Assembly: GCF_000715495.1 (NCBI RefSeq)
Contig: NZ_JNLX01000184.1
Location: forward strand, 1 to 64,000
DNA: 64,000 bases
Direction: 5' to 3'
DNA from: Hymenobacter sp. IS2118
Lineage (GTDB): Bacteria > Bacteroidota > Bacteroidia > Cytophagales > Hymenobacteraceae
The notes under the pieces are model-generated. The model did not search any database. It was not told where the DNA came from and worked only from the letters and a program-made list of their open reading frames with translations. A program made the position numbers and the translations under genes. Positions 1 through 64,000 of the stretch are shown here, in pieces (the stretch's first letter is position 1; each line of letters begins with the position of its first letter).

Positions 1-139
1 AAATACCCGCCGCAAAAGAGTGGAGAAATCTCCAAAAGCTAAGTGTACCACAGTCTGTGCGCGACGAAAGCAGCCCAGCTACTGGCCGCTGGTGGCACCT
101 ACAGGTGCGTACTGCAAACGCCGCCCTACCTTCGCCCGC

Positions 140-1549
140 ATGTCCGCACCCACTTTGCAGCGCCGCCTCGGCCTCACGCAAGCCACTGCTCTTAATATGA
201 TTGACATGGTGGGCATCGGCCCCTTTGTCACTCTGCCACTCGTAATGGGTTTTATGGGGCCGAATTTCCTGCTGGCCTGGCTGGTGGGCGCGGCCCTGGC
301 CGCCGTCGACGGCCTTATCTGGAGCGAGCTGGGCGCGGCCTACCCCGAAGCCGGCGGCTCCTACCGCTTCCTCAAGCTGGCGTATGGCGAGCAGAAGTGG
401 GGCCGCTACATGTCGTTTCTCTACGTCTGGCAGACGCTCATTCAGTCGCCGCTGGTGCTGGCTTCCGGCGCCATCGGCTTCGCCCAATACTTCGGCTACC
501 TCGTGCCGATGACCGAATGGTGGCAGCCCAAAGCCGTGGCCGGCGCCGTGGTGCTGCTGCTGGTCGTGCTGCTCTACCGCCGCATTGAGGACATTGGCCG
601 GCTGGGCGTGATGCTGTGGGTGGCCGTGCTGGGCCTCATCGGCTGGCTGATTTTTGGTGGCCTCACCCACGCCAACCATTCCGTAGCCATCATCCCGGAG
701 GGCGGGTTCACGGCGCTGCCGGGCCTGCTCATTTCGGTGGCCATGGGGCAGGCCGTTGTCAAAAGCATCTATTCCTACCTTGGCTACTACAACGTGTGCC
801 ACCTCGGGGCCGAAATTAAGAACCCCGAGAAGGTGATTCCGCGCAGCATCTTCCTCAGCATTCTGGGCATTGCCGCGCTGTATCTGCTCATGAACTGGAG
901 CGTGGGCACGGTTATCTCGTGGCAGGAAGTGCAGGGCTGGCAAACCAGCGCCGGCGACAAGTCGCAGTTCATCGTGAGCGTGTTTGTGGAGCGGCTTTAC
1001 GGGCCGGCGGCCGCCACTTTTGCCACGGCCATGGTGCTGTTGGTGGCCTTCGCGTCGCTGTTTGCGGTGCTGCTGGGCTACTCGCGCATCCCCTACGCGG
1101 CGGCGGCCGATGGCGAGTTTTTGCCAGTCTTCGGCAAGCTGCACCCCACCAAGAACTTCCCGTACGTGTCGCTGCTCATCCTGGGCGGCGTGGGCTTCGT
1201 GTTCAGCCTGCTTTTCCGGCTGGGCGAGGTGATTTCGGCCATCCTGGCCATGCGCATTCTGGTGCAGTTCGTGGGGCAGGCCGTGGGGCTGGTGCTGCTG
1301 CGGCGGCGGCGCGGCACGGCGTCCCTGCCCTTCAAAATGCCGCTCTACCCGCTGCCCGTCGTCCTGGCCATCATCATCTGGCTGTTTGTGTTCGTGGGCA
1401 TCGCCCCGGCCGAAGTCACCTGGTTTGGGGTCACGTTCAACCTCTACTTCCAGGCCGCCGCCTTGGGCATGATGGCCCTGGGCACGGGCGCCTTCCTGCT
1501 CTGGAGCCGCCGGCTGGGGCGGTGGCCGTTTGCCCCACCGGTGTCATAA
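140..1549 (+). CDS. APC-family amino acid permease
   Basis: Polytopic inner-membrane transporter of the amino acid-polyamine-organocation superfamily, probably a proton-coupled amino-acid or polyamine importer. About 469 residues with roughly 12 hydrophobic segments. Near the N-terminus (residues about 20-40) is the family signature segment with 'MVGIGPFVTLP', the unwound TM1 region that binds substrate in this superfamily. The frame is open from base 20, but the first 40 residues are basic, lack hydrophobic segments and do not look like the family. The ATG at 140 gives 'MSAPTLQRRLGLTQ', a normal permease start, so I chose it. The substrate cannot be read from the sequence. Confidence 0.88.
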   Translation: MSAPTLQRRLGLTQATALNMIDMVGIGPFVTLPLVMGFMGPNFLLAWLVGAALAAVDGLIWSELGAAYPEAGGSYRFLKLAYGEQKWGRYMSFLYVWQTLIQSPLVLASGAIGFAQYFGYLVPMTEWWQPKAVAGAVVLLLVVLLYRRIEDIGRLGVMLWVAVLGLIGWLIFGGLTHANHSVAIIPEGGFTALPGLLISVAMGQAVVKSIYSYLGYYNVCHLGAEIKNPEKVIPRSIFLSILGIAALYLLMNWSVGTVISWQEVQGWQTSAGDKSQFIVSVFVERLYGPAAATFATAMVLLVAFASLFAVLLGYSRIPYAAAADGEFLPVFGKLHPTKNFPYVSLLILGGVGFVFSLLFRLGEVISAILAMRILVQFVGQAVGLVLLRRRRGTASLPFKMPLYPLPVVLAIIIWLFVFVGIAPAEVTWFGVTFNLYFQAAALGMMALGTGAFLLWSRRLGRWPFAPPVS

Positions 1550-1558
1550 AATAACTTG

Positions 1559-1882
1559 TCAGGCGGGCAGCAACAAGTCGTTTGGCCGCTGTCTGGCCCC
1601 GTAAATCAGCAGGAAAGATATTTCAGCGTCCGTCACCCGGTAAATCAGCACGTACTCGCGCCGAAAAACGGCCCGCCAGTAGTCCCGTTCAGGGTATTGG
1701 CGCACCGGATAATGAGGGTGTGCCTGAGGAAAAGGCGCAATAATATCGCAGGCAAAATCAATAATGGAAGTGCTGGTTTGTCGCCCACGCGCCGCATCAA
1801 ACTGACTGTGATAGGCTTGAATCGCCGCCAGTCCATCCAGAAATGCTGGGGTTAGATTAACCTCGCGGAGACTTTCGCTCAT
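1559..1882 (-). CDS. ParE/RelE-family toxin of a type II toxin-antitoxin pair
   Basis: About 107 residues with the ParE/RelE layout: two N-terminal helices (FLDGLAAIQAYHSQFD...), a central 'YPVRQYPERDYWRAVF' strand region and the C-terminal 'YVLIYRVTDAEISFLLIYGARQRP' beta hairpin. Known members inhibit gyrase (ParE) or cleave mRNA on the ribosome (RelE); the sequence does not decide between them. The ATG start overlaps the stop of the antitoxin gene by one base (TGATG), so the two are translationally coupled in antitoxin-first order. Confidence 0.83.
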   Translation of the reverse strand: MSESLREVNLTPAFLDGLAAIQAYHSQFDAARGRQTSTSIIDFACDIIAPFPQAHPHYPVRQYPERDYWRAVFRREYVLIYRVTDAEISFLLIYGARQRPNDLLLPA

Positions 1883-2091
1883 CAACCCAGTCGCTGCCGG
1901 GCTTCGGCAAAAGACAAGCGGGGCTGTGCGTCAGCGGCCACAATACGGGCTTCCAACTCGTCGTCCGACGAAGGCTGCCACGGCGCGGCCACCGCAAAGC
2001 GGATAACGTTGCGCTTCGATAAGGCCTCTAAAATAGCCACCACCATTTCCTCATCGTCGGGCGCGATAATGTCGAGCGTGTAGGTTTTCAT
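1882..2091 (-). CDS. Antitoxin partner of the ParE-like toxin
   Basis: A 69-residue protein directly upstream of, and coupled to, the ParE-like toxin gene. The N-terminal part (MKTYTLDIIAPDDEEMVVAILEAL) could form a short strand and helix. The C-terminal half is acidic and ends with 'LSFAEARQRLG', the kind of extended segment that wraps ParE toxins. No clear DNA-binding motif is visible, so the antitoxin role rests mainly on gene order, size and overlap. Confidence 0.72.
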   Translation of the reverse strand: MKTYTLDIIAPDDEEMVVAILEALSKRNVIRFAVAAPWQPSSDDELEARIVAADAQPRLSFAEARQRLG

Positions 2092-2140
2092 GCTTCAAGG
2101 TATAACCAAAGGCCATAACTGGTTCAGTAGCCGGCCGCTG

Positions 2141-2860
2141 CTACCCCAGCCACCAGCCCAGCCCGCCCGCCACCAGGGCCCCGGTCAGCGTGTTCAGGAA
2201 GTTGACTGCGTTGTTGCTCAGCATGCCGCGCCGTTCCAGCGTTGCGCCCAGCACCGAATCCAGCAGGTTGCCGGCCGTGCCCGCCACCAGCAGCCACCAA
2301 AAGGCCGGCCCCCAGCCGAGGCCCGTGCAGTAGGCCGCCGCCAGCACCGCCGTGCCCGCCAGCCCCAGCGCCGTGCCTTCCACACTCACCACGCCGTTGA
2401 GGCCGCGCGTGTCGGGCTGCAGCGTGAGAATGTGGTAGTAGCGCCGCCCGTACAGGTTGCCTAGCTCGGAAGAAAGCGTATCGGCCGTGGCGGCGGCGAA
2501 GCTGCCAGCCAGCACGAGGCCGGCCAGCGGCGCTGCGGTAGGCAGCCGCCATGCCAGCAGCCCCAGCAGGCCCGCCACGCCCGCATTGGCTACCACCTGG
2601 CCGGCCGTGCGGCGGCCCTTGTTCTCCTCGGCCAGCCCGAGGTGGCGCTTGTCGGCCACGCGCCAGCCGGAGGCGGCCGTGCCCAGCGCGAAAAACAGCC
2701 CCAGCAACCCCAGCCCCGTAAAGCCGCCGCCCAGGTAAATCAGCAGGCCCAGCACCCCGCCGGTGGCCGCCGCCGCCGTGGTCAGCTTGCCCGCCCGCAC
2801 GCTGTAGCCCATGCCGAAGCCCAGCACCGCCACCACCAAACCAAGTCGAAATAAATCCAT
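2141..2860 (-). CDS. DUF92 family membrane protein
   Basis: About 239 residues, strongly hydrophobic, with about six membrane segments. The conserved DUF92 features are present: 'GKLTTAAAATGGVLG' near the N-terminus, 'AADTLSSELG' in the middle, and 'AGTAGNLLDSVLGATLERRG...NNAVNFLNT' in the C-terminal third. Members are integral membrane proteins; in plants a relative (VTE6) is linked to phytyl-phosphate metabolism, but no function is assigned in Bacteroidota. The start ATG overlaps the stop of the upstream GNAT gene (TAATG), so the two are co-translated. Confidence 0.85.
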   Translation of the reverse strand: MDLFRLGLVVAVLGFGMGYSVRAGKLTTAAAATGGVLGLLIYLGGGFTGLGLLGLFFALGTAASGWRVADKRHLGLAEENKGRRTAGQVVANAGVAGLLGLLAWRLPTAAPLAGLVLAGSFAAATADTLSSELGNLYGRRYYHILTLQPDTRGLNGVVSVEGTALGLAGTAVLAAAYCTGLGWGPAFWWLLVAGTAGNLLDSVLGATLERRGMLSNNAVNFLNTLTGALVAGGLGWWLG

Positions 2861-3366
2861 TACCCCACCAGCTTCTCGTAGCAGAAAAACCGCAGTCCAG
2901 GCCGAAATGCCAGCGTAATCTCGCCTGCAAACCGGTAGCCCAGCTTCGGAAACAGCCGCTGCGTGGCGGCGTTCTCGGAATTGGTATCCACCCGCGAAAC
3001 CTTCAGGCCCTGCGCTATGGCCTGCGTTTCGGCCTGCTGCATGAGCGCCAGCGCCACGCCCCGGCCCTGTGCCGCCGGGGCCACGGCCAGCCGGTGCGTC
3101 ACCAGGGCCGGCTCGGTCACGTCCCAGTCGGCCTGGGCGTACTCGGCGTCCTGGTCCTGGGTGAGGGCGGCCACGCCGGCCACCGCGCCATCCAGCTCCG
3201 CCACCCAAAGCTGGCTTTTGGCAATGTCAGCGGTGAAAACGACTTCGTTCGGGTAATCGTCCGTCCATTGGAAATTGCCGCTGGCCTGCATCAGCGGCAC
3301 CACGCGGCGCACAAGGGCCAGGATGGCGGGCAAGTCGGCGAGCGCGGCGCGGCGGGTAAGGAGCAT
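2860..3366 (-). CDS. GNAT-family N-acetyltransferase
   Basis: A 168-residue GNAT fold protein. The acetyl-CoA pyrophosphate-binding motif A is clear as 'LAVAPAAQGRGVALALMQ' (about residues 93-110), followed by motif B-like 'VDTNSENAATQRLFPKLGYRF'. It probably acetylates a small molecule or protein; the substrate is unknown. It is coupled by a one-base stop/start overlap to the DUF92 gene. About 60 bp upstream of its start is a GC-rich hairpin (3424-3434 pairing with 3456-3466), possibly the terminator of the VWA gene set that ends at 3798. Confidence 0.87.
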   Translation of the reverse strand: MLLTRRAALADLPAILALVRRVVPLMQASGNFQWTDDYPNEVVFTADIAKSQLWVAELDGAVAGVAALTQDQDAEYAQADWDVTEPALVTHRLAVAPAAQGRGVALALMQQAETQAIAQGLKVSRVDTNSENAATQRLFPKLGYRFAGEITLAFRPGLRFFCYEKLVG

Positions 3367-3505
3367 CGGCTGAGGGTTTGGGGCCGAAGCGCGGTAATGC
3401 TTCGGCAGAATGCCCGCAAAATAAGCAGCCCGGAAGTCCCTGATTCGTGAGAGCCTCCGGGCTGCTGGTTTCGCGTCGCCCTCCGCGTAACCCCATCTTC
3501 CCCTC

Positions 3506-3755
3506 CGGGGGAAGGGGAACTAGCCGTAGATTTTAGACTTGTTCCTAAATACAGAAAAGTATAAAATCGACGGTCATGCTGAGCGCAGCCGAAGCATCTC
3601 TACCGCTTCGTTGAGTCGATTAGATTAGTTGCGCGGTAGAGATGCTTCGGCTGCGCTCAGCATGATTCGATTTTTTCGTTTTTGCTTATTCGGGAACAAG
3701 TCTTTTAGCTTAAAAACCAGCCTTGCGAGACTAGAAACTAGTCCCCCTTCCCCCG
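3506..3755. repeat. Composite REP-like palindrome filling the intergenic gap
   Basis: The gap 3367-3797 has no credible gene. It holds nested inverted repeats: 3506-3523 with 3738-3755 (17 of 18 pair), 3535-3545 with 3693-3703 (exact), 3563-3570 with 3667-3674 (exact), and a perfect 32-bp pair 3575-3606 with 3633-3664. The inner arm begins CATGCTGAGCGCAGCCGAAG. A related GTCATGCTGAGCG copy lies at 5689 and a diverged hairpin at 10401-10489. It could be a MITE or REP/BIME-type unit and could also act as a bidirectional terminator. Confidence 0.8.
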
Positions 3756-3797
3756 CAGGATTCCGCGCATCAAGCGGAGGGGGGTTAGGGGATGGGG

Positions 3798-5645
3798 TTA
3801 CGTTGTCTGCGTAAACTTTTTGATATCCCCGCTGGCGATGTAGGACTTGCCATCCGGCGCGGTATTTACGTGCTCTACCACGAATAGCGTGCTCTCGTCG
3901 CGAATGCCGCGGGGGAAGCGCATGTTCCAGCTCGGGTCGAAGCCGTCGCTCACCACGCGGGCGCGGAGCTTGCTGCCGTCTTTCACGCACTGAATGAGGA
4001 TGCCCGTGCCGATGGTGTCGGTTTCCTCCAAATCGGCCAGGGTGGTGGCTGGTTTGGCCGGCCGCGAGCTGCTGCTGGTGCTCCGGCTGCGTCCGCCGCC
4101 GTGGTGGCCGCCGCCGGCCAGCGGGTCGGTTTCGCCGGCCCGCACGAGGCGCGTGATGGTACCCTTGGCGCGATAGAACGTGCCGTCGGTGCTGCGCTCC
4201 AATTCGTCCACCAGATACTGCGCGCCCTCGGCCCGAATGGCGCGCGGGAACTGAATGTTCAGGTCCTCGAAGCCATTCGAAACTACCCGCACGCGCAGCT
4301 TGCCGCCCTCGCGAAAGCACAGCAGCTCCACGCCGGTACCGGCTTCGGCCACCACGGGCAGGGCGTAGGCGGCCTGGTCCACGCTCACGCCCCGGCCGGC
4401 CAGGTCAGTTCGGGCGCGGCGGCCCTGGAAGGCCTGGTCGCGCAGCTCCTTGCGGCTCTCGTTGTCGAGGTGGCGGCTGGCAATGCGCTGGGCGTAGTGA
4501 TTAATCTGGTCGATTTCCTCGGCAATCTCGAAGTGCTCGTGCAGGCCTTTGGCTGTCAGGCCGGCTACCAGCTGCTGGAGCAGGGCCTCGGCCTCGGCGT
4601 GCTTGCCGGCATCGGCCAGGTCCACGGCACGCTCCTTGTCGCGGGCAATGCGCAGGCGGGCCAAATCCAGCATCACGCCGCCATCCGAAGCCGCCGCCAC
4701 GGCCTCAATGGGCCCGGCCGTAACCTGCACCGTGTGCTCGCCCGAAATTGCCTCGATGATGCCGTTGCGAATGGCATCGGCGCGGTAGGCAATGTGCAGC
4801 AGCTGGTGGCCGCCGGCGGGCAGCGCCGGCAGCTGCAATTGCAGGCCCAGCGGCTTGTCCTCGTTCTCGTGCACATCGCCCAAATGCAGTACCATGCGGC
4901 CATCGGCCTGCGGCTCCTGCCGGGCCAGGCTCAGCACGTCGGCAATAACGGCTCCATTCAGTGGCGTGAGCGTCACGGTCAGGTTTTGGGCGGCAATGGC
5001 CTTGAGGCTGTCCAGCTCAATACCGAAGACATCGGCCGCATCGTCCAGGCTCTGAATAAAGTAGAAGTTGCCATTGGCTGCCCGCGCCATGCCAATCAGC
5101 AAGTCTTCCTCAAAATGGCTGCCGAAGCCCAGCGTGGTCGTCGTGATGCCTTCCTCGGCTTTGGTGGCGGCCGTTTTTATCAGCACCGCCGAATTGGTGA
5201 TGCCATTGTTGGCCTGCCCGTCCGTGAGCAGGAGCACGCGGTTCACATGCTGGTCGGTTTTGTGCCGGGCCACCAGCTCGCAGCCGCGCAGCCAGCCGCC
5301 GCTCAGGTTGGTGAGACCGCCGGCCCGCACGCCCTGCAATACCTTTTTAATGGCCGACTTATCGGTCACCAGCTCTGCTTCCAGCAAGGTGTTCACATGG
5401 TCGTCATACACCACGATGCTCAGCCGGTCGTTGGCGGCGAGGCGGTCCACGAAGTCGGCTGCGGCTTGCAGCGCGTAGCGGAGCGGGGCTCCGGCCATGC
5501 TGCCGCTGCGGTCAATCACGAGGGCTACGTTGAGCGGCCGACGCTGCGGGTTGGGCACATATTCCCGAAAATTCAATAGCAAGCTGGCCATATCAGCCAT
5601 GTTTTCAAGAAGTACCGGCGTGGCGGGCTGCTGGGTGATTTGCAT
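3798..5645 (-). CDS. VWA-domain protein with duplicated C-terminal domain
   Basis: About 615 residues. A von Willebrand factor A domain starts at about residue 38 with a complete MIDAS DxSxS motif (D45, S47, S49 in VIDRSGSM) and a later 'LLTDGQANNG' segment, so metal-dependent protein binding is likely. A helical middle region follows. The C-terminus carries two copies of a domain of about 65 residues: one with 'KLRVRVVSNGFEDLNIQFPR' and one with 'KLRARVVSDGFDPSWNMRFP', joined by a Gly/Ser/His-rich linker. No signal peptide, so cytoplasmic. The ATG at 5645 was chosen because it starts just before the conserved part; upstream residues are encoded by repeat DNA. It is the last gene of a leftward set with the LRR/DUF6745-like and RHGDVLI-type genes. 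Function unknown. Confidence 0.85.
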   Translation of the reverse strand: MQITQQPATPVLLENMADMASLLLNFREYVPNPQRRPLNVALVIDRSGSMAGAPLRYALQAAADFVDRLAANDRLSIVVYDDHVNTLLEAELVTDKSAIKKVLQGVRAGGLTNLSGGWLRGCELVARHKTDQHVNRVLLLTDGQANNGITNSAVLIKTAATKAEEGITTTTLGFGSHFEEDLLIGMARAANGNFYFIQSLDDAADVFGIELDSLKAIAAQNLTVTLTPLNGAVIADVLSLARQEPQADGRMVLHLGDVHENEDKPLGLQLQLPALPAGGHQLLHIAYRADAIRNGIIEAISGEHTVQVTAGPIEAVAAASDGGVMLDLARLRIARDKERAVDLADAGKHAEAEALLQQLVAGLTAKGLHEHFEIAEEIDQINHYAQRIASRHLDNESRKELRDQAFQGRRARTDLAGRGVSVDQAAYALPVVAEAGTGVELLCFREGGKLRVRVVSNGFEDLNIQFPRAIRAEGAQYLVDELERSTDGTFYRAKGTITRLVRAGETDPLAGGGHHGGGRSRSTSSSSRPAKPATTLADLEETDTIGTGILIQCVKDGSKLRARVVSDGFDPSWNMRFPRGIRDESTLFVVEHVNTAPDGKSYIASGDIKKFTQTT

Positions 5646-5688
5646 GATGTGAAAAGTTTGTTTGAGGAGAGATGAGCGATAAAGAAAC

Positions 5689-5715
5689 GTCATGCTGAGC
5701 GAGGCGCAGCGCAAT
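5689..5715. repeat. Partial REP-like repeat
   Basis: GTCATGCTGAGCG at 5689-5701 matches the start of the palindromic arm at 3574. The rest diverges (GGCGCAGCGCAATC...). It lies in the 92-bp gap between the LRR/DUF6745-like gene and the VWA gene. Confidence 0.6.
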
Positions 5716-5737
5716 CAAAGCACGACCTTCTGAAGGG

Positions 5738-6688
5738 TTATGTTTCTATCAGCGGCTGGTAGTCGTGCTCGTTTTCGAAGCCGGCCAGCCACGCGGCCGC
5801 CCGGCGGCAGCTGCGAATGTGCGGCGGCACCCGCAGCACGTACGTATGCGCCGTCGACGGGCAAATGACGCGCAAGGCCACCACCGGCTCATCGTCTTCC
5901 AGCGGAATACTGAGCAGCTGCCGCTCGCCGCCCGCGTCCCGGTCGCGGTCGATAATGAGGCCGCCCACTTCCTGTACCAACCGGTCGAGGCCGAAGCGTT
6001 CGAGCAGCAGACGCCGCCGCGTCACGTTGCGAATGTTGAGAATGTCCACGCCTTTCAAATCCTCGGGCCGGAAAGCGGTGCGCTCGTCCACTGCCGTGCC
6101 CTGCCAATGGATGTTCACGCGCAGGCCGCCGGGCAGCCCGGTCAGGCCGCTGCCGGCCACTTCCACCCAGTGCGTAAGGTGGATGGTGGCGGGCAGCTGC
6201 GCCAGCTGCGGGCAGTTGCTCACATCCAGGGAGCGGGCCGTGAGGCGCTCGGGTAACTGGCGCAGCTGGCGGCAGCCGCTCAGGTTCACGGTTTCGCGCA
6301 CCAGCCAGTCGCCGGTCACTTCCCGGATGGCGGTGCGGGCGGCCTGCACGCTGGTGGCCCGCAGGCGCTCGGGCAGCAGCTCCAGATTGGGGCAGTCACT
6401 CACGTCGAGGTGGGTGCATTCCAGCAGGCGGGGCAGCTCGCGCAGGCGGGGCTCGCCTCGCAGCCGCAGCGCGCCGTTCACAATCAGCTCCTCGGGCAGC
6501 CGGCCCGACAGCAACAAGGCCCGCGCCGCTTCGGGCGTAGCGCGCACCGGGCCGCTGGTGGGCTGGGCATACGCCGGAGCCGGCGGGCCCGGCGGGCGCG
6601 AGCCAAACGGTGCGGCCGGCTCGGCGGCCTGCGGGGCAGCAGTAGGGGGCCGGCGCAGTTGCCGTCTGCGGGCGTTGATGCTGAACAT
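5738..6688 (-). CDS. LRR-like protein with DUF6745-type C-terminus
   Basis: 316 residues. An N-terminal Pro/Ala-rich tail (residues 1-50) is followed by irregular leucine-rich repeats (LPRLLECTHLDVSDCPNLELL; LVRETVNLSGCRQLRQLPERL; RSLDVSNCPQLAQLP) covering about 65-185. The C-terminal third (RRLLLERFGLDRLVQEVGG...ALRVICPSTAHTYVLRVPPHIRSCRRAAAWLAGF) resembles DUF6745, a domain found beside LRR-like repeats and RHGDVLI-type small proteins. It sits between such a small gene upstream and a VWA gene downstream, all leftward. No known function; the arrangement suggests a protein-binding module working with the VWA protein. Confidence 0.75.
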   Translation of the reverse strand: MFSINARRRQLRRPPTAAPQAAEPAAPFGSRPPGPPAPAYAQPTSGPVRATPEAARALLLSGRLPEELIVNGALRLRGEPRLRELPRLLECTHLDVSDCPNLELLPERLRATSVQAARTAIREVTGDWLVRETVNLSGCRQLRQLPERLTARSLDVSNCPQLAQLPATIHLTHWVEVAGSGLTGLPGGLRVNIHWQGTAVDERTAFRPEDLKGVDILNIRNVTRRRLLLERFGLDRLVQEVGGLIIDRDRDAGGERQLLSIPLEDDEPVVALRVICPSTAHTYVLRVPPHIRSCRRAAAWLAGFENEHDYQPLIET

Positions 6689-6823
6689 GGAGCGACAGGT
6701 TAGGTAAGGAGCTGCTGGTAAGCAGGCGCTCTGGAAACTAACGTTCTTCGGTTTTGACCGCTTGTTTTTGATTGTTTGTCAAAAGTCGACGAAACCCCAA
6801 AGGCAAGCAACCAGAAATTGCAA

Positions 6824-7138
6824 TTAATCTATTACGGTACGGATAGCCGTGGGGGTGTACTCGCGCTGCTGCCACACCCGGTACACGCCTACGGGCAGCT
6901 CTATAGGCCGGTGTTCCTCGTGCACCACCGTGGCCTTGTGGCCCGCTACCACCAGGTACAGCTCCTTGCCATGCACGTAAAAGCTGGCCACGCCGGCTTC
7001 CTGAATGCGGTGGGTGTGGCCGGTGTGCTCGCCGTGGGCCAGCACCAGCCCGGCGCGGGGTGAAGCACCAGCGGGCAGGGCGGTGACCGGAGCAATCAAT
7101 ACATCGCCGTGGCGATACAGAAAACGGGACTGATTCAT
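6824..7138 (-). CDS. Small conserved RHGDVLI-type protein, DUF6745-associated
   Basis: 104 residues, cytoplasmic, with strongly conserved-looking motifs: 'RHGDVLIAPV' near the N-terminus, 'LAHGEHTGHTHRI' in the middle, then 'HEEHRPIELPVGVYRV' and 'QREYTPTAIRTVID' at the end. The many His residues suggest metal binding or catalysis in a small beta-rich fold. It is the first gene of the leftward three-gene set, 135 bp ahead of the LRR/DUF6745-like gene. I know this family only as an uncharacterised companion of DUF6745-type proteins. Confidence 0.78.
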   Translation of the reverse strand: MNQSRFLYRHGDVLIAPVTALPAGASPRAGLVLAHGEHTGHTHRIQEAGVASFYVHGKELYLVVAGHKATVVHEEHRPIELPVGVYRVWQQREYTPTAIRTVID

Positions 7139-7299
7139 GACGTTTTGCTAAAATGGTTTGCTAGAAATTTTTAACAAAAGCCGCTTGTAGTGGTATTGGC
7201 ATTTGTTAATGCAATAATACGCAAACTTCTTCAGCAAGACTACAAAAGCTGGAATTAATTGCCAATTTATTTAGTAAACCGCCTGGTAGTAGATAACCA

Positions 7300-7462
7300 T
7301 TACGCCCTCAGCCGCTGGCGCGCGTCTCTGATGCGTGACTCACTGGTTTCGCGTTTCTGAGGCGCGGGCCCGACGAAACCAGCCGGTGCGAACGGCGGCG
7401 TTTGGAAACGCCAAGCCAGTGAGTCACGCGTCAGAGACGCGCGCCAGCAGCTGAGGGCGTAA
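7300..7462. repeat. 163-bp palindrome with 47-bp arms
   Basis: Arms 7300-7346 and 7416-7462 pair at 45 of 47 positions. Inside are two smaller hairpins (GGTTTCG...CGAAACC, about 7345-7380, and GGCGTTTGGAAACGCC, 7398-7413), so the unit could fold as a junction. The gap 7139-7572 otherwise holds only the hemB terminator and the promoter region of the leftward RHGDVLI-type gene. No obvious target-site duplication flanks it. Confidence 0.85.
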
Positions 7463-7476
7463 GGCCTAATAGAAAA

Positions 7477-7503
7477 GGGACACGCTGCATATCAGCGTGT
7501 CCC
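7477..7503 (-). terminator. Rho-independent terminator of hemB
   Basis: Perfect 11-bp stem GGGACACGCTG / CAGCGTGTCCC with a 5-base loop. On the minus strand it is followed by TTTTCT, about 70 bp past the hemB stop. Confidence 0.85.
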
Positions 7504-7572
7504 TCTCAAAAATCAGCCGAAGCAAGCCTTTGTTTCCTTGCGGTACTACCGGGCAGGCTGGTGCCTTATTAC

Positions 7573-8559
7573 TTATCCACGGCGCAGCACGGCCGCCGCC
7601 TCCTTGGCAAAATAGGTCAGGATGACATCGGCGCCGGCGCGCTTGATGCTGGTGAGCACTTCCATCATCGTCTTTTCCCCATCGAGCCAGCCGTTTTGGG
7701 CAGCAGCTTTCACCATGGCGTACTCGCCGCTCACGTTGTAGGCCGTCACGGGCAGGTGGGTGCGCTCCTTAATGGCGTGAATCACGTCCAGATAGCTCAG
7801 GGCGGGCTTTATCATCACCATGTCGGCTCCTTCTGCCTCGTCGAGAGCCAACTCGCGCAGGGCTTCGCGCTTGTTGGCAGGGTTCATCTGGTAGCTCTTT
7901 TTGTCGCCCTTTTTCGGGGCCGAATCCAGGGCGTCGCGGAACGGGCCGTAGAATGCCGAGGCATACTTAGCTGTGTAGCTCATGATGCTCACGTGCTGGA
8001 ACGCATTCTCGTCCAGCACCCGCCGAATCCAGGCCACGCGCCCGTCCATCATGTCGCTGGGGCCGATGATGTCGGCGCCGGCGCGGGCCTGGGCCAGGGC
8101 CATCTGGCCCAGCACTTCCAGGGTGGCATCGTTGAGGATTTCGCCGGATTCGGCGTCCACCACGCCGTCGTGCCCGTCGCTGCTGTAGGGGTCCATGGCC
8201 ACATCGGTCATCAGCACCACGTCCGGAAACTGGCGCTTGATGTCGGCCACGGTCTTCAGGTAAAGCCCGTCAGGATTGGCCGATTCGCGGGCCAGCCGGT
8301 CCTTCAGGTTGTCGTTGATGCTGGGAAAGGGGGCGAAGGTTTTGATACCCAGCTCCACGCATTGCCCCACTTCTTCAATGATTTTATCAGCCGAATACCG
8401 GTAGATGCCCGGCATGGATTTTACTTCCACCTGCTGGTTCCGGCCTTCAATGAGAAACAGGGGAAAGATAAAATCGTGGGTGGTGAGGCGGGTTTCCTGC
8501 ACCATATCGCGGATAACTTCGGACTTGCGGTTGCGGCGGGGGCGGTGGGTGGGGAGCAT
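7573..8559 (-). CDS. hemB: Delta-aminolevulinic acid dehydratase (porphobilinogen synthase)
   Basis: 328 residues, full length for HemB. It condenses two 5-aminolevulinate molecules to porphobilinogen, the first pyrrole of haem biosynthesis, in the cytoplasm. Diagnostic parts: N-terminal 'RRNRKSEVIRDMVQETRL', the Schiff-base lysine contexts 'MSYTAKYASAFYGPFRDA' and 'MVMIKPALSYLDVI', and the aspartate-containing 'LMTDVAMDPYSSDGHDGV' where zinc-type enzymes have a Cys-rich loop, pointing to a magnesium-type enzyme. It stands alone, with a good terminator at 7477-7503. Confidence 0.97.
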   Translation of the reverse strand: MLPTHRPRRNRKSEVIRDMVQETRLTTHDFIFPLFLIEGRNQQVEVKSMPGIYRYSADKIIEEVGQCVELGIKTFAPFPSINDNLKDRLARESANPDGLYLKTVADIKRQFPDVVLMTDVAMDPYSSDGHDGVVDAESGEILNDATLEVLGQMALAQARAGADIIGPSDMMDGRVAWIRRVLDENAFQHVSIMSYTAKYASAFYGPFRDALDSAPKKGDKKSYQMNPANKREALRELALDEAEGADMVMIKPALSYLDVIHAIKERTHLPVTAYNVSGEYAMVKAAAQNGWLDGEKTMMEVLTSIKRAGADVILTYFAKEAAAVLRRG

Positions 8560-8660
8560 AAAATCAGCGGGACGGGCCGGGCCCGAAAATCAAAAGGTGA
8601 TGTAGTAAGCGTGCCTGAACAAGCAGCGTGGGACCGCAAAGTTCACCCCGGCCCCTCAGA

Positions 8661-9188
8661 CTATCGCCCGAATGGGTCGAGGTAGGCCACCAGCACGGCC
8701 ACGGCGGCCAGCCCGGCCACAATGGCCCACACCAGCCCGCCGCCGCTCAGCACCAGTCCAAGTATTGCCACGGGAAGGGCAATGAGGCCCAGCACGCCCA
8801 GCACCGTGGTGCCCAGCCCTGCTTCTGCGGTTGCCTGCGGCCGGTGCAGCCACTGCCGCCGATGCACCGCTGCCGGTGCGGAAGTCAGCACCACGGCCGC
8901 CTCGCTGGCCACGAAAGGCTGTTTCGCTGGTCTTGGTGGCACGGCACGGGGCATTTTGTTCAGCAAACGAGCAGCTACGCGTGGCGGCGGCGTGGCCAGC
9001 GGTGCCGCTTCTGTCGAAGCCTCTGCCGCCGCCGGTGAGGCCATCAGCACGGCCGGCAAATGGCGTGGCGGCGTCTGAAACGAAAAGCTGGACCGGCTGC
9101 TCTGGCAGCTGCTGGCCAACCCAGCAGAAACCGCTAAAAAGCCTAAAAACCGTAAGCGAACGAAACGAAGGCGCGTAGTAAAAACCAT
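8661..9188 (-). CDS. Predicted lipoprotein with C-terminal membrane region
   Basis: 175 residues. The N-terminus is basic and then hydrophobic, with a lipobox-like 'LASSC' at about residues 24-28, so it may be a lipoprotein. A Pro/Ala-rich low-complexity middle (30-120) leads to a hydrophobic C-terminus (TTVLGVLGLIALPVAILGLVLSGGGLVWAIVAGLAAVAVLVAYL) that could cross the membrane twice. Similar small lipoproteins with DUF-type membrane tails are common in Bacteroidota. No function can be read from it. Confidence 0.65.
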   Translation of the reverse strand: MVFTTRLRFVRLRFLGFLAVSAGLASSCQSSRSSFSFQTPPRHLPAVLMASPAAAEASTEAAPLATPPPRVAARLLNKMPRAVPPRPAKQPFVASEAAVVLTSAPAAVHRRQWLHRPQATAEAGLGTTVLGVLGLIALPVAILGLVLSGGGLVWAIVAGLAAVAVLVAYLDPFGR

Positions 9189-9235
9189 AGAGAGAGCGAA
9201 AAATAGAAGCTGCGTTGGGCTCTACGAATATCGGA

Positions 9236-10387
9236 CTAGTTCCGCTGCCCAGCGCTCAGCTTTTCGGCGGCCCGCCAGCCGGTGCCGGCGCCCAGCGCCA
9301 CGCCCATGCCATTGCAGCGCACGGCGGCCAGCACCCCCGGCCGTACCCAATCCACAATCGGAGCCAGCGCCGGCCCAAAACCCATCACCCCGCTCCAGCG
9401 GTAGTCGATGCGGAGCCGCTGGCCGGGCAAAATAACGTCGTGCAACAAATTTTCAAGGTAGTGCTGCACGGTGGGCGTGAGGCCGGGCTCCGTGGTTTCC
9501 TCCGCCCCAAAATCGAGATTGCGCCCGCCACCCAGCAAAATGCGGTGGTCCGGCAGCTGCCGGAAGTAGGCGTAGCCGTGGTCGTAGTGGAACGTGCCGG
9601 GCAGGCGCACGTCCGGCAGCGGCTCGGTTACCAGCACCTGGCCGCGGCCGGGCACGATGGCCAGCTCCGGTAGTAGCTCGGTGGCAAAGGCATTGGTGGC
9701 CAGCAGCACTTGGCTGGTTTCGATGGTGGCGCCGTTGGCGAGCCGCAGCAGGTGCTGGCCGTTTGGCGCGGTTTCCAGGGCGGCTACCGCACAGTTGGTG
9801 AGTACGGGCACCTCCGCGGCCCAGGTGCGAGTGAGCAAAGTGCGCATCATCCGGCCGGCATCGAGGCTGCCCTCCGCTTCGTTTTTGAGTAAGGTGCCTA
9901 CACCCCGGAAGCCAAACCGGCCGGCCTCCGCGCTGGCATCCCGGAAGGTGCGCCGGTGGCCCGTGATTGCCGCCAGCAGGTTGTTGAAGTAGCTTATTTT
10001 TTCCAGGCATTCGCCGGCCAGCGCGGCTTCTTCGTGCCGGAACAGCTCGTAGCCGCCCACGGGCTGGTAGTCCAGCGCGGCGTCGCCCAGCAGCTCGCGC
10101 AGCCGGGCCAGGCCGGCGTACCGGGCGGCCACCACTGCTTCGAGGTCGCCGCGCTTCTCCTGCTCAATCAATTCCGAAATCGACCCAAAGCAGGCGAAAC
10201 CGGCATTTTTGGTGCTGGCGCCGCTGGGCAGCGCGCCGCGCTCCAGTACCACCACGCGCCAGCCCGGCCGGCGCTGCTTCAGGTACAGCGCTGCCGTCAG
10301 GCCGACCAGTCCCGCCCCAATAATGGCTACGTCGGCCGGGCCGAAAAAGGATTGGTGTTCCCAGTAAGAGAGGTTGGCCGCTGACAT
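9236..10387 (-). CDS. FAD-dependent oxidoreductase (DAO family)
   Basis: 383 residues. An FAD-binding Rossmann motif 'VAIIGAGLVGLTAALYL' lies at about 20-36, followed by 'RGALPSGASTKNAGFACFG', typical of the D-amino-acid-oxidase/glycine-oxidase/PuuB clan that oxidises amines or amino acids. 'PVLTNCAVAALE' and the C-terminal 'GVMGFGPALAPIVDWVRPGVLAAVRCNGMGVALGAGTGWRAAEKL' complete the domain. It lies just downstream of ornithine aminotransferase on the same strand, separated by a hairpin, so a role in amino-acid or polyamine catabolism is plausible; the substrate is unknown. Confidence 0.88.
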   Translation of the reverse strand: MSAANLSYWEHQSFFGPADVAIIGAGLVGLTAALYLKQRRPGWRVVVLERGALPSGASTKNAGFACFGSISELIEQEKRGDLEAVVAARYAGLARLRELLGDAALDYQPVGGYELFRHEEAALAGECLEKISYFNNLLAAITGHRRTFRDASAEAGRFGFRGVGTLLKNEAEGSLDAGRMMRTLLTRTWAAEVPVLTNCAVAALETAPNGQHLLRLANGATIETSQVLLATNAFATELLPELAIVPGRGQVLVTEPLPDVRLPGTFHYDHGYAYFRQLPDHRILLGGGRNLDFGAEETTEPGLTPTVQHYLENLLHDVILPGQRLRIDYRWSGVMGFGPALAPIVDWVRPGVLAAVRCNGMGVALGAGTGWRAAEKLSAGQRN

Positions 10388-10400
10388 GGCTAAAGAAAAA

Positions 10401-10489
10401 TCTGTCGTCCGGAGCTAGCGAAGGACCTTATCCGGTCAGCACATTGCCTTCAAACGTGATAAGGTTCTTCGTAAGCTCCGGATGACAGA
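10401..10489. repeat. Imperfect intergenic hairpin, diverged REP-like unit
   Basis: Arms 10401-10432 and 10458-10489 pair at 28 of 32 positions. The arm TGTCATCCGGAGC...CGAAG...CTTATC resembles the GTCATGCTGAGCG...CGAAGCATCT palindrome at 3575. It nearly fills the gap between the aminotransferase and the oxidoreductase and could serve as a terminator for either. Confidence 0.75.
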
Positions 10490-10493
10490 AAAC

Positions 10494-11738
10494 TTAAAAC
10501 GCCAGAATAACTTCCTCGATTACGTCGCAGGCTTCGTGCAGCTGCTCCTCCGTAATCACCAGCGGCGGGGCAAAGCGGATGATGTCGCCGTGCGTGGGCT
10601 TGGCCAGCACGCCGCGCTCCATCAAGGTCACGCACACGTCCCAGGCCGTGCGGCCGTCGGCGGCGGGCACAATCACCACGGCGTTCAGTAGGCCTTTGCC
10701 GCGCACCAAATCCACCGTTTCGGGACGTTGGGCCTGAATCTGACGCATCCGCTCCCGGAAAATCTCGCCCAGTCGGGCCGCGTTCTGGGCCAGCTTTTCA
10801 TCAATCAGCACATCCAAAGCGGCCCGCATCACGGCGCAGGCCAGCGGGTTGCCGCCAAACGTGGAGCCGTGCTGGCCGGGCTGAATGGTGAGCATAATGG
10901 CATTGTTGGCCAGCACCGCCGACACCGGCAGTACGCCGCCGCTCAGGGCTTTGCCCAGAATGAGCACGTCGGCGTGCACGGCTTCGTGGTCGCAGCATAG
11001 CAGCTTGCCGGTGCGGCCCAGGCCGGTCTGAATTTCATCGGCGATGAACAGCACGTTGTGCGCCCGGCACAGCGCCGCCGCCTGGGCCAGGTAGCCCACG
11101 GCCGGCACCATCACGCCCGCTTCGCCCTGAATGGGCTCCACCATAAACGCACAAACGTGCGGGTCTTTCAGCGCCTCCTCCAACGAGGCAATATCGTTGT
11201 AGGGTACCACCTGGTAGCCCGGCATGTAGGGCCCGAAGCCGCCGGTGCTGTCGCCATCGGTGCTGAAAGAAATGATGCCCGTGGTGCGCCCGTGGAAGTT
11301 GTGCTCGGCCACCAGAATACGGGCCGCGTTGGGCGCAATACCCTTCTCCTGGTAGCCCCACTTGCGGGCCAGCTTCAGGGCAGTTTCCACGGCTTCGGCG
11401 CCGGAGTTCATCAGCAGGGCTTTGTCGTAGCCGAACAGCTCGCAGAGCTGCTTCTCGGCGGCGCCCAGCTGGTCGTTGAAAAAAGCCCGCGAGGTGAGCG
11501 TGAGCTGCTGGGCCTGCTTGGTGAGGGCCTCAATAATGCGCGGGTGGCAGTGGCCCTGGTTCACGGCCGAGTAGGCCGACAGGAAGTCGTAGTAATGCTT
11601 GCCGTCCACGTCCCACAGGTGCACGCCTTCGCCCCGGTTCAGCACCACGGGCAGGGGGTGGTAGTTGTGGGCGCCGTACTGGTCTTCGAGCTGCATCAGC
11701 TGTTCGGCGCGGCTGGAGGTGGCGGTGGAGGTTTGCAT
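10494..11738 (-). CDS. rocD: Ornithine aminotransferase
   Basis: 414 residues, class-III PLP-dependent aminotransferase. It converts ornithine and 2-oxoglutarate to glutamate semialdehyde and glutamate (arginine catabolism and proline synthesis). The family pattern is clear: 'YGAHNYHPLPVVLNRGEGVHLWDV', 'GAEAVETALKLARKWGY', 'HNFHGRTTGIISFS', 'VEPIQGEAGV', 'FIADEIQTGLGRTGK' and the PLP lysine in 'LILGKALSGGVLPVSA'. Full length, cytoplasmic. It runs toward the FAD oxidoreductase. Confidence 0.95.
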   Translation of the reverse strand: MQTSTATSSRAEQLMQLEDQYGAHNYHPLPVVLNRGEGVHLWDVDGKHYYDFLSAYSAVNQGHCHPRIIEALTKQAQQLTLTSRAFFNDQLGAAEKQLCELFGYDKALLMNSGAEAVETALKLARKWGYQEKGIAPNAARILVAEHNFHGRTTGIISFSTDGDSTGGFGPYMPGYQVVPYNDIASLEEALKDPHVCAFMVEPIQGEAGVMVPAVGYLAQAAALCRAHNVLFIADEIQTGLGRTGKLLCCDHEAVHADVLILGKALSGGVLPVSAVLANNAIMLTIQPGQHGSTFGGNPLACAVMRAALDVLIDEKLAQNAARLGEIFRERMRQIQAQRPETVDLVRGKGLLNAVVIVPAADGRTAWDVCVTLMERGVLAKPTHGDIIRFAPPLVITEEQLHEACDVIEEVILAF

Positions 11739-11804
11739 AAGCAGGTGGGAATAATAGGTGAGGCCCGAAATTACGATTTTTTGGGCCGTCAGGGCAAATT
11801 CGGT

Positions 11805-12314
11805 CTATCGAAAGGGCAAGCTTTCCAGTTGAAGGGCGGTATCGCGGTAGCGGCCCACGTAATTGCCTTCTTCGCGGCCACTGGCGCGCAGCAGAGTCCA
11901 GTCCACTACGGCGGCTTCCGGAAAACTCACGGGCAGCGGCTCGGCCGGGCTGGCGGTGCTGGCCTCTTCCGGCAGCAGCAGCGCCTGCACCATATTGCCC
12001 CGCCAGCCCAGCACCCGCGCCGACGCTGGCCGGAAGCTCGTGTCCGAGGCCATCACCCGCACCGTGAGCAGCAGCTGGTCGCCCTGGGGTAGCCCGGCCT
12101 GAAACCGTTTTTTGACCTGCGGCAGGGTGCGCTGCGCTTCCCGAAGGGGGGCGGTAAAAGCCGCTTCGTCGCGAACCAGGGCGGGGCGCAGGCCAGCCGG
12201 GGCCGCAGCCGCGGTGAGCACCACCGGACGCACGTTCTGAGCCGCCACTGCCGGGGCCTGCAACCACGCCGCGCCCACCAGCAGCGGCAACAAAAAACAG
12301 GAGCGTGAAGTCAT
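11805..12314 (-). CDS. Secreted DUF2314-like protein
   Basis: About 169 residues with a clear signal peptide (MTSRSCFLLPLLVGAAWLQAPAVAAQ). The C-terminal half (FPEAAVVDWTLLRASGREEGNYVGRYRDTAL) is like the DUF2314/YegJ pattern '..DW...G...G.YT.R'. The ATG at 12314 was preferred over a TTG nine bases upstream. Function unknown; probably periplasmic. Confidence 0.68.
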   Translation of the reverse strand: MTSRSCFLLPLLVGAAWLQAPAVAAQNVRPVVLTAAAAPAGLRPALVRDEAAFTAPLREAQRTLPQVKKRFQAGLPQGDQLLLTVRVMASDTSFRPASARVLGWRGNMVQALLLPEEASTASPAEPLPVSFPEAAVVDWTLLRASGREEGNYVGRYRDTALQLESLPFR

Positions 12315-12376
12315 CGCAAACAACCAAATGTGATACTACAAGATAGCGCCGGGCGTACTTCCAACGCGGTCGGCTG

Positions 12377-12384
12377 TAACTTTG
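12377..12384 (+). promoter_or_regulatory. Bacteroidota -7 element TAACTTTG
   Basis: TAACTTTG matches the Bacteroidota -7 consensus TAnnTTTG and ends 9 bp before the ATG of the DUF5522 gene, implying a very short leader. A clear -33 TTG is not seen. Confidence 0.6.
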
Positions 12385-12392
12385 ATTCCCCG

Positions 12393-12575
12393 ATGCCAAC
12401 TCCCGTTCCCCAGCCGCTGCAGCCCGGCGATTTCTACTACACGCCCGAGGGCTACCTCGTCTTCACCGAGCAGTACCACCGGCGCCGGGGCAGCTGCTGC
12501 CAGAGCAGCTGCCGGCACTGCCCCTGGAATTTTAGGCCCAAAACAGGCCGTCAGGGCGCATCTGGGCAGAAATAG
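12393..12575 (+). CDS. DUF5522 family Cys-rich small protein
   Basis: 60 residues. The conserved core 'GYLVFTEQYHRRRGSCCQSSCRHCPW' has four cysteines in CCxxxCxxC spacing, which suggests zinc or Fe-S binding. Small proteins with this motif (often ending CRHCPYG) are common in Bacteroidota and as extensions of other proteins; their role is unknown. The ATG at 12393 was chosen because it sits just behind a TAACTTTG promoter element and begins the conserved part. Confidence 0.8.
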   Translation: MPTPVPQPLQPGDFYYTPEGYLVFTEQYHRRRGSCCQSSCRHCPWNFRPKTGRQGASGQK

Positions 12576-12660
12576 CTTATGGTGCTTGGTGAATGCCAGA
12601 CTTATGCCGATATTTGCGGCCCGTTTCCCCTAGCATTGTAATTCTTAACCCTCCGATATT

Positions 12661-12900
12661 ATGGCCCGTGTTTGTGATTTGACCGGCAAGCGTACCCGCG
12701 TTGGTAACAACGTATCGCACTCGAACAACAAGACCAAGCGCAAGTTCTACCCGAACCTGCAGAAAAAGCGCTTCTACATCCCCGAGCAGGATGCTTGGGT
12801 AACCTTGAAAGTAGCCACTTCCACCATCCGCACCATCAACAAGAACGGCATCATGTCGGTATTGAAGAAGGCCAAGGAGCAGGGCTTCATCGTTTACTAG
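12661..12900 (+). CDS. rpmB: 50S ribosomal protein L28
   Basis: 79 residues, the usual length. Begins 'MARVCDLTGKRTRVGNNVSHSNNKTKRKF' and continues 'PNLQKKRFYIPEQDAWVTLKVATSTIRTINKNGIMSVLKKA', the Bacteroidota form of bL28. Structural component of the large subunit. Monocistronic here; a strong hairpin follows at 12989-13039. Confidence 0.97.
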   Translation: MARVCDLTGKRTRVGNNVSHSNNKTKRKFYPNLQKKRFYIPEQDAWVTLKVATSTIRTINKNGIMSVLKKAKEQGFIVY

Positions 12901-12988
12901 ATTTCAGTGATTGGTATCGAGTGCGGGCAGAGCCGCTAGGCCACGGCCTGCCAGCTCATTGCCCGTTCACCGTGTTGCCAAATACGCC

Positions 12989-13039
12989 AAGCCAGCGCCG
13001 ATACGTTTGCCCCTCAGGCAACTGTATCGGCGCTGGCTT
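12989..13039 (+). terminator. Hairpin downstream of rpmB
   Basis: Perfect 16-bp stem, 12989-13004 (AAGCCAGCGCCGATAC) with 13024-13039. It lacks a long T run, but its position between rpmB and the peptidase gene fits a terminator. Confidence 0.75.
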
Positions 13040-13091
13040 TGTCTGTTGGCGGTAATTTAGCTTTCGGCTTTCACTTCCTCACCTTCCGACT

Positions 13092-14795
13092 ATGACACGG
13101 CTTCCTTTATTCCCTTATTTGCCGGCGTTTTTGCCCGTTCGGCGCACGTTTCAGCTGGTTTTCGGGGGCTGCCTGCTGCTGGCAGGTTTGGAGGCCGCAG
13201 CGCAAAATGCGGTATCCATTCCCGAGCCGCTCACGGCGGCTGCGGTGCCCGCCCGGCCCACCGATTTTCTTTCGCCCGCATTCCACAAGCAGCGGCGCGA
13301 ATTGCTGCGCGCCCAACTGCCGGCCAAAGGCGTAGCCGTCCTGTTTGCCGCGCCGGTGCGCAACCGCGCCAACGACGTCGACTTTATCTACCACCAAAAC
13401 CCCGATTTTCAGTACCTCACCGGCTACGGCGAGCCCGATGCCGTGCTGCTGCTTTTTAAAGAGCCGCGCACCGTGGGCGGGCAGGCGGGCGTCACGGAAG
13501 CGCTTTTTACCCAACCCCGCGACCCAGCGCGTGAGTCCTGGACCGGCCGGCGCTTGGGGGCCGCCGGCGCCAAAGGCCAGCTCGGCCTGCAGTTTGCCGC
13601 CGACAACAAGACGTTCGGCAGTGCGGGCATTCCGTGGGCCGATTTTGAGCAGGTGCTTTTCATTGACCTGCCTACCGACGTGCGCGACGACTTCAGTAAC
13701 CCCGCCGACCTGCACGGTCTGCTGGCCACGTTCCGGCAGCAAGCCGGCGTACCCGCCAACTACAACCCCGAGGTGGGCGCCCTCAGCGCCACCATCCGGC
13801 GCAATGGCGTGCGGAATGCCAAGCGCATGGCCGGCTACCTCAACAGCCGCATCCAGGAAAACCCCACCCTGGCCGCCGCCCCGCTCATCAGCGCCTACCT
13901 GGCGGCCACTACCGATGCAGGCCGCGAAGCAGCCATCGCCGCCAATCCGCCGGGCCGCTTCGACGACGCCACGTTGGGGCAGAAGCTGGATGGGCTCCGC
14001 GCCGTAAAGACCCCTGAGGAGCTGACTCTGCTCCGCCGCGCCATCCGCATCAGCGCCATGGGCCAGCGCGAGGTAATGAAGCTGATGAAGCCCGAAATGG
14101 GCGAAATGGACGTGCAGGGCCTGCACGAGTACGTGTATCGCCGCTACGGGGCCGAGTTTCAGGGCTACCCCAGCATCGTGGGCGGCGGGGCCAACGGCTG
14201 CATTCTGCACTATGAAACCAACGACCGGCAGCGCCTCGACAACGACCTCGTGCTGATGGACTGCGGGGCCGAATACCACGGCTACTCCGCCGATGTGACG
14301 CGCACCGCGCCGCCTTCCGGTACGTTCAGCCCCGCGCAGCGCCAGATTTACGAGCTGGTGCTGGCGGCTCAGGAGGCCGGCTTTGCCGCTTGTCGCCCCG
14401 GGGCCGGGTTCGACGCGCCCAACCAAGCCACGCAGGCAGTGGTGGCCGACGGCCTGATTAAGCTGGGCATCATCAAAAAGAAAGACGAGTTCCGCCGCTA
14501 TTACCCCCACGGGGCCAGCCATTACCTGGGCCTCGACGTGCACGACCGGGGCAGCTACGGCCCGCTGCAGGCCGGCAATGTCATCACCGTGGAGCCAGGC
14601 ATCTACATTCCCGCCGGCTCGCCCTGCGACCCCAAATGGTGGAATATCGGTGTTCGTATTGAGGACGACGTGCTGATTACCACCACCGGCTACGAAAATA
14701 TGTCGGCCGAAGCGCCGCGCACCGTGGCCGACATCGAGAAGCTCATGGCCGAGCCCAGTGCCTTGGAGGGATTTAAACTGCCCGATTTAAAGTAG
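13092..14795 (+). CDS. Secreted aminopeptidase P family (M24B) metallopeptidase
   Basis: 567 residues. A hydrophobic signal (about 20-40, LVFGGCLLLAGLEAAAQ) suggests export, unlike cytoplasmic PepP. An N-terminal creatinase-like domain (about 60-300, 'FLYLTGYGEPDAVLLLF'-type region) precedes the pita-bread catalytic domain. Metal ligands are visible: D and D in 'DCGAEYHGYSADVTRT', H in 'HGASHYLGLDVHD', E in 'VEPGIYI' and E in 'RIEDDVL'. The enzyme removes N-terminal residues that precede proline. Bordered by strong hairpins on both sides, so probably transcribed alone. Confidence 0.93.
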   Translation: MTRLPLFPYLPAFLPVRRTFQLVFGGCLLLAGLEAAAQNAVSIPEPLTAAAVPARPTDFLSPAFHKQRRELLRAQLPAKGVAVLFAAPVRNRANDVDFIYHQNPDFQYLTGYGEPDAVLLLFKEPRTVGGQAGVTEALFTQPRDPARESWTGRRLGAAGAKGQLGLQFAADNKTFGSAGIPWADFEQVLFIDLPTDVRDDFSNPADLHGLLATFRQQAGVPANYNPEVGALSATIRRNGVRNAKRMAGYLNSRIQENPTLAAAPLISAYLAATTDAGREAAIAANPPGRFDDATLGQKLDGLRAVKTPEELTLLRRAIRISAMGQREVMKLMKPEMGEMDVQGLHEYVYRRYGAEFQGYPSIVGGGANGCILHYETNDRQRLDNDLVLMDCGAEYHGYSADVTRTAPPSGTFSPAQRQIYELVLAAQEAGFAACRPGAGFDAPNQATQAVVADGLIKLGIIKKKDEFRRYYPHGASHYLGLDVHDRGSYGPLQAGNVITVEPGIYIPAGSPCDPKWWNIGVRIEDDVLITTTGYENMSAEAPRTVADIEKLMAEPSALEGFKLPDLK

Positions 14796-14886
14796 CGTAA
14801 GCTTCCGCATGTGACGAGCGCAGCGAGTACCAGCGTTGCAGGCGCCAGAACTCGCTGTACTCATCACAAGCAGAAGCTTATGCTAC
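14792..14886. terminator. Imperfect hairpin after the peptidase gene
   Basis: Arms 14792-14830 and 14848-14886 pair at about 32 of 39 positions and begin in the stop codon region of the peptidase gene. Probable terminator or repeat unit; no T run. Confidence 0.6.
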
Positions 14887-14926
14887 GTCTGACTTGTGGC
14901 AGCCTAACGCGAATACTGCCAGGCCC

Positions 14927-14957
14927 TTTGCAGTCTCGAAAAATCCCCGTACCTTTG
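14927..14957 (+). promoter_or_regulatory. Promoter of rpmG
   Basis: -33 TTTG at 14927-14930 and -7 TACCTTTG at 14950-14957 with a 19-bp spacer, the canonical Bacteroidota sigma-A pattern, 35 bp ahead of the rpmG start. Confidence 0.8.
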
Positions 14958-14992
14958 CAGTCCTAAATTTAAAAACACACACCCCCGTCGAG

Positions 14993-15175
14993 ATGGCCAA
15001 GAAAGGAAACCGGGTGCAGGTTATCATGGAATGCACCGAGCATAAAACCTCGGGGATGCCGGGCACCTCGCGCTACATCACCACCAAGAACCGCAAGAAC
15101 ACCCCCGAGCGCATTGAGTTGAAGAAATTCAACCCTATCCTCAAGAAAATGACCGTTCACAAGGAAATTAAATAA
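14993..15175 (+). CDS. rpmG: 50S ribosomal protein L33
   Basis: 60 residues: '[37 protein letters not shown]...' with the C-terminal 'MTVHKEIK'. Typical bL33 of Bacteroidota, which keeps only one Cys of the zinc-ribbon set (MECTEHK). Start chosen at the conserved MAKKGNR. Followed after 8 bp by the DUF4295 gene, as in most Bacteroidota. Confidence 0.97.
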
Positions 15176-15183
15176 CCTGAACA

Positions 15184-15348
15184 ATGGCTAAGAAAGTAGT
15201 AGCAACGCTGAAAACCGTTGAGAACGCCAAGAACTGGGCAAAAGTGATTCGTGCCGTTAAATCGGAGAAAACCGGGGCTTACACTTTCCGCGAGGAAATG
15301 GTGCTGCTCGATAAAGTGCAGGATTACCTGGCCACCGGCAACAAATAA
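15184..15348 (+). CDS. DUF4295 family protein
   Basis: 54 residues, 'MAKKVVATLKTVENAKNWAKVIRAV...TFREEMVLLDKVQDYLA'. Basic and helical. The DUF4295 gene is almost always directly downstream of rpmG in Bacteroidota, so a ribosome-associated role is likely but not shown. It shares the rpmG promoter and ends at a strong terminator. Confidence 0.92.
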   Translation: MAKKVVATLKTVENAKNWAKVIRAVKSEKTGAYTFREEMVLLDKVQDYLATGNK

Positions 15349-15376
15349 ACCGTCAGCTTCGGCTTGGTAAAAGTTT

Positions 15377-15405
15377 AAAAAGTCCCACCTTCGTGGGACT
15401 TTTTT
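15377..15405 (+). terminator. Rho-independent terminator of rpmG-DUF4295
   Basis: AGTCCCAC / GTGGGACT stem (15381-15388 with 15393-15400), flanked by A and T runs (TTTTTT). The rest of the gap to 15571 shows no gene. Confidence 0.93.
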
Positions 15406-15571
15406 AGTTTGTGGGGTATAAGGGTTTTTAGGGTAGGAGGGTAAGGGTTGTCTAAGAGAAAACGAGTTGTTGTCCACAGCCTCGTTTCTACCTGATGATT
15501 CGTCACTCATCCTTTCCTACCCCCACACCCTCCTGCCCTGAAACCCCGCCTACCCTCATATCCCTTCCCTA

Positions 15572-16546
15572 ATGGGCCTCTTCGATTTTTTTAAAAAGGA
15601 TAAGGAAACCCCTGCCCAGCAGGCCTCGCTCGATGCGGGCCTGGAAAAGACCAAGACCAACTTCTTTGACCAGCTGAGCAAAGCCGTGGTGGGTAAAAGC
15701 ACCGTGGACGAGGCCGTGCTCGATGATTTGGAGGGCCTGTTGGTGCATGCCGACGTGGGTATCGAAACTACGGTGAAGGTGATTGACCGCATTGAGGCCC
15801 GGGTGGCACGCGATAAGTATGTGAGCACCAGCGAGCTGGACCGCATTTTGCGCGAGGAAATCGTGGCTCTGCTGGAGGACAACAACTCCGGCTCCACGGC
15901 CGTGCTCGACAGCGCGGGCAGCACCGGGCAGCCCTACGTTATTATGGTGGTGGGCGTGAACGGCGTGGGCAAAACCACGACCATTGGCAAGCTGGCCCAC
16001 CGGTTTCATTCGGCCGGCAAAAAAGTGGTTTTGGGCGCGGCCGATACTTTCCGCGCCGCCGCCGTCGACCAGCTCATCATCTGGGGCCAGCGGGTGGGCG
16101 TGCCCGTGGTGAGCCACGGCATGAACACCGACCCGGCTTCCGTGGCTTACGACGCCGTGCGCAAAGGCGTGGAACTGGGCGCCGATGTGGTGATTATCGA
16201 CACGGCCGGCCGCCTGCACAACAAGGTGAACCTGATGAACGAGCTGAGTAAAATCAAGCGCGTGATGCAAAAGGTGCTGCCCGATGCGCCGCACGAAGTG
16301 CTGCTGGTGCTGGATGGCAGCACGGGCCAGAATGCTTTTTTGCAGGCCAAGGAATTCACCAAAGCCACCGAAGTCACGGCCCTGGCCATCACCAAGCTCG
16401 ATGGCACGGCCCGGGGTGGCGTGGTCATTGGCATCTCGGACCAGTTCAGTATTCCGGTGCGCTACATTGGGGTGGGGGAGAAGATGACCGACTTGCAGCT
16501 TTTTGACCGGAACACGTACGTGAATTCGCTTTTCAAAAAGAAATAA
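15572..16546 (+). CDS. ftsY: Signal recognition particle receptor FtsY
   Basis: 324 residues, SRP-type GTPase that receives ribosome-nascent-chain-SRP complexes at the inner membrane. The N domain (1-105) is followed by the G domain with G1 'GVNGVGKTTTIGKLA', 'DTFRAAAVDQL', G3 'DTAGRLHNK' and G4 'TKLDGTARGG', and closing 'IGVGEKMTDLQLFD'. The short N-terminal 'MGLFDFFKK' amphipathic helix is typical of forms without a long acidic A domain. Confidence 0.97.
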   Translation: MGLFDFFKKDKETPAQQASLDAGLEKTKTNFFDQLSKAVVGKSTVDEAVLDDLEGLLVHADVGIETTVKVIDRIEARVARDKYVSTSELDRILREEIVALLEDNNSGSTAVLDSAGSTGQPYVIMVVGVNGVGKTTTIGKLAHRFHSAGKKVVLGAADTFRAAAVDQLIIWGQRVGVPVVSHGMNTDPASVAYDAVRKGVELGADVVIIDTAGRLHNKVNLMNELSKIKRVMQKVLPDAPHEVLLVLDGSTGQNAFLQAKEFTKATEVTALAITKLDGTARGGVVIGISDQFSIPVRYIGVGEKMTDLQLFDRNTYVNSLFKKK

Positions 16547-16572
16547 CCTTCCATTTTTCGCAAAGTATTCTG

Positions 16573-16613
16573 ACGGCCTGCCCCGCTAAGCTCCGCTTGG
16601 CCGGGCAGGCCGT
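16573..16613 (+). terminator. Terminator-like hairpin after ftsY
   Basis: Perfect 11-bp stem ACGGCCTGCCC (16573-16583) with 16603-16613, followed by TTTACCTT. TACCTTCG at 16615-16622, directly behind it, may be the -7 element of the next gene. Confidence 0.75.
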
Positions 16614-16626
16614 TTACCTTCGTACC

Positions 16627-17475
16627 ATGAACGATATTCAAACCCTTGCCGTAGTTGGGGCCGGTACCATGGGCCTCGGCATTGCCCAATTGGGCATTCA
16701 GCACGGCTTGCCCACGGTTTTGTTCGACCTCAACCCGGCCGCGCTGGAGAAAGCGCAGGTGGCCATTGCGGCCGGGCTGGGCAAGCTGGTTGCCAAGAAC
16801 AAGCTCAGCGCCGAAGCCCGCGACGCGGCCCTGGCCCGCCTCACCATCACCACCGACATGAGCACGGTGCAGGCCGACCTAATTATAGAGGCCGTGGTGG
16901 AGCGCCTGGACGTGAAACACCAGCTATTCGGGGAGCTGGCGGCGCTCAACGGGCCGCAAACCATTCTGGCTTCTAACACCTCGTCTTTGCCCATCACGCA
17001 GCTGGCCGCGAAAGTACCCAACCCGGAGCGGGTGGTGGGCATGCACTTCTTCAATCCGGCCCCGGTGATGCCTTTGGTGGAAGTGATAAGCGGAGTGGCT
17101 ACCGCGCCCGAAGTGGCGGCTGCGGTGGAAGCGCTGGCCCGGCGGCTGGGCAAAACCCCGGTGCGGGCCGCCGATGCGCCCGGCTTCATCGTGAACCGGG
17201 TGGCACGGCATTACTATGTCGAGAGCCTGAAAGTGGTAGAGGAAAACGTGGCCTCTTTCGAGGTCGTGGACGAATTATTGGAGGCGAGCGGATTCAAAAT
17301 GGGCCCGTTTCGGTTGATGGACCTGATTGGCGTCGACACCAACTTCTCGGTTACCAGCGCCATGTTTGCCTCTTTTCATCAGGATGCAAAGTTCCGGCCC
17401 AGCCGCATTCAGCAGCAAAAGGTAGACGCCGGTCACCACGGCCGCAAAACCGGTCGGGGCTTCTACAACTATTAA
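16627..17475 (+). CDS. 3-hydroxyacyl-CoA dehydrogenase (3-hydroxybutyryl-CoA dehydrogenase type)
   Basis: 282 residues, the length of short single-function enzymes such as Hbd/FadB2. The NAD-binding motif 'VVGAGTMGLGIAQLG' is at the N-terminus; 'SNTSSLPITQLAA' and 'VGMHFFNPAPVMPLVEVI' carry the conserved catalytic His environment, and the C-terminal domain has 'DAPGFIVNRVARHYYVE' and 'MGPFRLMDLIGVD'. Oxidises (S)-3-hydroxyacyl-CoA in beta-oxidation or butanoate metabolism. The ATG at 16627 was chosen because the Rossmann strand begins a few residues later. Confidence 0.93.
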   Translation: MNDIQTLAVVGAGTMGLGIAQLGIQHGLPTVLFDLNPAALEKAQVAIAAGLGKLVAKNKLSAEARDAALARLTITTDMSTVQADLIIEAVVERLDVKHQLFGELAALNGPQTILASNTSSLPITQLAAKVPNPERVVGMHFFNPAPVMPLVEVISGVATAPEVAAAVEALARRLGKTPVRAADAPGFIVNRVARHYYVESLKVVEENVASFEVVDELLEASGFKMGPFRLMDLIGVDTNFSVTSAMFASFHQDAKFRPSRIQQQKVDAGHHGRKTGRGFYNY

Positions 17476-17488
17476 CGGTTTATCAGAA

Positions 17489-17962
17489 ATGAAGTATCCT
17501 ACGCTCGGCCTACTGACACGTCTCGTGGTTTTGAGTGGCTATTCGGCCGCAGTTTTCCTATTGGCCGCGTGCGGCGATGATAATAACAACCAGCCGCTGA
17601 TACCCTACGCGCCGGTGAACCTGAGCCTCAATATCACCAACCAGGAATACGCCAGCCTCCGCGTTGATAACGGGGCCGTTGCCCTGCCTGCAAAAGGTCC
17701 CGCCGGCGACGGTGGCGTGCGGGGCGTTATTGTAGTCCGGCAAAGCGCCAACTCTTATTTGGCCTTTGAGCGCAACTGCCCTTACCAACCCTACGATGCC
17801 TGTGCGGTCGTAAGCTTGGACCAGTCACGTCTGTTTATGCGGGACTCCTGTTGTTCGTCGCAGTTCGATTTACGCGGCCAAATCACGGGTGGTCCGACTT
17901 CAAGGCCATTAAAACAGTACAGCACAAGCCTGCAGGGAACATTGCTAAGCATCACAAACTGA
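17489..17962 (+). CDS. Lipoprotein with degenerate Rieske-like domain
   Basis: 157 residues. A signal peptide ending in the lipobox 'LLAAC' marks a lipoprotein. The C-terminal half has the Rieske fold pattern of Bacteroidota lipoproteins (ERNCPYQPYDACAVV...DSCCSSQFDLRGQITGGPTSRPLKQY), but the two histidine ligands of a normal CxH/CxxH Rieske cluster are absent (CPY and CCSSQ instead). It therefore probably does not bind a standard [2Fe-2S] cluster. It starts 13 bp after the dehydrogenase gene. Confidence 0.75.
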   Translation: MKYPTLGLLTRLVVLSGYSAAVFLLAACGDDNNNQPLIPYAPVNLSLNITNQEYASLRVDNGAVALPAKGPAGDGGVRGVIVVRQSANSYLAFERNCPYQPYDACAVVSLDQSRLFMRDSCCSSQFDLRGQITGGPTSRPLKQYSTSLQGTLLSITN

Positions 17963-18000
17963 AGAGCAGAATAAATTTTTCAGAAAAATTACGTTTTAGC

Positions 18001-18031
18001 TTGTGCTTATTTAGAGAAGGTCGTAAGTTTG
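18001..18031 (+). promoter_or_regulatory. Promoter of tRNA-Asn
   Basis: -33 TTG at 18001-18003 and -7 TAAGTTTG at 18024-18031, 20-bp spacer, about 41 bp before the mature tRNA end. Confidence 0.75.
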
Positions 18032-18072
18032 CACTCCGAAACAACAACAACCGGTGTTTCGGCTAGACAAAA

Positions 18073-18146
18073 GCTTCCTTAGCTCAGCCGGTTAGAGCAT
18101 CTGACTGTTAATCAGAGGGTCCCTGGTTCGAGCCCAGGAGGGAGCG
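18073..18146 (+). tRNA. tRNA-Asn (anticodon GTT)
   Basis: Cloverleaf fits throughout: acceptor GCTTCCT with AGGGAGC (one G-U pair), D stem GCTC/GAGC, anticodon stem TCTGA/TCAGA with loop CTGTTAA (GTT at 18107-18109), T stem CCTGG/CCAGG with loop TTCGAGC, discriminator G. No CCA is encoded. Its 3' end is the integration site of the element that follows. Confidence 0.96.
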
Positions 18147-18147
18147 C
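18135..18147 (+). other. attL core (tRNA 3' end)
   Basis: CAGGAGGGAGCGC overlaps the T arm and acceptor stem of tRNA-Asn and is repeated exactly at 50438-50450. Confidence 0.85.
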
Positions 18148-18157
18148 TAGTACCTGA

Positions 18158-18187
18158 AATGCCCGCCGATAACCGGCGGGCATTTTT
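18158..18187 (+). terminator. tRNA-Asn terminator carried by the element
   Basis: AAATGCCCGCC (18158-18168) pairs with GGCGGGCATTT (18175-18185), followed by TT. A near-identical hairpin lies at 50460-50487 beyond attR, which would have been the terminator before integration. Confidence 0.85.
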
Positions 18188-18275
18188 GCGTTTATGCCTT
18201 TTTGATGCCTTTAAGGCACTTTCAGGGAAATTGGTAGCTTGGAAATTCGGTCATGTTCGGTTATTTTTGGGTGTA

Positions 18276-18314
18276 AACCGGGACATAAGCTGGGACACGA
18301 ACCGGGACATAAAC
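18276..18314 (+). promoter_or_regulatory. Probable integrase arm-type sites (left)
   Basis: GGGACA occurs at 18280, 18292 and 18304, an exact 12-bp period, each within (A)ACCGGGACATAA-like sequence. The same motif recurs at 50351, 50369 and 50381 inside the right end, as expected for arm-binding sites of a tyrosine integrase. Confidence 0.65.
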
Positions 18315-18332
18315 GAAAAACAGCCGATTGTA

Positions 18333-19703
18333 ATGCTAGGCTCTACCCCCTATAAGAAGAAAATCAGCGTGCGGCTATACCCGCGGCTGGCGGCCACCAA
18401 CCAGAGCGGATTGTGCCCGGTACGGCTCACGGCGCGGTGGCACGGGGAGGAATTGCAGGTAGATACGGGCGAAATCATCCTGCCGCAACGGGTACGGAGT
18501 GACGGCGAGGTAGAAAAGCTTTGGCAGAGCGATTCGCAGATGGTGCTCGGTGGACGCAAGCTGACGGTGAAGGAAGAAGGAACGATGCCTACTCACCCGG
18601 ATGTGTATACCAACATCAATGCCCGCCTGGTTAATGTAGTGAAGCAGGTGACCGATACGTTCAACCGGCTCTACGATGCTGCCCCGTTTGAGAAAGTGAG
18701 CAAGGCAGCTATGCTCGCGGAGCTGCTGCCGGCCGAAGTCCGTTCGGTGACTGCGCCAGCTCCGATGAAGATGGAAGCGGCTCGCACCTTCCGGCAAGTG
18801 TTGGAAGAATGGAAGGAGGAAAACCGCAACCTGGCCAAGGACTCGCTGCGCAAGTACGACCAGCTGGCCACGATGATGGAAGTGTGGCGGCCGGAGCTCC
18901 GGCCGGGGCAGGTGACGCAGAAGGTAGCCAAAGAGTATCTACAGCACTTGCTGGACCTGCAGAAGTCGGACGCGACTATCAAGGTGCACTTTGCGGGTAT
19001 CCGAAAGTGCCTGGAGCAATTAAATCTGAAAGCAGACATGACCTGGCTGCAATACTCGGCCAAGAATGCGCCGCAGCTGGATTTGGAGATGGAGGAGGTG
19101 CGTAAGCTTATCCAGTGGCGGCCGACTTCGGAGAGCCTGGCGGAAGAGCGGGACCGGTGGCTGTTTCAGCTCTTCAGCGGGCGCCGGTATGAGGACCTGG
19201 AGAAGTTCGACAAACGCGAGCGAATAAGTCTGACGCTGGAAGATGGCAGCAAAGTGCCGGCGCTGCTGCACGCGCAGGGCAAGACGGGCAATGACGCCGC
19301 CGTGCCGCTGCCGCCTATTGCTGTAAAGATTGGGGAACGGTGGGGTTGGCACTTTCCAGCGCGCAACTGGCAGCAGCGCGGCGACTGGATTAAGGAAATT
19401 GCCAAGGGGGCGGGCCTGACCCGGGAGTGGGACGACCGGCTGATTACGGGCGGCAAGGTGGTACACAACTGGCGGCCCATCTGGCAAGTCATCAGCACCC
19501 ACACGGCGCGGCACACCGCCGGGACACTGCTTAAGCAGGTGAGCAATGGCAATAAAGCATTGGCCAAAATGGTGCTGGGGCACGCCGACGAGGATGTAAC
19601 GGACCGGTATGCTAAGGACAAGGCGCGGCTGCTGGCACCGGCGGTGCTGGATGCGTGGCGCAAAATCCTGGGTGAGTGGTACGACGGGGTGCCGGTGCGG
19701 TAG
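18333..19703 (+). CDS. Tyrosine recombinase / integrase
   Basis: About 456 residues. N-terminal arm-binding domain (KKKISVRLYPRLAATNQSGLCPVRLT), SAM-like core-binding domain (about 155-245, 'FRQVLEEWKEEN...LAKDSLRKYDQLA'), then the catalytic domain. Catalytic residues visible: Arg at 284/285 (SGRRYEDL), Lys in 'AQGKTGNDAAVPLP', H390 and R393 (HTARH), H417 (LGHADEDVTDRY) and Tyr426. It should drive integration at the tRNA-Asn 3' end. The ATG at 18333 was chosen because the upstream codons lie in attP-type DNA containing the 12-bp-spaced arm repeats. Confidence 0.94.
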   Translation: MLGSTPYKKKISVRLYPRLAATNQSGLCPVRLTARWHGEELQVDTGEIILPQRVRSDGEVEKLWQSDSQMVLGGRKLTVKEEGTMPTHPDVYTNINARLVNVVKQVTDTFNRLYDAAPFEKVSKAAMLAELLPAEVRSVTAPAPMKMEAARTFRQVLEEWKEENRNLAKDSLRKYDQLATMMEVWRPELRPGQVTQKVAKEYLQHLLDLQKSDATIKVHFAGIRKCLEQLNLKADMTWLQYSAKNAPQLDLEMEEVRKLIQWRPTSESLAEERDRWLFQLFSGRRYEDLEKFDKRERISLTLEDGSKVPALLHAQGKTGNDAAVPLPPIAVKIGERWGWHFPARNWQQRGDWIKEIAKGAGLTREWDDRLITGGKVVHNWRPIWQVISTHTARHTAGTLLKQVSNGNKALAKMVLGHADEDVTDRYAKDKARLLAPAVLDAWRKILGEWYDGVPVR

Positions 19704-19730
19704 TGCGGGGCAGCCACAGACTGGGTGCGA

Positions 19731-19905
19731 AGTGCCTGCAGACTGCCTCCGTCCTGCCTTCAGCCCTAGTTGAGCGCAGGCTGGTTATTTCGGCCTCGGG
19801 GGGGCGGGTGTACTGGCAGAACTCGGCGACGTAGACGTAGGCACGGGTGGGCTTGCGTAACCGGGGACGGATATGCTGTAACAGGCGCTTGCCGGCGGTG
19901 AACGC
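19731..19905 (-). pseudogene. Truncated copy of the small phage HTH-type gene
   Basis: The minus strand encodes '[36 protein letters not shown]', matching 'AGKRLLQRIRIKLRKPARAYVSVAEFCAYTCLPEAE' of the intact gene at 24936-25151. The N-terminal third is missing and the C-terminal end is shifted. DNA similarity continues past the stop (GCCTCCGTCCTGCCTTCAGC in both). The two copies bracket the starch-use genes. I see nothing else in the gap 19704-20036. Confidence 0.72.
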
Positions 19906-20036
19906 AGCTTCGCCTGGTGCAGCCGCTTTCGCTGCCCGGCCCGCGATTACGAACGACTTGGAAGCACGTTGCAGCAGCTTTATTTCGTTGCCTGCACTTG
20001 CGTTATGCTTGCCCGGCACGCCAACACCGCATAGAA

Positions 20037-20933
20037 CTAGGCGTTGCCGAAGTGCTCCTGCCAGGCCGCTTCCAATCGGGAACTGCTCAGCTGCGGGTCA
20101 ACCAAACCGAAGGCACCTATGCACCAGCTGCCGCACAGGGCCCCGTATTGCAGGCATTTTTGCGGGGGCTCCTGGCGCAGAAAGCCGTAGAGGAAGCCGG
20201 CAAAGAAGTTGTCGCCGGCCCCGTTGCTGTCCACCACGGCGGGCGCGGGCACGGCGGCCTGCTCCAGCCACTGGCCCTGGGCGGTGAGCAGGGTGGCCCC
20301 CGCCGCGCCGTGGGTGCACACCACAAGGTGCTTGCCCGCCGCCCGCAGCTGCTGCATTACCGGCCGGTAGTCGGGCAGGTTATCGGAGCTGAGGTGGATG
20401 TAGTGGGCGGCCTCGATGAAGGGCTGGTGGTAGGGGTTGTGGCCGTCGTAGTCGTGCAGGTCGGTCCAGATAGGGTGCGGGTAGTCGCGGAGCAGCGGAA
20501 TCAGCGCCTGGCAGTAGCTGATGATGTTCAGCACCACGCACGCACTGTTGCGGATGAGGCCCGTGACCTGGGCGTGGTCGAAGGCCAGCGCGGGCGAGGC
20601 CTGGGTGATAAACAGGGAAATGCGCCGACCCTGGGCATCCATCAGGTTGATGTGGCGCTCGGTGCCGGCGGGGTCCGGCACGTAGTGGGCATCCACGCCC
20701 TGGGCCTGTAAATTGGCCATGATGTGGCGGCCGTAGGCATCGTCGCCCACAGCCGAGTACAAGGTAGTGGGCAGTCCCAGCTTCGTCAGGGCCAGGGCCT
20801 TGCCCGCGCCGGTCGAGCCGGTGCCTTCGTGGAAAGGCGCCTGGTGAATGGTCTGCGGCTGCGGGGCCGGTAGCTCGGGCAGGGTTACGATGTGGTCGAA
20901 GGTGGTACCTCCCAGGATGAGCGTGCGCGACAC
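20037..20933 (-). CDS. PfkB-family carbohydrate kinase
   Basis: 298 residues, ribokinase fold. N-terminal 'LILGGTTFDHIVTLPELP', the sugar-binding/lid segment 'GTGSTGAGKALALTKLGL' and the C-terminal catalytic signature 'VVDSNGAGDNFFAGFLYG', in which the Asp is the catalytic base. It phosphorylates a sugar or nucleoside; the substrate is not evident. It lies 51 bp downstream of the GH13 amylase gene on the same strand, suggesting a role in using the released sugars. Confidence 0.9.
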   Translation of the reverse strand: MSRTLILGGTTFDHIVTLPELPAPQPQTIHQAPFHEGTGSTGAGKALALTKLGLPTTLYSAVGDDAYGRHIMANLQAQGVDAHYVPDPAGTERHINLMDAQGRRISLFITQASPALAFDHAQVTGLIRNSACVVLNIISYCQALIPLLRDYPHPIWTDLHDYDGHNPYHQPFIEAAHYIHLSSDNLPDYRPVMQQLRAAGKHLVVCTHGAAGATLLTAQGQWLEQAAVPAPAVVDSNGAGDNFFAGFLYGFLRQEPPQKCLQYGALCGSWCIGAFGLVDPQLSSSRLEAAWQEHFGNA

Positions 20934-20984
20934 AGGACGGAGCGAAAAATCAGTGGAAAAACAGGAGCGTGTGGGCGGGCCGAC

Positions 20985-22880
20985 TCAGCGCAGCTCCCAC
21001 ACCAGGGCGGTGAAAGCCGGCACGGTGGCTGTTTGTAGATTGGGTACCACAGCCTCCGTGAGAACATCCCGGGCGGCGGTGTAGCCGCGCAGACGCTCGG
21101 CAAAGCGCGTCAGCGGCACTGTTTTCTCCGCCGCGTTGCAGTTCAGCATTACCAGCACGGCGTGGCCCTGCTGGTCGTGGCGGAAGTAGGTGTACACGCC
21201 ATCTTCCGGTACGAAGTGCGTGAGCTGGCCGGTTTGCAGCACCGGGTGGGTTTTGCGGTAGTTGGCCAGCTTGCGCACGTATGTGTGCATGTCGTGCTGG
21301 GCCGGGGTGCGGCCGGCGGCCGTGAAGGCGTTTTGCTTATCACCCGGGAAGCCGCCGGGGAAGTCTTCCCGCAGCAGCCCGTCGGGGCGGCTGAAATTCT
21401 TCATCAGCACCTCGGTGCCGTAGTAGAGCTGCGGAATGCCGCGCTCGGTGAGCAGCCATGCCAGGGCCATTTTCTGCTTGCGCACGTCCTCGCCCAGCAC
21501 CGAGAACACCCGGTCCACGTCGTGGTTGTCGAGGAAAATGACGTTGCGGGAGGCGTCCTCGTACATCCAGTCGCCCTGCACGGCGTAGTAGAGCTTGGCA
21601 ATGCCCTCGGAGAAACCCGCTGGCTTGGTCAGGCCCTCCAGCAGCGCATAGCGCAGGATAAAATCGAGGGCGCCGGGCAGGTTGCTCTTGAAGCCGTTGA
21701 CGGGCGGAAACACGTTGCGGGTCCAGAAGGCCTGCTGGGCCACGCCCTCGGCCTCCTGCATCCAGGTTTCGCCGAACATGCCCAGCTGCGGGTACTCCTC
21801 CAGAATGGCCTTACCCCAGTTCATGAGGAAGGTGGGGTCGGAGTAGGTGTAGGTGTCCACGCGGTAGCCGTCCACGCCGGTGTACTCCACCCACCACAGA
21901 AAATTCTGGATGAGGTAGGTGGCCACCAGCGGGTTTTCCTGGGCCGGGTCGGGCATGGTGGTATCGAACCAGGTATTGCTGAAAATCCGGCGGTCCAGCG
22001 CCGACACGTGCGGGTCGTTCACCGTGCCGTTGCGGTAGTTGCCCCGCGTGAAGGTGGGCCACTGGTGAAACCAGTCCTTGGCCGGCTGGTCAAGCCAGAG
22101 GTAGTTGAAGCTGCCGATGTGGTTGAGCACCACGTCGTGAATCACCTTCAGGCCCTGCTCGTGGGCATGCTGCACGAAGCGTACGTAGTCCTCGTTGCTG
22201 CCGTAGTGCGGGTCCACGGCGTAATAATCGGTGAGAGCGTAGCCGTGGTAGCCGGCCTTGGGCATGTTGTTATCCACCACCGGGGTGGGCCAGATGGCCG
22301 TCACGCCCAGCTCTTTCAGGTAGTCGAAGTGCTGCTCGATGCCCTTCAGGTCGCCGCCATGGCGGGCGTACATCGAGTCGCGGGCCACGCCGGGAGCGCG
22401 GTTGCCCTTTACCACGTCGTTGGCGGGGTCGCCGTTGGCGAACCGGTCGGGCATGAGCAGGTACACGAGGTCGGCGCTGCTGATGCCCTGCACCCTGGAT
22501 TTGTCGCCGGGCGTGGTGCGGGCGCGCAACTCGTAAGCGTAAGTGGTTTTCCGCTTCCCCCGGAATTCCAGCTGCAGCCTGCCGGGCTTGGTGGTGGGGC
22601 TGATGGTGAGGTTGACAATTAGGTAATTGGGACTTTCCAGCCGCTGAAAGCCGTCGAGCGTGACGCCGGGGTAGCTGGCCATGGCTACCTGGCTGGCAGC
22701 CAGGCCCGGCCCGTGTACCAGGAGCTGCAGCTTCGGGTTCTTCATGCCCACCCACCAGAAGGTCGGGTCGATGCGGCTGATGGGGGGAGTGGCGGGGCCG
22801 GCAGCGAGCGGGGCCGCCGGAGCAGGGAGGCAGCGGCCGGCGAGCAGCAGCAACAGGAGGAGCAGTCGGGCAAAGGACAT
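20985..22880 (-). CDS. GH13 alpha-amylase / neopullulanase-type hydrolase
   Basis: 631 residues with a signal peptide (MSFARLLLLLLLLAGRCLPAPAAP). An N-terminal cyclomaltodextrinase-type domain (about 40-130, 'IDPTFWWVGMKNPKLQLLVHG') precedes the GH13 barrel. Catalytic residues: nucleophile Asp in 'GVDGYRVDTYTY', acid/base Glu in 'GMFGETWMQ', and transition-state Asp in 'FLDNHDVDR'. It probably cleaves starch, pullulan or cyclodextrins in the periplasm or at the surface, like SusA. It lies between the regulator gene (upstream) and the kinase gene (downstream). Confidence 0.94.
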   Translation of the reverse strand: MSFARLLLLLLLLAGRCLPAPAAPLAAGPATPPISRIDPTFWWVGMKNPKLQLLVHGPGLAASQVAMASYPGVTLDGFQRLESPNYLIVNLTISPTTKPGRLQLEFRGKRKTTYAYELRARTTPGDKSRVQGISSADLVYLLMPDRFANGDPANDVVKGNRAPGVARDSMYARHGGDLKGIEQHFDYLKELGVTAIWPTPVVDNNMPKAGYHGYALTDYYAVDPHYGSNEDYVRFVQHAHEQGLKVIHDVVLNHIGSFNYLWLDQPAKDWFHQWPTFTRGNYRNGTVNDPHVSALDRRIFSNTWFDTTMPDPAQENPLVATYLIQNFLWWVEYTGVDGYRVDTYTYSDPTFLMNWGKAILEEYPQLGMFGETWMQEAEGVAQQAFWTRNVFPPVNGFKSNLPGALDFILRYALLEGLTKPAGFSEGIAKLYYAVQGDWMYEDASRNVIFLDNHDVDRVFSVLGEDVRKQKMALAWLLTERGIPQLYYGTEVLMKNFSRPDGLLREDFPGGFPGDKQNAFTAAGRTPAQHDMHTYVRKLANYRKTHPVLQTGQLTHFVPEDGVYTYFRHDQQGHAVLVMLNCNAAEKTVPLTRFAERLRGYTAARDVLTEAVVPNLQTATVPAFTALVWELR

Positions 22881-23125
22881 AAAGGGTGAAAACAGCGCGG
22901 CATCAGGGGCCGCCGGGTGGGAGAAAGAGAGTGTCCCGCTTCGGCCGGCCGGAGCCTTATCGAAATCAGGTTGCCAAACCTCGCTCCTTGCTTCTCGCGA
23001 AGCGCCCCACTTTTCAAAGCCCGCGCATCACCCTTGACGATACTACACAAAGACCTATTTATAAATTACTTACAAATTCATCAATGTGGTGCCCCTATCC
23101 GAAAGTGGAACTTCGACGCTTGGTG

Positions 23126-24829
23126 CTACTCTTCGCGGATGCCGCTGAAGTACTCGCGCGGCGTCTGGTCGGTTTGTTTTTTGAAGGCGCGGTTGAAGGC
23201 CGTCTTGGAGTTGAAGCCCACCTCCAGGGCCAGGGCCAGCAGCGTGTACTGCCGGGCCTGCGGGGCGGCCATCACCTGCTTGAACTCGTCGACCCGGTAG
23301 GAATTAACGAAGTCAAAGAAGTTCTGGCCGAAGCCCTCGTTGATGACCCTGGACAGCACGTGCGGCGGCAGCTGCAGCCCGGTGGCCAGCTCGTGAATGG
23401 TCAGGCTCGGGTTGAGGTAGGGCTTGTGCTGCCGCATGTAACCGGCCACGGTGGCCTGCGCGGCAGGCAGGTCGAGCGACCCCGGCGCACCCGGCGGGCG
23501 GGGCGGGCGGGGCACAGCTGGCAGCGGCGCCATAACGGGCACCCCGGCTACTTCGGCCTCAACCGGCAGCGGTGCCGGAACGAGTGCCTTGGTAACCTCA
23601 GCCACAGCCGGCAACGCGCCCAGGTCCGCTGGGGCCGGTACCAGCCGGAAGATTTCGGGCTGATGCAGCACGACGTAGCCCAGAAAATAGGGCAGCGTGG
23701 AAAACACCAGCCAAATCAGGGCCTGGTTGCGGGCCACAAGGGTGTATACATCGAACGAAGCCCAGCGGCTGGCCAGCACAATGCCGAACAAAAAGCTCCA
23801 CAGCACCAGGCACACCGCCTGAATACCCAGCACCGTGGAGAGGTAGCGCAGGTTCTGGGCGTACGACACGCTGGCCTCGTACTGCCGGGTATAGGCCCGA
23901 ATGACCCGGCGGCTCGCCAGCCAGTAGCCGACGTTGGTGAGCAGCGCCACCAGGCCGGTGGCCAGCAGCACGGCCCGCAGGCCCGCTTCGTGGCTCACCA
24001 GCCGCAGCTGAAACTCGTAGCTGTCGAGCAGAAAGTAGGGCAGGTACACCAGCAGCTGCAGCGCCGCGGGCACCAGCTGCAGCCACTGCCGTGGCCGCGG
24101 CGCCTCGTTGAACAGCAGCCGGCGGATGTAGCCGTAGAACAGCGGCCCGTAGACAAACCAGAGGAAGTCGGGTACCAGCGTCAGCTGCGGGTAGGCGTTG
24201 GCCACCGTTCGGTCGCTGCTGACTACCGTGAGCAGGGTGCAGCCGGCCCCCAGGCCCAGCAGCCAGAGCAGCCAGCGGTTGGCCGCCCGGTTGGCCTGCT
24301 GAATGCTGGGAATGGCAATCAGCAGCAGCCCGCCCTGGAAGCACGAAAACAGCAGCAGTAGGTCGTAAAGCGAATAGAACTGGAAGGTGCCGGTCAGGTC
24401 CTCCCAACTTTGCACGCGCACTTCCACGGGGCCGGCCTGCGCCTGCTGGCGCGTCGCCAGGCGGTTGGCGCGCACCTGCCCGTGCCCGCTTCCTTCAATA
24501 GCCGCCCAGCTGCCCCGCGACACTTTGTATTCGAAGCGGGCCTGCTCCGTGCGCAGCGTGAGGCCAAACAGGCCGTTGGCCTGCCGCCGAAACCGGTAGC
24601 GGGCATCGGCGGGCTGCCAGTGGTTGAAGGAGCCCACCAGGTAGAGCGCCGCATCGCCGGGGGTATTGGCCGGCAAACTGGTGAGAACAAAGTGATAGGC
24701 TGTCAGCCGCTGCACTGTATCTCTACCAATCGGGATGGGCGGCGAAGCTGCCTGCCCGGCCCAAGGCAGGCCCACTACCAGCAGTAAGACGAAGAAGAAA
24801 ATAAATCGGGCCCGGCCAAACGCAGACAA
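23126..24829 (-). CDS. Membrane-bound AraC-family regulator with CBM48-like sensor domain
   Basis: 567 residues. Signal peptide at the N-terminus, then a periplasmic domain (about 30-130) whose 'ALYLVGSFNHWQPADARYRFRRQANGLFGLTLRTE' pattern is that of CBM48/AMPK-type glycogen-binding modules. About seven membrane segments follow (about 150-390), then a cytosolic linker and a C-terminal AraC HTH pair (about 460-567, 'SLTIHELATGLQLPPHVLSRVINEGFG' and 'ALEVGFNSKTAFNRAFKKQTDQTPREYF'). The design suggests direct sensing of alpha-glucans and control of the amylase and kinase genes downstream. The CBM48 assignment is by motif only. Confidence 0.85.
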   Translation of the reverse strand: MSAFGRARFIFFFVLLLVVGLPWAGQAASPPIPIGRDTVQRLTAYHFVLTSLPANTPGDAALYLVGSFNHWQPADARYRFRRQANGLFGLTLRTEQARFEYKVSRGSWAAIEGSGHGQVRANRLATRQQAQAGPVEVRVQSWEDLTGTFQFYSLYDLLLLFSCFQGGLLLIAIPSIQQANRAANRWLLWLLGLGAGCTLLTVVSSDRTVANAYPQLTLVPDFLWFVYGPLFYGYIRRLLFNEAPRPRQWLQLVPAALQLLVYLPYFLLDSYEFQLRLVSHEAGLRAVLLATGLVALLTNVGYWLASRRVIRAYTRQYEASVSYAQNLRYLSTVLGIQAVCLVLWSFLFGIVLASRWASFDVYTLVARNQALIWLVFSTLPYFLGYVVLHQPEIFRLVPAPADLGALPAVAEVTKALVPAPLPVEAEVAGVPVMAPLPAVPRPPRPPGAPGSLDLPAAQATVAGYMRQHKPYLNPSLTIHELATGLQLPPHVLSRVINEGFGQNFFDFVNSYRVDEFKQVMAAPQARQYTLLALALEVGFNSKTAFNRAFKKQTDQTPREYFSGIREE

Positions 24830-24935
24830 TGTGAAAGAAGAAAACTGTTAGAGGAAACGCAAATTAGGCAAATAAGCAGACGGCAGACGGCAGCAGCGGC
24901 GCGGGAAGTGGCTGCAGCCTGCCTCCGTCCTGCCT

Positions 24936-25151
24936 TCAGCCGCGGTTGGCTGACGCCGGCGTTCCGTTGAGGGCGGCGGCTACTTCGGCCTCCGGCAGGC
25001 AGGTGTAGGCGCAGAACTCGGCTACCGAGACGTAGGCGCGGGCGGGCTTGCGGAGCTTGATGCGGATGCGCTGTAAGAGGCGCTTGCCGGCGTCGTAGCC
25101 GGTGCCGGTGAGCTGGGCAACGTCTTTGGGGTAAAGGCAAACCTGGGGCAT
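24936..25151 (-). CDS. Small phage-associated HTH-type protein
   Basis: 71 residues from the ATG at 25151: 'MPQVCLYPKDVAQLTGTGYDAGKRLLQRIRIKLRKPARAYVSVAEFCAYTCLPEAEV'. The pattern (YxKDVAxLTG...A..LLxRIR...VSVAEFCAYTxL) is a common small helix-turn-helix-like family of Bacteroidota mobile elements, perhaps excisionase-like. The longer frame to 25223 would overlap the divergent nuclease gene, so the shorter start is preferred. A truncated copy lies at 19731-19905. Confidence 0.75.
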   Translation of the reverse strand: MPQVCLYPKDVAQLTGTGYDAGKRLLQRIRIKLRKPARAYVSVAEFCAYTCLPEAEVAAALNGTPASANRG

Positions 25152-25221
25152 CTTAGGGCAGCTTGGGGCGATTGGGACGGACGAATATACAACGGTCGAA
25201 AGCCGCTTGTAGGTTCGTGCC

Positions 25222-25806
25222 ATGAATGATAAAGCGCTGTATTTCAGTGGGTGGTTACTGCTGGTTGCGACTGGTTTCGGACTAGGAGAAGCAGCCGTGA
25301 AAAGCTTTGCCCCAGCTGGTCGTACCAGCGCAGGTCCGACGGAAGAAGCGGGGCGGGTAGTGCGGCTAGTGGACGCCGATACGTACGACGTGCTGGCCGG
25401 TGGGGTGACGTACCGGGTGCGGCTGATGGGGGTGGATGCGCCGGAGCCGGACCAGCCCTACGGGCACCAGGCGGCAGACTCGGTGGCGCGCCTCCTCGGA
25501 CCTAAGCAGTCCGTGCTGGTGACCCGGCGGGGTGTGGACCTCTACGGACGGGCTCTGGCCACGGTGCGGCTGCCGGTGGCCGGCAAGCCTGCCCTGGCGC
25601 TGGACTCTCTGCTGGTGGTACGCGGCTGGGCGTGGGCCTTCGACCCGAAGCGCCGGATAGCGGGCCGGGCCGCGCAGCAGGCCTCGGCTGTAGCCGGACG
25701 GCGCGGGCTGTGGAAGTGCGGGGCCGTGGGCGTGCTCGCGCCGCGCCAGTGGCGCAAGCTCAATTACAAAAACAAGCGGCGCTACGGGGTGGGCTGCACC
25801 TGGTAG
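25222..25806 (+). CDS. Staphylococcal nuclease-like (thermonuclease) protein
   Basis: 194 residues. An N-terminal hydrophobic segment (about 6-22) is a signal peptide or membrane anchor. The SNase/TNase OB-fold domain runs from about 45 to 175, with conserved D51 (RLVDADTY), R67 (YRVRLMGVDAPE), E75 and R110 (DLYGRAL), so catalysis with Ca2+ is likely. It may degrade DNA in the periplasm. Divergent from the small HTH-type gene and ahead of two genes of unknown function. Confidence 0.88.
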   Translation: MNDKALYFSGWLLLVATGFGLGEAAVKSFAPAGRTSAGPTEEAGRVVRLVDADTYDVLAGGVTYRVRLMGVDAPEPDQPYGHQAADSVARLLGPKQSVLVTRRGVDLYGRALATVRLPVAGKPALALDSLLVVRGWAWAFDPKRRIAGRAAQQASAVAGRRGLWKCGAVGVLAPRQWRKLNYKNKRRYGVGCTW

Positions 25807-25871
25807 CAATGTCGCATAAGCGCAAGCAGCCACGACACAAATGGATTTTCAACTTCTAACAACTTACTACT

Positions 25872-26618
25872 ATGGCACGTCAAACGGGCATTATTGGCAT
25901 CCAGGGCACCGTAGGGGGCCTGGTGTTCAGCAAAAACGGGAACATCTCCCAAAAGCCGCAAGGCGATAAGGCGGCCTTCGCCAACGCCCCTAGCCGGGCG
26001 CGTACCCGCGAAAACGCGGCCGAATTTGGCCTGGCCGCTAAATACAGCAAGCTGCTCCGCGACTCGCTGCGCGTGGCCATTGCTTCGGCCAGCGACAGTC
26101 AGCTTGCGGCCCGTCTCACGAAAGTGATGCGTGAAGTCATCGGACTCGACGACACGAACGACCGCGGCCTGCGGGTGTTCGATGCCAGCAACTCGGCTCC
26201 GCTGCTGGGCTTCAACTTCAACGCGGGAGCCGGCATTGGTCAGACCATGTACTTCCCCTACGAGGTGACGGGCGCAGGTGCTGATGTGACGATGAGCATT
26301 CCGGCGCTGAATCCGGCCTCGGACATTGCCGCTCCGCAGGGTGCTACGCATTTCGAGGTGGTGTTTGCTGCTTCGGACCTGGACATGGAGATGCTGACCT
26401 ACACCAACGGTGTGGTGGCGGCTCCGCTGGGCATCCTGCCCATCAACAGCGCTGCCCTTGCCAACCAGTCGGTGGTAGCCACCTTCCCGGCTGCTCCGGC
26501 TGCTGCTAACTTGGTCGTGGGCGTGGTGGGCATTAACTTCTACCAGCAGATTAACGGCAAGTTCTACGCCCTCAATAACAACAGCACTAACCCGCTGGCC
26601 ATTGAGTACGTGGCCTAA
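25872..26618 (+). CDS. Conserved Bacteroidota protein of unknown function (RTREN-type)
   Basis: 248 residues, no signal peptide. The N-terminus 'MARQTGIIGIQGTVGGLVFSKNG' and 'SRARTRENAAEFGLAAKYSKLLRDSL' belong to a widespread but uncharacterised Bacteroidota family that I recall mainly by this pattern (GT.GGL.F.K.G ... RTREN..EFG). The C-terminal 140 residues are rich in small residues and alternate beta-like, with 'HFEVVFAASDLDM' and 'VGVVGINFYQQINGKFYAL'. A structural (assembly-forming) protein is possible but unproven. It is followed by its own terminator and a 150-residue partner gene. Confidence 0.72.
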   Translation: MARQTGIIGIQGTVGGLVFSKNGNISQKPQGDKAAFANAPSRARTRENAAEFGLAAKYSKLLRDSLRVAIASASDSQLAARLTKVMREVIGLDDTNDRGLRVFDASNSAPLLGFNFNAGAGIGQTMYFPYEVTGAGADVTMSIPALNPASDIAAPQGATHFEVVFAASDLDMEMLTYTNGVVAAPLGILPINSAALANQSVVATFPAAPAAANLVVGVVGINFYQQINGKFYALNNNSTNPLAIEYVA

Positions 26619-26638
26619 CCCTGGGGCACCCTGGTACT

Positions 26639-26674
26639 GAGCGGCCGGCCATCAACGGCTGGCCGCTCTTTTTT
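26639..26674 (+). terminator. Rho-independent terminator
   Basis: GAGCGGCCGGCC (26639-26650) pairs with GGCTGGCCGCTC (26657-26668; one G-U pair), followed by TTTTTT. Confidence 0.9.
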
Positions 26675-26696
26675 CAACCCTTCAACTTTACTCGTT

Positions 26697-27149
26697 ATGG
26701 CACTCACGGCCTATCAAACTCAATTCAAGCGGCGCATGAAGCGCGCCATTAGCCTACGGGCCAAAGCCGACCGCAAGGCTCGGCGCTACACTCAACTGCT
26801 GGCTGATGCCATCGGGGCGGCCGAGGACGCGGCCATGCAGATGAACGAGCTCAACCAACTCTATAACGTGGACGTGAGCACCTATACGCTGCTCACGCAG
26901 GCGCTGCATGCCAACAGCGGGCAGGAAGTGCTGGTGGACCACCTAGCACAGAGCACGCCCGGCGAGGAGCTGGTTATCTTCAACCAGGTGCCGGACGGCA
27001 ACGGTGGACAGGAACTGCCGGCTAACCCACTGTTTGGGGAGTTGGTGTCGGGTACGCCGATTATCGCGCCGGCTCAGGCTGCGAAGATTATAGCCCCGGA
27101 GAAGGATGCAGCGCCTATGGATACGCAGACATCGGAGTCTTTGGGTTAG
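26697..27149 (+). CDS. Hypothetical protein, partner of the RTREN-type gene
   Basis: 150 residues. The N-terminal 30 are very basic (FKRRMKRAISLRAKADRKARRYTQ), then a helical stretch (LLADAIGAAEDAAMQMNELNQLYNVDVSTY) and an acidic, Pro-rich tail. No family recognised. It sits between two terminators (26639-26674 and 27172-27206), so it is an independent unit, or reads through from the gene before it. Confidence 0.62.
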   Translation: MALTAYQTQFKRRMKRAISLRAKADRKARRYTQLLADAIGAAEDAAMQMNELNQLYNVDVSTYTLLTQALHANSGQEVLVDHLAQSTPGEELVIFNQVPDGNGGQELPANPLFGELVSGTPIIAPAQAAKIIAPEKDAAPMDTQTSESLG

Positions 27150-27171
27150 CATCCGCTCATCAATTACCGGC

Positions 27172-27206
27172 AAGGCCGGCTCCTACTCGCTAGGGGCCGG
27201 CCTTTT
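27172..27206 (+). terminator. Rho-independent terminator
   Basis: AAGGCCGGC (27172-27180) pairs with GCCGGCCTT (27196-27204), followed by TT. Confidence 0.83.
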
Positions 27207-27265
27207 GCATGGGGATAGGAACGGAAGTTCAGTAACTCGGGCAAGCTGGCCGTGGCTATTCGGAG

Positions 27266-27338
27266 ATTCTCGCGACACTGTCGCAAGAATTGCGCTGGCT
27301 GCAATGGGTTGGAATTTTCTCAACACTGTCGAGAGAAT
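27266..27338. promoter_or_regulatory. Two operator-like palindromes upstream of helicase copy 1
   Basis: 27266-27290 reads ATTCTCGCGACA-C-TGTCGCAAGAAT (11 of 12 positions pair). 27314-27338 reads ATTTTCTCAACA-C-TGTCGAGAGAAT (10 of 12). The centres are 48 bp apart. A copy of the second lies before helicase copy 2 (50720-50744), and a half-matching site before the LexA-like gene (43071-43093). Within 27207-27496 I see no gene. Confidence 0.65.
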
Positions 27339-27496
27339 TGTGAGATTGAACGGGCCACGCTGGTAATTGAAGTGAGCAGTAGGGGGAGCAGTAGAAGGGC
27401 CTTGTGGCTGTTAGTTTTGAAGTCAGCATCAAAATCGGGCATTCATTGCGCGTCTGGTGCGATTTTGCGTGCTCAACTGCCTAAACAAGCTACCTA

Positions 27497-30400
27497 TTGG
27501 AAACCGGCCACTACGAAACCCTCGTCACGCAACAGCTGCGGGGCCAGCTTGCTACTTTAGAAACGGCGGTTTATGCTATTGCGGAAAAGAAACTGGGGCC
27601 CGATGATGCGGCCGTGTTCATCACCCGGCACCTGACGCAACTGCTGGGCAAAGTGCTGGGGCAGCTGGCCAAGAACGAGGAGGTAGGCGAGCAGCTGGCG
27701 TTGGCCAACGAAGTCATTGCCTACTTGCAGGAAAAGTCGGACGTGCTGGCGGCGGGTAGCGACCTAGCTCCGGAAGGGCAGTTGCTGCGGGCGGTGCTGC
27801 CGCGGCTTCAGCTGCCGGTGGCCGCGCAGCACGATTTGGGCAAGCACCTCGACGGGGTAGAGCCGGCGCTGCGGTTTTCGCAAAGCGACTTGTTCAGCGG
27901 CGGCAATTCGGAGTTGTCGTTGGAAGCAGAGTTGAAGAAGGAAATTGCGACGGCCGACCGCATCGACTTCATCGTGAGTTTTGTGAAATGGAGCGGGCTG
28001 CGGTTGCTGCTGCCTTCGCTCCAGGCGTTTGCGGAGCAAGGCAAGCCGCTGCGGCTGCTCACCACTACTTATATGGGTGCCACCGACCAGAAGGCGGTGG
28101 ATGCGCTGGCGGCGTTGCCAGGGGCCGAACTGCGCATCAGCTACAACACGGCGCACGAGCGGCTGCACGCCAAGGCCTACCTATTCAGCCGCAACTCGGG
28201 CTTTGATACGGCCTACATTGGGTCGAGCAACATGAGCCGTTCGGCGCTGACCAGTGGGCTGGAGTGGAACGTGAAAGTGACGGCTCAGGACAATGTAGCG
28301 ATTTTGAACAAGTTCCGGGGCACATTTGAGACCTACTGGAATTCGCCCGAATTTGAAGAGTACAGCAGCTTGCCCGAGCAACGCCTGAAGCTGGCCCGGG
28401 CCCTGCGCCAGGAGAACAGCGGCACAGCGGAGGCCGATTCACTACCCAACTTTCGCATCCGGCCTTTTCCCTATCAGCAGGAAATCCTGGACCGGCTGGC
28501 GGTGGAGCGCAGCCTGCGGGGGCACTTCCGCAACCTGGTGGTGGCGGCCACGGGCACGGGCAAAACGGTGGTATCGGCGTTTGACTACGCCCGGTTTGCC
28601 AAGCAGTTTACCACGCTGCCGCGGCTGCTGTTTGTGGCGCACCGGGAGGAGATATTGCGGCAGGCCCGCGCCACGTTTCGGCATATTCTGGGGGAGGCCA
28701 ACTTTGGGGAATTATGGGTAGGCACGGAGCAGCCTTTGCAGTTTGAATACCTGTTTGTGTCGGTGCAGACCTTCGCGTCGCGGCTGGATTTCTTTCAGCA
28801 AACCATCCCAAGGGACTATTACCAATACCTGGTGATTGACGAGGTGCACCACCTGGCAGCGGCGTCTTACCGGCCGATTCTGGCCTGGTTTCAGCCTACT
28901 ATTCTGCTGGGACTGACCGCTACGCCGGAGCGGGCCGACGGGGAGAGCATCCTGCCAGACTTCGATAACACCATTGCGGCGGAAATTCGGCTGCCCGAAG
29001 CTATTGCGCGGGGGCTGCTGGTGCCGTTTCAGTATTTCTGCATCACTGACCCGGTGGACTACCGCAACGTGCGGTGGACTAATGGGCGCTACGCCGCCGA
29101 GGACCTGACCAACGTGTACACCGGCAACGATGTGCGGGTGAGTGCCATTGTGGGGGCGTTACAGCGCTATTTGCTGGCGCCCCACCAGGCGCGGGCGCTG
29201 GGCTTCTGCGCCACGCGAGAGCATGCCCGGCTGATGGCAGCCAAGTTCCAGGCGGCGGGCCTAAATGCTAGCTACCTGGCTAGCGGCGACACCACACCGG
29301 AGCAGCGGCGGGCGGCGGTGGCACAGCTGCGGCGCGGGGAGCTCAACTATCTGTTCGTGGTGGATATTTTCAACGAAGGCGTTGATATTCCCGAGGTGGA
29401 TACGCTGCTGTTTTTGCGGCCCACGGAAAGCCTGACGGTGTTCTTGCAACAGCTGGGCCGGGGACTGCGCCTGCACGAGAGCAAGGAGTGTTTGACGGTG
29501 CTGGACTTTGTGGGGCAGGCCCGGCAGGAATACAGCTACGAGCAGAAATTCCGGGCGCTGCTGGGCCGCACCGGCGGCTCGGTGCTGAGCGAAGCGGAAG
29601 CGGGCTTTCCGCGTCTGCCCGTGGGGTGCAGCATCCAGATGGAGCGCGAGGCCATGCGGTTTATCCTCGACAACATCCGAGCGGCCACCGGCGAAAATGT
29701 GCGGGTGCTGGAGCGACGGATACGCGGCTTCGCCTTGGAAAGCGCGCTGCCGCTCACGCTGGCCACCTTTTTGGCGCACACGCATTTTGCGCTGGTGGAC
29801 ATTTACCGTTCGCGAGGCGACCGGGGCTGGACGGCGCTGAAAGTCCGGGCAGGGGTGCTGGCCCCGCCCGAGCTGGCGGCTACGGAAAAGCAGCTGGTGG
29901 GCAGTGTCTGGCGGTTGGCGCAAGCGAACGGGCCGGCTTTTCTGGCGTTTGTTCGGCGGGTGTTTGAGGGAGTGGAAGAATTACCGCAGCTGCTACAGCT
30001 GCCGCTGGGCCCGGAAATGGGGCTGATGCTGCACTACCTGCTGTACCAGAAGCCGGGGCCTAAGCTGGAGCTGGATTCGTTGCTGGACAGCCTTGGCACG
30101 CTGCGAGCCATGCCAACCCTCACGGCGGAGGTGTTGGAGGTAGTGGACGTTTGCGAAGCGCAAATAAGCATCCCGCCTATGGCGGTGGCGCTGCCTTACC
30201 AGTGCGCACTCCAGCTACACAGCCGCTACAGCCGCGATGAAATTCTGTGCGCGTTTGGCGTGTGGACGTTTGAGCGCAATCCTTCCGTGCGCGAGGGCGT
30301 GTGCTACATCGCGCCCCTGAACACGGAACTGCTGTTCGTTACGCTCGAAAAGTCGAGCCGCAACTACTCGCCCACGACGCTCTACCACGACTATGCCATC

Positions 30401-30679
30401 AGCGACACGCTGTTTCATTGGGAGTCGCAGAACAGCACGGCGGAAGACACGCCAAAGGGTATCAGCTACATTCGGCACCAGGCCCAAGGCAAGCAGCTGT
30501 TGCTGTTTGTGCGCGAGCAAAATCAGGATGCGGCGGGGTTGACGATGCCGTATGTGTTCCTGGGGCCCGTGCGGTATGTGAGCCACAAGGGCAACCGTCC
30601 AATGGCCATTACTTGGGAGTTGGCCACGCCGTTGCCGGGGTTCTTGTGGCACGAAGCGGGAAAAATGGCTGTGGGCTAG
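27497..30679 (+). CDS. PLD-DEAD/H helicase-DUF3427 protein, copy 1
   Basis: 1060 residues. An N-terminal helical region (1-130) precedes a phospholipase-D-like nuclease domain (about 150-300, H224xK226 in 'LHAKAYLFS' followed by 'IGSSNMSRSAL'). A superfamily 2 helicase follows: Walker A around K356 (ATGTGKT), DEVH box at 448-451, helicase C motifs 'FVVDIFNEGVDIPEVDTLLFLRPTESLTVFLQQLGRGLR'. The C-terminal third is DUF3427-like, with 'YIAPLNTELLFVTL'. Such fusions are found in defence islands and are thought to bind or cut foreign nucleic acid; the substrate is unknown. A stop codon at 27482 leaves TTG at 27497 as the only plausible start. A near-identical copy lies at 50902-54084. Confidence 0.88.
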   Translation: METGHYETLVTQQLRGQLATLETAVYAIAEKKLGPDDAAVFITRHLTQLLGKVLGQLAKNEEVGEQLALANEVIAYLQEKSDVLAAGSDLAPEGQLLRAVLPRLQLPVAAQHDLGKHLDGVEPALRFSQSDLFSGGNSELSLEAELKKEIATADRIDFIVSFVKWSGLRLLLPSLQAFAEQGKPLRLLTTTYMGATDQKAVDALAALPGAELRISYNTAHERLHAKAYLFSRNSGFDTAYIGSSNMSRSALTSGLEWNVKVTAQDNVAILNKFRGTFETYWNSPEFEEYSSLPEQRLKLARALRQENSGTAEADSLPNFRIRPFPYQQEILDRLAVERSLRGHFRNLVVAATGTGKTVVSAFDYARFAKQFTTLPRLLFVAHREEILRQARATFRHILGEANFGELWVGTEQPLQFEYLFVSVQTFASRLDFFQQTIPRDYYQYLVIDEVHHLAAASYRPILAWFQPTILLGLTATPERADGESILPDFDNTIAAEIRLPEAIARGLLVPFQYFCITDPVDYRNVRWTNGRYAAEDLTNVYTGNDVRVSAIVGALQRYLLAPHQARALGFCATREHARLMAAKFQAAGLNASYLASGDTTPEQRRAAVAQLRRGELNYLFVVDIFNEGVDIPEVDTLLFLRPTESLTVFLQQLGRGLRLHESKECLTVLDFVGQARQEYSYEQKFRALLGRTGGSVLSEAEAGFPRLPVGCSIQMEREAMRFILDNIRAATGENVRVLERRIRGFALESALPLTLATFLAHTHFALVDIYRSRGDRGWTALKVRAGVLAPPELAATEKQLVGSVWRLAQANGPAFLAFVRRVFEGVEELPQLLQLPLGPEMGLMLHYLLYQKPGPKLELDSLLDSLGTLRAMPTLTAEVLEVVDVCEAQISIPPMAVALPYQCALQLHSRYSRDEILCAFGVWTFERNPSVREGVCYIAPLNTELLFVTLEKSSRNYSPTTLYHDYAISDTLFHWESQNSTAEDTPKGISYIRHQAQGKQLLLFVREQNQDAAGLTMPYVFLGPVRYVSHKGNRPMAITWELATPLPGFLWHEAGKMAVG

Positions 30680-30864
30680 CTGTTATATTTGCTGCGTGCA
30701 CAGCCGCTAAGTGCACGGAAAGAAGCCTCTGTATCCACTGAAGCCTTGCGTTGCACGCGAGAGTCGTCGTAGGTGGTGCGGGGGCTTCTGCTGTTGGTAG
30801 GGTAGCGGTTTCAGCATGACTGCGCGTTCTTGAGCCGGCACCGAAGTACAAGGTAACGCGATTA

Positions 30865-30974
30865 TTGCAGCAAGCTGCTGCAAAATTATAATCTTGCAAC
30901 AAGCTGTTGCAAGATTAACGCTGGTATCGTCAGGCTTCAAGTAGTGCAGCAACTTGCTGCACTACTTGAAGCCT
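30865..30974. repeat. Three successive palindromes with related cores
   Basis: 30865-30883 is TTGCAGCA-AGC-TGCTGCAA. 30889-30917 has perfect 12-bp arms (TAATCTTGCAAC / GTTGCAAGATTA). 30932-30974 has perfect 21-bp arms around a single C. All three share a TGCARCAAGCTGYTGCA-like centre. They lie between the helicase and the leftward DUF1508 gene. The gap 30680-31057 has no convincing gene. They could be bidirectional terminators, protein-binding sites or a cruciform region. Confidence 0.85.
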
Positions 30975-31057
30975 CATGCTTTTTGCAATGCTCTCTTTAA
31001 AAATGCTTCGTCGACCAGATGCCAATGAAGTATTTCCATTTTCCAGAGAAGCTACAA

Positions 31058-31378
31058 TTAGCTTAGGTCCTCCACTAAAGCCGAAGGAGCCTCGCGCATG
31101 ACGACCAGAAGGCCGTGGTCCCGGGATTGGGCGGTGGTGTACTTCTCACTGCGGCCGATGATTTCGCCGTTAGCGGCCACATGGTTGAAGCCGTATTGGC
31201 CGGCGTTGAAGAACGACTCGAAGCGCTGCGGCTGGCAATTGGCTTTTACGCTCTGGATACCGTTCTGGCAACTGGCCTTGGTGGTGTAGCCTTCGCTGGA
31301 TTGGACGATTTCGCCGTTGTCGGCGCGCAGGTGGTACCAGTACTGGCCGCAGCTCTGAAAGATTTGGAAGGTTGCCAT
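31058..31378 (-). CDS. Tandem DUF1508 (YegP-like) protein
   Basis: 106 residues from the ATG at 31378. Two DUF1508 repeats: 'YWYHLRADNGEIVQSSEGYTTKASCQNGIQSVK' and 'YGFNHVAANGEIIGRSEKYTTAQSRDHGLLVV'. Small beta-sheet proteins of unknown function, often carried by mobile elements. The longer frame upstream overlaps the exonuclease gene and is rejected. It is the last gene of the leftward recombination module. Confidence 0.88.
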   Translation of the reverse strand: MATFQIFQSCGQYWYHLRADNGEIVQSSEGYTTKASCQNGIQSVKANCQPQRFESFFNAGQYGFNHVAANGEIIGRSEKYTTAQSRDHGLLVVMREAPSALVEDLS

Positions 31379-31419
31379 AGTGAGCAAGAAAAGAGCGTGG
31401 TGAAATGAATGGCAGCAAG

Positions 31420-32109
31420 CTAGGCGGCCAGCGCCAACGGCGCGGGCATGGTGAGGGGAATGAACAAGCCGGCGGCTCGCCGGGCGTGGTGGCGTAGCAG
31501 GGTGGTGTACTTCTTGCGGCCCTGCTCGATGAGATTGGGCGTGGCCGTTAGCTCGACGCGCCACACTTCGTACGGGGCCTTCTTCTGCACGCCGATGATG
31601 AGGAAGCGAGTGGCCCCGAGCACATCAATATACAGGGCGGCCTGGCGGTCGTAGTCGTACTTCTCAATAGTGGTCAGGAAGTGGGCCAGGTCGGGGCTGC
31701 TGGTGGTTTTGAAGTCGATAAGCGTGAGCTGGCGGCCGGCGGGGCTGCGCACAAGCAGGTCGGGGCGGAGCTTCACCCCTACGCCGGTGGCGGTGTGGAT
31801 GGCGGTGTAGGACTGTTCGGCGTGGCCCCGATAAAGAAGGTCGCGACAGTAGCGCTGGCGGCGCACCTGGCGGGCCAACTGCTCCAGGTCGGCCCACTTG
31901 ATGCCGCGCTCCTCGGTGCGGGCGTAGGTGGCGGGCTCCAGCACGGCGGTGTGAAAGTGGCTGCCGTAGGCCAGGGCCACGGGGTTGGGCTGGCGGGGCT
32001 GGCCAAGTAGCTCCTGCTTGAGGGTGCTCAAGTCGGTGTTGCTGACCTGGGGAAGGGCGCGGTGCTGGGCCTGGGTTAGGTCGGGGTGATGGGTAAGGGC
32101 GTGAAACAT
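31420..32109 (-). CDS. PD-(D/E)XK exonuclease, RecE-like phage recombination nuclease
   Basis: 229 residues. 'VSNTDLSTLKQEL' near the start and 'VALAYGSHFHTAVLEPATY' match the RecE/DUF3799-type phage exonucleases. The active site is visible as 'VKLRPDLLVRSP' (Asp), then 'LTLIDFKTTSS' (D-x-K) and 'YDYDRQAALYIDVL' (motif with conserved Q/Y). It probably resects double-stranded DNA 5' to 3' for single-strand annealing with the protein encoded 330 bp upstream. Cytoplasmic. Confidence 0.85.
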   Translation of the reverse strand: MFHALTHHPDLTQAQHRALPQVSNTDLSTLKQELLGQPRQPNPVALAYGSHFHTAVLEPATYARTEERGIKWADLEQLARQVRRQRYCRDLLYRGHAEQSYTAIHTATGVGVKLRPDLLVRSPAGRQLTLIDFKTTSSPDLAHFLTTIEKYDYDRQAALYIDVLGATRFLIIGVQKKAPYEVWRVELTATPNLIEQGRKKYTTLLRHHARRAAGLFIPLTMPAPLALAA

Positions 32110-32127
32110 GACGTCGAGAAAATAGGG

Positions 32128-32373
32128 TTAGCGTATGAGGGCCAGGCGCTGCGGTTCGGCGGCGCGGTGAAGCCAAATGTGGGCGCTGCCACAGCCGACC
32201 AGATAAGCAGGTTCAGGGAAGAGTCGGCGTACCTGTGGGGCGAAGTCGCGCAAGTCGGGCAGCGGTTCGGTATCAGCCAATAGCTCGGTCAGTTGGGCCA
32301 GCAAGGCGGCTTCGGCGTCGTCGCGGGCTGGCTGTTCAATGGACAGCTGGGGAAGTCCGGCGGGGTGATTCAT
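32128..32373 (-). CDS. Small hypothetical phage protein
   Basis: 81 residues, 'MNHPAGLPQLSIEQPARDDAEAALLAQLTELLADTE...'. Start at 32373 chosen because the upstream part of the frame is proline-rich out-of-gene sequence. No family recognised. It lies between the exonuclease and the ssDNA-binding candidate, so a recombination accessory role is possible. Confidence 0.6.
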   Translation of the reverse strand: MNHPAGLPQLSIEQPARDDAEAALLAQLTELLADTEPLPDLRDFAPQVRRLFPEPAYLVGCGSAHIWLHRAAEPQRLALIR

Positions 32374-32440
32374 CGGTAATGGTTTTGAATGAATAAGTAG
32401 CCAGGTGGCCCCCACAGCGGGTACTATGGGGGCCGGGCCA

Positions 32441-33169
32441 TTAGGCAGCCAGGGGTAAGGCAACCGGCTCAGCGGCGGCGGGGTCCGGGTCTTGCGGTTC
32501 GTCCTCGGCGGGCACGGTGTAGCCGTGCTGGATGCGCATATCAGCGGCACCGGTGTAGGTTTCGGCACGCCAAATGGGGAAGTCGCGGGCGAAGTCGCGG
32601 CGGGCGGCTACCTCGGCCGCGTCGGCGGCTTCGTAGCTGAACTGGGCGATGTAATAGGTGGCGGTCTTGCCCTCCTTGGTAGTCTGCTTTTTCTCGGCGG
32701 TAACCTTGACCGTCACGTCGGCCAGGGTCAAGTCGTCGTAAAAAAGCGGCTCGATGAGGCGGTACAGGTTTTCGACGCTGTAGCCGTGGAAGAGCACCGC
32801 ACACACGGCGCCCTTGTCGTCGGCAAAAAACAGCTCGGCCCACAGCTTGCGGCCCATGTTCAGAATGTCATCCTGAAACACGCGCCAGGCCAGCGGAATG
32901 AAGGAAAGCGAGCTGCCTAGCGGTACCGTGCCGCCGATATTGAACTGGCCGGCCTTGGCATCGAAACGCACTTGGCGCGGGTGGCCGGGTAGGTAGCGAA
33001 AGCGCGACACCTGCACGACTTCGCCGGTGGCCTCGTCGGCCTTTTCGATGAGGTAAGCCGGCGTGGCCGTAATGGAGGTGCTGAGCGTGAGCATAGGCGT
33101 CTCGGGGGCAGTGGTGTGGGCAGTAGCTTCGGTGGAGGCGCTGCGCTGGGCTTTTACTTTGGTGGACAT
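32441..33169 (-). CDS. Candidate phage ssDNA-binding / annealing protein
   Basis: 242 residues from 'MSTKVKAQRS'. The core (about 35-215) is rich in beta-like segments: 'FIPLAWRVFQDDILNMGRKLWAELFFADDKGAVCAVLFHGYSVENLYRL', 'DLTLADVTVKVTAEKKQTTKEGKTATYYIAQFSY'. The C-terminal tail is acidic and Pro/Ala-rich (AEDEPQDPDPAAAEP), as in ssDNA-binding proteins. Position just upstream of a RecE-like exonuclease supports a single-strand binding or annealing role. This is context-based; I do not recognise the family by name. Confidence 0.62.
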   Translation of the reverse strand: MSTKVKAQRSASTEATAHTTAPETPMLTLSTSITATPAYLIEKADEATGEVVQVSRFRYLPGHPRQVRFDAKAGQFNIGGTVPLGSSLSFIPLAWRVFQDDILNMGRKLWAELFFADDKGAVCAVLFHGYSVENLYRLIEPLFYDDLTLADVTVKVTAEKKQTTKEGKTATYYIAQFSYEAADAAEVAARRDFARDFPIWRAETYTGAADMRIQHGYTVPAEDEPQDPDPAAAEPVALPLAA

Positions 33170-33239
33170 AACGGGAAATGGTTGGGGTGGAAAAGAAAAA
33201 GGTGGGGCCTGTTGGCGGCCGGCCCCTGCGCCGATTTTG

Positions 33240-33554
33240 TTAGCGGAATTGTTTGTCGTGGCACAGGATGGCACGGCCCACGATGGAATCGACGCCACGG
33301 GCGGCGGGCTGGTGCTGGTGCCACAGATAGGTGGCCAGCAGATTGAGGTAGGCCGGGTTGCGGAACTTGCCTTCTTCGTCGACGATTAAAATCAGCTCGG
33401 ACGTGAGGCGTATCACCTCTACTGTTTGGCAATCGAGCAACTGGTATAGCTCGGCCAGTTTGAAGCTGCGGCCGTTTTTGGGGTTGACGGATTGAGGCTC
33501 GGCGCTGTGCGGGTCGAGTAACTGGGGCTGGTAAGGAGTGGCGGTTTTGGCCAT
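33240..33554 (-). CDS. DUF3846-like small protein
   Basis: 104 residues. The pattern 'KLAELYQLLDCQTVEVIRLTSELILIVDEEGKFRNPAYLNLLATYLWHQ...VDSIVGRAILCHDKQF' is DUF3846-like (a small phage/plasmid family with a D-E-x-G...N...A motif and a closing G.al). Function unknown. Part of the leftward early operon. Confidence 0.7.
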   Translation of the reverse strand: MAKTATPYQPQLLDPHSAEPQSVNPKNGRSFKLAELYQLLDCQTVEVIRLTSELILIVDEEGKFRNPAYLNLLATYLWHQHQPAARGVDSIVGRAILCHDKQFR

Positions 33555-33624
33555 GATGAGGCGGTTTTATGGGGCCGCCCGACTCGGCGGCCCCTGATTG
33601 GAGAATTGATTTTTGCTAGGGATG

Positions 33625-33831
33625 CTAATAGCCTTCGACCTCGAACATCATCTGTTCGTACTCGCCATCTTCCCACCCTTGCTGCTCTTGCTCGTGGTGG
33701 TAGTAGGCTTGGCGCTCCCACTCTTCGCGGGCAGCGGCTTCTTGCTCGTAGAAAGTGGCATGGGCTTCATCAGCGGCCATTTCGTCGCCGCTCAGGCCGT
33801 TCAGTTCGGCCTCAGTTGGTTCGTAATCCAT
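33625..33831 (-). CDS. Small acidic phage protein
   Basis: 68 residues, strongly acidic and Glu/Tyr-rich (FYEQEAAAREEWERQAYYHHEQEQQGWEDGEYEQ), probably helical. No family recognised. Acidic small proteins of phages sometimes act as DNA mimics, but nothing here proves it. Same strand as its neighbours, 70 bp before the next gene of the operon. Confidence 0.58.
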   Translation of the reverse strand: MDYEPTEAELNGLSGDEMAADEAHATFYEQEAAAREEWERQAYYHHEQEQQGWEDGEYEQMMFEVEGY

Positions 33832-33879
33832 GAAATGGAGGATAAAGGGCCCGCCCCGCAGCTGGCGCGGGCCATATGG

Positions 33880-34275
33880 CTAGAAAAGCGGGTACTTGGC
33901 GCGGGCAGCCTGCAGGGCAGCGCCCGCCGGGCTGGCGTGGTAGGCTGCCGCAGCCGCGGCGTATGCGGCCTGGGCCTCGCGGCAGCGCAGGATGGCGGCG
34001 CGCAGCTGGGCAAAGCGGCCGGGCCGGGAGCCGTACACCTCGCGCAGCGCGTACTTGGCGGCGCGGGCATCAAACAGGGCGGAATGAGCACGGGCCAGCG
34101 CGACGGTGGCGGCTACTGAAGCCGGCGAAACGGGAGCCGGCGCGGGCCGAGGGGCAACCTGGGGGCGGTGCGGATACTTAGCCTCCAGGCGGGCAAGGGT
34201 AGCGCGTAAGGCAGCCAGCTTGCTAGCAGCCGCGCCCACGATGGGCGCGGCTGGGGCAATGGCGACGCTAGGCAT
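33880..34275 (-). CDS. Ala-rich helical hypothetical protein
   Basis: 131 residues from the ATG at 34275, Ala/Arg-rich and mostly helical (LAALRATLARLEAKY; FAQLRAAILRCREAQAAYAAAAAAYHA). The start overlaps the end of the upstream gene by 8 bp, which supports it being real. No family recognised. Confidence 0.55.
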   Translation of the reverse strand: MPSVAIAPAAPIVGAAASKLAALRATLARLEAKYPHRPQVAPRPAPAPVSPASVAATVALARAHSALFDARAAKYALREVYGSRPGRFAQLRAAILRCREAQAAYAAAAAAYHASPAGAALQAARAKYPLF

Positions 34276-34591
34276 GAGCGGGGACGCCGGCAAAATCATC
34301 CTCGGCTTTGATGACCTCCCACACGGCCCCAAAGGCATAGCCGGGGTAGGCGGCGCGCATGGAGCGGAACGCCTCGCGCAGCGCGTGAAACGGGCACTTG
34401 CCGGTGCCTTTGAAGTCTGGGCGAGGCTGCCCTTCGGCCGGCTGCTCGGCCAGCTTGAGGCTGATGTACCAGGAGGTGCCGCCCTGGTCGTAGGTGGCGG
34501 CGGACTGTGATACCCAAATGCCGGAGAATGGGCAGAGGGCGGGGCCTTTCCAGGCGGCAGCAGCGAGCTGCAAAAGTTGGTTGGGTTGCAT
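34268..34591 (-). CDS. Hypothetical phage protein, first gene of the leftward recombination operon
   Basis: 107 residues. 'CPFSGIWVSQSAATYDQGGTSWYISLKLAEQ' and 'CPFHALREAFRSMRAAYPGYAFGAVWEVI' contain two CPF motifs and many aromatic residues; no family recognised. It begins the run of seven leftward genes ending at 31420, and its upstream region (34600-34715) is AT-rich with GTTAC/GTAAC half-sites and a TATCTTTA -7-like element on the minus strand. Confidence 0.6.
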   Translation of the reverse strand: MQPNQLLQLAAAAWKGPALCPFSGIWVSQSAATYDQGGTSWYISLKLAEQPAEGQPRPDFKGTGKCPFHALREAFRSMRAAYPGYAFGAVWEVIKAEDDFAGVPAHA

Positions 34592-34690
34592 GGCTGTATG
34601 TGTTAGCCGTGGGTGCCCCGCGCCGTAGGCCTCCGGGTAGGGCGGGCGTCCGGGCCTATCCCGGACTACATACTAAAGATACGAAATAAT

Positions 34691-34715
34691 GTAACATGTT
34701 GTTACGTTTGGTAAT
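34691..34715. promoter_or_regulatory. GTTAC/GTAAC operator-like cluster
   Basis: GTAAC-ATGTT-GTTAC-GTTTG-GTAAT: three half-sites at 10-bp spacing between the leftward operon and the non-coding block. The same half-sites lie at 35580-35615 and in the CI/Cro-like region at 47817-47862. Confidence 0.5.
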
Positions 34716-34739
34716 AAAATATGTGACAAATATTGAGTG

Positions 34740-35560
34740 CCATGACCAGGCGCTTAGCTTTATAAAATGCAATAAAATGGAGCACCCGCGCCGTGCTTGG
34801 AAAACCTAAATGCCTTTTAGACGGGGTTTGGGGCGGCCAGCGCCCAATGGATGCTCGGCGGAGCCGGCCTTGTGAGGCGGTAGTGGCCGACCAGCGGGAG
34901 GCTGCGGAAGCCGAGGAGGATGACCGGGCGTTAGCCAGGGCATGATGGCGGGGGCTTGGGGTACTCCCCAATGAAACTCTCCGCGAAGCGGGCCTTGCTT
35001 CTGCCTGCGTGGCTTGAACGCAAATAGTACCAGCTGGCGGCAGGCGTTTTAGCCTGTGGCCTGCACCTGCTCCGGGGAGGCGGGCGCGCGGTGTGGGGCC
35101 TGTTTCAGGCCCGGCACGGCGGGGCCGTGGTGCGGAAGGTTGGCGTCAGGATAGTGTCTGAAGCGGCTTTTGTGGCGGTGCGGTGGGGAGAGGGCTGGGG
35201 CGTTGTGGAGCGGAGAAGTGGACGCCGCGTAGTGGGGTTTTGGGCGGAGGTACGGAGCCCAAACCCTGCGGAGCAAGGTAGCGACGGAGCGAAACGACGA
35301 CCGGGGCCGGGGCGTGGGTTAGGTGGGCACGGACGGGCGGCACGTCCTGAAAGGCGGGCGGCATGGCCGGCGGCGTGCTGGCGGAGCGTCTGTGAGTAGC
35401 TGGGCGAATCTGATAGTATCCAGGTGGCGCTGGCTGCAGCAGGGATAGTAGCCAAGCCGACCAGCGGGAGGCTGCACGTAGGGCCGGAGCGAAGCGGAGT
35501 GGCGGATAGCCCGGCCCGAAGGGGCTGCCCTGAAAATGCAAACATTGGGAATTGGCGGCC
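34740..35560. other. 820-bp GC-rich non-coding block
   Basis: No frame here looks like a gene in composition or motif. It contains a 20-bp exact direct repeat (GCCGACCAGCGGGAGGCTGC at 34886-34905 and 35456-35475) and many short hairpins, such as GGGCCTG-TTT-CAGGCCC near 35095. It lies between the leftward operon and the rightward lysis genes. Candidates are a large structured RNA, an origin or a packaging region; the sequence alone does not decide. Confidence 0.6.
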
Positions 35561-35579
35561 AACAACTATGTTGCAAAAT

Positions 35580-35616
35580 GTTACGTAAATTTGTAACACG
35601 CTTCGTATTTGTAACC
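35580..35616. promoter_or_regulatory. GTTAC/GTAAC sites and -7 element before the lysis genes
   Basis: GTTAC-GTAAATTT-GTAAC at 35580-35597 and GTAACC at 35611. TAAATTTG at 35586-35593 matches the -7 consensus and lies inside the palindrome, about 35 bp ahead of the holin-like start. Confidence 0.5.
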
Positions 35617-35628
35617 AATCTCCTCCTC

Positions 35629-35916
35629 ATGTTTAGTAGCACGAAAACCGGGCACCTTGCACACATTCTTGCAACGGCCCTTATTGGTCAGGTAGCCGGC
35701 AATGAACTGGTCCCACCGGACCCCGAGAAAATTGAGAGGTATGGGCACCTGATTATCCAGGTGCTGGTGGCCATCGTCACTATTTGGGCGACTGTTCGAA
35801 AGGCGCTGCAAAAACCTGAAAACGTGGTAAGGTCTCCGGTGGTGGGTGTTGTGGCGGCTCCGGCTGCCTCAACTGCTAGCGGAACTGACGCTAATGCTGG
35901 AACTGATGGCGCCTAA
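35629..35916 (+). CDS. Holin-like small membrane protein
   Basis: 95 residues from the ATG at 35629. Two hydrophobic stretches: 'GHLAHILATALIGQVAG' and 'HLIIQVLVAIVTIWATV', the latter a clear membrane helix, followed by a charged and then Ala/Gly/Thr-rich tail. It overlaps the start of the endopeptidase gene, the usual holin-endolysin arrangement. The longer frame from 35536 would run through the promoter-like and operator-like site at 35580, so the later start is preferred. Confidence 0.65.
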   Translation: MFSSTKTGHLAHILATALIGQVAGNELVPPDPEKIERYGHLIIQVLVAIVTIWATVRKALQKPENVVRSPVVGVVAAPAASTASGTDANAGTDGA

Positions 35917-36367
35917 TAAAGCCAAGAGTGGGGCAACGCGGGCGGTGCCGCAGCTGAGCGGGGTTCAGCTGAAGGTCCAGGCGGCCCGGCTGGGGCAGGC
36001 GGTCCCGAGTCTGGCGGCGGCCTACGCGCAGGCGTTGGCGCGGTGGCTGGGTGACCCGGTGTTGCGGCTGGCCGGGCGGCCGATTATTACAGAGTGCTAC
36101 CGGAGCCCGGAGCGGCAGGATGAGCTGTACAAGCAGGGGCGCAGCAAGCCGGGGCCGGTAGTGACGTACAAGCGAGGCGGTGAATCGAAGCACAACACGC
36201 TGCCGTCGAAGGCACTGGACGTGGCGTTCATTCTGGCCGATGGGGAGGTGTCGTGGTCGGGGCTGCTGTTGAGCAAGTTTGCGCGGCTTATGAAGGCCGC
36301 TGATGCGCGGGTGCGTTGGGGTGGGGACTGGCCGAAGTTCAAGGACTGGCCGCATTTTGAGGTGTAG
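35906..36367 (+). CDS. M15-family endopeptidase (endolysin)
   Basis: About 153 residues from the ATG at 35906 (35894 also possible). D-Ala-D-Ala carboxypeptidase / L-Ala-D-Glu endopeptidase fold: 'ITECYRSPERQDELYKQGRSKPGPVVTYKRGGESKHN', 'SKALDVAFIL' and 'WGGDWPKFKDWPHFEV' contain the conserved S-x-H, D and terminal H zinc-site residues of the CwlK/VanY/T5-endolysin group. It cuts peptidoglycan stem peptides. No signal peptide, so release depends on the overlapping holin-like gene. Followed by a strong terminator. Confidence 0.9.
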   Translation: MAPNKAKSGATRAVPQLSGVQLKVQAARLGQAVPSLAAAYAQALARWLGDPVLRLAGRPIITECYRSPERQDELYKQGRSKPGPVVTYKRGGESKHNTLPSKALDVAFILADGEVSWSGLLLSKFARLMKAADARVRWGGDWPKFKDWPHFEV

Positions 36368-36372
36368 GGTGG

Positions 36373-36412
36373 AAACGAAACGAGCGGGCCAGGTGGTCCG
36401 CTCGTTTCGTTT
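36373..36412 (+). terminator. Terminator after the lysis genes
   Basis: Perfect 15-bp stem AAACGAAACGAGCGG (36373-36387) with 36398-36412, a short loop and a T-rich end. Confidence 0.88.
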
Positions 36413-36417
36413 GTAGT

Positions 36418-37413
36418 ATGTTCTACTTTTGGACAAACCGCAACCTGTCCTTGTCCGTGGAGTATCTGCCGCAGTATTTACTGAAACTAACCAGACTCAA
36501 AGTAGCTGCCTCTACCGTCGGGGGTGTAAGGCTAGAGTCGCCTTACAAGCCAGCGCTGCTGCTGGCCGTGCTGGAGGGCATCGAGGAGCAAACCATCCGC
36601 GACAACCGCATTGCTATCACGCCGGAGTTGATTGCGGGCTTTAAGGCGTACTGCCAACTGTTGAGCCCGGGGCCGGAGTATGGCGGGTGTCCATTCCAGC
36701 TGCCTTTTTTCCATTTACGGAGTAGTGGGTTCTGGCACCTGCACGCCCGGCCCGGACGGGAGCTTGTTCTAACGGCGTCGAAGTCGGTGCGCAGCTTCGG
36801 GCATCTGCGGGACGTGATTGACTTTGCTTCGTTGGATGCGGCGCTGTGGGAGCTGCTGTTACAGCCAGTGGCGCGCGAAGAAATTAGGCAGGCGCTGCTG
36901 GTGCGGTACTTCCCGCTGACCCGGCACTACTTCCGTCCGCGGGCGGGCCTTGAACGGCTGGATGAGTTGGGCCGGCAGATGCTGGAGGAGCCGGCGGCCG
37001 TGTATAACCGCGCGGTGGACGTGGCTGATGAAACAGCCCTGGCGGAACGGAGCGGGGTATTTGTCCGGGAAGTGCTGCGGGCGTATCAGTCGACGTGCGC
37101 GGTGTCGGGGCTGCAACTGGTGAGCACCACCGGGGCGGCGCCATTGCTGGATGCCTGCCACATTGTGCCGTGGTCGGTGAGCCGTGATGACACGATTGGG
37201 AATGGGCTGGCACTGTGCCCAAACCTGCACCGCGCTTTCGACCGGCACCTGTTCTGGATTGATGAAGACTATAGGGTGCGCGTGGCCGAGGGGTTCGGGG
37301 AGCTAGGCGGGCGCGAGTATGGCGTGCAGCGGTTCAACGGGCAGCCGCTGCGGTTGCCGAAGGCGCGGGCGTGGTGGCCGCGGGTGGAGAACCTGGCGGC
37401 GCAGCGGAGGTAG
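36418..37413 (+). CDS. HNH restriction-type endonuclease 1
   Basis: 331 residues. The N-terminal part (KPALLLAVLEGI...PFQLPFFHLRSSGFWHLHARPG) is the pattern of predicted restriction endonucleases of the COG3440 type. The C-terminal HNH domain (about 225-290) has 'CAVSGLQL...LLDACHIVPWSVSRDDTIGNGLALCPNLHRAFDRHLF', with the HNH His, Asn and His visible. It probably cuts foreign, perhaps modified, DNA. A -7-like TACTTTTG at 36424-36431 lies inside the first codons, so translation might instead begin at GTG 36457, which still keeps all conserved parts. Confidence 0.87.
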   Translation: MFYFWTNRNLSLSVEYLPQYLLKLTRLKVAASTVGGVRLESPYKPALLLAVLEGIEEQTIRDNRIAITPELIAGFKAYCQLLSPGPEYGGCPFQLPFFHLRSSGFWHLHARPGRELVLTASKSVRSFGHLRDVIDFASLDAALWELLLQPVAREEIRQALLVRYFPLTRHYFRPRAGLERLDELGRQMLEEPAAVYNRAVDVADETALAERSGVFVREVLRAYQSTCAVSGLQLVSTTGAAPLLDACHIVPWSVSRDDTIGNGLALCPNLHRAFDRHLFWIDEDYRVRVAEGFGELGGREYGVQRFNGQPLRLPKARAWWPRVENLAAQRR

Positions 37414-37414
37414 T

Positions 37415-37422
37415 TACTTTTG
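37415..37422 (+). promoter_or_regulatory. -7 element before HNH gene 2
   Basis: TACTTTTG fits TAnnTTTG, begins 2 bp after the HNH-1 stop and ends 5 bp before the HNH-2 ATG, implying a nearly leaderless transcript. Confidence 0.5.
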
Positions 37423-37427
37423 AAAAT

Positions 37428-38363
37428 ATGAAGTACTACCTGGGGGCAACGGATTGGCGTTGGTATAACTATTTGAGCAGTCGCGCACCAGAAGACGTGA
37501 ATTTCTGGCGGCCCGGTGGCCAAACGGCCTTCCGAGCATTGAACCCGGGCGGGCCGTTCCTCTTCAAACTTAAGAAGCCCTACCATGCCATTGGAGGCAT
37601 TGGCTTTTTTACCGCGCAAAGTCAATTGCCGCTGTCTTTGGCTTGGGACACCTTTCAAACGCGTAATGGCTTTGACACTTTAGAAGAGTTTCGTCACACT
37701 ATCCAGCGTTACCGTGCGGATACGGAGCGTAATCCAGCTATCGGGTGCATTGCCTTAACCAACCCTATATTTTTCAGCAAACAGGACTGGATTCCTGTTC
37801 CTGCGGATTGGAGCGACAGCATTGTACAAGGTAAAACCTACGACACTCACGACAGCATTGGGGCGATGCTTTGGCAACAAATCGAGTCGACTGTGGCTCG
37901 GTATCTGGTCGATGCTCCGAGGGCTGACACCACTGCTTTTAGTGTTGCCGAAGACGCGCCACAATACGGGAACTCGATATTGAGAAAGGTGCGCATTGGC
38001 CAAGGCGCTTTCCGCTTATCTGTGACTGATGCTTACACGAAGCGTTGCGCTATTACCGGGGAGAAAACGCTTCCCGTTTTAGAAGCCGCGCACATCAAGC
38101 CCTACGCGGAGGCTGGCCCAAATCACATATCCAATGGCTTGCTGTTGCGCTCGGATATGCACAAGCTTTTTGATGATGGATATATCACTGTCACTCCAAA
38201 CTTTGTGATTGAGGTCAGTTCTCGAATTCGGGAGGAGTTTAATAATGGGCGCGAATATTACCAGTATCATGGAAAGCCTTTGACCATCCTACCGGGCCTG
38301 GCTGACAATAAGCCAGCAAGGCACCATTTGGAATATCACAACTCCGTAATTTATCGGGGGTGA
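37428..38363 (+). CDS. HNH endonuclease 2 with N-terminal DNA-reader-like domain
   Basis: 311 residues from the ATG at 37428. The N-terminal half (KYYLGATDWRWYNYLSS; 'FLFKLKKPYHAIGGIGFF'; 'LPLSLAWDTFQTRNG') resembles the EVE/PUA-like modified-base readers that are fused to HNH nucleases in type IV restriction enzymes. The C-terminal HNH domain has 'KRCAITGEKTLPVLEAAHIKPYAEAGPNHISNGLLLRSDMHKLFDDGYI'. Together they suggest cutting of DNA with modified cytosines or of phage DNA; the reader assignment is by motif only. Base composition is clearly more AT-rich than its neighbours, which points to separate acquisition. Confidence 0.85.
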   Translation: MKYYLGATDWRWYNYLSSRAPEDVNFWRPGGQTAFRALNPGGPFLFKLKKPYHAIGGIGFFTAQSQLPLSLAWDTFQTRNGFDTLEEFRHTIQRYRADTERNPAIGCIALTNPIFFSKQDWIPVPADWSDSIVQGKTYDTHDSIGAMLWQQIESTVARYLVDAPRADTTAFSVAEDAPQYGNSILRKVRIGQGAFRLSVTDAYTKRCAITGEKTLPVLEAAHIKPYAEAGPNHISNGLLLRSDMHKLFDDGYITVTPNFVIEVSSRIREEFNNGREYYQYHGKPLTILPGLADNKPARHHLEYHNSVIYRG

Positions 38364-38409
38364 GCGTTGAGCATGCTGCTTTAAAGCGACACTTGGTGAT
38401 GCGAAGCAC

Positions 38410-38538
38410 TTAGCAATGTTGGGAAGCAGGAATAAGAACGGGACAATTAGCCTCGAACACGGCGCGGGCGAAGCCTACGAGCGTGGCGGTAAGATTGAAG
38501 TAGCTGATGACGAGTAGGGTGGGCGTAAAAAACGGCAT
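38410..38538 (-). pseudogene. Internally deleted copy of the DNA methylase-like gene
   Basis: A 42-residue frame whose first part 'TLLVISYFNLT' matches the start of the protein encoded at 43137-43799 (PIVISCFDFT) and whose second part 'ATLVGFARAVFEANCPVL' matches its C-terminus (ATPAGFARAVFEANQN). The whole catalytic middle is missing. It lies just downstream of the methylase/nuclease operon, on the side opposite the full gene. Confidence 0.75.
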
Positions 38539-38546
38539 GGTTGCTT

Positions 38547-39206
38547 TCAGGCCAACTGCAGTAGCAAGTGGTCGAGTTTCATCTTCCCATGAGCCAATTG
38601 ATTGGTTGACTGATAGTGCGTCGCCATCACTGCGTTGGGGGTATTGTCAATGGCTCCAATTCTCGGTCCTGCCCCCCGAAGAACTAATAAGCGGTTGATG
38701 CCCGATACGATAGATGCGACCTGGCCATTCACAATGTAACCCACCAAGCAACCTTGGGGGTAGCGCTCCGTCAGGAAGTTCTCAATGCCGGTATCAATGT
38801 AACGCCCTCGCTGTTCAGAAGCCCTCACCAGCGCCCCATCAGGCTTTTGCCAATCAAACTCGGAAAGGTTTTTAGCTTCGGCGTAGTAGTGCGTTTCGCG
38901 TGTACCGTGCCAACTGGAGAACTTGAAATCAACCTTAGGTGCGCTCAAAAAATCAGCTCCCTGATAGGTAATCTCCTCGCTAATAATCAGAGCTTGTGGG
39001 TTGACTGAAATTTGGCTGTTGTGCAGTACACGCGTGAGTTCGATAGAATCTATCAAGCAGCTTGTCAGGTTGTCTTCTTTCCAATACAGCAGGTATCGTT
39101 TGTCAGCAAGCATCCTAGTGTAGCCCACGCTTATTGCTTCCAGGCACTGCTGGATGAAACGGGCTCGAAAGCGGGCGAAAAGGGCAGAACTGATTCCCCG
39201 GCTCAT
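38547..39206 (-). CDS. PD-(D/E)XK nuclease-like protein, partner of the N6-methylase
   Basis: 219 residues. A PD-(D/E)XK-type core is visible: D93 in 'PKVDFKFSSW' and E110-x-K112 in 'THYYAEAKNLSEFDW', with helices before it and 'GCLVGYIVNGQV' strands after. Its start overlaps the stop of the large methylase gene by four bases (ATGA), so the two are co-translated. It is likely the cleavage subunit of a restriction-modification-like or related defence unit. No close named family recognised. Confidence 0.75.
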   Translation of the reverse strand: MSRGISSALFARFRARFIQQCLEAISVGYTRMLADKRYLLYWKEDNLTSCLIDSIELTRVLHNSQISVNPQALIISEEITYQGADFLSAPKVDFKFSSWHGTRETHYYAEAKNLSEFDWQKPDGALVRASEQRGRYIDTGIENFLTERYPQGCLVGYIVNGQVASIVSGINRLLVLRGAGPRIGAIDNTPNAVMATHYQSTNQLAHGKMKLDHLLLQLA

Positions 39207-42200
39207 GCCATTTCAGCCAGAATTTCGGCTATCACCTCGTCGGCATCGTTAAGCGCACTAGCTGGTGACCAAAAGCGCTTTTCATTTGGCTTTACCAAAT
39301 ACACCGTGTCGGCTACGTAGTACTTGATGAAACGGCGGTAGTAAATGCTTTCGGCCTTTTCGTGGTACGTGTGGGCTTCAATGCGGCGTAGCAACTCACC
39401 TAAGTCTGCTGCTGGCAGCTCGGTAACGGGGGCTGTAGCTGGGCGGCCGTCCAAATACAGCGCTACTACTTGCAGCGGCGTTTTGGGAGCCAACGTGAAG
39501 TAAGCGGCGCTGGCTTGCAGGTCTTCCGCTTGTAGAAATTGGTTGATGGTTTGGCAAAGCAGGGCGGCGTAGTCGCAGCGCTCGGCCTCCACGGAAGGAG
39601 CGAAGGCATCGGACTTGCTGCGGTCTCGGAAAGCACCCAGTCGGTATTTTAGTACACTGTCGATGAGCAGACGGTCAGTAGCTGACAAGTTTAAGCCGTC
39701 ACGGAGCAACGTTTCAATGGCTTGCTCGGCCCGGTTTAATTCAATAGTGGGCTTTAGGAGATGCTTACGTAAACCAATTATCTCATCAACTAAGGCAACA
39801 ATACGCTCCTTAGTAGCAGTTGGCAGGTCAAAGCAAAGACTCGGTATATTGAGCATCTCACCGGGTGATACCCGTTCGCGTTCCACACCCCAATCCGAAG
39901 CGGTCAGGAACATGAGGTAAGCCGCAAATGAGGAATTGAGGTAAGCCGTAAGCAGCTTCAAGTCCTCATCTTTACCGGGAGCGGAAATGCCGTAAATGGT
40001 GCGACGAAAAGAACAGTCGTAGTCTAAGTAGGAGGCACAGAAATTTTTATCGGACTGTCCTTCTTTTACTAAAAGATGAGGAGAACGATAAAGCGCTGGC
40101 TTGGTTATAGGCCACATGACTTTTGTAATCGGTAAGCCGGTTACCTTATCACGAGCATTGTCAGCAGTATAAGATTTAGGAGTATAATAACGGTCTAATC
40201 CTTGGGCATCAATAAAAGGCATTGATGCTAGTATGTCGCTCGGGTGCTTGTTCTTAGCTTTCGTTCTAGAGGTTTCAAAACCTACAGCTTTTACATACCC
40301 TTCGCGGGTTAAATAAGTATCCAATGAAGGTCTGCGAGTCAGTTGCTCAATCAATCGAAAGTCGCGCTCAGTCCCCCACATAGCAATCTTCCAAATGTTG
40401 GTTGCGGGATTTTGGCATTCGGTGCGAGGCAAGTGTTTTACATCAATTGGGTCAATTGCAATGCCATCGATAAGACGATTTTTAACCGTTGTGGTGGGTG
40501 TGTAATAGACCAAGTGTGACGAAACAGCAGTTGGTTGCTGCTTGCGATACACTAAAACGCACACCGGTCGTTGAGCAGAAGCAAATAAGTTGCGTCCCCC
40601 CGTCTTCTTCGCCACGCGCCGCAACGCCGAAAAGTTATACACTTTCTCGACGTAGGTGTCATTGAACAGAAACCGACGGAAATTCTTGGAAGTGCTGTGG
40701 TTATTGAATAGAATCTTGCTGGTAGCAATAAGTGCAATCTGACCATCAGGGCACAGCACGGTGGCGCGGTGCAGGAAAGCCAGAACCATTTCACTCGCAA
40801 ACTTCAACGGCTTCAGATACGCTTTGACATCTGCTGAGGGCTTGTTTGTGAATGGCGGGTTTCCCACCACTAAGTCGAAGGTTAGTTCCTCGAACGGCCC
40901 CGCTTCCAAGCTGCTCATCAGAAACAGGTTCTGACCCTGCCGTTTGGAGTCAGTGTTGCCGGGGCGGTAAATCAGATAAGGAAAGTGAACCTCGTGCCAC
41001 AGCGTTTTGGGGTTCAGCCGGTCTAGCATAGCTAGGTAGATGCTGAAAGCGGCCACTTTGATGGCTTCCGCTTTAATCTCAATCCCAAAGATGTTATCCA
41101 GCACTAACTGCTGTACGGTGTCAAACGACAAGGTTTTTGACGGATGGGTGAACTCCCAGCGGTCAAGCAAACGGTTGAGGGTATCCACCAAAAAGATACC
41201 CGACCCACAAGTGGGGTCCAAGGTGCGGATATCGTAGCGAGCATTGCCGCTTGAGGGGTAGGGCAACACCTCGTTCAGCACAAACTCGGCTAGGGCGTGC
41301 GGGGTGTAGAAAGCCCCTATTTCCTTCATATGCTCGGCCCCATCTTCCTGCCGCAGGAAATCTTCGTAGATTTCGCTAATGAGTTGAATAGGAATTACTT
41401 CAAAGTCGAAGATGCGCCAATCGGGAAACAAAACCTGCTGGGCAGTAGGCAATTCGGTATAGAAGCAAGCTCGCAGAGCAGTCAAATGCTCGGGTGTAAC
41501 CATTTCCCGTTCATTGGGTGCTACCGGGCACAGATTACCATTGAAAACCGTTTCCAGTTTTTCAAACAGCGCGTAAGTAGCATTCTTATCAGTCAGGACT
41601 TTGAAGTACGAGTCCGCTGTGGGATGATACTGCCTGTAAAACTCTGGGGTCGTGGCTTTACGGTCTTCCAGATACAAAATGAAAAGCGAGCGTAGTAACA
41701 AGTCGTGAATGATGGACACATCTAAGCCCGCTACGCGCAGGAGCTGACGAGTGGTTTTAAGGTTAGCGGCGAGCTGCTCATTGACGCGTGTTTTGGACTG
41801 TACCTGCTTCGCATACTTCTCCTCTTCCCAAAATGCCCCCGACTCGATAGCAATTTTACCGAATACCTCGTACAGTTCTTGTAAGGCTGCCTGCGCTTCC
41901 ACAGAAGCATGAAACAATTGTAGTTCTTTTTCTGCTTGGGTGTCGGTGGGGCTTTTTGGCGTTTCGTAGCAGTTGTATACCCGCACTTCGGTAGGGCTCT
42001 CCACATAGAGAAACGGTACCTTGCCTTGGTTCCATACCTTGCGCTGGAGCCTGACCACCGTCTTTACCGTTTCGGGCAAAAAGTCGGTAACAGCTTTAAA
42101 GTAGATAGCGGGCTGTTCTCCTGAAAAGTAGATTTTATCAACGCCGTCCGCGCCGGTCGCATCGGCGCTGAACCGGTCGGCCTGCTTGAGGTAGTGGCGT

Positions 42201-42292
42201 TGCAAGGCCGTTAGGTTGGCCCGGTCGCTGCGTCGGTCGATGAGGCCATCCTTAAAACCGAGTTGGTCAACAACGGATAAGTAGGTGGTCAT
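39203..42292 (-). CDS. Large N6-adenine DNA methylase (type IIG/Eco57I-like)
   Basis: 1029 residues. Helical N-terminal region (1-330), then a gamma-class amino-methyltransferase domain: SAM-binding motif I 'LDPTCGSGIFLVDTLNRLLD' near residue 359, 'NIFGIEIKAEAIKVAAFSIYLAMLD', and catalytic motif IV 'DLVVGNPPF' near residue 477. The C-terminal half resembles target-recognition and specificity regions ('KVMWPITKPALYRSPHLLVKEG', 'LKLLTAYLNSSFAAYLMFL'). It modifies adenine in a specific site. No nuclease motif is obvious at its own N-terminus; the next gene supplies one. Coupled on both sides by four-base overlaps, with the LexA-like gene first. More AT-rich than the surrounding genes. Confidence 0.88.
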   Translation of the reverse strand: MTTYLSVVDQLGFKDGLIDRRSDRANLTALQRHYLKQADRFSADATGADGVDKIYFSGEQPAIYFKAVTDFLPETVKTVVRLQRKVWNQGKVPFLYVESPTEVRVYNCYETPKSPTDTQAEKELQLFHASVEAQAALQELYEVFGKIAIESGAFWEEEKYAKQVQSKTRVNEQLAANLKTTRQLLRVAGLDVSIIHDLLLRSLFILYLEDRKATTPEFYRQYHPTADSYFKVLTDKNATYALFEKLETVFNGNLCPVAPNEREMVTPEHLTALRACFYTELPTAQQVLFPDWRIFDFEVIPIQLISEIYEDFLRQEDGAEHMKEIGAFYTPHALAEFVLNEVLPYPSSGNARYDIRTLDPTCGSGIFLVDTLNRLLDRWEFTHPSKTLSFDTVQQLVLDNIFGIEIKAEAIKVAAFSIYLAMLDRLNPKTLWHEVHFPYLIYRPGNTDSKRQGQNLFLMSSLEAGPFEELTFDLVVGNPPFTNKPSADVKAYLKPLKFASEMVLAFLHRATVLCPDGQIALIATSKILFNNHSTSKNFRRFLFNDTYVEKVYNFSALRRVAKKTGGRNLFASAQRPVCVLVYRKQQPTAVSSHLVYYTPTTTVKNRLIDGIAIDPIDVKHLPRTECQNPATNIWKIAMWGTERDFRLIEQLTRRPSLDTYLTREGYVKAVGFETSRTKAKNKHPSDILASMPFIDAQGLDRYYTPKSYTADNARDKVTGLPITKVMWPITKPALYRSPHLLVKEGQSDKNFCASYLDYDCSFRRTIYGISAPGKDEDLKLLTAYLNSSFAAYLMFLTASDWGVERERVSPGEMLNIPSLCFDLPTATKERIVALVDEIIGLRKHLLKPTIELNRAEQAIETLLRDGLNLSATDRLLIDSVLKYRLGAFRDRSKSDAFAPSVEAERCDYAALLCQTINQFLQAEDLQASAAYFTLAPKTPLQVVALYLDGRPATAPVTELPAADLGELLRRIEAHTYHEKAESIYYRRFIKYYVADTVYLVKPNEKRFWSPASALNDADEVIAEILAEMA

Positions 42293-43062
42293 GGCTTAGG
42301 AATTAAACGGTCTAATCGTTGCTCTATGCCTTGCAGACGCTCGTTGAGTAGCGGAAAACTGTCTTGGTACACGGTGGGAAATCCTACGAAAGCTGCCATT
42401 TCCCATGCTTCCAGCACTTCGGCCAGGTCCAAGCTATACGGGGAAAAGGTGGGGTTATCGGATGTCAGAATAAGGCGGGCCGGGCGGGCGGCATCACGGG
42501 TAATGCGCTTGAATACGACCCCGGCATTTCTAGTTACCAGTATGTATCGGCTGCCATCCTGCAGGTTGCGGGCGTACTCTACAAAGCGACCAATGAGGAT
42601 GTATCCATCGTGGATGGGTGGCATTGAGTCGCCCTGCACATCGAAGGCGCGATAGGTGCCAGGCCCTAGCTTAGGCAAGCGAAAATGGGGTAGCCGCTCA
42701 ATGAACTCTGCCTGGTTAAACTCACTGGCATAGCCTGCTACCGCCGCTACTGGCACGTATTGAATATTTTCCTGCTGTTTTTCTCCGACCGTAATGGCCA
42801 ATACGCGCACATCTTTCTGCAACGCAGGTTGGGACTCCGGGGACTGCCGAAAAAGTGGTGGTGCAGCTAGTTGACCACGAACCAGCATTTCAGCGCTCAC
42901 CTGGAAAAAGTCCGCCAGCTTTAGTAGAATGCTAGCCGATGGTTCCGATTTTCCATTCTCATAGTAGGCGTAAGTAGACCTTTTCAGCCCTAGCGCACTA
43001 GCGGCTGCTTCTTGTGTGAGCTTACGCTCTTTACGCAACGAAGTCAGGTTCTTAGCAAGCAT
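42289..43062 (-). CDS. XRE-S24 (LexA/CI-like) regulator of the methylase operon
   Basis: 257 residues. XRE HTH at 1-60 (LTQEAAASALGLKRSTYAYYENGKSEPS). The C-terminal S24 peptidase domain has an intact self-cleavage set: A109-G110 (VAAVAGYASEF), Ser146 (QGDSMPPIHDG) and Lys185 (VVFKRI). It should repress its target promoters until activated, for example by RecA filament, and then cleave itself. First gene of the operon, overlapping the methylase by four bases. This links restriction-type genes to a DNA-damage-type switch. Confidence 0.9.
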   Translation of the reverse strand: MLAKNLTSLRKERKLTQEAAASALGLKRSTYAYYENGKSEPSASILLKLADFFQVSAEMLVRGQLAAPPLFRQSPESQPALQKDVRVLAITVGEKQQENIQYVPVAAVAGYASEFNQAEFIERLPHFRLPKLGPGTYRAFDVQGDSMPPIHDGYILIGRFVEYARNLQDGSRYILVTRNAGVVFKRITRDAARPARLILTSDNPTFSPYSLDLAEVLEAWEMAAFVGFPTVYQDSFPLLNERLQGIEQRLDRLIPKP

Positions 43063-43070
43063 TTGTCAGG

Positions 43071-43093
43071 AATTGCCACAAATGTCGAGAATT
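43071..43093. promoter_or_regulatory. Operator-like site upstream of the LexA-like gene
   Basis: On the minus strand it reads AATTCTCGACA-TT-TGTGGCAATT. The left half matches the palindromes upstream of both helicase copies; the right half is a weaker match. It lies 9 bp before the start codon. Confidence 0.5.
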
Positions 43094-43136
43094 TTGGAGA
43101 AACTTCGCGCATGTATGGTTTCAGGCCAAAAATGGC

Positions 43137-43799
43137 TCAGAAACAATCATAAAGCCTTGTTATCTGACAACTGGCTGAATTTTGGTTAGCCTCAAATACT
43201 GCGCGGGCGAAGCCAGCAGGGGTGGCGGAGCGCAGGTTGGCGCGGTTCTTTGAGTCAGGGAGGTTGTGCATTTTGGAGCCGAGGATGGGTACCACGGCCT
43301 TGTGCTCGGGTAACTGGAAGCCGCCGCCGGTCCATAGGCAAGTGCGTTTAGTATAGGCTTCGCTGAGCTGGCGCTCGGGTGGTAGGTAGCCGGCATAATC
43401 GCAGGGGTCGAAACGGAAGTCTGGAGGGCGCCAATAGGTGCTGACGGTGCTTACTGGGTTCTCGATAAAGTAGGGAGCCTGGCACCAGGCGGCGAGGCGG
43501 GCGGACCACTCGAACAGCTGCAGGGCCTTGATGACGCTGCCGAGGCCTTTGCGGCGGAAGTGGGCGCGGCCGGAAATGGCGGTGTCGGTGCAGGGCGGAA
43601 AGAAGGCGGCGAAGGCCACGGGGCCGTATGGTGGCAACCACTCGCGCACGTCGATGCCGACGCGGATGATGTTGCCCTCGCGGGTTTCGCCGGGCGGGTG
43701 CTGCAGGTCGACGCAGTAGCAGAGGTAGCCGGCATCGGCCCACGGCTGGACCAGCGTGGTGGTGAAGTCGAAGCAGCTGATGACGATGGGGGCGGACAT
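43137..43799 (-). CDS. Phage DNA methyltransferase-like protein (Dcm-like fold)
   Basis: 220 residues. 'VISCFDFTTTLVQPWADAGYLCYCVDLQ' is a SAM-binding start as in C5-cytosine methylases. 'FAAFFPPCTDTAISG' carries the PC catalytic-loop motif and 'PYFIENPVSTVSTYW' corresponds to the ENV motif. The protein lacks an obvious target-recognition domain, like other short phage methylase-like proteins. It may modify phage DNA, or have lost activity. It lies at the end of the leftward replication operon, 10 bp after dnaB. An internally deleted copy is at 38410-38538. Confidence 0.78.
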   Translation of the reverse strand: MSAPIVISCFDFTTTLVQPWADAGYLCYCVDLQHPPGETREGNIIRVGIDVREWLPPYGPVAFAAFFPPCTDTAISGRAHFRRKGLGSVIKALQLFEWSARLAAWCQAPYFIENPVSTVSTYWRPPDFRFDPCDYAGYLPPERQLSEAYTKRTCLWTGGGFQLPEHKAVVPILGSKMHNLPDSKNRANLRSATPAGFARAVFEANQNSASCQITRLYDCF

Positions 43800-43808
43800 G
43801 AGGATGAG

Positions 43809-45242
43809 CTAGAAAGTGGGCTGGTCGAATTGCGAGGCGGGTAGTGGGTGGTGGCCGGCCGGGTGTAAGTCGCTGAATACACCTCGGCGGAGGTTGCAGG
43901 TTGCTACTACCTCATCGGTGGCGCCGTTGCGGTGTTTGGCCATGTCGAACAGGATGGTGTCGGCGGTGGCAGTGCCGTCTTCGTACTCGGCGATGTTGTA
44001 GTATTCGCCTCGCCAGAGGAAGACGATGCAGTCGGCGTCCTGCTCCAGGCTGCCGGACTCGCGCAGGTCGGAGAGCATGGGGCGTTTGTCGCCGCCGCGT
44101 TTTTCCACGTCGCGGGAGAGTTGGGAAAGGGCGATGACGGGGGCGTTGAGTTCTTTGGCCAGTTCCTTGAGGCCGCGGCTAATGCTGCCTACTTCCTGCT
44201 CACGGTTGCCTTTGGTGTCGCCGCGCATGAGCTGGATGTAGTCGACCAGGACCAGGCGCAGCGGGTGCTGGGCGTGGAGGCGGGCACACTTAGCGCGCAG
44301 TTGCTGGATGGTCAGGCCGGGTGTGTCATCGAGGTGGAGGCGGTGGCCGTGGGTGCTCAGGCGCTGGGCTTGTTTGCGGATGTGGGCTACTTGCTCCAAG
44401 CCACCGGGAAGGTTGCCGCGGCGTAGGTCGGAGTTGCTGTAGCCGGGGACTTCGCTGGCCACCATGCGCTGCATGAGCTGCAGGGTGGGCATTTCTAAGC
44501 TGAAAATGGCAGTGTGATGGCCATGGTCGAGGGCGGCGGTGCGGGCGAAATGCAGCAGGGCGGCGGTCTTGCCCATGGCGGGCCGGGCGGCTAGGATAAC
44601 TAGGTCGCCGGGCTGCCAGCCGCCGGTGAGGCCGTCGAGTTGGGTGAGGCCGGTAGGGACACCCGTGAGGCCTCGTTGCTGGACGGCCTGGGCCAGGCGG
44701 TCGAACGTGGGGTCGAACGCGGCGGCAGCCGTTTGGCCGGGGCGGGTTTCGAGGGTTCGGTTGAGGCTGGTGAGGTGGGCTTGGGCAGTGGCCAGCAGTT
44801 CGAGTGGGTCGCGGGTGTCGTCGTAGGCGTAGGTGGCTAGCTCGGTGCCGGCGCGGATGATAACGCGGCGGGCGTGCTGCTCCTGGAGAAGGCGGCAATG
44901 GGTGTCGAAGTGGGCGGCCGAGTTGATTTTGCTGGTGAGGCCGGCCACGAAGCCGGGGCCACCGGTGCGCTCGAGCGTGCCGCGGTGGCGCAGCTGCCGG
45001 GTGACGGTGAGAATGTCGGCGTGGTCGCCGAGCTGTACCAGGTCGCGGATGGCCAGGTACACTTGCTGGTGAGCGGTGGAGTAGAATACCTGCTCATCGG
45101 GCAAGGTGGCCAGCAGGGTGCGCTGGGCATGGGCTTCGAGCAGGGCGGCGCCGAGTACGGCGGCTTCGAGGTCGAGGGCCTGGGGTGGCAGGTGACCGGG
45201 CTTTTGCGGCGCGGCATAGCGTTGGATTGAGGTTGGGGACAT
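43809..45242 (-). CDS. dnaB: Replicative DNA helicase DnaB
   Basis: 477 residues. N-terminal domain (1-120, 'DLEAAVLGAALLEAHAQRTLLATLPDEQVFYSTAHQQVY'), a linker, then the RecA-fold domain: Walker A 'AARPAMGKTAALLHFAR', 'HTAIFSLEMPTLQLMQRMVASEV', Walker B 'LVLVDYIQLM' and 'VIALSQLSRDVEKRGGDKRPMLSDLRESG...DADCIVFLWR'. A hexameric fork helicase in phage form, replacing host DnaB or needing only a loader. It lies directly downstream of the initiator-like gene. Confidence 0.94.
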   Translation of the reverse strand: MSPTSIQRYAAPQKPGHLPPQALDLEAAVLGAALLEAHAQRTLLATLPDEQVFYSTAHQQVYLAIRDLVQLGDHADILTVTRQLRHRGTLERTGGPGFVAGLTSKINSAAHFDTHCRLLQEQHARRVIIRAGTELATYAYDDTRDPLELLATAQAHLTSLNRTLETRPGQTAAAAFDPTFDRLAQAVQQRGLTGVPTGLTQLDGLTGGWQPGDLVILAARPAMGKTAALLHFARTAALDHGHHTAIFSLEMPTLQLMQRMVASEVPGYSNSDLRRGNLPGGLEQVAHIRKQAQRLSTHGHRLHLDDTPGLTIQQLRAKCARLHAQHPLRLVLVDYIQLMRGDTKGNREQEVGSISRGLKELAKELNAPVIALSQLSRDVEKRGGDKRPMLSDLRESGSLEQDADCIVFLWRGEYYNIAEYEDGTATADTILFDMAKHRNGATDEVVATCNLRRGVFSDLHPAGHHPLPASQFDQPTF

Positions 45243-45248
45243 TGGGGA

Positions 45249-46112
45249 TTAGCTCCAGCGGGTGGGGTCGGCAGATTTGGGGGCGGTGCGGGCGCGGGTT
45301 GGGGTTGCAGCCTGGCCGGTACCGTGCTGGGCAGCCAGGAACTGGGGCCGACGACGCATCCAGCCGCGGAAGGCAGCGCGCCAGTCGGCCATGGGGGTTT
45401 TGCCGCTCACGCGCCAGCCGTTGCTTTCGTAGTGGTCGTGGAATGCGGCGGCTTCGGTCGGGGCGTCGGGGCTGTTGGGGTGCTGGTCGGCAGCGTAGGC
45501 TTGGACCTCAGCGAGGGTGGGCACGGCGGCTACCTTCTGGCGGCGCGGCTGGTTCACCTCACCCCCCGGCCCCCTCTCCAAAAAAGAGGGGGAGCCTGAC
45601 GGCTTTATTTTCTCAATCAAACTTTCAATCCCGGGAGCGGGCGGGGTGGCATCAGCCGCCTCCCTCTCTTCTTTTGAAGATGTAACTGAAGATGAAAATG
45701 AAGGGGTTGGAATTTGCTTATCCCCGGCGGATGGGTTTTGGTTGGGAGTTTGGTTAAGCAAAAGCGGATTCCCGCCCTTTTTGCCGGCGGCGGTGCGTAT
45801 TCGACGCAGGTTTTCATCCTTGACCATGCGGCGGCAGTAGAGCGCGCCATCGGACTCGCGGCGGCTGGCCACACCGAAGTCCAGCAGGGTGGTTAGGATT
45901 TGGTTGGCACTTTGGTTATCCAAACCGAGACGGCGGGCAATGACGGCATCGGGCATAGGGGCGCCGTTGACGAGGAGCACGCCGCGCTCGTCGCTGTCGT
46001 GCATCATCAACAGCAGCTCGAACCAGGCCCCGCGCTGCGCGAGGTCGAGGGCCTGAACGCCCTGGTCTTTGTGCCAGTCGCCGGGGTAGAATTGGATAGC
46101 CGGGAGTTTCAT
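45249..46112 (-). CDS. Phage replication initiator-like protein (DUF1376/O-like)
   Basis: 287 residues. The N-terminal winged-helix region 'MKLPAIQFYPGDWHKDQGVQALDLAQRGAWFELLLMMHDSDERG' is typical of DUF1376-type replication proteins next to helicase genes. A low-complexity middle (Asn/Gln/Ser-rich, 125-180) leads to a C-terminal helical part (HDHYESNGWRVSGKTPMADWRAAFRGWMRR), the pattern of helicase-recruiting proteins. It probably binds the origin and loads the DnaB-like helicase encoded 6 bp downstream. Its start overlaps the upstream gene by four bases. Confidence 0.85.
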   Translation of the reverse strand: MKLPAIQFYPGDWHKDQGVQALDLAQRGAWFELLLMMHDSDERGVLLVNGAPMPDAVIARRLGLDNQSANQILTTLLDFGVASRRESDGALYCRRMVKDENLRRIRTAAGKKGGNPLLLNQTPNQNPSAGDKQIPTPSFSSSVTSSKEEREAADATPPAPGIESLIEKIKPSGSPSFLERGPGGEVNQPRRQKVAAVPTLAEVQAYAADQHPNSPDAPTEAAAFHDHYESNGWRVSGKTPMADWRAAFRGWMRRRPQFLAAQHGTGQAATPTRARTAPKSADPTRWS

Positions 46113-46699
46113 GCGCGCGTCAGCGTGGACACATATTGGACGGGGGTAGTCGTAGTGGGCTCTTCGAAGAGGTCGAGCTGGCGGTAGTCGGTGCACTTGC
46201 CGCGGAGAGCGGCTTCGACCTCTGCCAGGGCGGTGGCCAGGGTGGTTTCGAGCAGGCCGGTATAAGGGTAGCTGCCGTGCTCGTCGTCGAAGGACTGGTA
46301 GGGCGAGGTCAGGTTCAGGACCCGGCCGCCGGTGAGCTCGCGCTGGCCGATGAGCGTGACGCCGCTTTGATGGCGGCCCATGGAGAAGCCAGTGACGGTG
46401 AAGGGCTCGAACAAGGCGGGCAATTCCTCGGATTCGTCGGGCCAGAAGTCGGATGTCTCGGTCAACTGCTCGGCTAGTAGGCAGAGGTGCGGCACCAGGC
46501 GGCTGAGGGCGTGGGTCAGGTCGGCGTGGACCTGCTCAGCACAGGTCAGCGCAAAAGCGCGGGGTGGGGCGTCGTCGGTGCGCTGCTCGGTGAATTCACA
46601 GGTCAGGTGCTGGTCTTTGAGCTTGACCTTCTGGATGGTGATGATGGAGGTAGCGGCCTCGGGGCTGTCGGGGCCGACAACGGGTAGTAGCTGGGACAT
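46109..46699 (-). CDS. Hypothetical phage protein of the replication operon
   Basis: 196 residues from 'MSQLLPVVGPDSPEAATSII'. Beta-rich beginning (IITIQKVKLKDQHLTCEFTEQ), middle 'HADLTHALSRLVPHLCLLAEQL' helix, then 'FTVTGFSMGRHQSGVTLIGQRELTGGRVLNLTSPYQSF'. Similar proteins occur in Bacteroidota prophages, but I know of no function. Translationally coupled (ATGA) to the initiator-like gene. Confidence 0.7.
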   Translation of the reverse strand: MSQLLPVVGPDSPEAATSIITIQKVKLKDQHLTCEFTEQRTDDAPPRAFALTCAEQVHADLTHALSRLVPHLCLLAEQLTETSDFWPDESEELPALFEPFTVTGFSMGRHQSGVTLIGQRELTGGRVLNLTSPYQSFDDEHGSYPYTGLLETTLATALAEVEAALRGKCTDYRQLDLFEEPTTTTPVQYVSTLTRA

Positions 46700-46764
46700 T
46701 GGGGAACGAGGAATTGAGCCGCCTGTACTGGCGGCGGGTGAGTCTACTATTTTCAAGTAGCGGG

Positions 46765-47160
46765 TTAGGAAGGGCGGAAGGGAGACGGCCGGCCGCGTTT
46801 CACGCGGGGGGCGGGGGCAGCGGCCGGGGTGGCATCGGTGCGGTTACGGCGCTGCCAGTCGTGGATTTGGGACAGCATCACCCGGTCGCCGCGGCTGGAT
46901 TCGCCCGTGACGTAGTGTAGGCGGCGCGGGTGATGCTCGGGCAGGCGCATGTAGTCGCGTAATGTCTCCGGATGCAGGTCGAGCAGCTCGGCGGTGCGGG
47001 GCACGGAATAGGCCGGGTCGGGGGTGGGGGCGGTTTCGAGCTGGCGGCGGGCTTCGGCGGCACAGGCCTTTTCCAGCGACTCGCGCACCCACGTATGGTC
47101 GTCGGGCAGGCGCACGGTGATGTGGAGGCCGTCGGCGGTGGTCGTGGTTAGCTCGGTCAT
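46765..47160 (-). CDS. HTH-containing phage protein
   Basis: 131 residues from the ATG at 47160. The central part 'AYSVPRTAELLDLHPETLRDYMRLPEHHPRRLHYVTGESSRGDRVMLSQIHDWQRRN' has the layout of a MerR/Xis-type winged helix (helix-turn-helix that reads like 'tvkeaAelLgvs..TLr.ymr..'). It could be an excisionase or DNA-binding accessory. The C-terminal tail is basic and proline-rich (VKRGRPSPFRPS). Coupled to the upstream gene by a four-base overlap. Confidence 0.7.
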   Translation of the reverse strand: MTELTTTTADGLHITVRLPDDHTWVRESLEKACAAEARRQLETAPTPDPAYSVPRTAELLDLHPETLRDYMRLPEHHPRRLHYVTGESSRGDRVMLSQIHDWQRRNRTDATPAAAPAPRVKRGRPSPFRPS

Positions 47161-47549
47161 GGCTGGGGGGGCGTAGGACGCTCGGGGAAGAAGCATTTGC
47201 CCTTATGGTACACGGGGGCGGTGCCGGAAGCCTGACGGTGGGCAATGATGAGCTGCAGCTGCGTGAGCACCTGGGTGGCGGTGTTGGCATCGAACTCATA
47301 GCGCCACAATTCCACCCATACGGCTTCGCGGTAGGTGAGATAAGGGCTGTCGATGGCCTCGCCCAAATCATAGCGCTGGTTGTATGTCGGGCGGGAGGCT
47401 TTGGCGCTGAAGTCCTTTTTGGGGCAGGCCCGGATGGCGGCTTCGAGGGCCGCCGTGGCGGCGCGGGGCTCTTCTAGCAGGTAGGGAGTTGGCGGTAAGG
47501 GGCGGCGAATGTAATTGGCTACCTGGTCGGCTTTGATTAGAAGCATCAT
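47157..47549 (-). CDS. Hypothetical early phage protein
   Basis: 130 residues, no family recognised. Helical, with 'TYNQRYDLGEAIDSPYLTYREAVWVELWRYEFDANTATQVLTQLQLIIAHRQ' and an end with 'GKCFFPERPTPPQP'. Second gene of the leftward operon, 27 bp after the Cro-like gene. Confidence 0.6.
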   Translation of the reverse strand: MMLLIKADQVANYIRRPLPPTPYLLEEPRAATAALEAAIRACPKKDFSAKASRPTYNQRYDLGEAIDSPYLTYREAVWVELWRYEFDANTATQVLTQLQLIIAHRQASGTAPVYHKGKCFFPERPTPPQP

Positions 47550-47576
47550 GGGTTAGGGGGGTGGGTATGATTGAGC

Positions 47577-47801
47577 TTATTGGGTGAGGCGGTCGAGGTC
47601 CTGGCGCACGGCCTGGCTGCCGGATTTCTTGATGAGGCGGATGGCCTCGGCCACGGCGGGGTGCGCCGGCCGGGCCTTCTGCAAAGCCTTGGAAACCGCC
47701 GCGTGGGACAGTTTCAGCGAGCGGGCAATGTCCGAAATGGCACCGTGCGGAAGTAACATCCGTAGGTCCTTCGGCGTAGGGGTGGTTTCAAGTGGTTGCA
47801 T
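47577..47801 (-). CDS. Cro-like small HTH protein
   Basis: 74 residues. 'MLLPHGAISDIARSLKLSHAAVSKALQKARPAHPAVAEAIRLIKKSG' is a compact XRE/LacI-type HTH (helix, turn, recognition helix 'SHAAVSKALQ'). It is divergent from the CI-like repressor gene with the operator region between them, and heads the leftward replication operon, so it is the natural Cro counterpart. Confidence 0.8.
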   Translation of the reverse strand: MQPLETTPTPKDLRMLLPHGAISDIARSLKLSHAAVSKALQKARPAHPAVAEAIRLIKKSGSQAVRQDLDRLTQ

Positions 47802-47874
47802 TTGGTCAAATATTTGTTACCTTTGAAAGCAATATGACGCTCAAATGTAGGTAAAAGTTACCAAGAGTTGCAAA
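47796..47874. promoter_or_regulatory. CI/Cro-like divergent promoter-operator region
   Basis: Rightward promoter: -33 TTG at 47796-47798, -7 TACCTTTG at 47818-47825. Leftward promoter (minus strand): -33 TTTG at 47874-47871, -7 TACATTTG at 47849-47842. Palindrome GGTAA-AAG-TTACC (47850-47862) lies in the leftward spacer; CAAATATTTG (47807-47816) lies in the rightward spacer. Confidence 0.72.
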
Positions 47875-48624
47875 ATGAAAACGCTTGAACGGAAAAAACT
47901 GAGCGATACCACCCCGCTGCCGTCGCTGACAATGAGTGAGCGACTCAAGGTCTTGCGCAAATCCCGCGACATGACGCAACAGGAGATGGCCGACATCATT
48001 GGAACCTCGCGCCCATCCATTGCGCAGTTGGAGGCAGGGCGGCATCAGCCAAGCAATGAGGCGCTGGAAACCATCGTGGCCAAGCTTGGCATCAGTAGGA
48101 ATTGGCTGTGGTTTGGCAGCGGGCCGATGGAGGAGTTCAGCCCGTTGGGGGGTAATGTGAAGGTCCTCGCAGGCCTGGAAGAAGGCGACCATTTAGACAT
48201 CGAGTTCGTCGGCTGCAAAGTGCGCGGCAGCTTCCTGGACCTGATGGACGACGGCGGGGAAGTGAGCCAGTTTGAGAGTCTGGAAATCGTGCGCATCTAC
48301 GACCCGACCCCGGAGATGCGCAAGCCGGGCACGAAGGGCTTCGAGATTGATGGCGACTCGATGGAGCCGCAGTTGCGCTCGGGCATGAAGGTGGTGGGCG
48401 TGCGGGTGCCGCTGTCTGATGTAAAGTATGTCACCAGCGGGGTCTACGTGGTGGCCTTTGGCAACCAGCTGACCATTAAGCGCGTGAAGAGCAATGACAT
48501 TCTGGAGCGGGGCATTCTGGTGCTGCACGCCGATAACCCCAACGCCGGCAGCCTGCCGGTGGCCGGTGAGGATATTCGCTTCATGTGGAAGGTGGTGCGG
48601 ATTTTTTATGCCGACGTTATCTGA
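47875..48624 (+). CDS. XRE-S24 (CI-like) phage repressor
   Basis: 249 residues. HTH at about 20-75 (LKVLRKSRDMTQQEMADIIGTSRPSIAQLEAGRHQPSNEAL). The C-terminal S24 domain has the catalytic pair Ser162 (IDGDSMEPQLRSG) and Lys202 (LTIKRV). The usual Ala-Gly cleavage site is not evident before it ('CKVRGSF' is the nearest), so self-cleavage is uncertain. Transcribed away from the Cro-like gene, with overlapping promoters and palindromes between. The likely master repressor of the element. Confidence 0.9.
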   Translation: MKTLERKKLSDTTPLPSLTMSERLKVLRKSRDMTQQEMADIIGTSRPSIAQLEAGRHQPSNEALETIVAKLGISRNWLWFGSGPMEEFSPLGGNVKVLAGLEEGDHLDIEFVGCKVRGSFLDLMDDGGEVSQFESLEIVRIYDPTPEMRKPGTKGFEIDGDSMEPQLRSGMKVVGVRVPLSDVKYVTSGVYVVAFGNQLTIKRVKSNDILERGILVLHADNPNAGSLPVAGEDIRFMWKVVRIFYADVI

Positions 48625-48657
48625 GGCTGAAAGTGTAAGCGGCGCCGACTAGAAATT

Positions 48658-48755
48658 TATACCTTATTGGGTATAATTGTCGGCTGTGCGGTATATTTAT
48701 ACCTGTTCGGGTATAATACCTTCTCTTGTCTGCTAATTATACCCGTTCGGGTATT
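48658..48755. promoter_or_regulatory. Three hip operators at 40-bp spacing
   Basis: TATACC-N6-GGGTATA at 48658-48675 and 48698-48715, and TATACC-N6-GGGTATT at 48738-48755. Start-to-start spacing is exactly 40 bp twice; the last ends 4 bp before the hipB start. Presumed HipB binding sites for autoregulation. Confidence 0.85.
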
Positions 48756-48759
48756 CAAC

Positions 48760-48978
48760 ATGCTTGACCCACTAGCTACTTTCGTAAAACAGCGCCGCCG
48801 TCAGTTGCGGCTCTCACAGCCCGACCTGGCGGCTAAGGCGGGAGTGGGCCTGCGTTTTGTGCGCGACTTGGAACAGGGAAAAGGCACGCTGCGACTGGAC
48901 AAGGTTAACGCCGTACTGCAGCTGTTTGGCCACGAAGTAGGGCCGGTGCCCGTGGTGTTTTTACCCGAACTGGAATAA
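48760..48978 (+). CDS. hipB: HipB-like antitoxin/repressor
   Basis: 72 residues from the ATG at 48760. An XRE HTH with 'FVKQRRRQLRLSQPDLAAKAGVGLRFVRDLEQGKGTLRLDKVNAVLQLFGHEV' is the HipB family pattern. It should bind the three TATACC-N6-GGTATA sites directly upstream and repress the operon, alone or with HipS and HipT. The frame extends upstream into the operators, so the ATG after the last operator is the start. 3 bp before hipS. Confidence 0.88.
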   Translation: MLDPLATFVKQRRRQLRLSQPDLAAKAGVGLRFVRDLEQGKGTLRLDKVNAVLQLFGHEVGPVPVVFLPELE

Positions 48979-48981
48979 ACT

Positions 48982-49314
48982 ATGCCCCAGGCGGAAGTAC
49001 ACATGCACGACCAGGTAGCGGGCTACCTGAAGCAGGATGAGCAGGGCTACAGCTTTGCTTACGCACCGGAATATCTTGCGGCACCCACTGCAGAGCCGGT
49101 GAGCCTGACGCTGCCGTTACAGGAGCAGCCCTACGTGGAGCGGGTGCTCTTTCCCTTCTTCGACGGGCTGATTCCCGAAGGGTGGCTGCTGGACGTGGCC
49201 GAGCGGAACTGGAAGCTCAACGTCCGCGACCGGATGGGGCTGCTGTTGGCCTGCTGCCAGGACTGCATTGGTGCTGTAAGCATCCATCCACTTCCTAACG
49301 CTGACGACGTATGA
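48982..49314 (+). CDS. hipS: HipS-like protein (separate HipA N-terminal subdomain)
   Basis: 110 residues, matching only the N-terminal subdomain of HipA: 'GYLKQDEQGYSFAYAPEYLAAPTAEPVSLTLPLQEQPYVERVLFPFFDGLIPEGWLL' and 'DRMGLLLACCQDCIGAVSI'. In the tripartite HipBST systems this small protein, not HipB, is the antitoxin for the kinase. Gene order B-S-T and a four-base overlap with the kinase gene match that system. Often annotated as a HipA N-terminal domain protein. Confidence 0.87.
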   Translation: MPQAEVHMHDQVAGYLKQDEQGYSFAYAPEYLAAPTAEPVSLTLPLQEQPYVERVLFPFFDGLIPEGWLLDVAERNWKLNVRDRMGLLLACCQDCIGAVSIHPLPNADDV

Positions 49315-50258
49315 GCCGCTGCTTATACTGCTACCAGCAGCTGGCAGCTGGCCAGTTGGACTATCACCCGGCTTGCAGCCGCAAGCTGTTCGGGCAGGCA
49401 ATACCGCCGGCTTTTCCTTACTCGGAAGCGCAGATGCTGGGTTTGGCGGAAAAAATTGTGAGCCAGCACATGACGGTGACGGGTGTGCAGCCCAAGCTGT
49501 CGTTGTCCTTGTTATCCGGCAGCGCTACTGATGGGCCCGCCCGGCTGACCATCGTAGGGGCTCTGGGTGGCGAGTATATCCTGAAACCGCCGACCTCGCG
49601 CTACCCCCACCTGCCGGAAGTAGAAGATGCCACCATGCACCTGGCCGAGGTAGCTCGCATCGCCACTGTGCCGCACGGGCTGCTGCGGCTAGAGGATGGG
49701 GCGCTGGCTTACGTGACGCGGCGCATTGACCGCCGAAAAGGGAAGAAGCTGCACATGGAAGATATGTGCCAGCTGACCAAGCGGCTGACCGAAAACAAGT
49801 ACGACGGCTCTCACGAACAGATAGCCAAAGCTCTGCGCTACTCCACTAATCCCGGCCTGGACGTGGTGAATTTCTACGAGCTGGTACTGTTTAGCTTCCT
49901 GACCGGCAACGCTGATATGCACCTGAAAAACTTCTCGCTGCTGCACACTCCTGGCCTGGGCTACGGGCTGGCCCCGGCCTACGACCTGGTGGCCACGGCG
50001 CTGGTGAATCCGGCCGACAAGGAAGAGCTGGCTCTCACGTTGAACGGTAAAAAGAGGAAGCTGCGGCAGGAGGATTTCCGCGTAGCAGGCCAAAGTGCTG
50101 GAATTGGCGAAAAGGTGATGACGGGGCTGTTCGCCAATTTTATCCGCGTCCGGCCAGCCTGGGAAAAGCTGCTGGCAGAAAGCTTCTTACCGCCGGAGTT
50201 GAAAGAGGCTTACGTGTCGCTGCTGCAACGTAAATTTGAGCAGCTGGGCTTGACGTAG
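49311..50258 (+). CDS. hipT: HipT-like serine/threonine kinase toxin
   Basis: 315 residues. It begins with a small zinc-finger-like segment (CLYCYQQL...YHPACSRKLFG). The kinase core follows: P-loop-like 'MTVTGVQPKLSLSL' (55-68), lysine in 'GEYILKPP', catalytic 'GNADMHLKNFSLL' (N200, D202) and metal-binding D225 in 'APAYDLVATA'. HipT of E. coli phosphorylates Trp-tRNA synthetase; the target here is unknown. The two positions that are the SIS/SID/DIS autophosphorylation serines in known HipT proteins appear as TVT (55-57). Last gene before attR. Confidence 0.9.
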   Translation: MSRCLYCYQQLAAGQLDYHPACSRKLFGQAIPPAFPYSEAQMLGLAEKIVSQHMTVTGVQPKLSLSLLSGSATDGPARLTIVGALGGEYILKPPTSRYPHLPEVEDATMHLAEVARIATVPHGLLRLEDGALAYVTRRIDRRKGKKLHMEDMCQLTKRLTENKYDGSHEQIAKALRYSTNPGLDVVNFYELVLFSFLTGNADMHLKNFSLLHTPGLGYGLAPAYDLVATALVNPADKEELALTLNGKKRKLRQEDFRVAGQSAGIGEKVMTGLFANFIRVRPAWEKLLAESFLPPELKEAYVSLLQRKFEQLGLT

Positions 50259-50336
50259 GTAGCGACGAAGAACAGAAGCCGGCGGGCCGGTAGAAATAGG
50301 ACTTTTTATAAAATTGCATTTATCAGGGAGCGGAGC

Positions 50337-50386
50337 GGGAACACAAAACCGGGACACAACCTGATTCCGGGACATAAACCGGGACA
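50337..50386 (+). promoter_or_regulatory. Probable integrase arm-type sites (right)
   Basis: GGGACA at 50351, 50369 and 50381 (spacings 18 and 12), with a weaker GGGAACA at 50338, in (A)CCGGGACAYAA context like the left array at 18276-18314. The gap 50259-50437 shows no gene. Confidence 0.65.
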
Positions 50387-50437
50387 AAATCGACCTGAAA
50401 ACCGCGTTTTTGAGTGCGTTAGGGCATACGGCGGTCT

Positions 50438-50450
50438 CAGGAGGGAGCGC
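50438..50450 (+). other. attR core
   Basis: Exact copy of CAGGAGGGAGCGC from the 3' end of tRNA-Asn. The sequence to its left does not continue the tRNA, so this is the right junction of the element. Confidence 0.85.
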
Positions 50451-50459
50451 CAACAGCCA

Positions 50460-50487
50460 GAATGCCCGCCCTTACCGGCGGGCATTC
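50460..50487 (+). terminator. Hairpin downstream of attR
   Basis: GAATGCCCGCC (50460-50470) pairs with GGCGGGCATTC (50477-50487). Same stem as the tRNA terminator at 18158-18187, so it was probably the tRNA-Asn terminator before the element inserted. Confidence 0.8.
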
Positions 50488-50577
50488 TTCGTTTCCAGGC
50501 CATGCAGGTGCATTTGGCGTTTGGTAATTCGGTTAAATTTGGATTGGACCGGGACACAAACCGGTACGGTCAATCTA

Positions 50578-50690
50578 ATGCGGCTCCCGACCTTTACAAG
50601 CGCACCACTAGCATATCGTTTTACCTGCGGAAGGCTGCAACAGGTGCGGGCACTGCCCAATTGGGATTAACCTACGCTGGTATAGGCAGG
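50578..50690 (+). pseudogene. Truncated integrase N-terminus of a second element
   Basis: The frame reads 'APDLYKRTTSISFYLRKAATGAGTAQLGLTYAG', matching the arm-binding domain start of tyrosine integrases (compare 'STPYKKKISVRLYPRLAATNQSGLCPVRL' of the intact integrase). The TAATG at 50577 lines up with the intact start but is in a different frame. It ends where the helicase upstream region begins. One GGGACA motif (50551) lies just before it, as in the intact element. Confidence 0.62.
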
Positions 50691-50719
50691 AATTGCGCTG
50701 GCTGCACGCGTGGCCTGAG

Positions 50720-50744
50720 ATTTTTTCAACACTGTCGAGAGAAT
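50720..50744. promoter_or_regulatory. Operator-like palindrome upstream of helicase copy 2
   Basis: ATTTTTTCAACA-C-TGTCGAGAGAAT, matching the second palindrome of copy 1 (27314-27338). The first palindrome of copy 1 is missing here. The gap 50691-50901 otherwise shows only sequence similar to that upstream of copy 1. Confidence 0.6.
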
Positions 50745-50901
50745 TGAGGACTGAACGGGCCACCTTGATAAACAAAGTGAGCAGTAGGGGCAGCGGTAGA
50801 AGGGCCTTGTGGCTGTTAGTTTTGGATTCAGCATCAAAATCGGGCATTCGTTGCGCGTCGGGTGCGATTTTGCGTGCTCAATTGCCTAAACAAGCTACCC
50901 A

Positions 50902-53900
50902 TTGGAAACCGGCCATTACGAAACCCTCGTCACGCAGCAGCTGCGGGGCCAGCTTGCTACTTTAGAGACGGCGGTTTATGCCATTGCGGAGAAGGAACTG
51001 GGAGCCGATGATGCCGCTGTGTTTATCACGCGGCACCTGACGCAGCTGCTGGGTAGCGTGCTGGGGCAGCTGGCTAAGAACGAGGAGGTAGGCGAGCAGC
51101 TGGCGCTGGCTAACGGGATAATTGCCTACCTGCAGGAAAGGTCGGATGTGTTGGCGGCGGGCAGCCACTTGGCGCCGGAAGGACAGCTGTTGCGGGCGGT
51201 GCTGCCGCGGCTGCCGCTGCCGCTGGCGGCGCAGCACGACTTGGGTAAGCACCTCGATGGGATAGAGCCGGCGCTGCGGTTTTCACAAAGTGACCTGTTC
51301 AGCGGGGGCAATTCGGAGTTGTCGTTGGAAGCCGAGTTGAAAAAGGAAATTGCGACGGCCGACCGTATCGACTTTATCGTGAGTTTTGTGAAGTGGAGCG
51401 GGCTGCGGTTGCTGCTGCCTTCGCTCCAGGCGTTTGCCCAGCAGGGCAAGCCGCTGCGGCTGCTTACGACCACCTACATGGGCGCCACCGACCAGAAGGC
51501 GGTGGATGCGCTGGCCGCGCTGCCGGGGGCCGAACTGCGCATCAGCTACAACACGGCGCACGAGCGGCTGCACGCCAAGGCCTACCTGTTCAGCCGCAAC
51601 TCGGGCTTTGATACGGCCTACATTGGGTCGAGCAATATGAGCCGTTCGGCGCTGACCAGTGGGCTGGAGTGGAACGTGAAAGTGACGGCGCAGGACAATG
51701 CAGCGATTTTGAACAAGTTCCGGGGCACGTTTGAGACCTACTGGAACTCGTCGGAATTTGAAGAGTACAGCAGCTTGCCCGAGCAGCGGCTGAAGTTGGC
51801 CCGGGCCCTGCGCCAGGAGAATAGCGGCACGGCGGAGGCCGATTCACTACCCAATTTCCGCATCCGGCCGTTTCCCTATCAGCAGGAAATTCTGGACCGG
51901 TTGGCGGTGGAAAGAAGCCTGCGGGGACACTTCCGCAACCTGGTGGTGGCGGCGACGGGCACGGGGAAAACGGTGGTGTCGGCGTTTGACTACGCCCGGT
52001 TTGCCAAGCAGTTTACCACGCTGCCGCGGCTGTTGTTTGTAGCGCACCGGGAGGAGATTTTGCGGCAGGCCCGCGCCACGTTTCGGCACATTCTGGGGGA
52101 GGCCAACTTTGGGGAATTGTGGGTGGGCACCGAGCAGCCGATACAATTTGACTACCTGTTCGTGTCGGTGCAAACCTTCGCGTCGCGGCTGGATTTCTTT
52201 CAGCAGACCATCCCGCGCGACTACTACCAGTACCTGGTGATTGACGAGGTGCACCACCTGGCAGCGGCTTCGTACCGGCCGATTCTGGCGTGGTTTCAGC
52301 CCACTATTCTGCTGGGGCTGACGGCTACCCCAGAGCGGGCCGACGGGGAAAGCATCCTGCCGGACTTCGATAACACCATTGCGGCAGAAATCCGCTTGCC
52401 CGAAGCCATTGCGCGCGGGCTGTTGGTGCCGTTTCAATACTTCTGCATCACCGACCCCGTGGACTACCGCAACGTACGGTGGACCAATGGGCGCTACGCC
52501 GCCGAGGACCTGACCAACGTGTACACCGGCAATGATGTACGGGTGAGTGCCATCGTGGGCGCGTTGCAACGCTATTTGCTGGCGCCTCACCAGGCGCGGG
52601 CGCTGGGCTTCTGCGCCACGCGGGAGCATGCGCGGCTGATGGCGGCCAAGTTCCAGGCGGCAGGACTGAAGGCCAGCTACCTGGCCAGCGGTGACACCAC
52701 GCCGGAGCAGCGGCGGGCGGCGGTGGCGCAGCTGCGGCGCGGGGAACTCAACTACCTGTTCGTGGTAGACATTTTCAACGAGGGGGTTGATATTCCTGAG
52801 GTGGATACGCTGCTGTTTTTGCGGCCGACGGAAAGCCTGACGGTGTTCCTGCAGCAACTGGGCCGGGGACTGCGCCTGCACGAGAGCAAGGAATGCTTGA
52901 CGGTGCTGGACTTCGTGGGACAGGCCCGGCAGGAATACAGCTACGAGCAGAAGTTTCGGGCGCTGCTGGGCCGTACCGGCGGCTCGGTGCTGAGCGAAGC
53001 AGAAGCAGGCTTTCCGCGGCTGCCCGTGGGGTGCAGCATCCAGATGGAGCGCGAGGCCATGAAATTCATTCTCGACAACATCCGGGCGGCCACCGGTGAG
53101 AATGTGCGGGTGCTGGAGCGGCGGATACGGGGCTTCGCCCTAGAAAGCGCGTTGCCGCTCACGCTGGCTACCTTTTTGGCGCACACGCATTTTGCGCTGG
53201 TGGATATTTACCGTTCGCGCGGTGACCGGGGCTGGACGGCACTGAAAGTCCGGGCGGGGGTGCTGGCCCCTCCGGAGCTGGCGGCCACGGAAAAGCAGTT
53301 GGTGGGTAGCGTTTGGCGGTTGGCGCAAGCCAACGGGCCCGCTTTTCTGGCGTTTGTGCGGCGGGTATTTGAGGCGGCGGAAGATTTGGCCGAGCTGCTG
53401 AAGCTCCCGCTGGGCCCGGAAATGGGGCTAATGCTGCACTACCTGCTGTACCAAAAGCCGGGGCCCAAGCTGGAACTGGATTCGTTGCAGGACAGCCTGG
53501 CCACGCTGCGGACCATGCCGACCCTTACAGCGGAGGTACTGGAGGTGTTGGACGTCTGCGAAGCGCAAATAAGCATCCCGCCCATGGCGGTGGCGCTGCC
53601 TTACCCGTGCGCACTGCAGCTTCACAGCCGCTACAGCCGCGATGAAATCCTGTGCGCGTTTGGCGTGTGGACGTTTGAGCGCAATCAGTCCGTGCGCGAG
53701 GGCGTCTGCTACATCGCGCCCCTGAACACGGAACTGCTGTTCGTCACGCTCCAAAAGACCAGCCGCAACTACTCGCCCACTACGCTCTACCACGACTATG
53801 CCATCAGCGACACGCTGTTTCATTGGGAGTCGCAAAACAGCACGGCGGAAGACACGCCCAAGGGCCTCAGCTACATTCGGCACCAGGCGCAAGGGAAGCA

Positions 53901-54084
53901 GCTGTTGCTGTTTGTGCGCGAGCAGAATCAGGATGCGGCGGGGTTGACGATGCCGTATGTGTTCCTGGGGCCCGTGCGGTACGTCAGCCATAAGGGTAAC
54001 CGGCCCATGGCCATTACCTGGGAGTTGGCGACGCCGCTGCCGGGGTTCCTGTGGCACGAGGCGGGCAAGATGGCCGTGGGGTAG
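50902..54084 (+). CDS. PLD-DEAD/H helicase-DUF3427 protein, copy 2
   Basis: 1060 residues, same architecture as copy 1: PLD nuclease domain with HxK (LHAKAYLFS), Walker A (ATGTGKT), DEVH box, helicase C motifs and DUF3427-like C-terminus, all intact. About 40 residues differ by eye, mostly conservative and with one cluster around residue 825 (FEAAEDLAELLKL against FEGVEELPQLLQL). Silent differences are far more frequent, so the copies are not a recent duplication and both appear maintained. The same TTG start context (ATTGGAAACCGG) is kept. It lies outside attR, behind a truncated integrase. Confidence 0.88.
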   Translation: METGHYETLVTQQLRGQLATLETAVYAIAEKELGADDAAVFITRHLTQLLGSVLGQLAKNEEVGEQLALANGIIAYLQERSDVLAAGSHLAPEGQLLRAVLPRLPLPLAAQHDLGKHLDGIEPALRFSQSDLFSGGNSELSLEAELKKEIATADRIDFIVSFVKWSGLRLLLPSLQAFAQQGKPLRLLTTTYMGATDQKAVDALAALPGAELRISYNTAHERLHAKAYLFSRNSGFDTAYIGSSNMSRSALTSGLEWNVKVTAQDNAAILNKFRGTFETYWNSSEFEEYSSLPEQRLKLARALRQENSGTAEADSLPNFRIRPFPYQQEILDRLAVERSLRGHFRNLVVAATGTGKTVVSAFDYARFAKQFTTLPRLLFVAHREEILRQARATFRHILGEANFGELWVGTEQPIQFDYLFVSVQTFASRLDFFQQTIPRDYYQYLVIDEVHHLAAASYRPILAWFQPTILLGLTATPERADGESILPDFDNTIAAEIRLPEAIARGLLVPFQYFCITDPVDYRNVRWTNGRYAAEDLTNVYTGNDVRVSAIVGALQRYLLAPHQARALGFCATREHARLMAAKFQAAGLKASYLASGDTTPEQRRAAVAQLRRGELNYLFVVDIFNEGVDIPEVDTLLFLRPTESLTVFLQQLGRGLRLHESKECLTVLDFVGQARQEYSYEQKFRALLGRTGGSVLSEAEAGFPRLPVGCSIQMEREAMKFILDNIRAATGENVRVLERRIRGFALESALPLTLATFLAHTHFALVDIYRSRGDRGWTALKVRAGVLAPPELAATEKQLVGSVWRLAQANGPAFLAFVRRVFEAAEDLAELLKLPLGPEMGLMLHYLLYQKPGPKLELDSLQDSLATLRTMPTLTAEVLEVLDVCEAQISIPPMAVALPYPCALQLHSRYSRDEILCAFGVWTFERNQSVREGVCYIAPLNTELLFVTLQKTSRNYSPTTLYHDYAISDTLFHWESQNSTAEDTPKGLSYIRHQAQGKQLLLFVREQNQDAAGLTMPYVFLGPVRYVSHKGNRPMAITWELATPLPGFLWHEAGKMAVG

Positions 54085-54548
54085 GCTGCGCAGCCAGTGG
54101 TTCCCTACGTGGTAAAACGCCTAGGGCAGACACGAAAAAGCTCCATTGAAATGGTGTTATATGTTCGGATGAGCTTTCGGTTAGGGAAGCGCTGAACAGC
54201 TTTACCACAAATGGAACCAGCTTGCCCCGTGGGCTTTCCGGTTCCCGCAGTGCTTGCCGCCCCACCGCTGGCCGTCAGGCCATTGAAGAAAACGGCGAAG
54301 CTAGCCGCATGCTTCCACAAATACGAGTTAGTTGCCAAAAGGGCCAGTGACCTCTGTTTGCATCACTTTTTCATTCCAGTTGGTTTTTTCCTGGCAGGGG
54401 CGCATAAAAGGGTAATGCTTTTGAAGCAGCATTTCCTTACTATGCAAGTGGGGCGAGGCTTACCCGTTGTGTCAGGCCCGAAGGCTTGTGCAGGACTTGT
54501 CAAAGCTGTTTTGCCGAGTGGGCGGGGAGCTGAAAGCCTGGAAAACGC
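54085..54548. other. Intergenic stretch without a recognisable gene
   Basis: No frame here looks coding; the longest rightward frame runs on into the oppositely oriented M36 gene and lacks any motif. No second copy of the 13-bp att core is visible, so the right end of the second element remnant is not marked. Confidence 0.5.
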
Positions 54549-54550
54549 AC

Positions 54551-54582
54551 AAAAAAAGCCCGGCCGAGGCCGGGCTTTTTTA
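54551..54582. terminator. Bidirectional terminator
   Basis: GCCCGGCC (54558-54565) pairs with GGCCGGGC (54568-54575), flanked by A7 and T6. It serves the leftward M36 gene ending at 54604, and possibly rightward transcripts. Confidence 0.92.
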
Positions 54583-54603
54583 ACAGAAATACTTCTTCTA
54601 GGC

Positions 54604-57399
54604 TTAGCGCTGAATGCTAACCTTCGTGCTCATGGTGCCTTCGCTGCTCGTAACCCGAACCACGTAGATACCGGAAGCCAGTTGGCTGGTGTTGAGGGCT
54701 ACGCCGTTTTGGCGCATCTGCGCAGCTGGTACGGAAATGGTCCGCATGACAACCTTGCCCAGCAAATCGAGCACGGTTACCTGCATGGGAACCACGCTGT
54801 TTAGCTGGGTGCGCACCGTGAGCAGGTCCTGAGCAGGGTTCGGGTAAGCTTCCAGAGCGCCACGGGTAACGATGCCGTTCTTGTTCGACAATACAATCGG
54901 ACGAGTGCCGGGGGGCAGGTCAAATCCTTGTACCACACCCCCAACGGTTGGCACGCCATTCACACGGGGGCCCTGTACGGCGTTGAAGCCCATACCCCGG
55001 CGCGCGAATACGTTCCAAATCAGGTCGGCATTGGCGGCACGGTTGGTTACGGAGTCGGCACGTAGGATGGCGTCACGACCGTCGAGGAAACCAGGGTTGC
55101 AGACTTGCAGCTTGCAGCCGTCAAGCACCAGTTTCAGCATCTTGTTGTTGCCGCCGGCAGCTACCATAAAGTCTTCGTTGTAGCCATATTTGCTGATGAA
55201 CTGCCAGTTCAAATCCCAGAGTACGGTGGCCCAAACTTCGCCCACATCGTGAGTTGCCTGAGACTGACCGGCTCCGGTACCGAGTTGGCCGTAGGTGTAG
55301 TTGTTCTTGGCGAAATCTGTGGTGTAAGGCTTGCCACGGAAGCCGGGGCCTACGCCAAATGGTTCGCCGCTGTCGTAGGCAGCGATGTAGCGGTTTGTGC
55401 GGCCATCGTCGCCGGGGCGCGTGGTCATCCACAACGCGAAGAAGTCGCTCCAGCCTTCGCCCATGGTTTGGTTGCCGGTGGTGTTGTCGAGGCAGCTGGA
55501 GTTGGCTGGGCCGCCGGTGAGGCGGTTGGAAATACCGTGACCGAATTCGTGCGAAACCACGCCGTTGTCGAAAGCTCCGTCGAAATCCGGCCCCACCGTT
55601 GCGCTCCCCGACGCCACCCCGCCAGCTAACAGAGCAGCCCGCAGGCGTTCCCCATCAACCCCGCTGATGCCGATTGCGGGAATGGTAACGGTAGCATCCG
55701 TGCCACCTGGGCTTATCGGTGCCGTAGATGCCGGATTTGAGTCGTAAATAATTGCCCCAATGGCGCCGTTGAGCTGCGCATTTTTAACTTTATCGACAAA
55801 GGCGTTGCTGGCAGGAGCAGCACAGCCGCCGCGCTTAATCAAGGCTATTTTACCTTGCATGGCAGCCGCGTTCACGTAGGGCGTGGCGCAGGAGCTAACG
55901 CCGCCATCGGGCGAAACGCCATCGTTTACCAGCACAATATCACCGATGAAACCACTGGTAAGCGTCCGGACGGCCGGGCCGAAGGCAGCCGTGCCGAACT
56001 TGATAACACCGGCAACACTGGCCGGAGCCGTAATGGTGAGGTTGTTGAGTGCCCGGTTATCGAACAGGTACATCTGCATCCGGCCGGAGCTGCCGTCCGG
56101 CGGCGTCGAGAAGTTAGCGTTGTTGCGTCCGCTACCGTCCTGGGTTTCGGCTCGCACAAAGTCGTTGCCTGCGCCCTTATTGGTGATGTTCTTGTACTGG
56201 AAGTTGCCCGAAACCTCGTCAAACCCCTTGCTCATCATCACATCGTGGAGCATGTTGTTCCAGTAGAACAGGTTGGTGGTGCCGGCCGCCAGGTTGCCGG
56301 GGTCGCGGGGACCCTTCGTCTGGTCGAAAGGATAATCAAAGTCGCGGGCCGCGCCGCCATCCGGGGAGGTAATAGTAGAGTTCAGGTCGCCATTGCCCGA
56401 CGTGGGGGTGCCATTGTCGTCGTAAGCGGCCACGTTGTTGCCGCGGGTGAGCTGCTTGCCGCTCGAAAGCAGCGAGTAGGTATCGGCGAAAAAGCCGGTT
56501 GGGGCTTTGGGGTCGCCCACTTGCCAGCCGTAAGGCGAATACAGTGGGTTCGTCGAGCTGAAGGGGACAATCACGCGGGGCGAAACGTCAGGGCTCTCAA
56601 ACGGCACGGGAATCACCGTCATGCTATTGGGGGCACCCAGTGTGCCTTTCGCACCTGCCGTCTTGCGCGGAGCCGCCGCCTGGGCCGTGGCCAGCGGCTG
56701 CCGCCGGGCCTGGCTTTGCATAACGTGCTCCTGGAAAGTCGCGCGCTCACTCACCATGTAGTCGTTGCGGTCGACCAAGCGGCCAGTTTGCGCGTCCACG
56801 CGGGCATTCCAGCTGTGCTGCTGGTCGAGCTGCGCGATGGACACGTTCCAGACCAGCACCAGCTTGTCCTCCACGCGTACGTACATCAGGCGCACAGGAA
56901 TGTTATCCTCCGAAATGCCGCCTCGGTTGAACACAATACCATCGGCGGCCCGGCCTTCCACCACGCGCTGTAGCGATACGGGGCTGGGGAGCTTCAGGGC
57001 CCTGGCTGCTGCGCCCACGGCCTGCTCGGCGCTGAGAGTTGGCGTTGCCGAGGGGGCCACGGCTGCCGCGTTGGCCAGGAAATCCTGGGTAACGAGTACC
57101 ACTTTACCGCTTTGGTCGGTGTGCACGGCGCCGGTGGCGTTGAACACCGTCAAGCCGTTCACCCGCTGCTGCAGGTAGGTGTGCGTGAGGCCCGTGCTGC
57201 TGTCGAAGTACGAGCTGCTGACCACGGGATTGGCTACGTCGGCCGCGCTCAGGCGGCTTTGCGCCTTGGCTTTGGCCGAAAACGAGGCCAGCGCCTGCGC
57301 CGCAGGCGTGGCTTGCTGAGCGGAGGCCAGGACTGGCAGGGCCAGCGCGAGAGCCAGGGCCAGCTTGCCGTAGCTGGAAGGAGTAGGATTAAATGTCAT
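54604..57399 (-). CDS. Secreted M36 (fungalysin-like) metalloprotease with T9SS sorting domain
   Basis: About 931 residues. Signal peptide (KLALALALALPVLASAQQ), an FTP/propeptide region (about 40-240), a catalytic domain with a PA insert (about 500-620, 'KIALIKRGGCAAPASNAFVDKVKNAQLNGAIGAIIYD') and the zinc site 'VVSHEFGHGISNRLTGG'. The glutamate ligand is in 'MGEGWSDFFALWM'. The C-terminal 85 residues (AYPNPAQDLLTV...GIYVVRVTSSEGTMSTKVSIQR) are a type A T9SS sorting domain, so it is secreted or held at the surface. The ATG at 57399 was chosen because the signal peptide starts there. Confidence 0.93.
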   Translation of the reverse strand: MTFNPTPSSYGKLALALALALPVLASAQQATPAAQALASFSAKAKAQSRLSAADVANPVVSSSYFDSSTGLTHTYLQQRVNGLTVFNATGAVHTDQSGKVVLVTQDFLANAAAVAPSATPTLSAEQAVGAAARALKLPSPVSLQRVVEGRAADGIVFNRGGISEDNIPVRLMYVRVEDKLVLVWNVSIAQLDQQHSWNARVDAQTGRLVDRNDYMVSERATFQEHVMQSQARRQPLATAQAAAPRKTAGAKGTLGAPNSMTVIPVPFESPDVSPRVIVPFSSTNPLYSPYGWQVGDPKAPTGFFADTYSLLSSGKQLTRGNNVAAYDDNGTPTSGNGDLNSTITSPDGGAARDFDYPFDQTKGPRDPGNLAAGTTNLFYWNNMLHDVMMSKGFDEVSGNFQYKNITNKGAGNDFVRAETQDGSGRNNANFSTPPDGSSGRMQMYLFDNRALNNLTITAPASVAGVIKFGTAAFGPAVRTLTSGFIGDIVLVNDGVSPDGGVSSCATPYVNAAAMQGKIALIKRGGCAAPASNAFVDKVKNAQLNGAIGAIIYDSNPASTAPISPGGTDATVTIPAIGISGVDGERLRAALLAGGVASGSATVGPDFDGAFDNGVVSHEFGHGISNRLTGGPANSSCLDNTTGNQTMGEGWSDFFALWMTTRPGDDGRTNRYIAAYDSGEPFGVGPGFRGKPYTTDFAKNNYTYGQLGTGAGQSQATHDVGEVWATVLWDLNWQFISKYGYNEDFMVAAGGNNKMLKLVLDGCKLQVCNPGFLDGRDAILRADSVTNRAANADLIWNVFARRGMGFNAVQGPRVNGVPTVGGVVQGFDLPPGTRPIVLSNKNGIVTRGALEAYPNPAQDLLTVRTQLNSVVPMQVTVLDLLGKVVMRTISVPAAQMRQNGVALNTSQLASGIYVVRVTSSEGTMSTKVSIQR

Positions 57400-57506
57400 A
57401 TAGGAAAAGAGAAGAAAAAAATGTAAGAATGAGCCTGGCGGCAGTTTCACGAACAAGCGTATTACGTCGGCGGAACTGACTGGATAAGAAGGTTTCCCCG
57501 CTTGAA

Positions 57507-57568
57507 AAAGTTTGGTGCCGGGCAAAAACCGGGCTTTCCATTGGTGAGTGCCTGCGGCACCAAACTTT
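57507..57568 (-). terminator. Terminator of the FN3/T9SS gene
   Basis: AAAGTTTGGTGCCG (57507-57520) pairs exactly with 57555-57568. On the minus strand it is followed by TT and a T-rich stretch. It sits downstream of the gene ending at 57608. Confidence 0.75.
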
Positions 57569-57607
57569 TATCGCCTGGCGCTGGGATGACTCCCCGCGCC
57601 GCGCTGC

Positions 57608-60367
57608 TTATTTCACGATGCTGATGCGGCTGGTGGTGTACTCGGCGCCGGTGCGCACGTTGAGGTAGTAGATGCCGGGAGCCAGGCTGCTAAGGTCGAG
57701 CTTGTTGGTGTAGTTGTCGCGGGCCGAGCCCGTGTACACGCTCTGACCGAGCACGTTGGTTACCTGCACGCTAAGGTTGCCCTTGGCTTTGGCCCCGTGA
57801 ATTTCGAGGTCGAACAAGCCCGTGGTGGACGGGTTGGGGAACACGCTGATGGCGCGCAGCAAGGCCTCCGAATTGGCAGTAACGGCCGTGGCCGTGATGG
57901 CGATGTCGTCGATGTAGAGGTTGCCCTGGTTGGCCAGGCTCTTGATGTGGAAGCCCACAAACTGGGTGCCGGCCCCGGCGGGCAGCAGCGCTACTACCGG
58001 CGTAGAAGTACCGTTGGCCAGTGCGTACGACGTGTTGGTAATGGCGGCGTTGGTGTAGAGCACGTTCGTTTGAGCAGCTACCGTGGCGGCTGTGCCCGAC
58101 GTCACTTCCAGGCTTTCGGTAAAGTCCGAAGGGCTGTTGGTAATGCCTTCGCCGCGGTAGCGGAACGCTACCTGGTAGCGCGAGGAAGCCGACAGTTCCA
58201 GTGCGGGCGTAAAGAACCAGTCGTCGGCGGCTACGTTGTTGAGCGTGAGGCCGGCGTAGCGAATATTACGAGTGCCCGAATTGGCGTTCGTGCTCGATAC
58301 TGCCCAGGTGGCGGCGTCGCCATTGCTGTTCAGCACCGTGATGCCGCAGGGCAGGGCCTGGCCGGGAGGCAAGGCGTCGAAGTTTTCGCGGTAGGGGAAC
58401 GTGGCCACAGTCGTAACCGCGTTGCAGCTGGTGCTGAAATTAACCGGAGCGGTGAGGAAGCTGGTGCCGCCGGCCGTGCAGTTGCTTCGCACGTACACCT
58501 GGTAGGTGGTGCCGCCCTGCAGGCCGGTGATGGTGAAAGGGCTGGTGGTAGCCGTGAGGGTGGTGCCGCTCGTAGCGGGCTGGAAGCCCACCGGACCGTA
58601 GATAATCTGGTAGCTGCCCGTATTATCAGCGTCAGCGAAAGAAACTGTGGCCGTGGTAGCCGTAGTAGCAGTTACTGCCAGCGCCGTGGGCGTAGCGCAT
58701 GCGGGGGCCGGTGCTAAACCTACTTCAATGGCAAAACGCAGGGGAAGTGTAGTGGTAGCCAAGTCGAGCCACGGCGCCGTGCCGTTGCCGGAGTAATAGA
58801 ATGTAGCGGCCCGCAAGGGGACTTCTTCCTGAACAGCAAGAGCTAGACCAGCTGCCTCCAACTCCTCTACTCCAATGTAAAAAGTGCCGGAACGTTGTAA
58901 TCCGGGAAGGGCTACGCTGACGTTACCTCCAGCAGCTGGGCGGTTCTGACGCGGCGATGTATAAATGAGGTTACCAGGAGTAGCGCCTGTGCCAGTAGCA
59001 TCATACACCAGTACCCGAAACGCGGTAGTGGGGTTTGTGGGGTCGGCATCAAATTCAATCGAAACGTCCTTCAACACAACTGTATTGGGCACCGTGTACT
59101 TCACAGATAGTACGCCACCTACGACGCCAGCACTTAAACCCCCGGTTTCAAGGGCCTTGCTGGGGTCGATGTAACTAAGTCGGTCGGCGGTAACGAGTTG
59201 TCCTACCGTTACGGAGTTGTTAGCGTTGTTATCATCGTTAGCTACGCTCACCGTCACTACGTTGGTACCAGGCAGCAGTGTGGCAGGCAGTGCCGGGAAG
59301 GCAATGGTGCCTCGAACTCCCACGGGTAGGTTTGCGGTGAAAGTTTGCGTAAGGGTATTGGCACCGGTGATGGACAGCGTAAAAACTACGCCGCTCTGAG
59401 CCGCTACGCCTACATTCGCTATAAGTGCCCGTATTTGCTGGGGTAAAGCGCTTGGGGTTGCAATTTTACCCAGCGTGTAAACGGCTTGCACCGTGATGTC
59501 GTTAGCAATTGGTGGAGTTTGCAGGAAACGGAACGTGCGTCCAGCATCCGGTGGTGCTATTGAACGAATATTGAGGGTGTTAAGCGAAGGAGGGGTTCTA
59601 GTAAAAATTGCAGCGAAGTCAGCAAAGGTTGCCGTGCTCCACGCCGCGCCCGACTGCTTAATGAGTTGCACTAGCTGTCCATCATCGAAGGCGGTGCCTT
59701 TCAGACCTACCTGGGTCAATCGCAGAGCTGAAGTAGCTCCGGCAACAGCCGCATCATAAACAAATTCAATTTTGTTAGTGCCCTCATAAAGGCGCACCTG
59801 AAAACTAATGTTGTCATACTGAGTTGGACTAACTGCGGCTTTATCTTGGACGTTTTTCCACTGAATAGTACATTTTCGGGTACCAACAGCGCCCGTTGTA
59901 GTCACCCGGTACTCGGTAGCTCCTATTGAACCTGCCTTGAGGTCAATATTGAAAGGGGCAATAATATTCGGGTCATTAGGGCTCTGGAAGGGGTCCACGA
60001 TGCTAGCCGCTCTATTTTCATCTATAAACATGGCTGCCGCTGAGGGTGCGGTTGAGCCAAGCTTGATGAAGCCATTGGTATTCAATACAAACTGCGTAAA
60101 ATTGGTGCCGTTGTACGAAAAGGTAAACCCAATTGGTAGTGCTGCCGAATTGGCGTCGTCTGTATTGGCAATTGCTATAGCGGCCCCTGTCGTGCCTAGG
60201 TCTTCGTAGGTACCCGCGGCTGTAGCGTCGAGGTTGGTAGCGCCGTCGGTCCTATAGTTGAGAGCCTGGGCTTGGGCGGCGGCGGCCGTGCCAGCCGTCA
60301 GCAAAGTGGCCAAACCGAGCTTTTGTAGGCCACGAACCCAGTTTCTTCGGGTGTAAGAGTTTGTCAT
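57608..60367 (-). CDS. Large secreted FN3-containing protein with T9SS sorting domain
   Basis: About 919 residues. Signal peptide (WVRGLQKLGLATLLTAGTAAAAQAQ). The N-terminal part resembles a beta-sandwich ('LPIGFTFSYNGTNFTQFVLNTNGFIKLG'). A central region with CARDB-like repeats (VVFTLSITGANTLTQTFTANLPVG) is followed by a fibronectin type III domain (about 560-660, 'GSYQIIYGPVGFQPA...TYQVYVRSNC') and an adhesin/MAM-like domain ('YRENFDALPPG...DDWFFTPALELSA'). It ends in a type A T9SS sorting domain (VFPNPSTTGLFDLEI...ISIVK). Probably a surface adhesin or matrix protein; no enzyme motif seen. The start at 60367 was chosen at the signal peptide. Confidence 0.85.
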   Translation of the reverse strand: MTNSYTRRNWVRGLQKLGLATLLTAGTAAAAQAQALNYRTDGATNLDATAAGTYEDLGTTGAAIAIANTDDANSAALPIGFTFSYNGTNFTQFVLNTNGFIKLGSTAPSAAAMFIDENRAASIVDPFQSPNDPNIIAPFNIDLKAGSIGATEYRVTTTGAVGTRKCTIQWKNVQDKAAVSPTQYDNISFQVRLYEGTNKIEFVYDAAVAGATSALRLTQVGLKGTAFDDGQLVQLIKQSGAAWSTATFADFAAIFTRTPPSLNTLNIRSIAPPDAGRTFRFLQTPPIANDITVQAVYTLGKIATPSALPQQIRALIANVGVAAQSGVVFTLSITGANTLTQTFTANLPVGVRGTIAFPALPATLLPGTNVVTVSVANDDNNANNSVTVGQLVTADRLSYIDPSKALETGGLSAGVVGGVLSVKYTVPNTVVLKDVSIEFDADPTNPTTAFRVLVYDATGTGATPGNLIYTSPRQNRPAAGGNVSVALPGLQRSGTFYIGVEELEAAGLALAVQEEVPLRAATFYYSGNGTAPWLDLATTTLPLRFAIEVGLAPAPACATPTALAVTATTATTATVSFADADNTGSYQIIYGPVGFQPATSGTTLTATTSPFTITGLQGGTTYQVYVRSNCTAGGTSFLTAPVNFSTSCNAVTTVATFPYRENFDALPPGQALPCGITVLNSNGDAATWAVSSTNANSGTRNIRYAGLTLNNVAADDWFFTPALELSASSRYQVAFRYRGEGITNSPSDFTESLEVTSGTAATVAAQTNVLYTNAAITNTSYALANGTSTPVVALLPAGAGTQFVGFHIKSLANQGNLYIDDIAITATAVTANSEALLRAISVFPNPSTTGLFDLEIHGAKAKGNLSVQVTNVLGQSVYTGSARDNYTNKLDLSSLAPGIYYLNVRTGAEYTTSRISIVK

Positions 60368-60833
60368 AAGGTACAGAAAAGGGAAAAGAAAAAACAGCAC
60401 AACCCAGACGGTTCATCGGGTTTGTCCTGCTGAAATAGAAAAATCAGAGTTGCAATATCACACTTATCCGCTTAACCGGAAGCCAGTCGAAACCAGTGGT
60501 TAGCCGCCTTCCACCGCCGGACATGCTGTGCGTTTTAATCTCGGCCTGCGCCAAACAGTTGAACCGGATTGTTTTGGGCGAATAATGATAAATTTTTACT
60601 AAAAAAGTATCATTTACCCTCTTTTTTGCGAAAATGACAAGTAATTGAAAATTAAAATCGTGTTTTTATCAGATGCCATAATTTTGTTATTCGTTAGGGG
60701 TGACAGTAAGTGGGCATGGACTTGTGATGGAACAACGGCTCTATACCCAGTGATGAATCTGAAATGCTTGCATTGCATCAAATAATTATTAATCAACTTA
60801 TTGAATAACAAATACGAACAATAAAGGCATGAA
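60368..60833. other. AT-rich intergenic region
   Basis: Contains the presumed promoter region of the leftward FN3/T9SS gene and an AT-rich stretch (60580-60830). No credible frame or motif was found; the 99-residue leftward frame here lacks any family feature. Confidence 0.5.
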
Positions 60834-60869
60834 AAATGCCCCAACTGCACAGGAGCGGTTGGGGCATTT
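60834..60869 (-). terminator. Rho-independent terminator of the S1/P1 nuclease gene
   Basis: AAATGCCCCAAC (60834-60845) pairs exactly with 60858-60869; the minus strand ends in a TTTTTC run. It lies 34 bp past the stop. Confidence 0.9.
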
Positions 60870-60902
60870 CGGCATTGAGCTTTGCTGCCAGTGATGCTTT
60901 GG

Positions 60903-61700
60903 CTACTTATCAAAGGCCTCGTTCAGCACGCCCGCCAGCCGGATGCCGGCTTTCAGAATCTGCTGCTCCACGGCGGGCCCGAAAGTGGGGTAAAAGCCGT
61001 AGTCGAACTTGGGGCTGGCGGCCGCTGCGGTGTAAAGCGGCGTACACAGCTGGTACGACTCGAATAGCCAGGTGGTCATGTCGTCTTTTTGCCACTGCTT
61101 GATTTGGGCGGAGGAGGCCCGGTCGTAGGCCGCCGCCATTTCGGAGTAGGTGAAGCCGGGGTATTCCACCAGGTCGCCGTCCAGGATGCTGTGCAGGTTG
61201 GTGTCGTGCCCGCGCCAGCTCACCGGAATACCGTTGCCGCCCCGGTCTTCGGCCTGGCCCACGTGCATGGGCTGGTGAACGTCGCCCACCAGATGCACCA
61301 CAAATTTCAGGGCGAACAGCTTTTCAGCGTCCGTTTTCTTAGGGTCTTTCAGGTCCTGGCGCACTTGCAGCAGGGCGTTGTAGGCGTTGGTAGGAATCGC
61401 GGCGGCCGGTGCGGCGGTAAGCTGGGCCGCAAAAGCCGGAAAGTTCAGGCCCGCAGCCACGTTGAGGTAGTGCCACGGCCCCGTTTGCCGGTACTGCGGG
61501 TCCGAGCGAATCTCATCGGGCCAGGTGCTGACCAGTGGTAGGGTTTCGGTACCCAGCAGCCGGGCAATGTTTCGTTTGGCCGAAGACGTGAGGTGGTTTT
61601 CGGCAATCCGGGCAATGGCGCGGTGCCCAACGACGCCCCAGGCCAGCAGGCTAAACGGAGCGCACAGCAAAGCCAACAGAATAATACTTTTTCTAAACAT
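60903..61700 (-). CDS. Secreted S1/P1-type nuclease
   Basis: 265 residues from the ATG at 61700. Signal peptide 'MFRKSIILLALLCAPFSLLA', so the mature protein starts with Trp (WGVVGHRAIARIAE), whose amino group and side residues bind the trinuclear zinc site in this family. Other ligands: 'STWPDEIR', 'PWHYLNV', 'LKFVVHLVGDVHQPMHVG' and 'GNGIPVSWRGHDTNLHSILDGDLV'. Cleaves single-stranded nucleic acids and 3'-nucleotides in the periplasm or outside the cell. Confidence 0.95.
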   Translation of the reverse strand: MFRKSIILLALLCAPFSLLAWGVVGHRAIARIAENHLTSSAKRNIARLLGTETLPLVSTWPDEIRSDPQYRQTGPWHYLNVAAGLNFPAFAAQLTAAPAAAIPTNAYNALLQVRQDLKDPKKTDAEKLFALKFVVHLVGDVHQPMHVGQAEDRGGNGIPVSWRGHDTNLHSILDGDLVEYPGFTYSEMAAAYDRASSAQIKQWQKDDMTTWLFESYQLCTPLYTAAAASPKFDYGFYPTFGPAVEQQILKAGIRLAGVLNEAFDK

Positions 61701-61932
61701 GGGAAACGGAAGCAGTGGTGGGGAAAGGGACCGCACAGGAGTGGCGCCAGTCAGGCGCCCGGCAGCCGGACCACAAAGCTAGCGCTGTGGCGCCTCCGCC
61801 GGGCATGGTTCGGCTTAGAAGGGGCTGTCCACGACCCAAATTTCGCAATCAATCCCTTGCGCAGTAAGTAGTTTGCCGGCGTACATTTGGCTGCTTAACC
61901 GCCCTGCTACTCGGAGCGGTCCACAAATGGCT

Positions 61933-62349
61933 ATGCAACTGAATGTTATTGTTGACTTGCCCGATTTATTCATCGGGTACGATGTCGAAAAGGATTGGCT
62001 GTACGTGGACTGGAAAGGCGTTCACCACCAGGAATCGTCGCAGGCAGCCTGCGAACTGATGCTCAGCAGCCTGCGGGCCTGGCCCTGCCACAAAATTCTG
62101 AACGACAATTCCAGCATCACCCACACCACCATGCGGCTCACGGCCTGGAGCGCGCGGTGGCTGGACGAGATGCGGCTCACGGGCCTGCAGTACCTGGCGT
62201 GGGTGCTGCCGCCCGGCCTGTTGGCCCGTCAGTCGGTCGAAACCACCGTACTGGCCATTGATGCCCCACGCGTGGGCACTTTCGACGATGTAGCCTCGGC
62301 CTACGTGTGGCTGCAGCAACAGCATCCCCTCGTTAGCAGTTACCAGTAA
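61933..62349 (+). CDS. Small conserved hypothetical protein (STAS-like pattern)
   Basis: 138 residues from the ATG at 61933 (61927 also possible). 'LFIGYDVEKDWLYVDWKGVHHQESSQAACELMLSSLRAWPCHKILNDNSSIT...WLDEMRLTGLQYLAWVLPP' alternates strand and helix like the SpoIIAA/STAS-type regulatory proteins common in Hymenobacter-like genomes. Cytoplasmic. No clear phosphorylation site. 48 bp upstream of the GH43 frame. Confidence 0.65.
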   Translation: MQLNVIVDLPDLFIGYDVEKDWLYVDWKGVHHQESSQAACELMLSSLRAWPCHKILNDNSSITHTTMRLTAWSARWLDEMRLTGLQYLAWVLPPGLLARQSVETTVLAIDAPRVGTFDDVASAYVWLQQQHPLVSSYQ

Positions 62350-62424
62350 GCACCGGGAAGCTCGCACGCCGTGCAAGCGCGGGCGCTTGCTGGTTCTATG
62401 CTCATTGCCAACGCGTTGCTGCCG

Positions 62425-63402
62425 ATGTATACCAACCCCATTATTGACGACGACTTCCCGGACCCCACCATCATCCGCGCTACTGACGGCTGGTACTACG
62501 CCTACGGCACCCAGACCAGACGCGCCGGCCACATCATCAACCTCCAGGTAGCGCGGTCCCGGAATTTGGCGGATTGGGAATACCTGGGCGAAGGCCTGCC
62601 CGAAAAGCCCCGGTGGGCCGCCGCCAGCCAGAAAATATGGGCGCCTCATGTGAGCGAGCACGGCGGCCGGTTCTTCCTCTACTATTCGGCCCAGCCCGAT
62701 GGTACCGAATTCTTCAGCCTGGCGGTGGCCGTGGCCGATGCGCCCGCTGGTCCGTTCGTGGACAGCGGCCAGCCGCTGCTAGCCGGCCCCGGCTTCACCT
62801 GCATCGACCCAATGGCTTTTGACGACCCCGCCACCAGGCAGCGCCTCCTGTACTGGGGCTCCGGCTTTGGCCCCATTTGGGTGCGCGAGCTGGCCGATAA
62901 CCGGTTGGGGTTCCGCCCGGGCAGCGTGGCCCGGGCGGTGCTGCAGCCCAGCCCCTCCCAGGACCCCGACAACTACCACCGCCTGATTGAAGCCGCCTGG
63001 GTGCACCAGCACGCTGGCTGGTACTACTTATTTTTCTCCGGCGACAACTGCTGCGGCCCCAACGCGCACTACGCCGTGCTGGTGGCCCGCGCCCGGCACG
63101 CTACCGGCCCCTTCGAAACTGCCGCCACCGCCACCGGCAACCCGCACACCGCCCTGCTGGCTGCCAATGCCCACTGGCAGGCGCCCGGCCACAACTGCGT
63201 GGTGACCGACGCGGCTGGCCACGACTGGCTGGCCTACCACGCCATCGACCCGCGCCAGCCCACCTTTGCGGCCATTGATGAATCGGAAGGCAATTCGCGC
63301 CGCGTGCTGCTGCTCGATAAGCTGGACTATGCCGATGGCTGGCCCGTGCTGGCGCCTGGCGCGCCCTCGCGGCAGCCGCAACCCGCGCCCGTGGCGCAAT
63401 AA
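62425..63402 (+). CDS. GH43-family glycoside hydrolase (arabinan/xylan type)
   Basis: About 325 residues. Five-bladed beta-propeller pattern of GH43: 'MYTNPIIDDDFPDPTIIRATDGWYYAYGTQ' contains the catalytic-base aspartate (DFPDP); 'WAPHVSEHGGRFFLYYSA' and 'CIDPMAFDD' carry the pKa-modulating Asp region; 'YHRLIEAAWVHQHAGWYYLFFSGDNCCG' contains the acid glutamate (IEAAW). Substrates in this family are arabinosides or xylosides. The ATG at 62425 matches other family starts; 62398 is an alternative. No signal peptide in this reading, so cytoplasmic action on short oligosaccharides is likely. Confidence 0.88.
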   Translation: MYTNPIIDDDFPDPTIIRATDGWYYAYGTQTRRAGHIINLQVARSRNLADWEYLGEGLPEKPRWAAASQKIWAPHVSEHGGRFFLYYSAQPDGTEFFSLAVAVADAPAGPFVDSGQPLLAGPGFTCIDPMAFDDPATRQRLLYWGSGFGPIWVRELADNRLGFRPGSVARAVLQPSPSQDPDNYHRLIEAAWVHQHAGWYYLFFSGDNCCGPNAHYAVLVARARHATGPFETAATATGNPHTALLAANAHWQAPGHNCVVTDAAGHDWLAYHAIDPRQPTFAAIDESEGNSRRVLLLDKLDYADGWPVLAPGAPSRQPQPAPVAQ

Positions 63403-63559
63403 GGTCCAGGCTGGCCGCAGCAGTCCAATAATTTCTTTTGAAAAACGGCCGTCTGAAAACAAGGCCCAACGCAATTTATTATGATACTACGCCGGCCTTT
63501 GCAAGCCAATGGCGGGCAGTTTTCGTACTTTGGCAGCACGTGCTTTTCGGTTTTCTTCT

Positions 63560-64000
63560 ATGGGATTTGGGTTTTCGGTTATTCGCTGGGGAATATTGTC
63601 GATGGTGGCCTTGCTCGGCACCGGGCAAAGCCAGGCGCAGGTGGCCCCGCCCGAAACGCAGTGCCTGATGCTGCCGCTGGAGCCCGCATACCGGGCCCGG
63701 CAGTCGGCGCTGGTGGTGGAAGCGCAGGTGCTTGATGCCCAAAGCTTCTGGGATGCCGGCCACGCCCGGCTGTTCACCCGCCACCGTCTGCGTGTGTTTT
63801 CACTGCTGAAAGGCCAGCTGGCCGATACCACCGGCCTGACCCTCATCACGGAAGGCGGCCGGCTGGGTTTCGACCAGCAGGTACTCAGCAGTACGCTGCG
63901 GCTGGCGCCCGGCCAGACAGGGGTTTTCTTTTTGACCCCAGCGCCCTGGGCTGGGCTGCCCGCCCCCAAGGGTCGCGCCTGCTGGACGCCATTTGGCAGC
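63560..64000 (+). CDS. N-terminus of a secreted protein (runs off the window)
   Basis: An open frame of at least 147 codons with no stop before the window end. Signal peptide 'MGFGFSVIRWGILSMVALLGTGQSQAQ'. Then 'RQSALVVEAQVLDAQSFWDAGHARLFTRHRLRVFSLLKGQLADTTGLTLITEGGRLGFDQQVLSSTLRLAPGQTGVFFLTP', the pattern at the start of large T9SS-secreted surface proteins of Bacteroidota. Function cannot be told from this part. The 157 bp before it (63403-63559) show no gene. Confidence 0.75.
   Translation, partial: MGFGFSVIRWGILSMVALLGTGQSQAQVAPPETQCLMLPLEPAYRARQSALVVEAQVLDAQSFWDAGHARLFTRHRLRVFSLLKGQLADTTGLTLITEGGRLGFDQQVLSSTLRLAPGQTGVFFLTPAPWAGLPAPKGRACWTPFGS

What the first reader, a model, noticed from the sequence alone, without database searches (positions are those of the whole stretch)
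50438..54084. Remnant of a second element in tandem at the same tRNA-Asn site
Beyond attR lie, in order, the tRNA-type hairpin (50460-50487), one GGGACA arm-type motif in ACCGGGACACAAAC context (50551), a frameshifted integrase N-terminus (50578-50690) and the PLD-helicase. That is the layout of the left end of the intact element with the integrase mostly deleted. It suggests repeated integration of related elements, with only the helicase kept.
Basis: partly seen in the sequence, partly recalled or inferred. Interest (0 to 1): 0.75.

Follow-up and report, generated by a model that had tools for sequence, protein, structure and literature searches.

The report
Decayed second element behind tRNA-Asn
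Right behind a 32-kb mobile element parked at a tRNA gene of a Hymenobacter bacterium lies the wreck of an older related element, stripped down to its left end, a scrap of its integrase and one intact gene for a DNA-cutting defence enzyme; this is a clear but familiar example of mobile elements piling up at one site.

Summary
A profile of seven element left ends (remnant excluded) matches 50438-50696 at E 2.1e-33; its integrase part alone gives E 1.4e-12, 42.7 bits against 6.1 for the best of 1000 shuffles. The hairpin alone is not diagnostic. The integrase scrap ends at GAATTGC (50690-50696), which is also part of the 'helicase' upstream region: probably an internal deletion at a microhomology. 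The kept gene is a SauUSI-like type IV restriction enzyme. The intact element carries its own copy (97% aa, dS 0.36), but the tree rejects an exclusive pairing of the two (AU p 0.005), so they arrived separately. In G034 (empty site) and G029 (occupied) chromosome, not element, follows the tRNA or the attR. Here the far att site and the first 0.9-1.4 kb of that chromosome are not found, which leaves the enzyme stranded. Of 24 non-tRNA att cores examined, two are followed by such a left end; the other (G010) is an independent parallel. Decay plus tandem accretion is described for ICEs and IMEs. New case of a known kind, modest interest.

The parts
18073..18147 (+). tRNA-Asn (GTT), the integration target
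   Evidence: ARAGORN
18135..18147 (+). att core CAGGAGGGAGCGC, left copy, inside the tRNA
   Evidence: the core is in 119 of 120 genus genomes, the reversed control pattern in 2 of 120
18333..19703 (+). full-length tyrosine integrase of the intact element E1 (456 aa)
   Evidence: PHROG integrase 5.1e-20, weak Pfam matches below cut-off; relatives
27283..30679 (+). upstream region and gene (27497-30679) of E1's own SauUSI-like enzyme, homologous to 50686-54084
   Evidence: 91.4% over 3400 bp; dS 0.358
50438..50450 (+). att core, second copy: right end of E1 and left end of the remnant
50461..50486 (+). tRNA-type terminator hairpin
   Evidence: not diagnostic alone
50548..50561 (+). arm-type motif ACCGGGACACAAAC
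   Evidence: CCGGGACA occurs 7 times on the + strand of the window, 6 of them at element ends and one inside the integrase gene, none on the - strand
50590..50696 (+). decayed integrase N-terminus (to about codon 41; no start codon, 4-base gap)
   Evidence: nhmmer E 1.4e-12; alignment
50690..50696 (+). GAATTGC, shared by the integrase and by the enzyme's upstream region: likely deletion junction
50686..50901 (+). upstream region of the kept gene, 88% identical to 27283-27496
50902..54084 (+). intact SauUSI-like type IV restriction enzyme (1060 aa, TTG start): PLD nuclease, SF2 ATPase, DUF3427
54085..54301 (.). 217 bp of no recognised origin between the gene's stop codon and the first chromosomal match
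   Evidence: one weak match (G097, E 1.6e-4); no att core within 3 mismatches in 54001-54620
54302..54431 (-). fragment of a chromosomal glyoxalase-family gene; first recognisable chromosome right of the remnant
   Evidence: 75-81% to G034 and G033; the G034 gene is Pfam Glyoxalase_7

Best explanation
An integrative element (E2) of the same integrase family as the neighbour, but of a different lineage, first inserted at the 3' end of tRNA-Asn. A deletion at a 7-bp microhomology (GAATTGC) then joined about codon 41 of its integrase to a point about 200 bp upstream of its SauUSI-like gene. Another loss removed what lay right of that gene's stop codon, with E2's right att site and the first 0.9-1.4 kb of chromosome. 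The present 32-kb element (E1) inserted at the intact att core in the tRNA, so that the E2 remnant now lies behind E1's attR. The remnant cannot excise by itself (no integrase, no second att core found), but its restriction gene is whole and has evolved under purifying selection; it probably still makes an ATP-dependent nuclease that cuts incoming DNA with modified cytosines. Shown: anatomy, homology, separate ancestry of the two enzyme copies, intact motifs. Inferred: order of events, deletion mechanism, expression and activity.
For: Left-end profile E 2.1e-33 at 50438-50696 and integrase-only E 1.4e-12; shuffles far below. The integrase scrap is nearest to G029's (66% over 117 columns, against 45-57% for the other 14 left ends and 55% for E1). 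The two enzyme copies: dS 0.358, dN/dS 0.043; E1's copy pairs with H. artigasi's and the clade E1+remnant is rejected, AU p 0.0046. In G034 tRNA-Asn is followed by chromosome; in G029 the attR is followed by DNA that shares about 1.1 kb at 78% with it. Private codon changes of the remnant copy: 48 silent, 4 replacing; E1's copy 46/4. Independent parallel in G010.
Against: The complete arrangement is seen in one genome only. No right att site of E2 is visible, so a whole E2 at this place is inferred. The integrase scrap is only 107 bp. The core-to-integrase distance, extrapolated, is about 140 bp, shorter than the 167-208 bp of the 23 genomes measured; an indel in the arm region would explain it. 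Most of the selection signal on the enzyme may predate the decay. A 7-bp overlap could be coincidence. The order E2 then E1 rests on E1 being whole and E2 broken.
Confidence: 0.92

Rival explanations
1. The segment is a partial duplication of E1 itself inside this genome (left end plus helicase gene).
For: Same gene, same orientation, 97% aa identity.
Against: dS 0.358 between the copies, within the 0.22-0.59 range of all pairs compared; E1's copy is sister to the H. artigasi copy and the duplication clade is rejected (AU p 0.0046); the integrase scrap is 55% identical to E1's integrase but 66% to G029's; no identical run longer than 62 bp between the copies.
Confidence: 0.03
2. The 'helicase' and its upstream DNA are ordinary chromosome of this lineage that merely lies next to the tRNA, and the integrase-like stretch is chance.
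For: The hairpin also occurs at tRNA-Asn sites without this integrase behind them. Two of the 11 copies of the gene (G074, G110) have no tRNA and no family integrase in the 40 and 60 kb fetched around them.
Against: E 1.4e-12 for the integrase part alone; the gene is in only 10 of 120 genus genomes, and 7 of its 11 copies lie in integrase-bearing elements at the tRNA-Asn core; the sites in G034, G029 and G033 lack it.
Confidence: 0.02
3. The core at 50438 is not the end of E1: one composite element runs from 18147 to about 54.1 kb, and the remnant travels as its right arm.
For: Transfer of whole accreted composites is described for ICEs and IMEs (PMC5704250, passages). No sister strain was available to test.
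Against: H. artigasi carries nearly the same E1 and its match to the window ends at the same core; the DNA behind that core matches the left-end profile no further than position 54. No att core within 3 mismatches in 54001-54620.
Confidence: 0.03

Closest known systems
Tandem accretion of integrative elements and CIMEs (decayed ICE/IME with flanking att sites)
   Same: Integration, decay with loss of integration genes, then insertion of another element at the same att site, giving a tandem (review PMC5704250, passages read).
   Different: A CIME keeps both att sites; here the right att site is not found, so the remnant is stranded.
SauUSI, type IV restriction enzyme of Staphylococcus aureus (PDB 7clg; PMC7913695, passages read)
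   Same: PLD nuclease, SF2 ATPase and C-terminal domain in one chain; best sequence and fold match.
   Different: About a quarter identical; about 100 more residues at the N-terminus (residue 148 aligns with SauUSI 46); the acidic residue of the HxK(x)4E motif is serine (S231); recognition site unknown.
Defence islands of E. coli at tRNA hotspots, including integrase-only islands (PMC10121019, passages read)
   Same: Variable defence cargo in integrase-bearing elements at a tRNA locus.
   Different: Different host phylum; here a tandem of which one partner is a remnant.

Membership tests
Tandem-accreted element remnant at a tRNA gene | Shared att core at both junctions | tested here: met
   13 of 13 bases at 18135 and 50438
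Tandem-accreted element remnant at a tRNA gene | Left-end structure and integrase homology right of the attR | tested here: met
   E 2.1e-33 and 1.4e-12; 2 of 24 non-tRNA cores examined have it
Tandem-accreted element remnant at a tRNA gene | Absent from empty sites of relatives | tested here: met
   G034 empty; G029 and G033 have chromosome behind the attR; one genome per species only
CIME (cis-mobilizable element) | Both att sites kept | tested here: not met
   No core within 3 mismatches in 54001-54620
SauUSI-like type IV restriction enzymes | PLD nuclease with HxK motif, then SF2 ATPase motifs | tested here: met
   H224xK226, GSSN, ATGTGKT, DEVH, QQLGRGLR in both copies; PADLOC mREase_IV 3.4e-229
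SauUSI-like type IV restriction enzymes | Acidic residue of HxK(x)4E | tested here: not met
   Serine at 231 in both copies; whether other members of the PADLOC family differ too was not tested
SauUSI-like type IV restriction enzymes | SRA-fold C-terminal recognition domain | tested here: inconclusive
   DUF3427 at 904-1053; weak sequence match to the SauUSI C-terminus (i-E 0.094); structural alignment reaches model residue 1056 / chain 953 but with rmsd 13.5
SauUSI-like type IV restriction enzymes | Cuts only cytosine-modified DNA | not testable with these tools
   needs a biochemical assay

The most novel reading that the evidence does not exclude
Decay behind a tRNA att site is a route by which a mobile modification-dependent restriction gene becomes a fixed chromosomal gene: the remnant enzyme is kept by selection for the host's own benefit, while mobile elements that bring another copy come and go in front of it. 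The two copies could then have diverged in recognition site.
Probability: 0.15. Interest if true: 0.45.

Novelty: new member of a known kind. Interest (0 to 1): 0.3.

Why it matters
It is a well-resolved example of how a defence gene can be left behind in a chromosome when its carrier decays, with an empty site, a sister element and a parallel remnant for comparison. It also documents an integration hotspot behind tRNA-Asn in Hymenobacter, where 24 of 120 genomes hold a near full-length integrase of this family.

Tried and rejected
Pairwise MAFFT of the two left ends and a single-protein tblastn (E 0.055) were too weak to settle the integrase scrap; self-BLAST of the window gave only the core and hairpin (18135-18193 with 50438-50494, E 4.5e-5). 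Profiles were needed.

The hairpin as an element mark was rejected (see observation check).

Gene conversion between the two enzyme copies: not seen (longest identical run 62 bp).

A degenerate right att site: the only candidate within 4 mismatches of 13 lies at 54391 inside the glyoxalase fragment, not credible. The 217 bp at 54085-54301 were not identified; one weak hit in G097 was not followed.

The search with 54087-54606 gave mostly matches to a common terminator stem near 54548-54581 and its list was cut; it is used only for the 54302-54431 matches.

Structure: mean pLDDT 72, pTM 0.42, residues 21-140 unreliable; used only to support SauUSI as the top match. VIA-align warns that parts outside 318-720 are barely tested.

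Literature: searches on Hymenobacter with 'integrative' (12 of 87 papers listed) and on tRNA-Asn tandem remnants (12 of 116 listed) showed nothing on this locus in the titles and abstract starts that I saw. Searches were for background on SauUSI, accretion and defence islands. So I saw no report of this site, which is no proof that none exists.

Dropped before counts: the tree and dN/dS set leaves out 1 of the 11 enzyme genes, the interrupted copy of G066 (L010). Of the 24 integrase genomes, G119 was left out of the spacing count because its cores were cut from the list. Not every non-tRNA core was fetched (for example those of G028, G031, G089, G095, G119 and the G033 and G029 ones on further contigs were not), so '2 of 24' is a count of those I held.
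Full report
What was checked. The window lies on contig 184 of a 5.26-Mb genome. In order the window holds FtsY, a 3-hydroxyacyl-CoA dehydrogenase, tRNA-Asn (18073-18147), a 32-kb element E1 with a full-length tyrosine integrase (18333-19703), the att core again at 50438, then the finding, then a glyoxalase gene fragment and an M36 peptidase.

The left end. I aligned seven left ends behind tRNA-Asn (E1's own and six others, the remnant excluded; one of the seven integrases, that of G068, carries stops). With E1's left end masked, the profile found 50438-50696 at E 2.1e-33; the other hits were the unmasked tail of E1's left end and, at E 1.9e-4, the arm-motif stretch 50346-50393 at E1's right end. 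The integrase portion alone hits 50590-50696 at E 1.4e-12; the next best place in the window has E 0.36. Of 1000 dinucleotide shuffles of 50570-50720 the best scored 6.1 bits against 42.7. The scrap lacks a start codon, has a 4-base gap, and deviates at 6 of 38 columns that are invariant in 15 left ends (three of these 15 integrases, G068, G096 and G082, have stops or a frame break); left out one at a time, those 15 deviate at 0 to 5 columns. Its nearest relative is the G029 integrase (66%); the other 14 give 45-57%, E1's 55%. Extrapolated, the integrase would have begun about 140 bp from the core, against 167-208 bp in the 23 genomes measured.

The junction. The integrase match stops at 50696. 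The upstream region of the enzyme gene, shared with 27283 onwards, begins at 50686. GAATTGC (50690-50696) belongs to both. E1 and the H. artigasi element go on sharing sequence further upstream where the remnant does not, so this is a true junction, most simply a deletion at a microhomology.

The kept gene. It is not merely a helicase. Pfam gives PLDc_2, ResIII, Helicase_C and DUF3427; PADLOC gives type IV methyl-directed restriction enzyme at 3.4e-229; the best PDB sequence match by far is 7clg, SauUSI (1.6e-84; next 3.2e-23), also the top fold match (Foldseek 2.9e-43 against 2.7e-17 for the next entry; Z 22.5 over 582 residues at rmsd 13.5, next row 18.3; model pTM only 0.42). SauUSI's domain layout and motif are from passages of PMC7913695. 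Both window copies have H224-x-K226, GSSN, Walker A, DEVH and QQLGRGLR (motif VI by recall), but serine where SauUSI has the glutamate of HxK(x)4E.

Two copies, two arrivals. E1 holds its own copy at 27497-30679: 97.0% aa, 91.7% nt, dN 0.016, dS 0.358. In a tree of 10 of the 11 Hymenobacter genes (the interrupted G066 copy left out), E1's copy pairs with H. artigasi's (95/96) and the remnant's copy stands outside; holding the two window copies together is rejected (AU p 0.0046). The test was asked after the tree had been seen. The remnant copy has 48 silent and 4 replacing private codon changes, against 46/4, 47/6, 80/8 and 61/12 in the other four of the five copies compared. So it has been under constraint, although part of that branch may predate the decay.

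Comparison with relatives. G034 is an empty site: tRNA-Asn, its terminator, then chromosome up to the M36 gene; no match to this integrase in that stretch. In G029 the attR is followed by DNA that shares about 1.1 kb at 78% with G034, and G033 likewise in parts at 70-75%; in both the tRNA and the attR lie on different contigs. In H. artigasi, which carries nearly the same E1, the match ends at the same core, and the DNA behind it matches the left-end profile no further than position 54. In the window only 54302-54431 of this chromosomal flank is recognised left of the M36 gene's own terminator. The matching piece starts 860 bp (G033), 1008 bp (G029) and 1416 bp (G034) behind the core or tRNA, so the loss on the right took E2's right end, its att site and about 0.9-1.4 kb of chromosome, if the window's lineage once had the same flank.

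The hotspot. The core occurs in 119 of 120 genus genomes; the reversed control pattern occurs once each in 2. Twenty-four of the 120 hold a near full-length integrase of the family (376 residues or more of 456, 57% identity or more). In the 23 whose core was listed the integrase starts 167-208 bp from the core, and 15 of these 23 have a further core on the same contig and strand 10.9 to 57 kb away. I examined 24 att cores outside a tRNA, the window's and 23 others that I held. In 23 of 24 the profile matches from the core onward, to varying length; two matches run on past position 126, the window's remnant (to 299) and G010's (to 175), while the next longest stop at 126 (G023) and 124 (G004). 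G010 has attR, left end, then integrase residues 268-441 with the N-terminal part lost: the same kind of wreck, made by a different deletion. G021 has three cores in a row.

Spread of the enzyme. It is in 10 of 120 genomes at E 1e-200 or better, 11 genes; only this genome has two. Seven of the 11 are in integrase-bearing elements at the tRNA-Asn core (E1, G009, G003, G020, G084, G023, G066; for G066 the tRNA itself was not in the DNA fetched, only core and integrase), one is the remnant, one (G096) is on a short contig and undecided, two (G074, G110) have no tRNA and no family integrase in the 40 and 60 kb fetched.

Mechanism and rivals. The best account is: insertion of E2, internal and right-hand deletions, insertion of E1 at the core in the tRNA. 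The order is inferred. In-genome duplication is rejected by the tree, chance by the statistics, and a single composite element is unlikely because H. artigasi's E1 ends at the same core. The tandem-and-decay process is stated in the review PMC5704250 (passages), and defence cargo at tRNA hotspots in PMC10121019 (passages).

Verdict. This is an instructive but ordinary new case of a known process; the twist is that the survivor is an intact modification-dependent restriction gene, by family, that duplicates one carried by the element in front of it.

Noticed in passing
window 19722-19897 and 24905-25092: A diverged direct repeat (73%) flanks about 5 kb of cargo, including a glycosyl-hydrolase-like gene (20985-22880), right after the integrase; H. 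artigasi (L005) has both copies, H. cyanobacteriorum (L007) only one. It looks like a cargo slot inside the element.
   Followed up: partly
L174 634-1338 (G010): Independent remnant: attR, element left end and integrase residues 268-441 with the N-terminal part deleted; a gene with a partial Phage_integrase match (2e-7) lies just in front of that attR.
   Followed up: yes
L009 6913-7017: A scrap of integrase C-terminus (35 aa, 57%) lies inside the BT190 element behind its full-length integrase.
   Followed up: no
G021 contig 13, 222466-279847: Three att cores in a row on one strand, with two integrases only distantly alike (77% and 32% to E1's): two elements in tandem.
   Followed up: partly
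window 36418-42292: E1 carries further defence-like genes: two adjacent HNH_2 proteins and a type IIG restriction-methylase-like protein; a HipA-type pair sits at 48982-50258.
   Followed up: no
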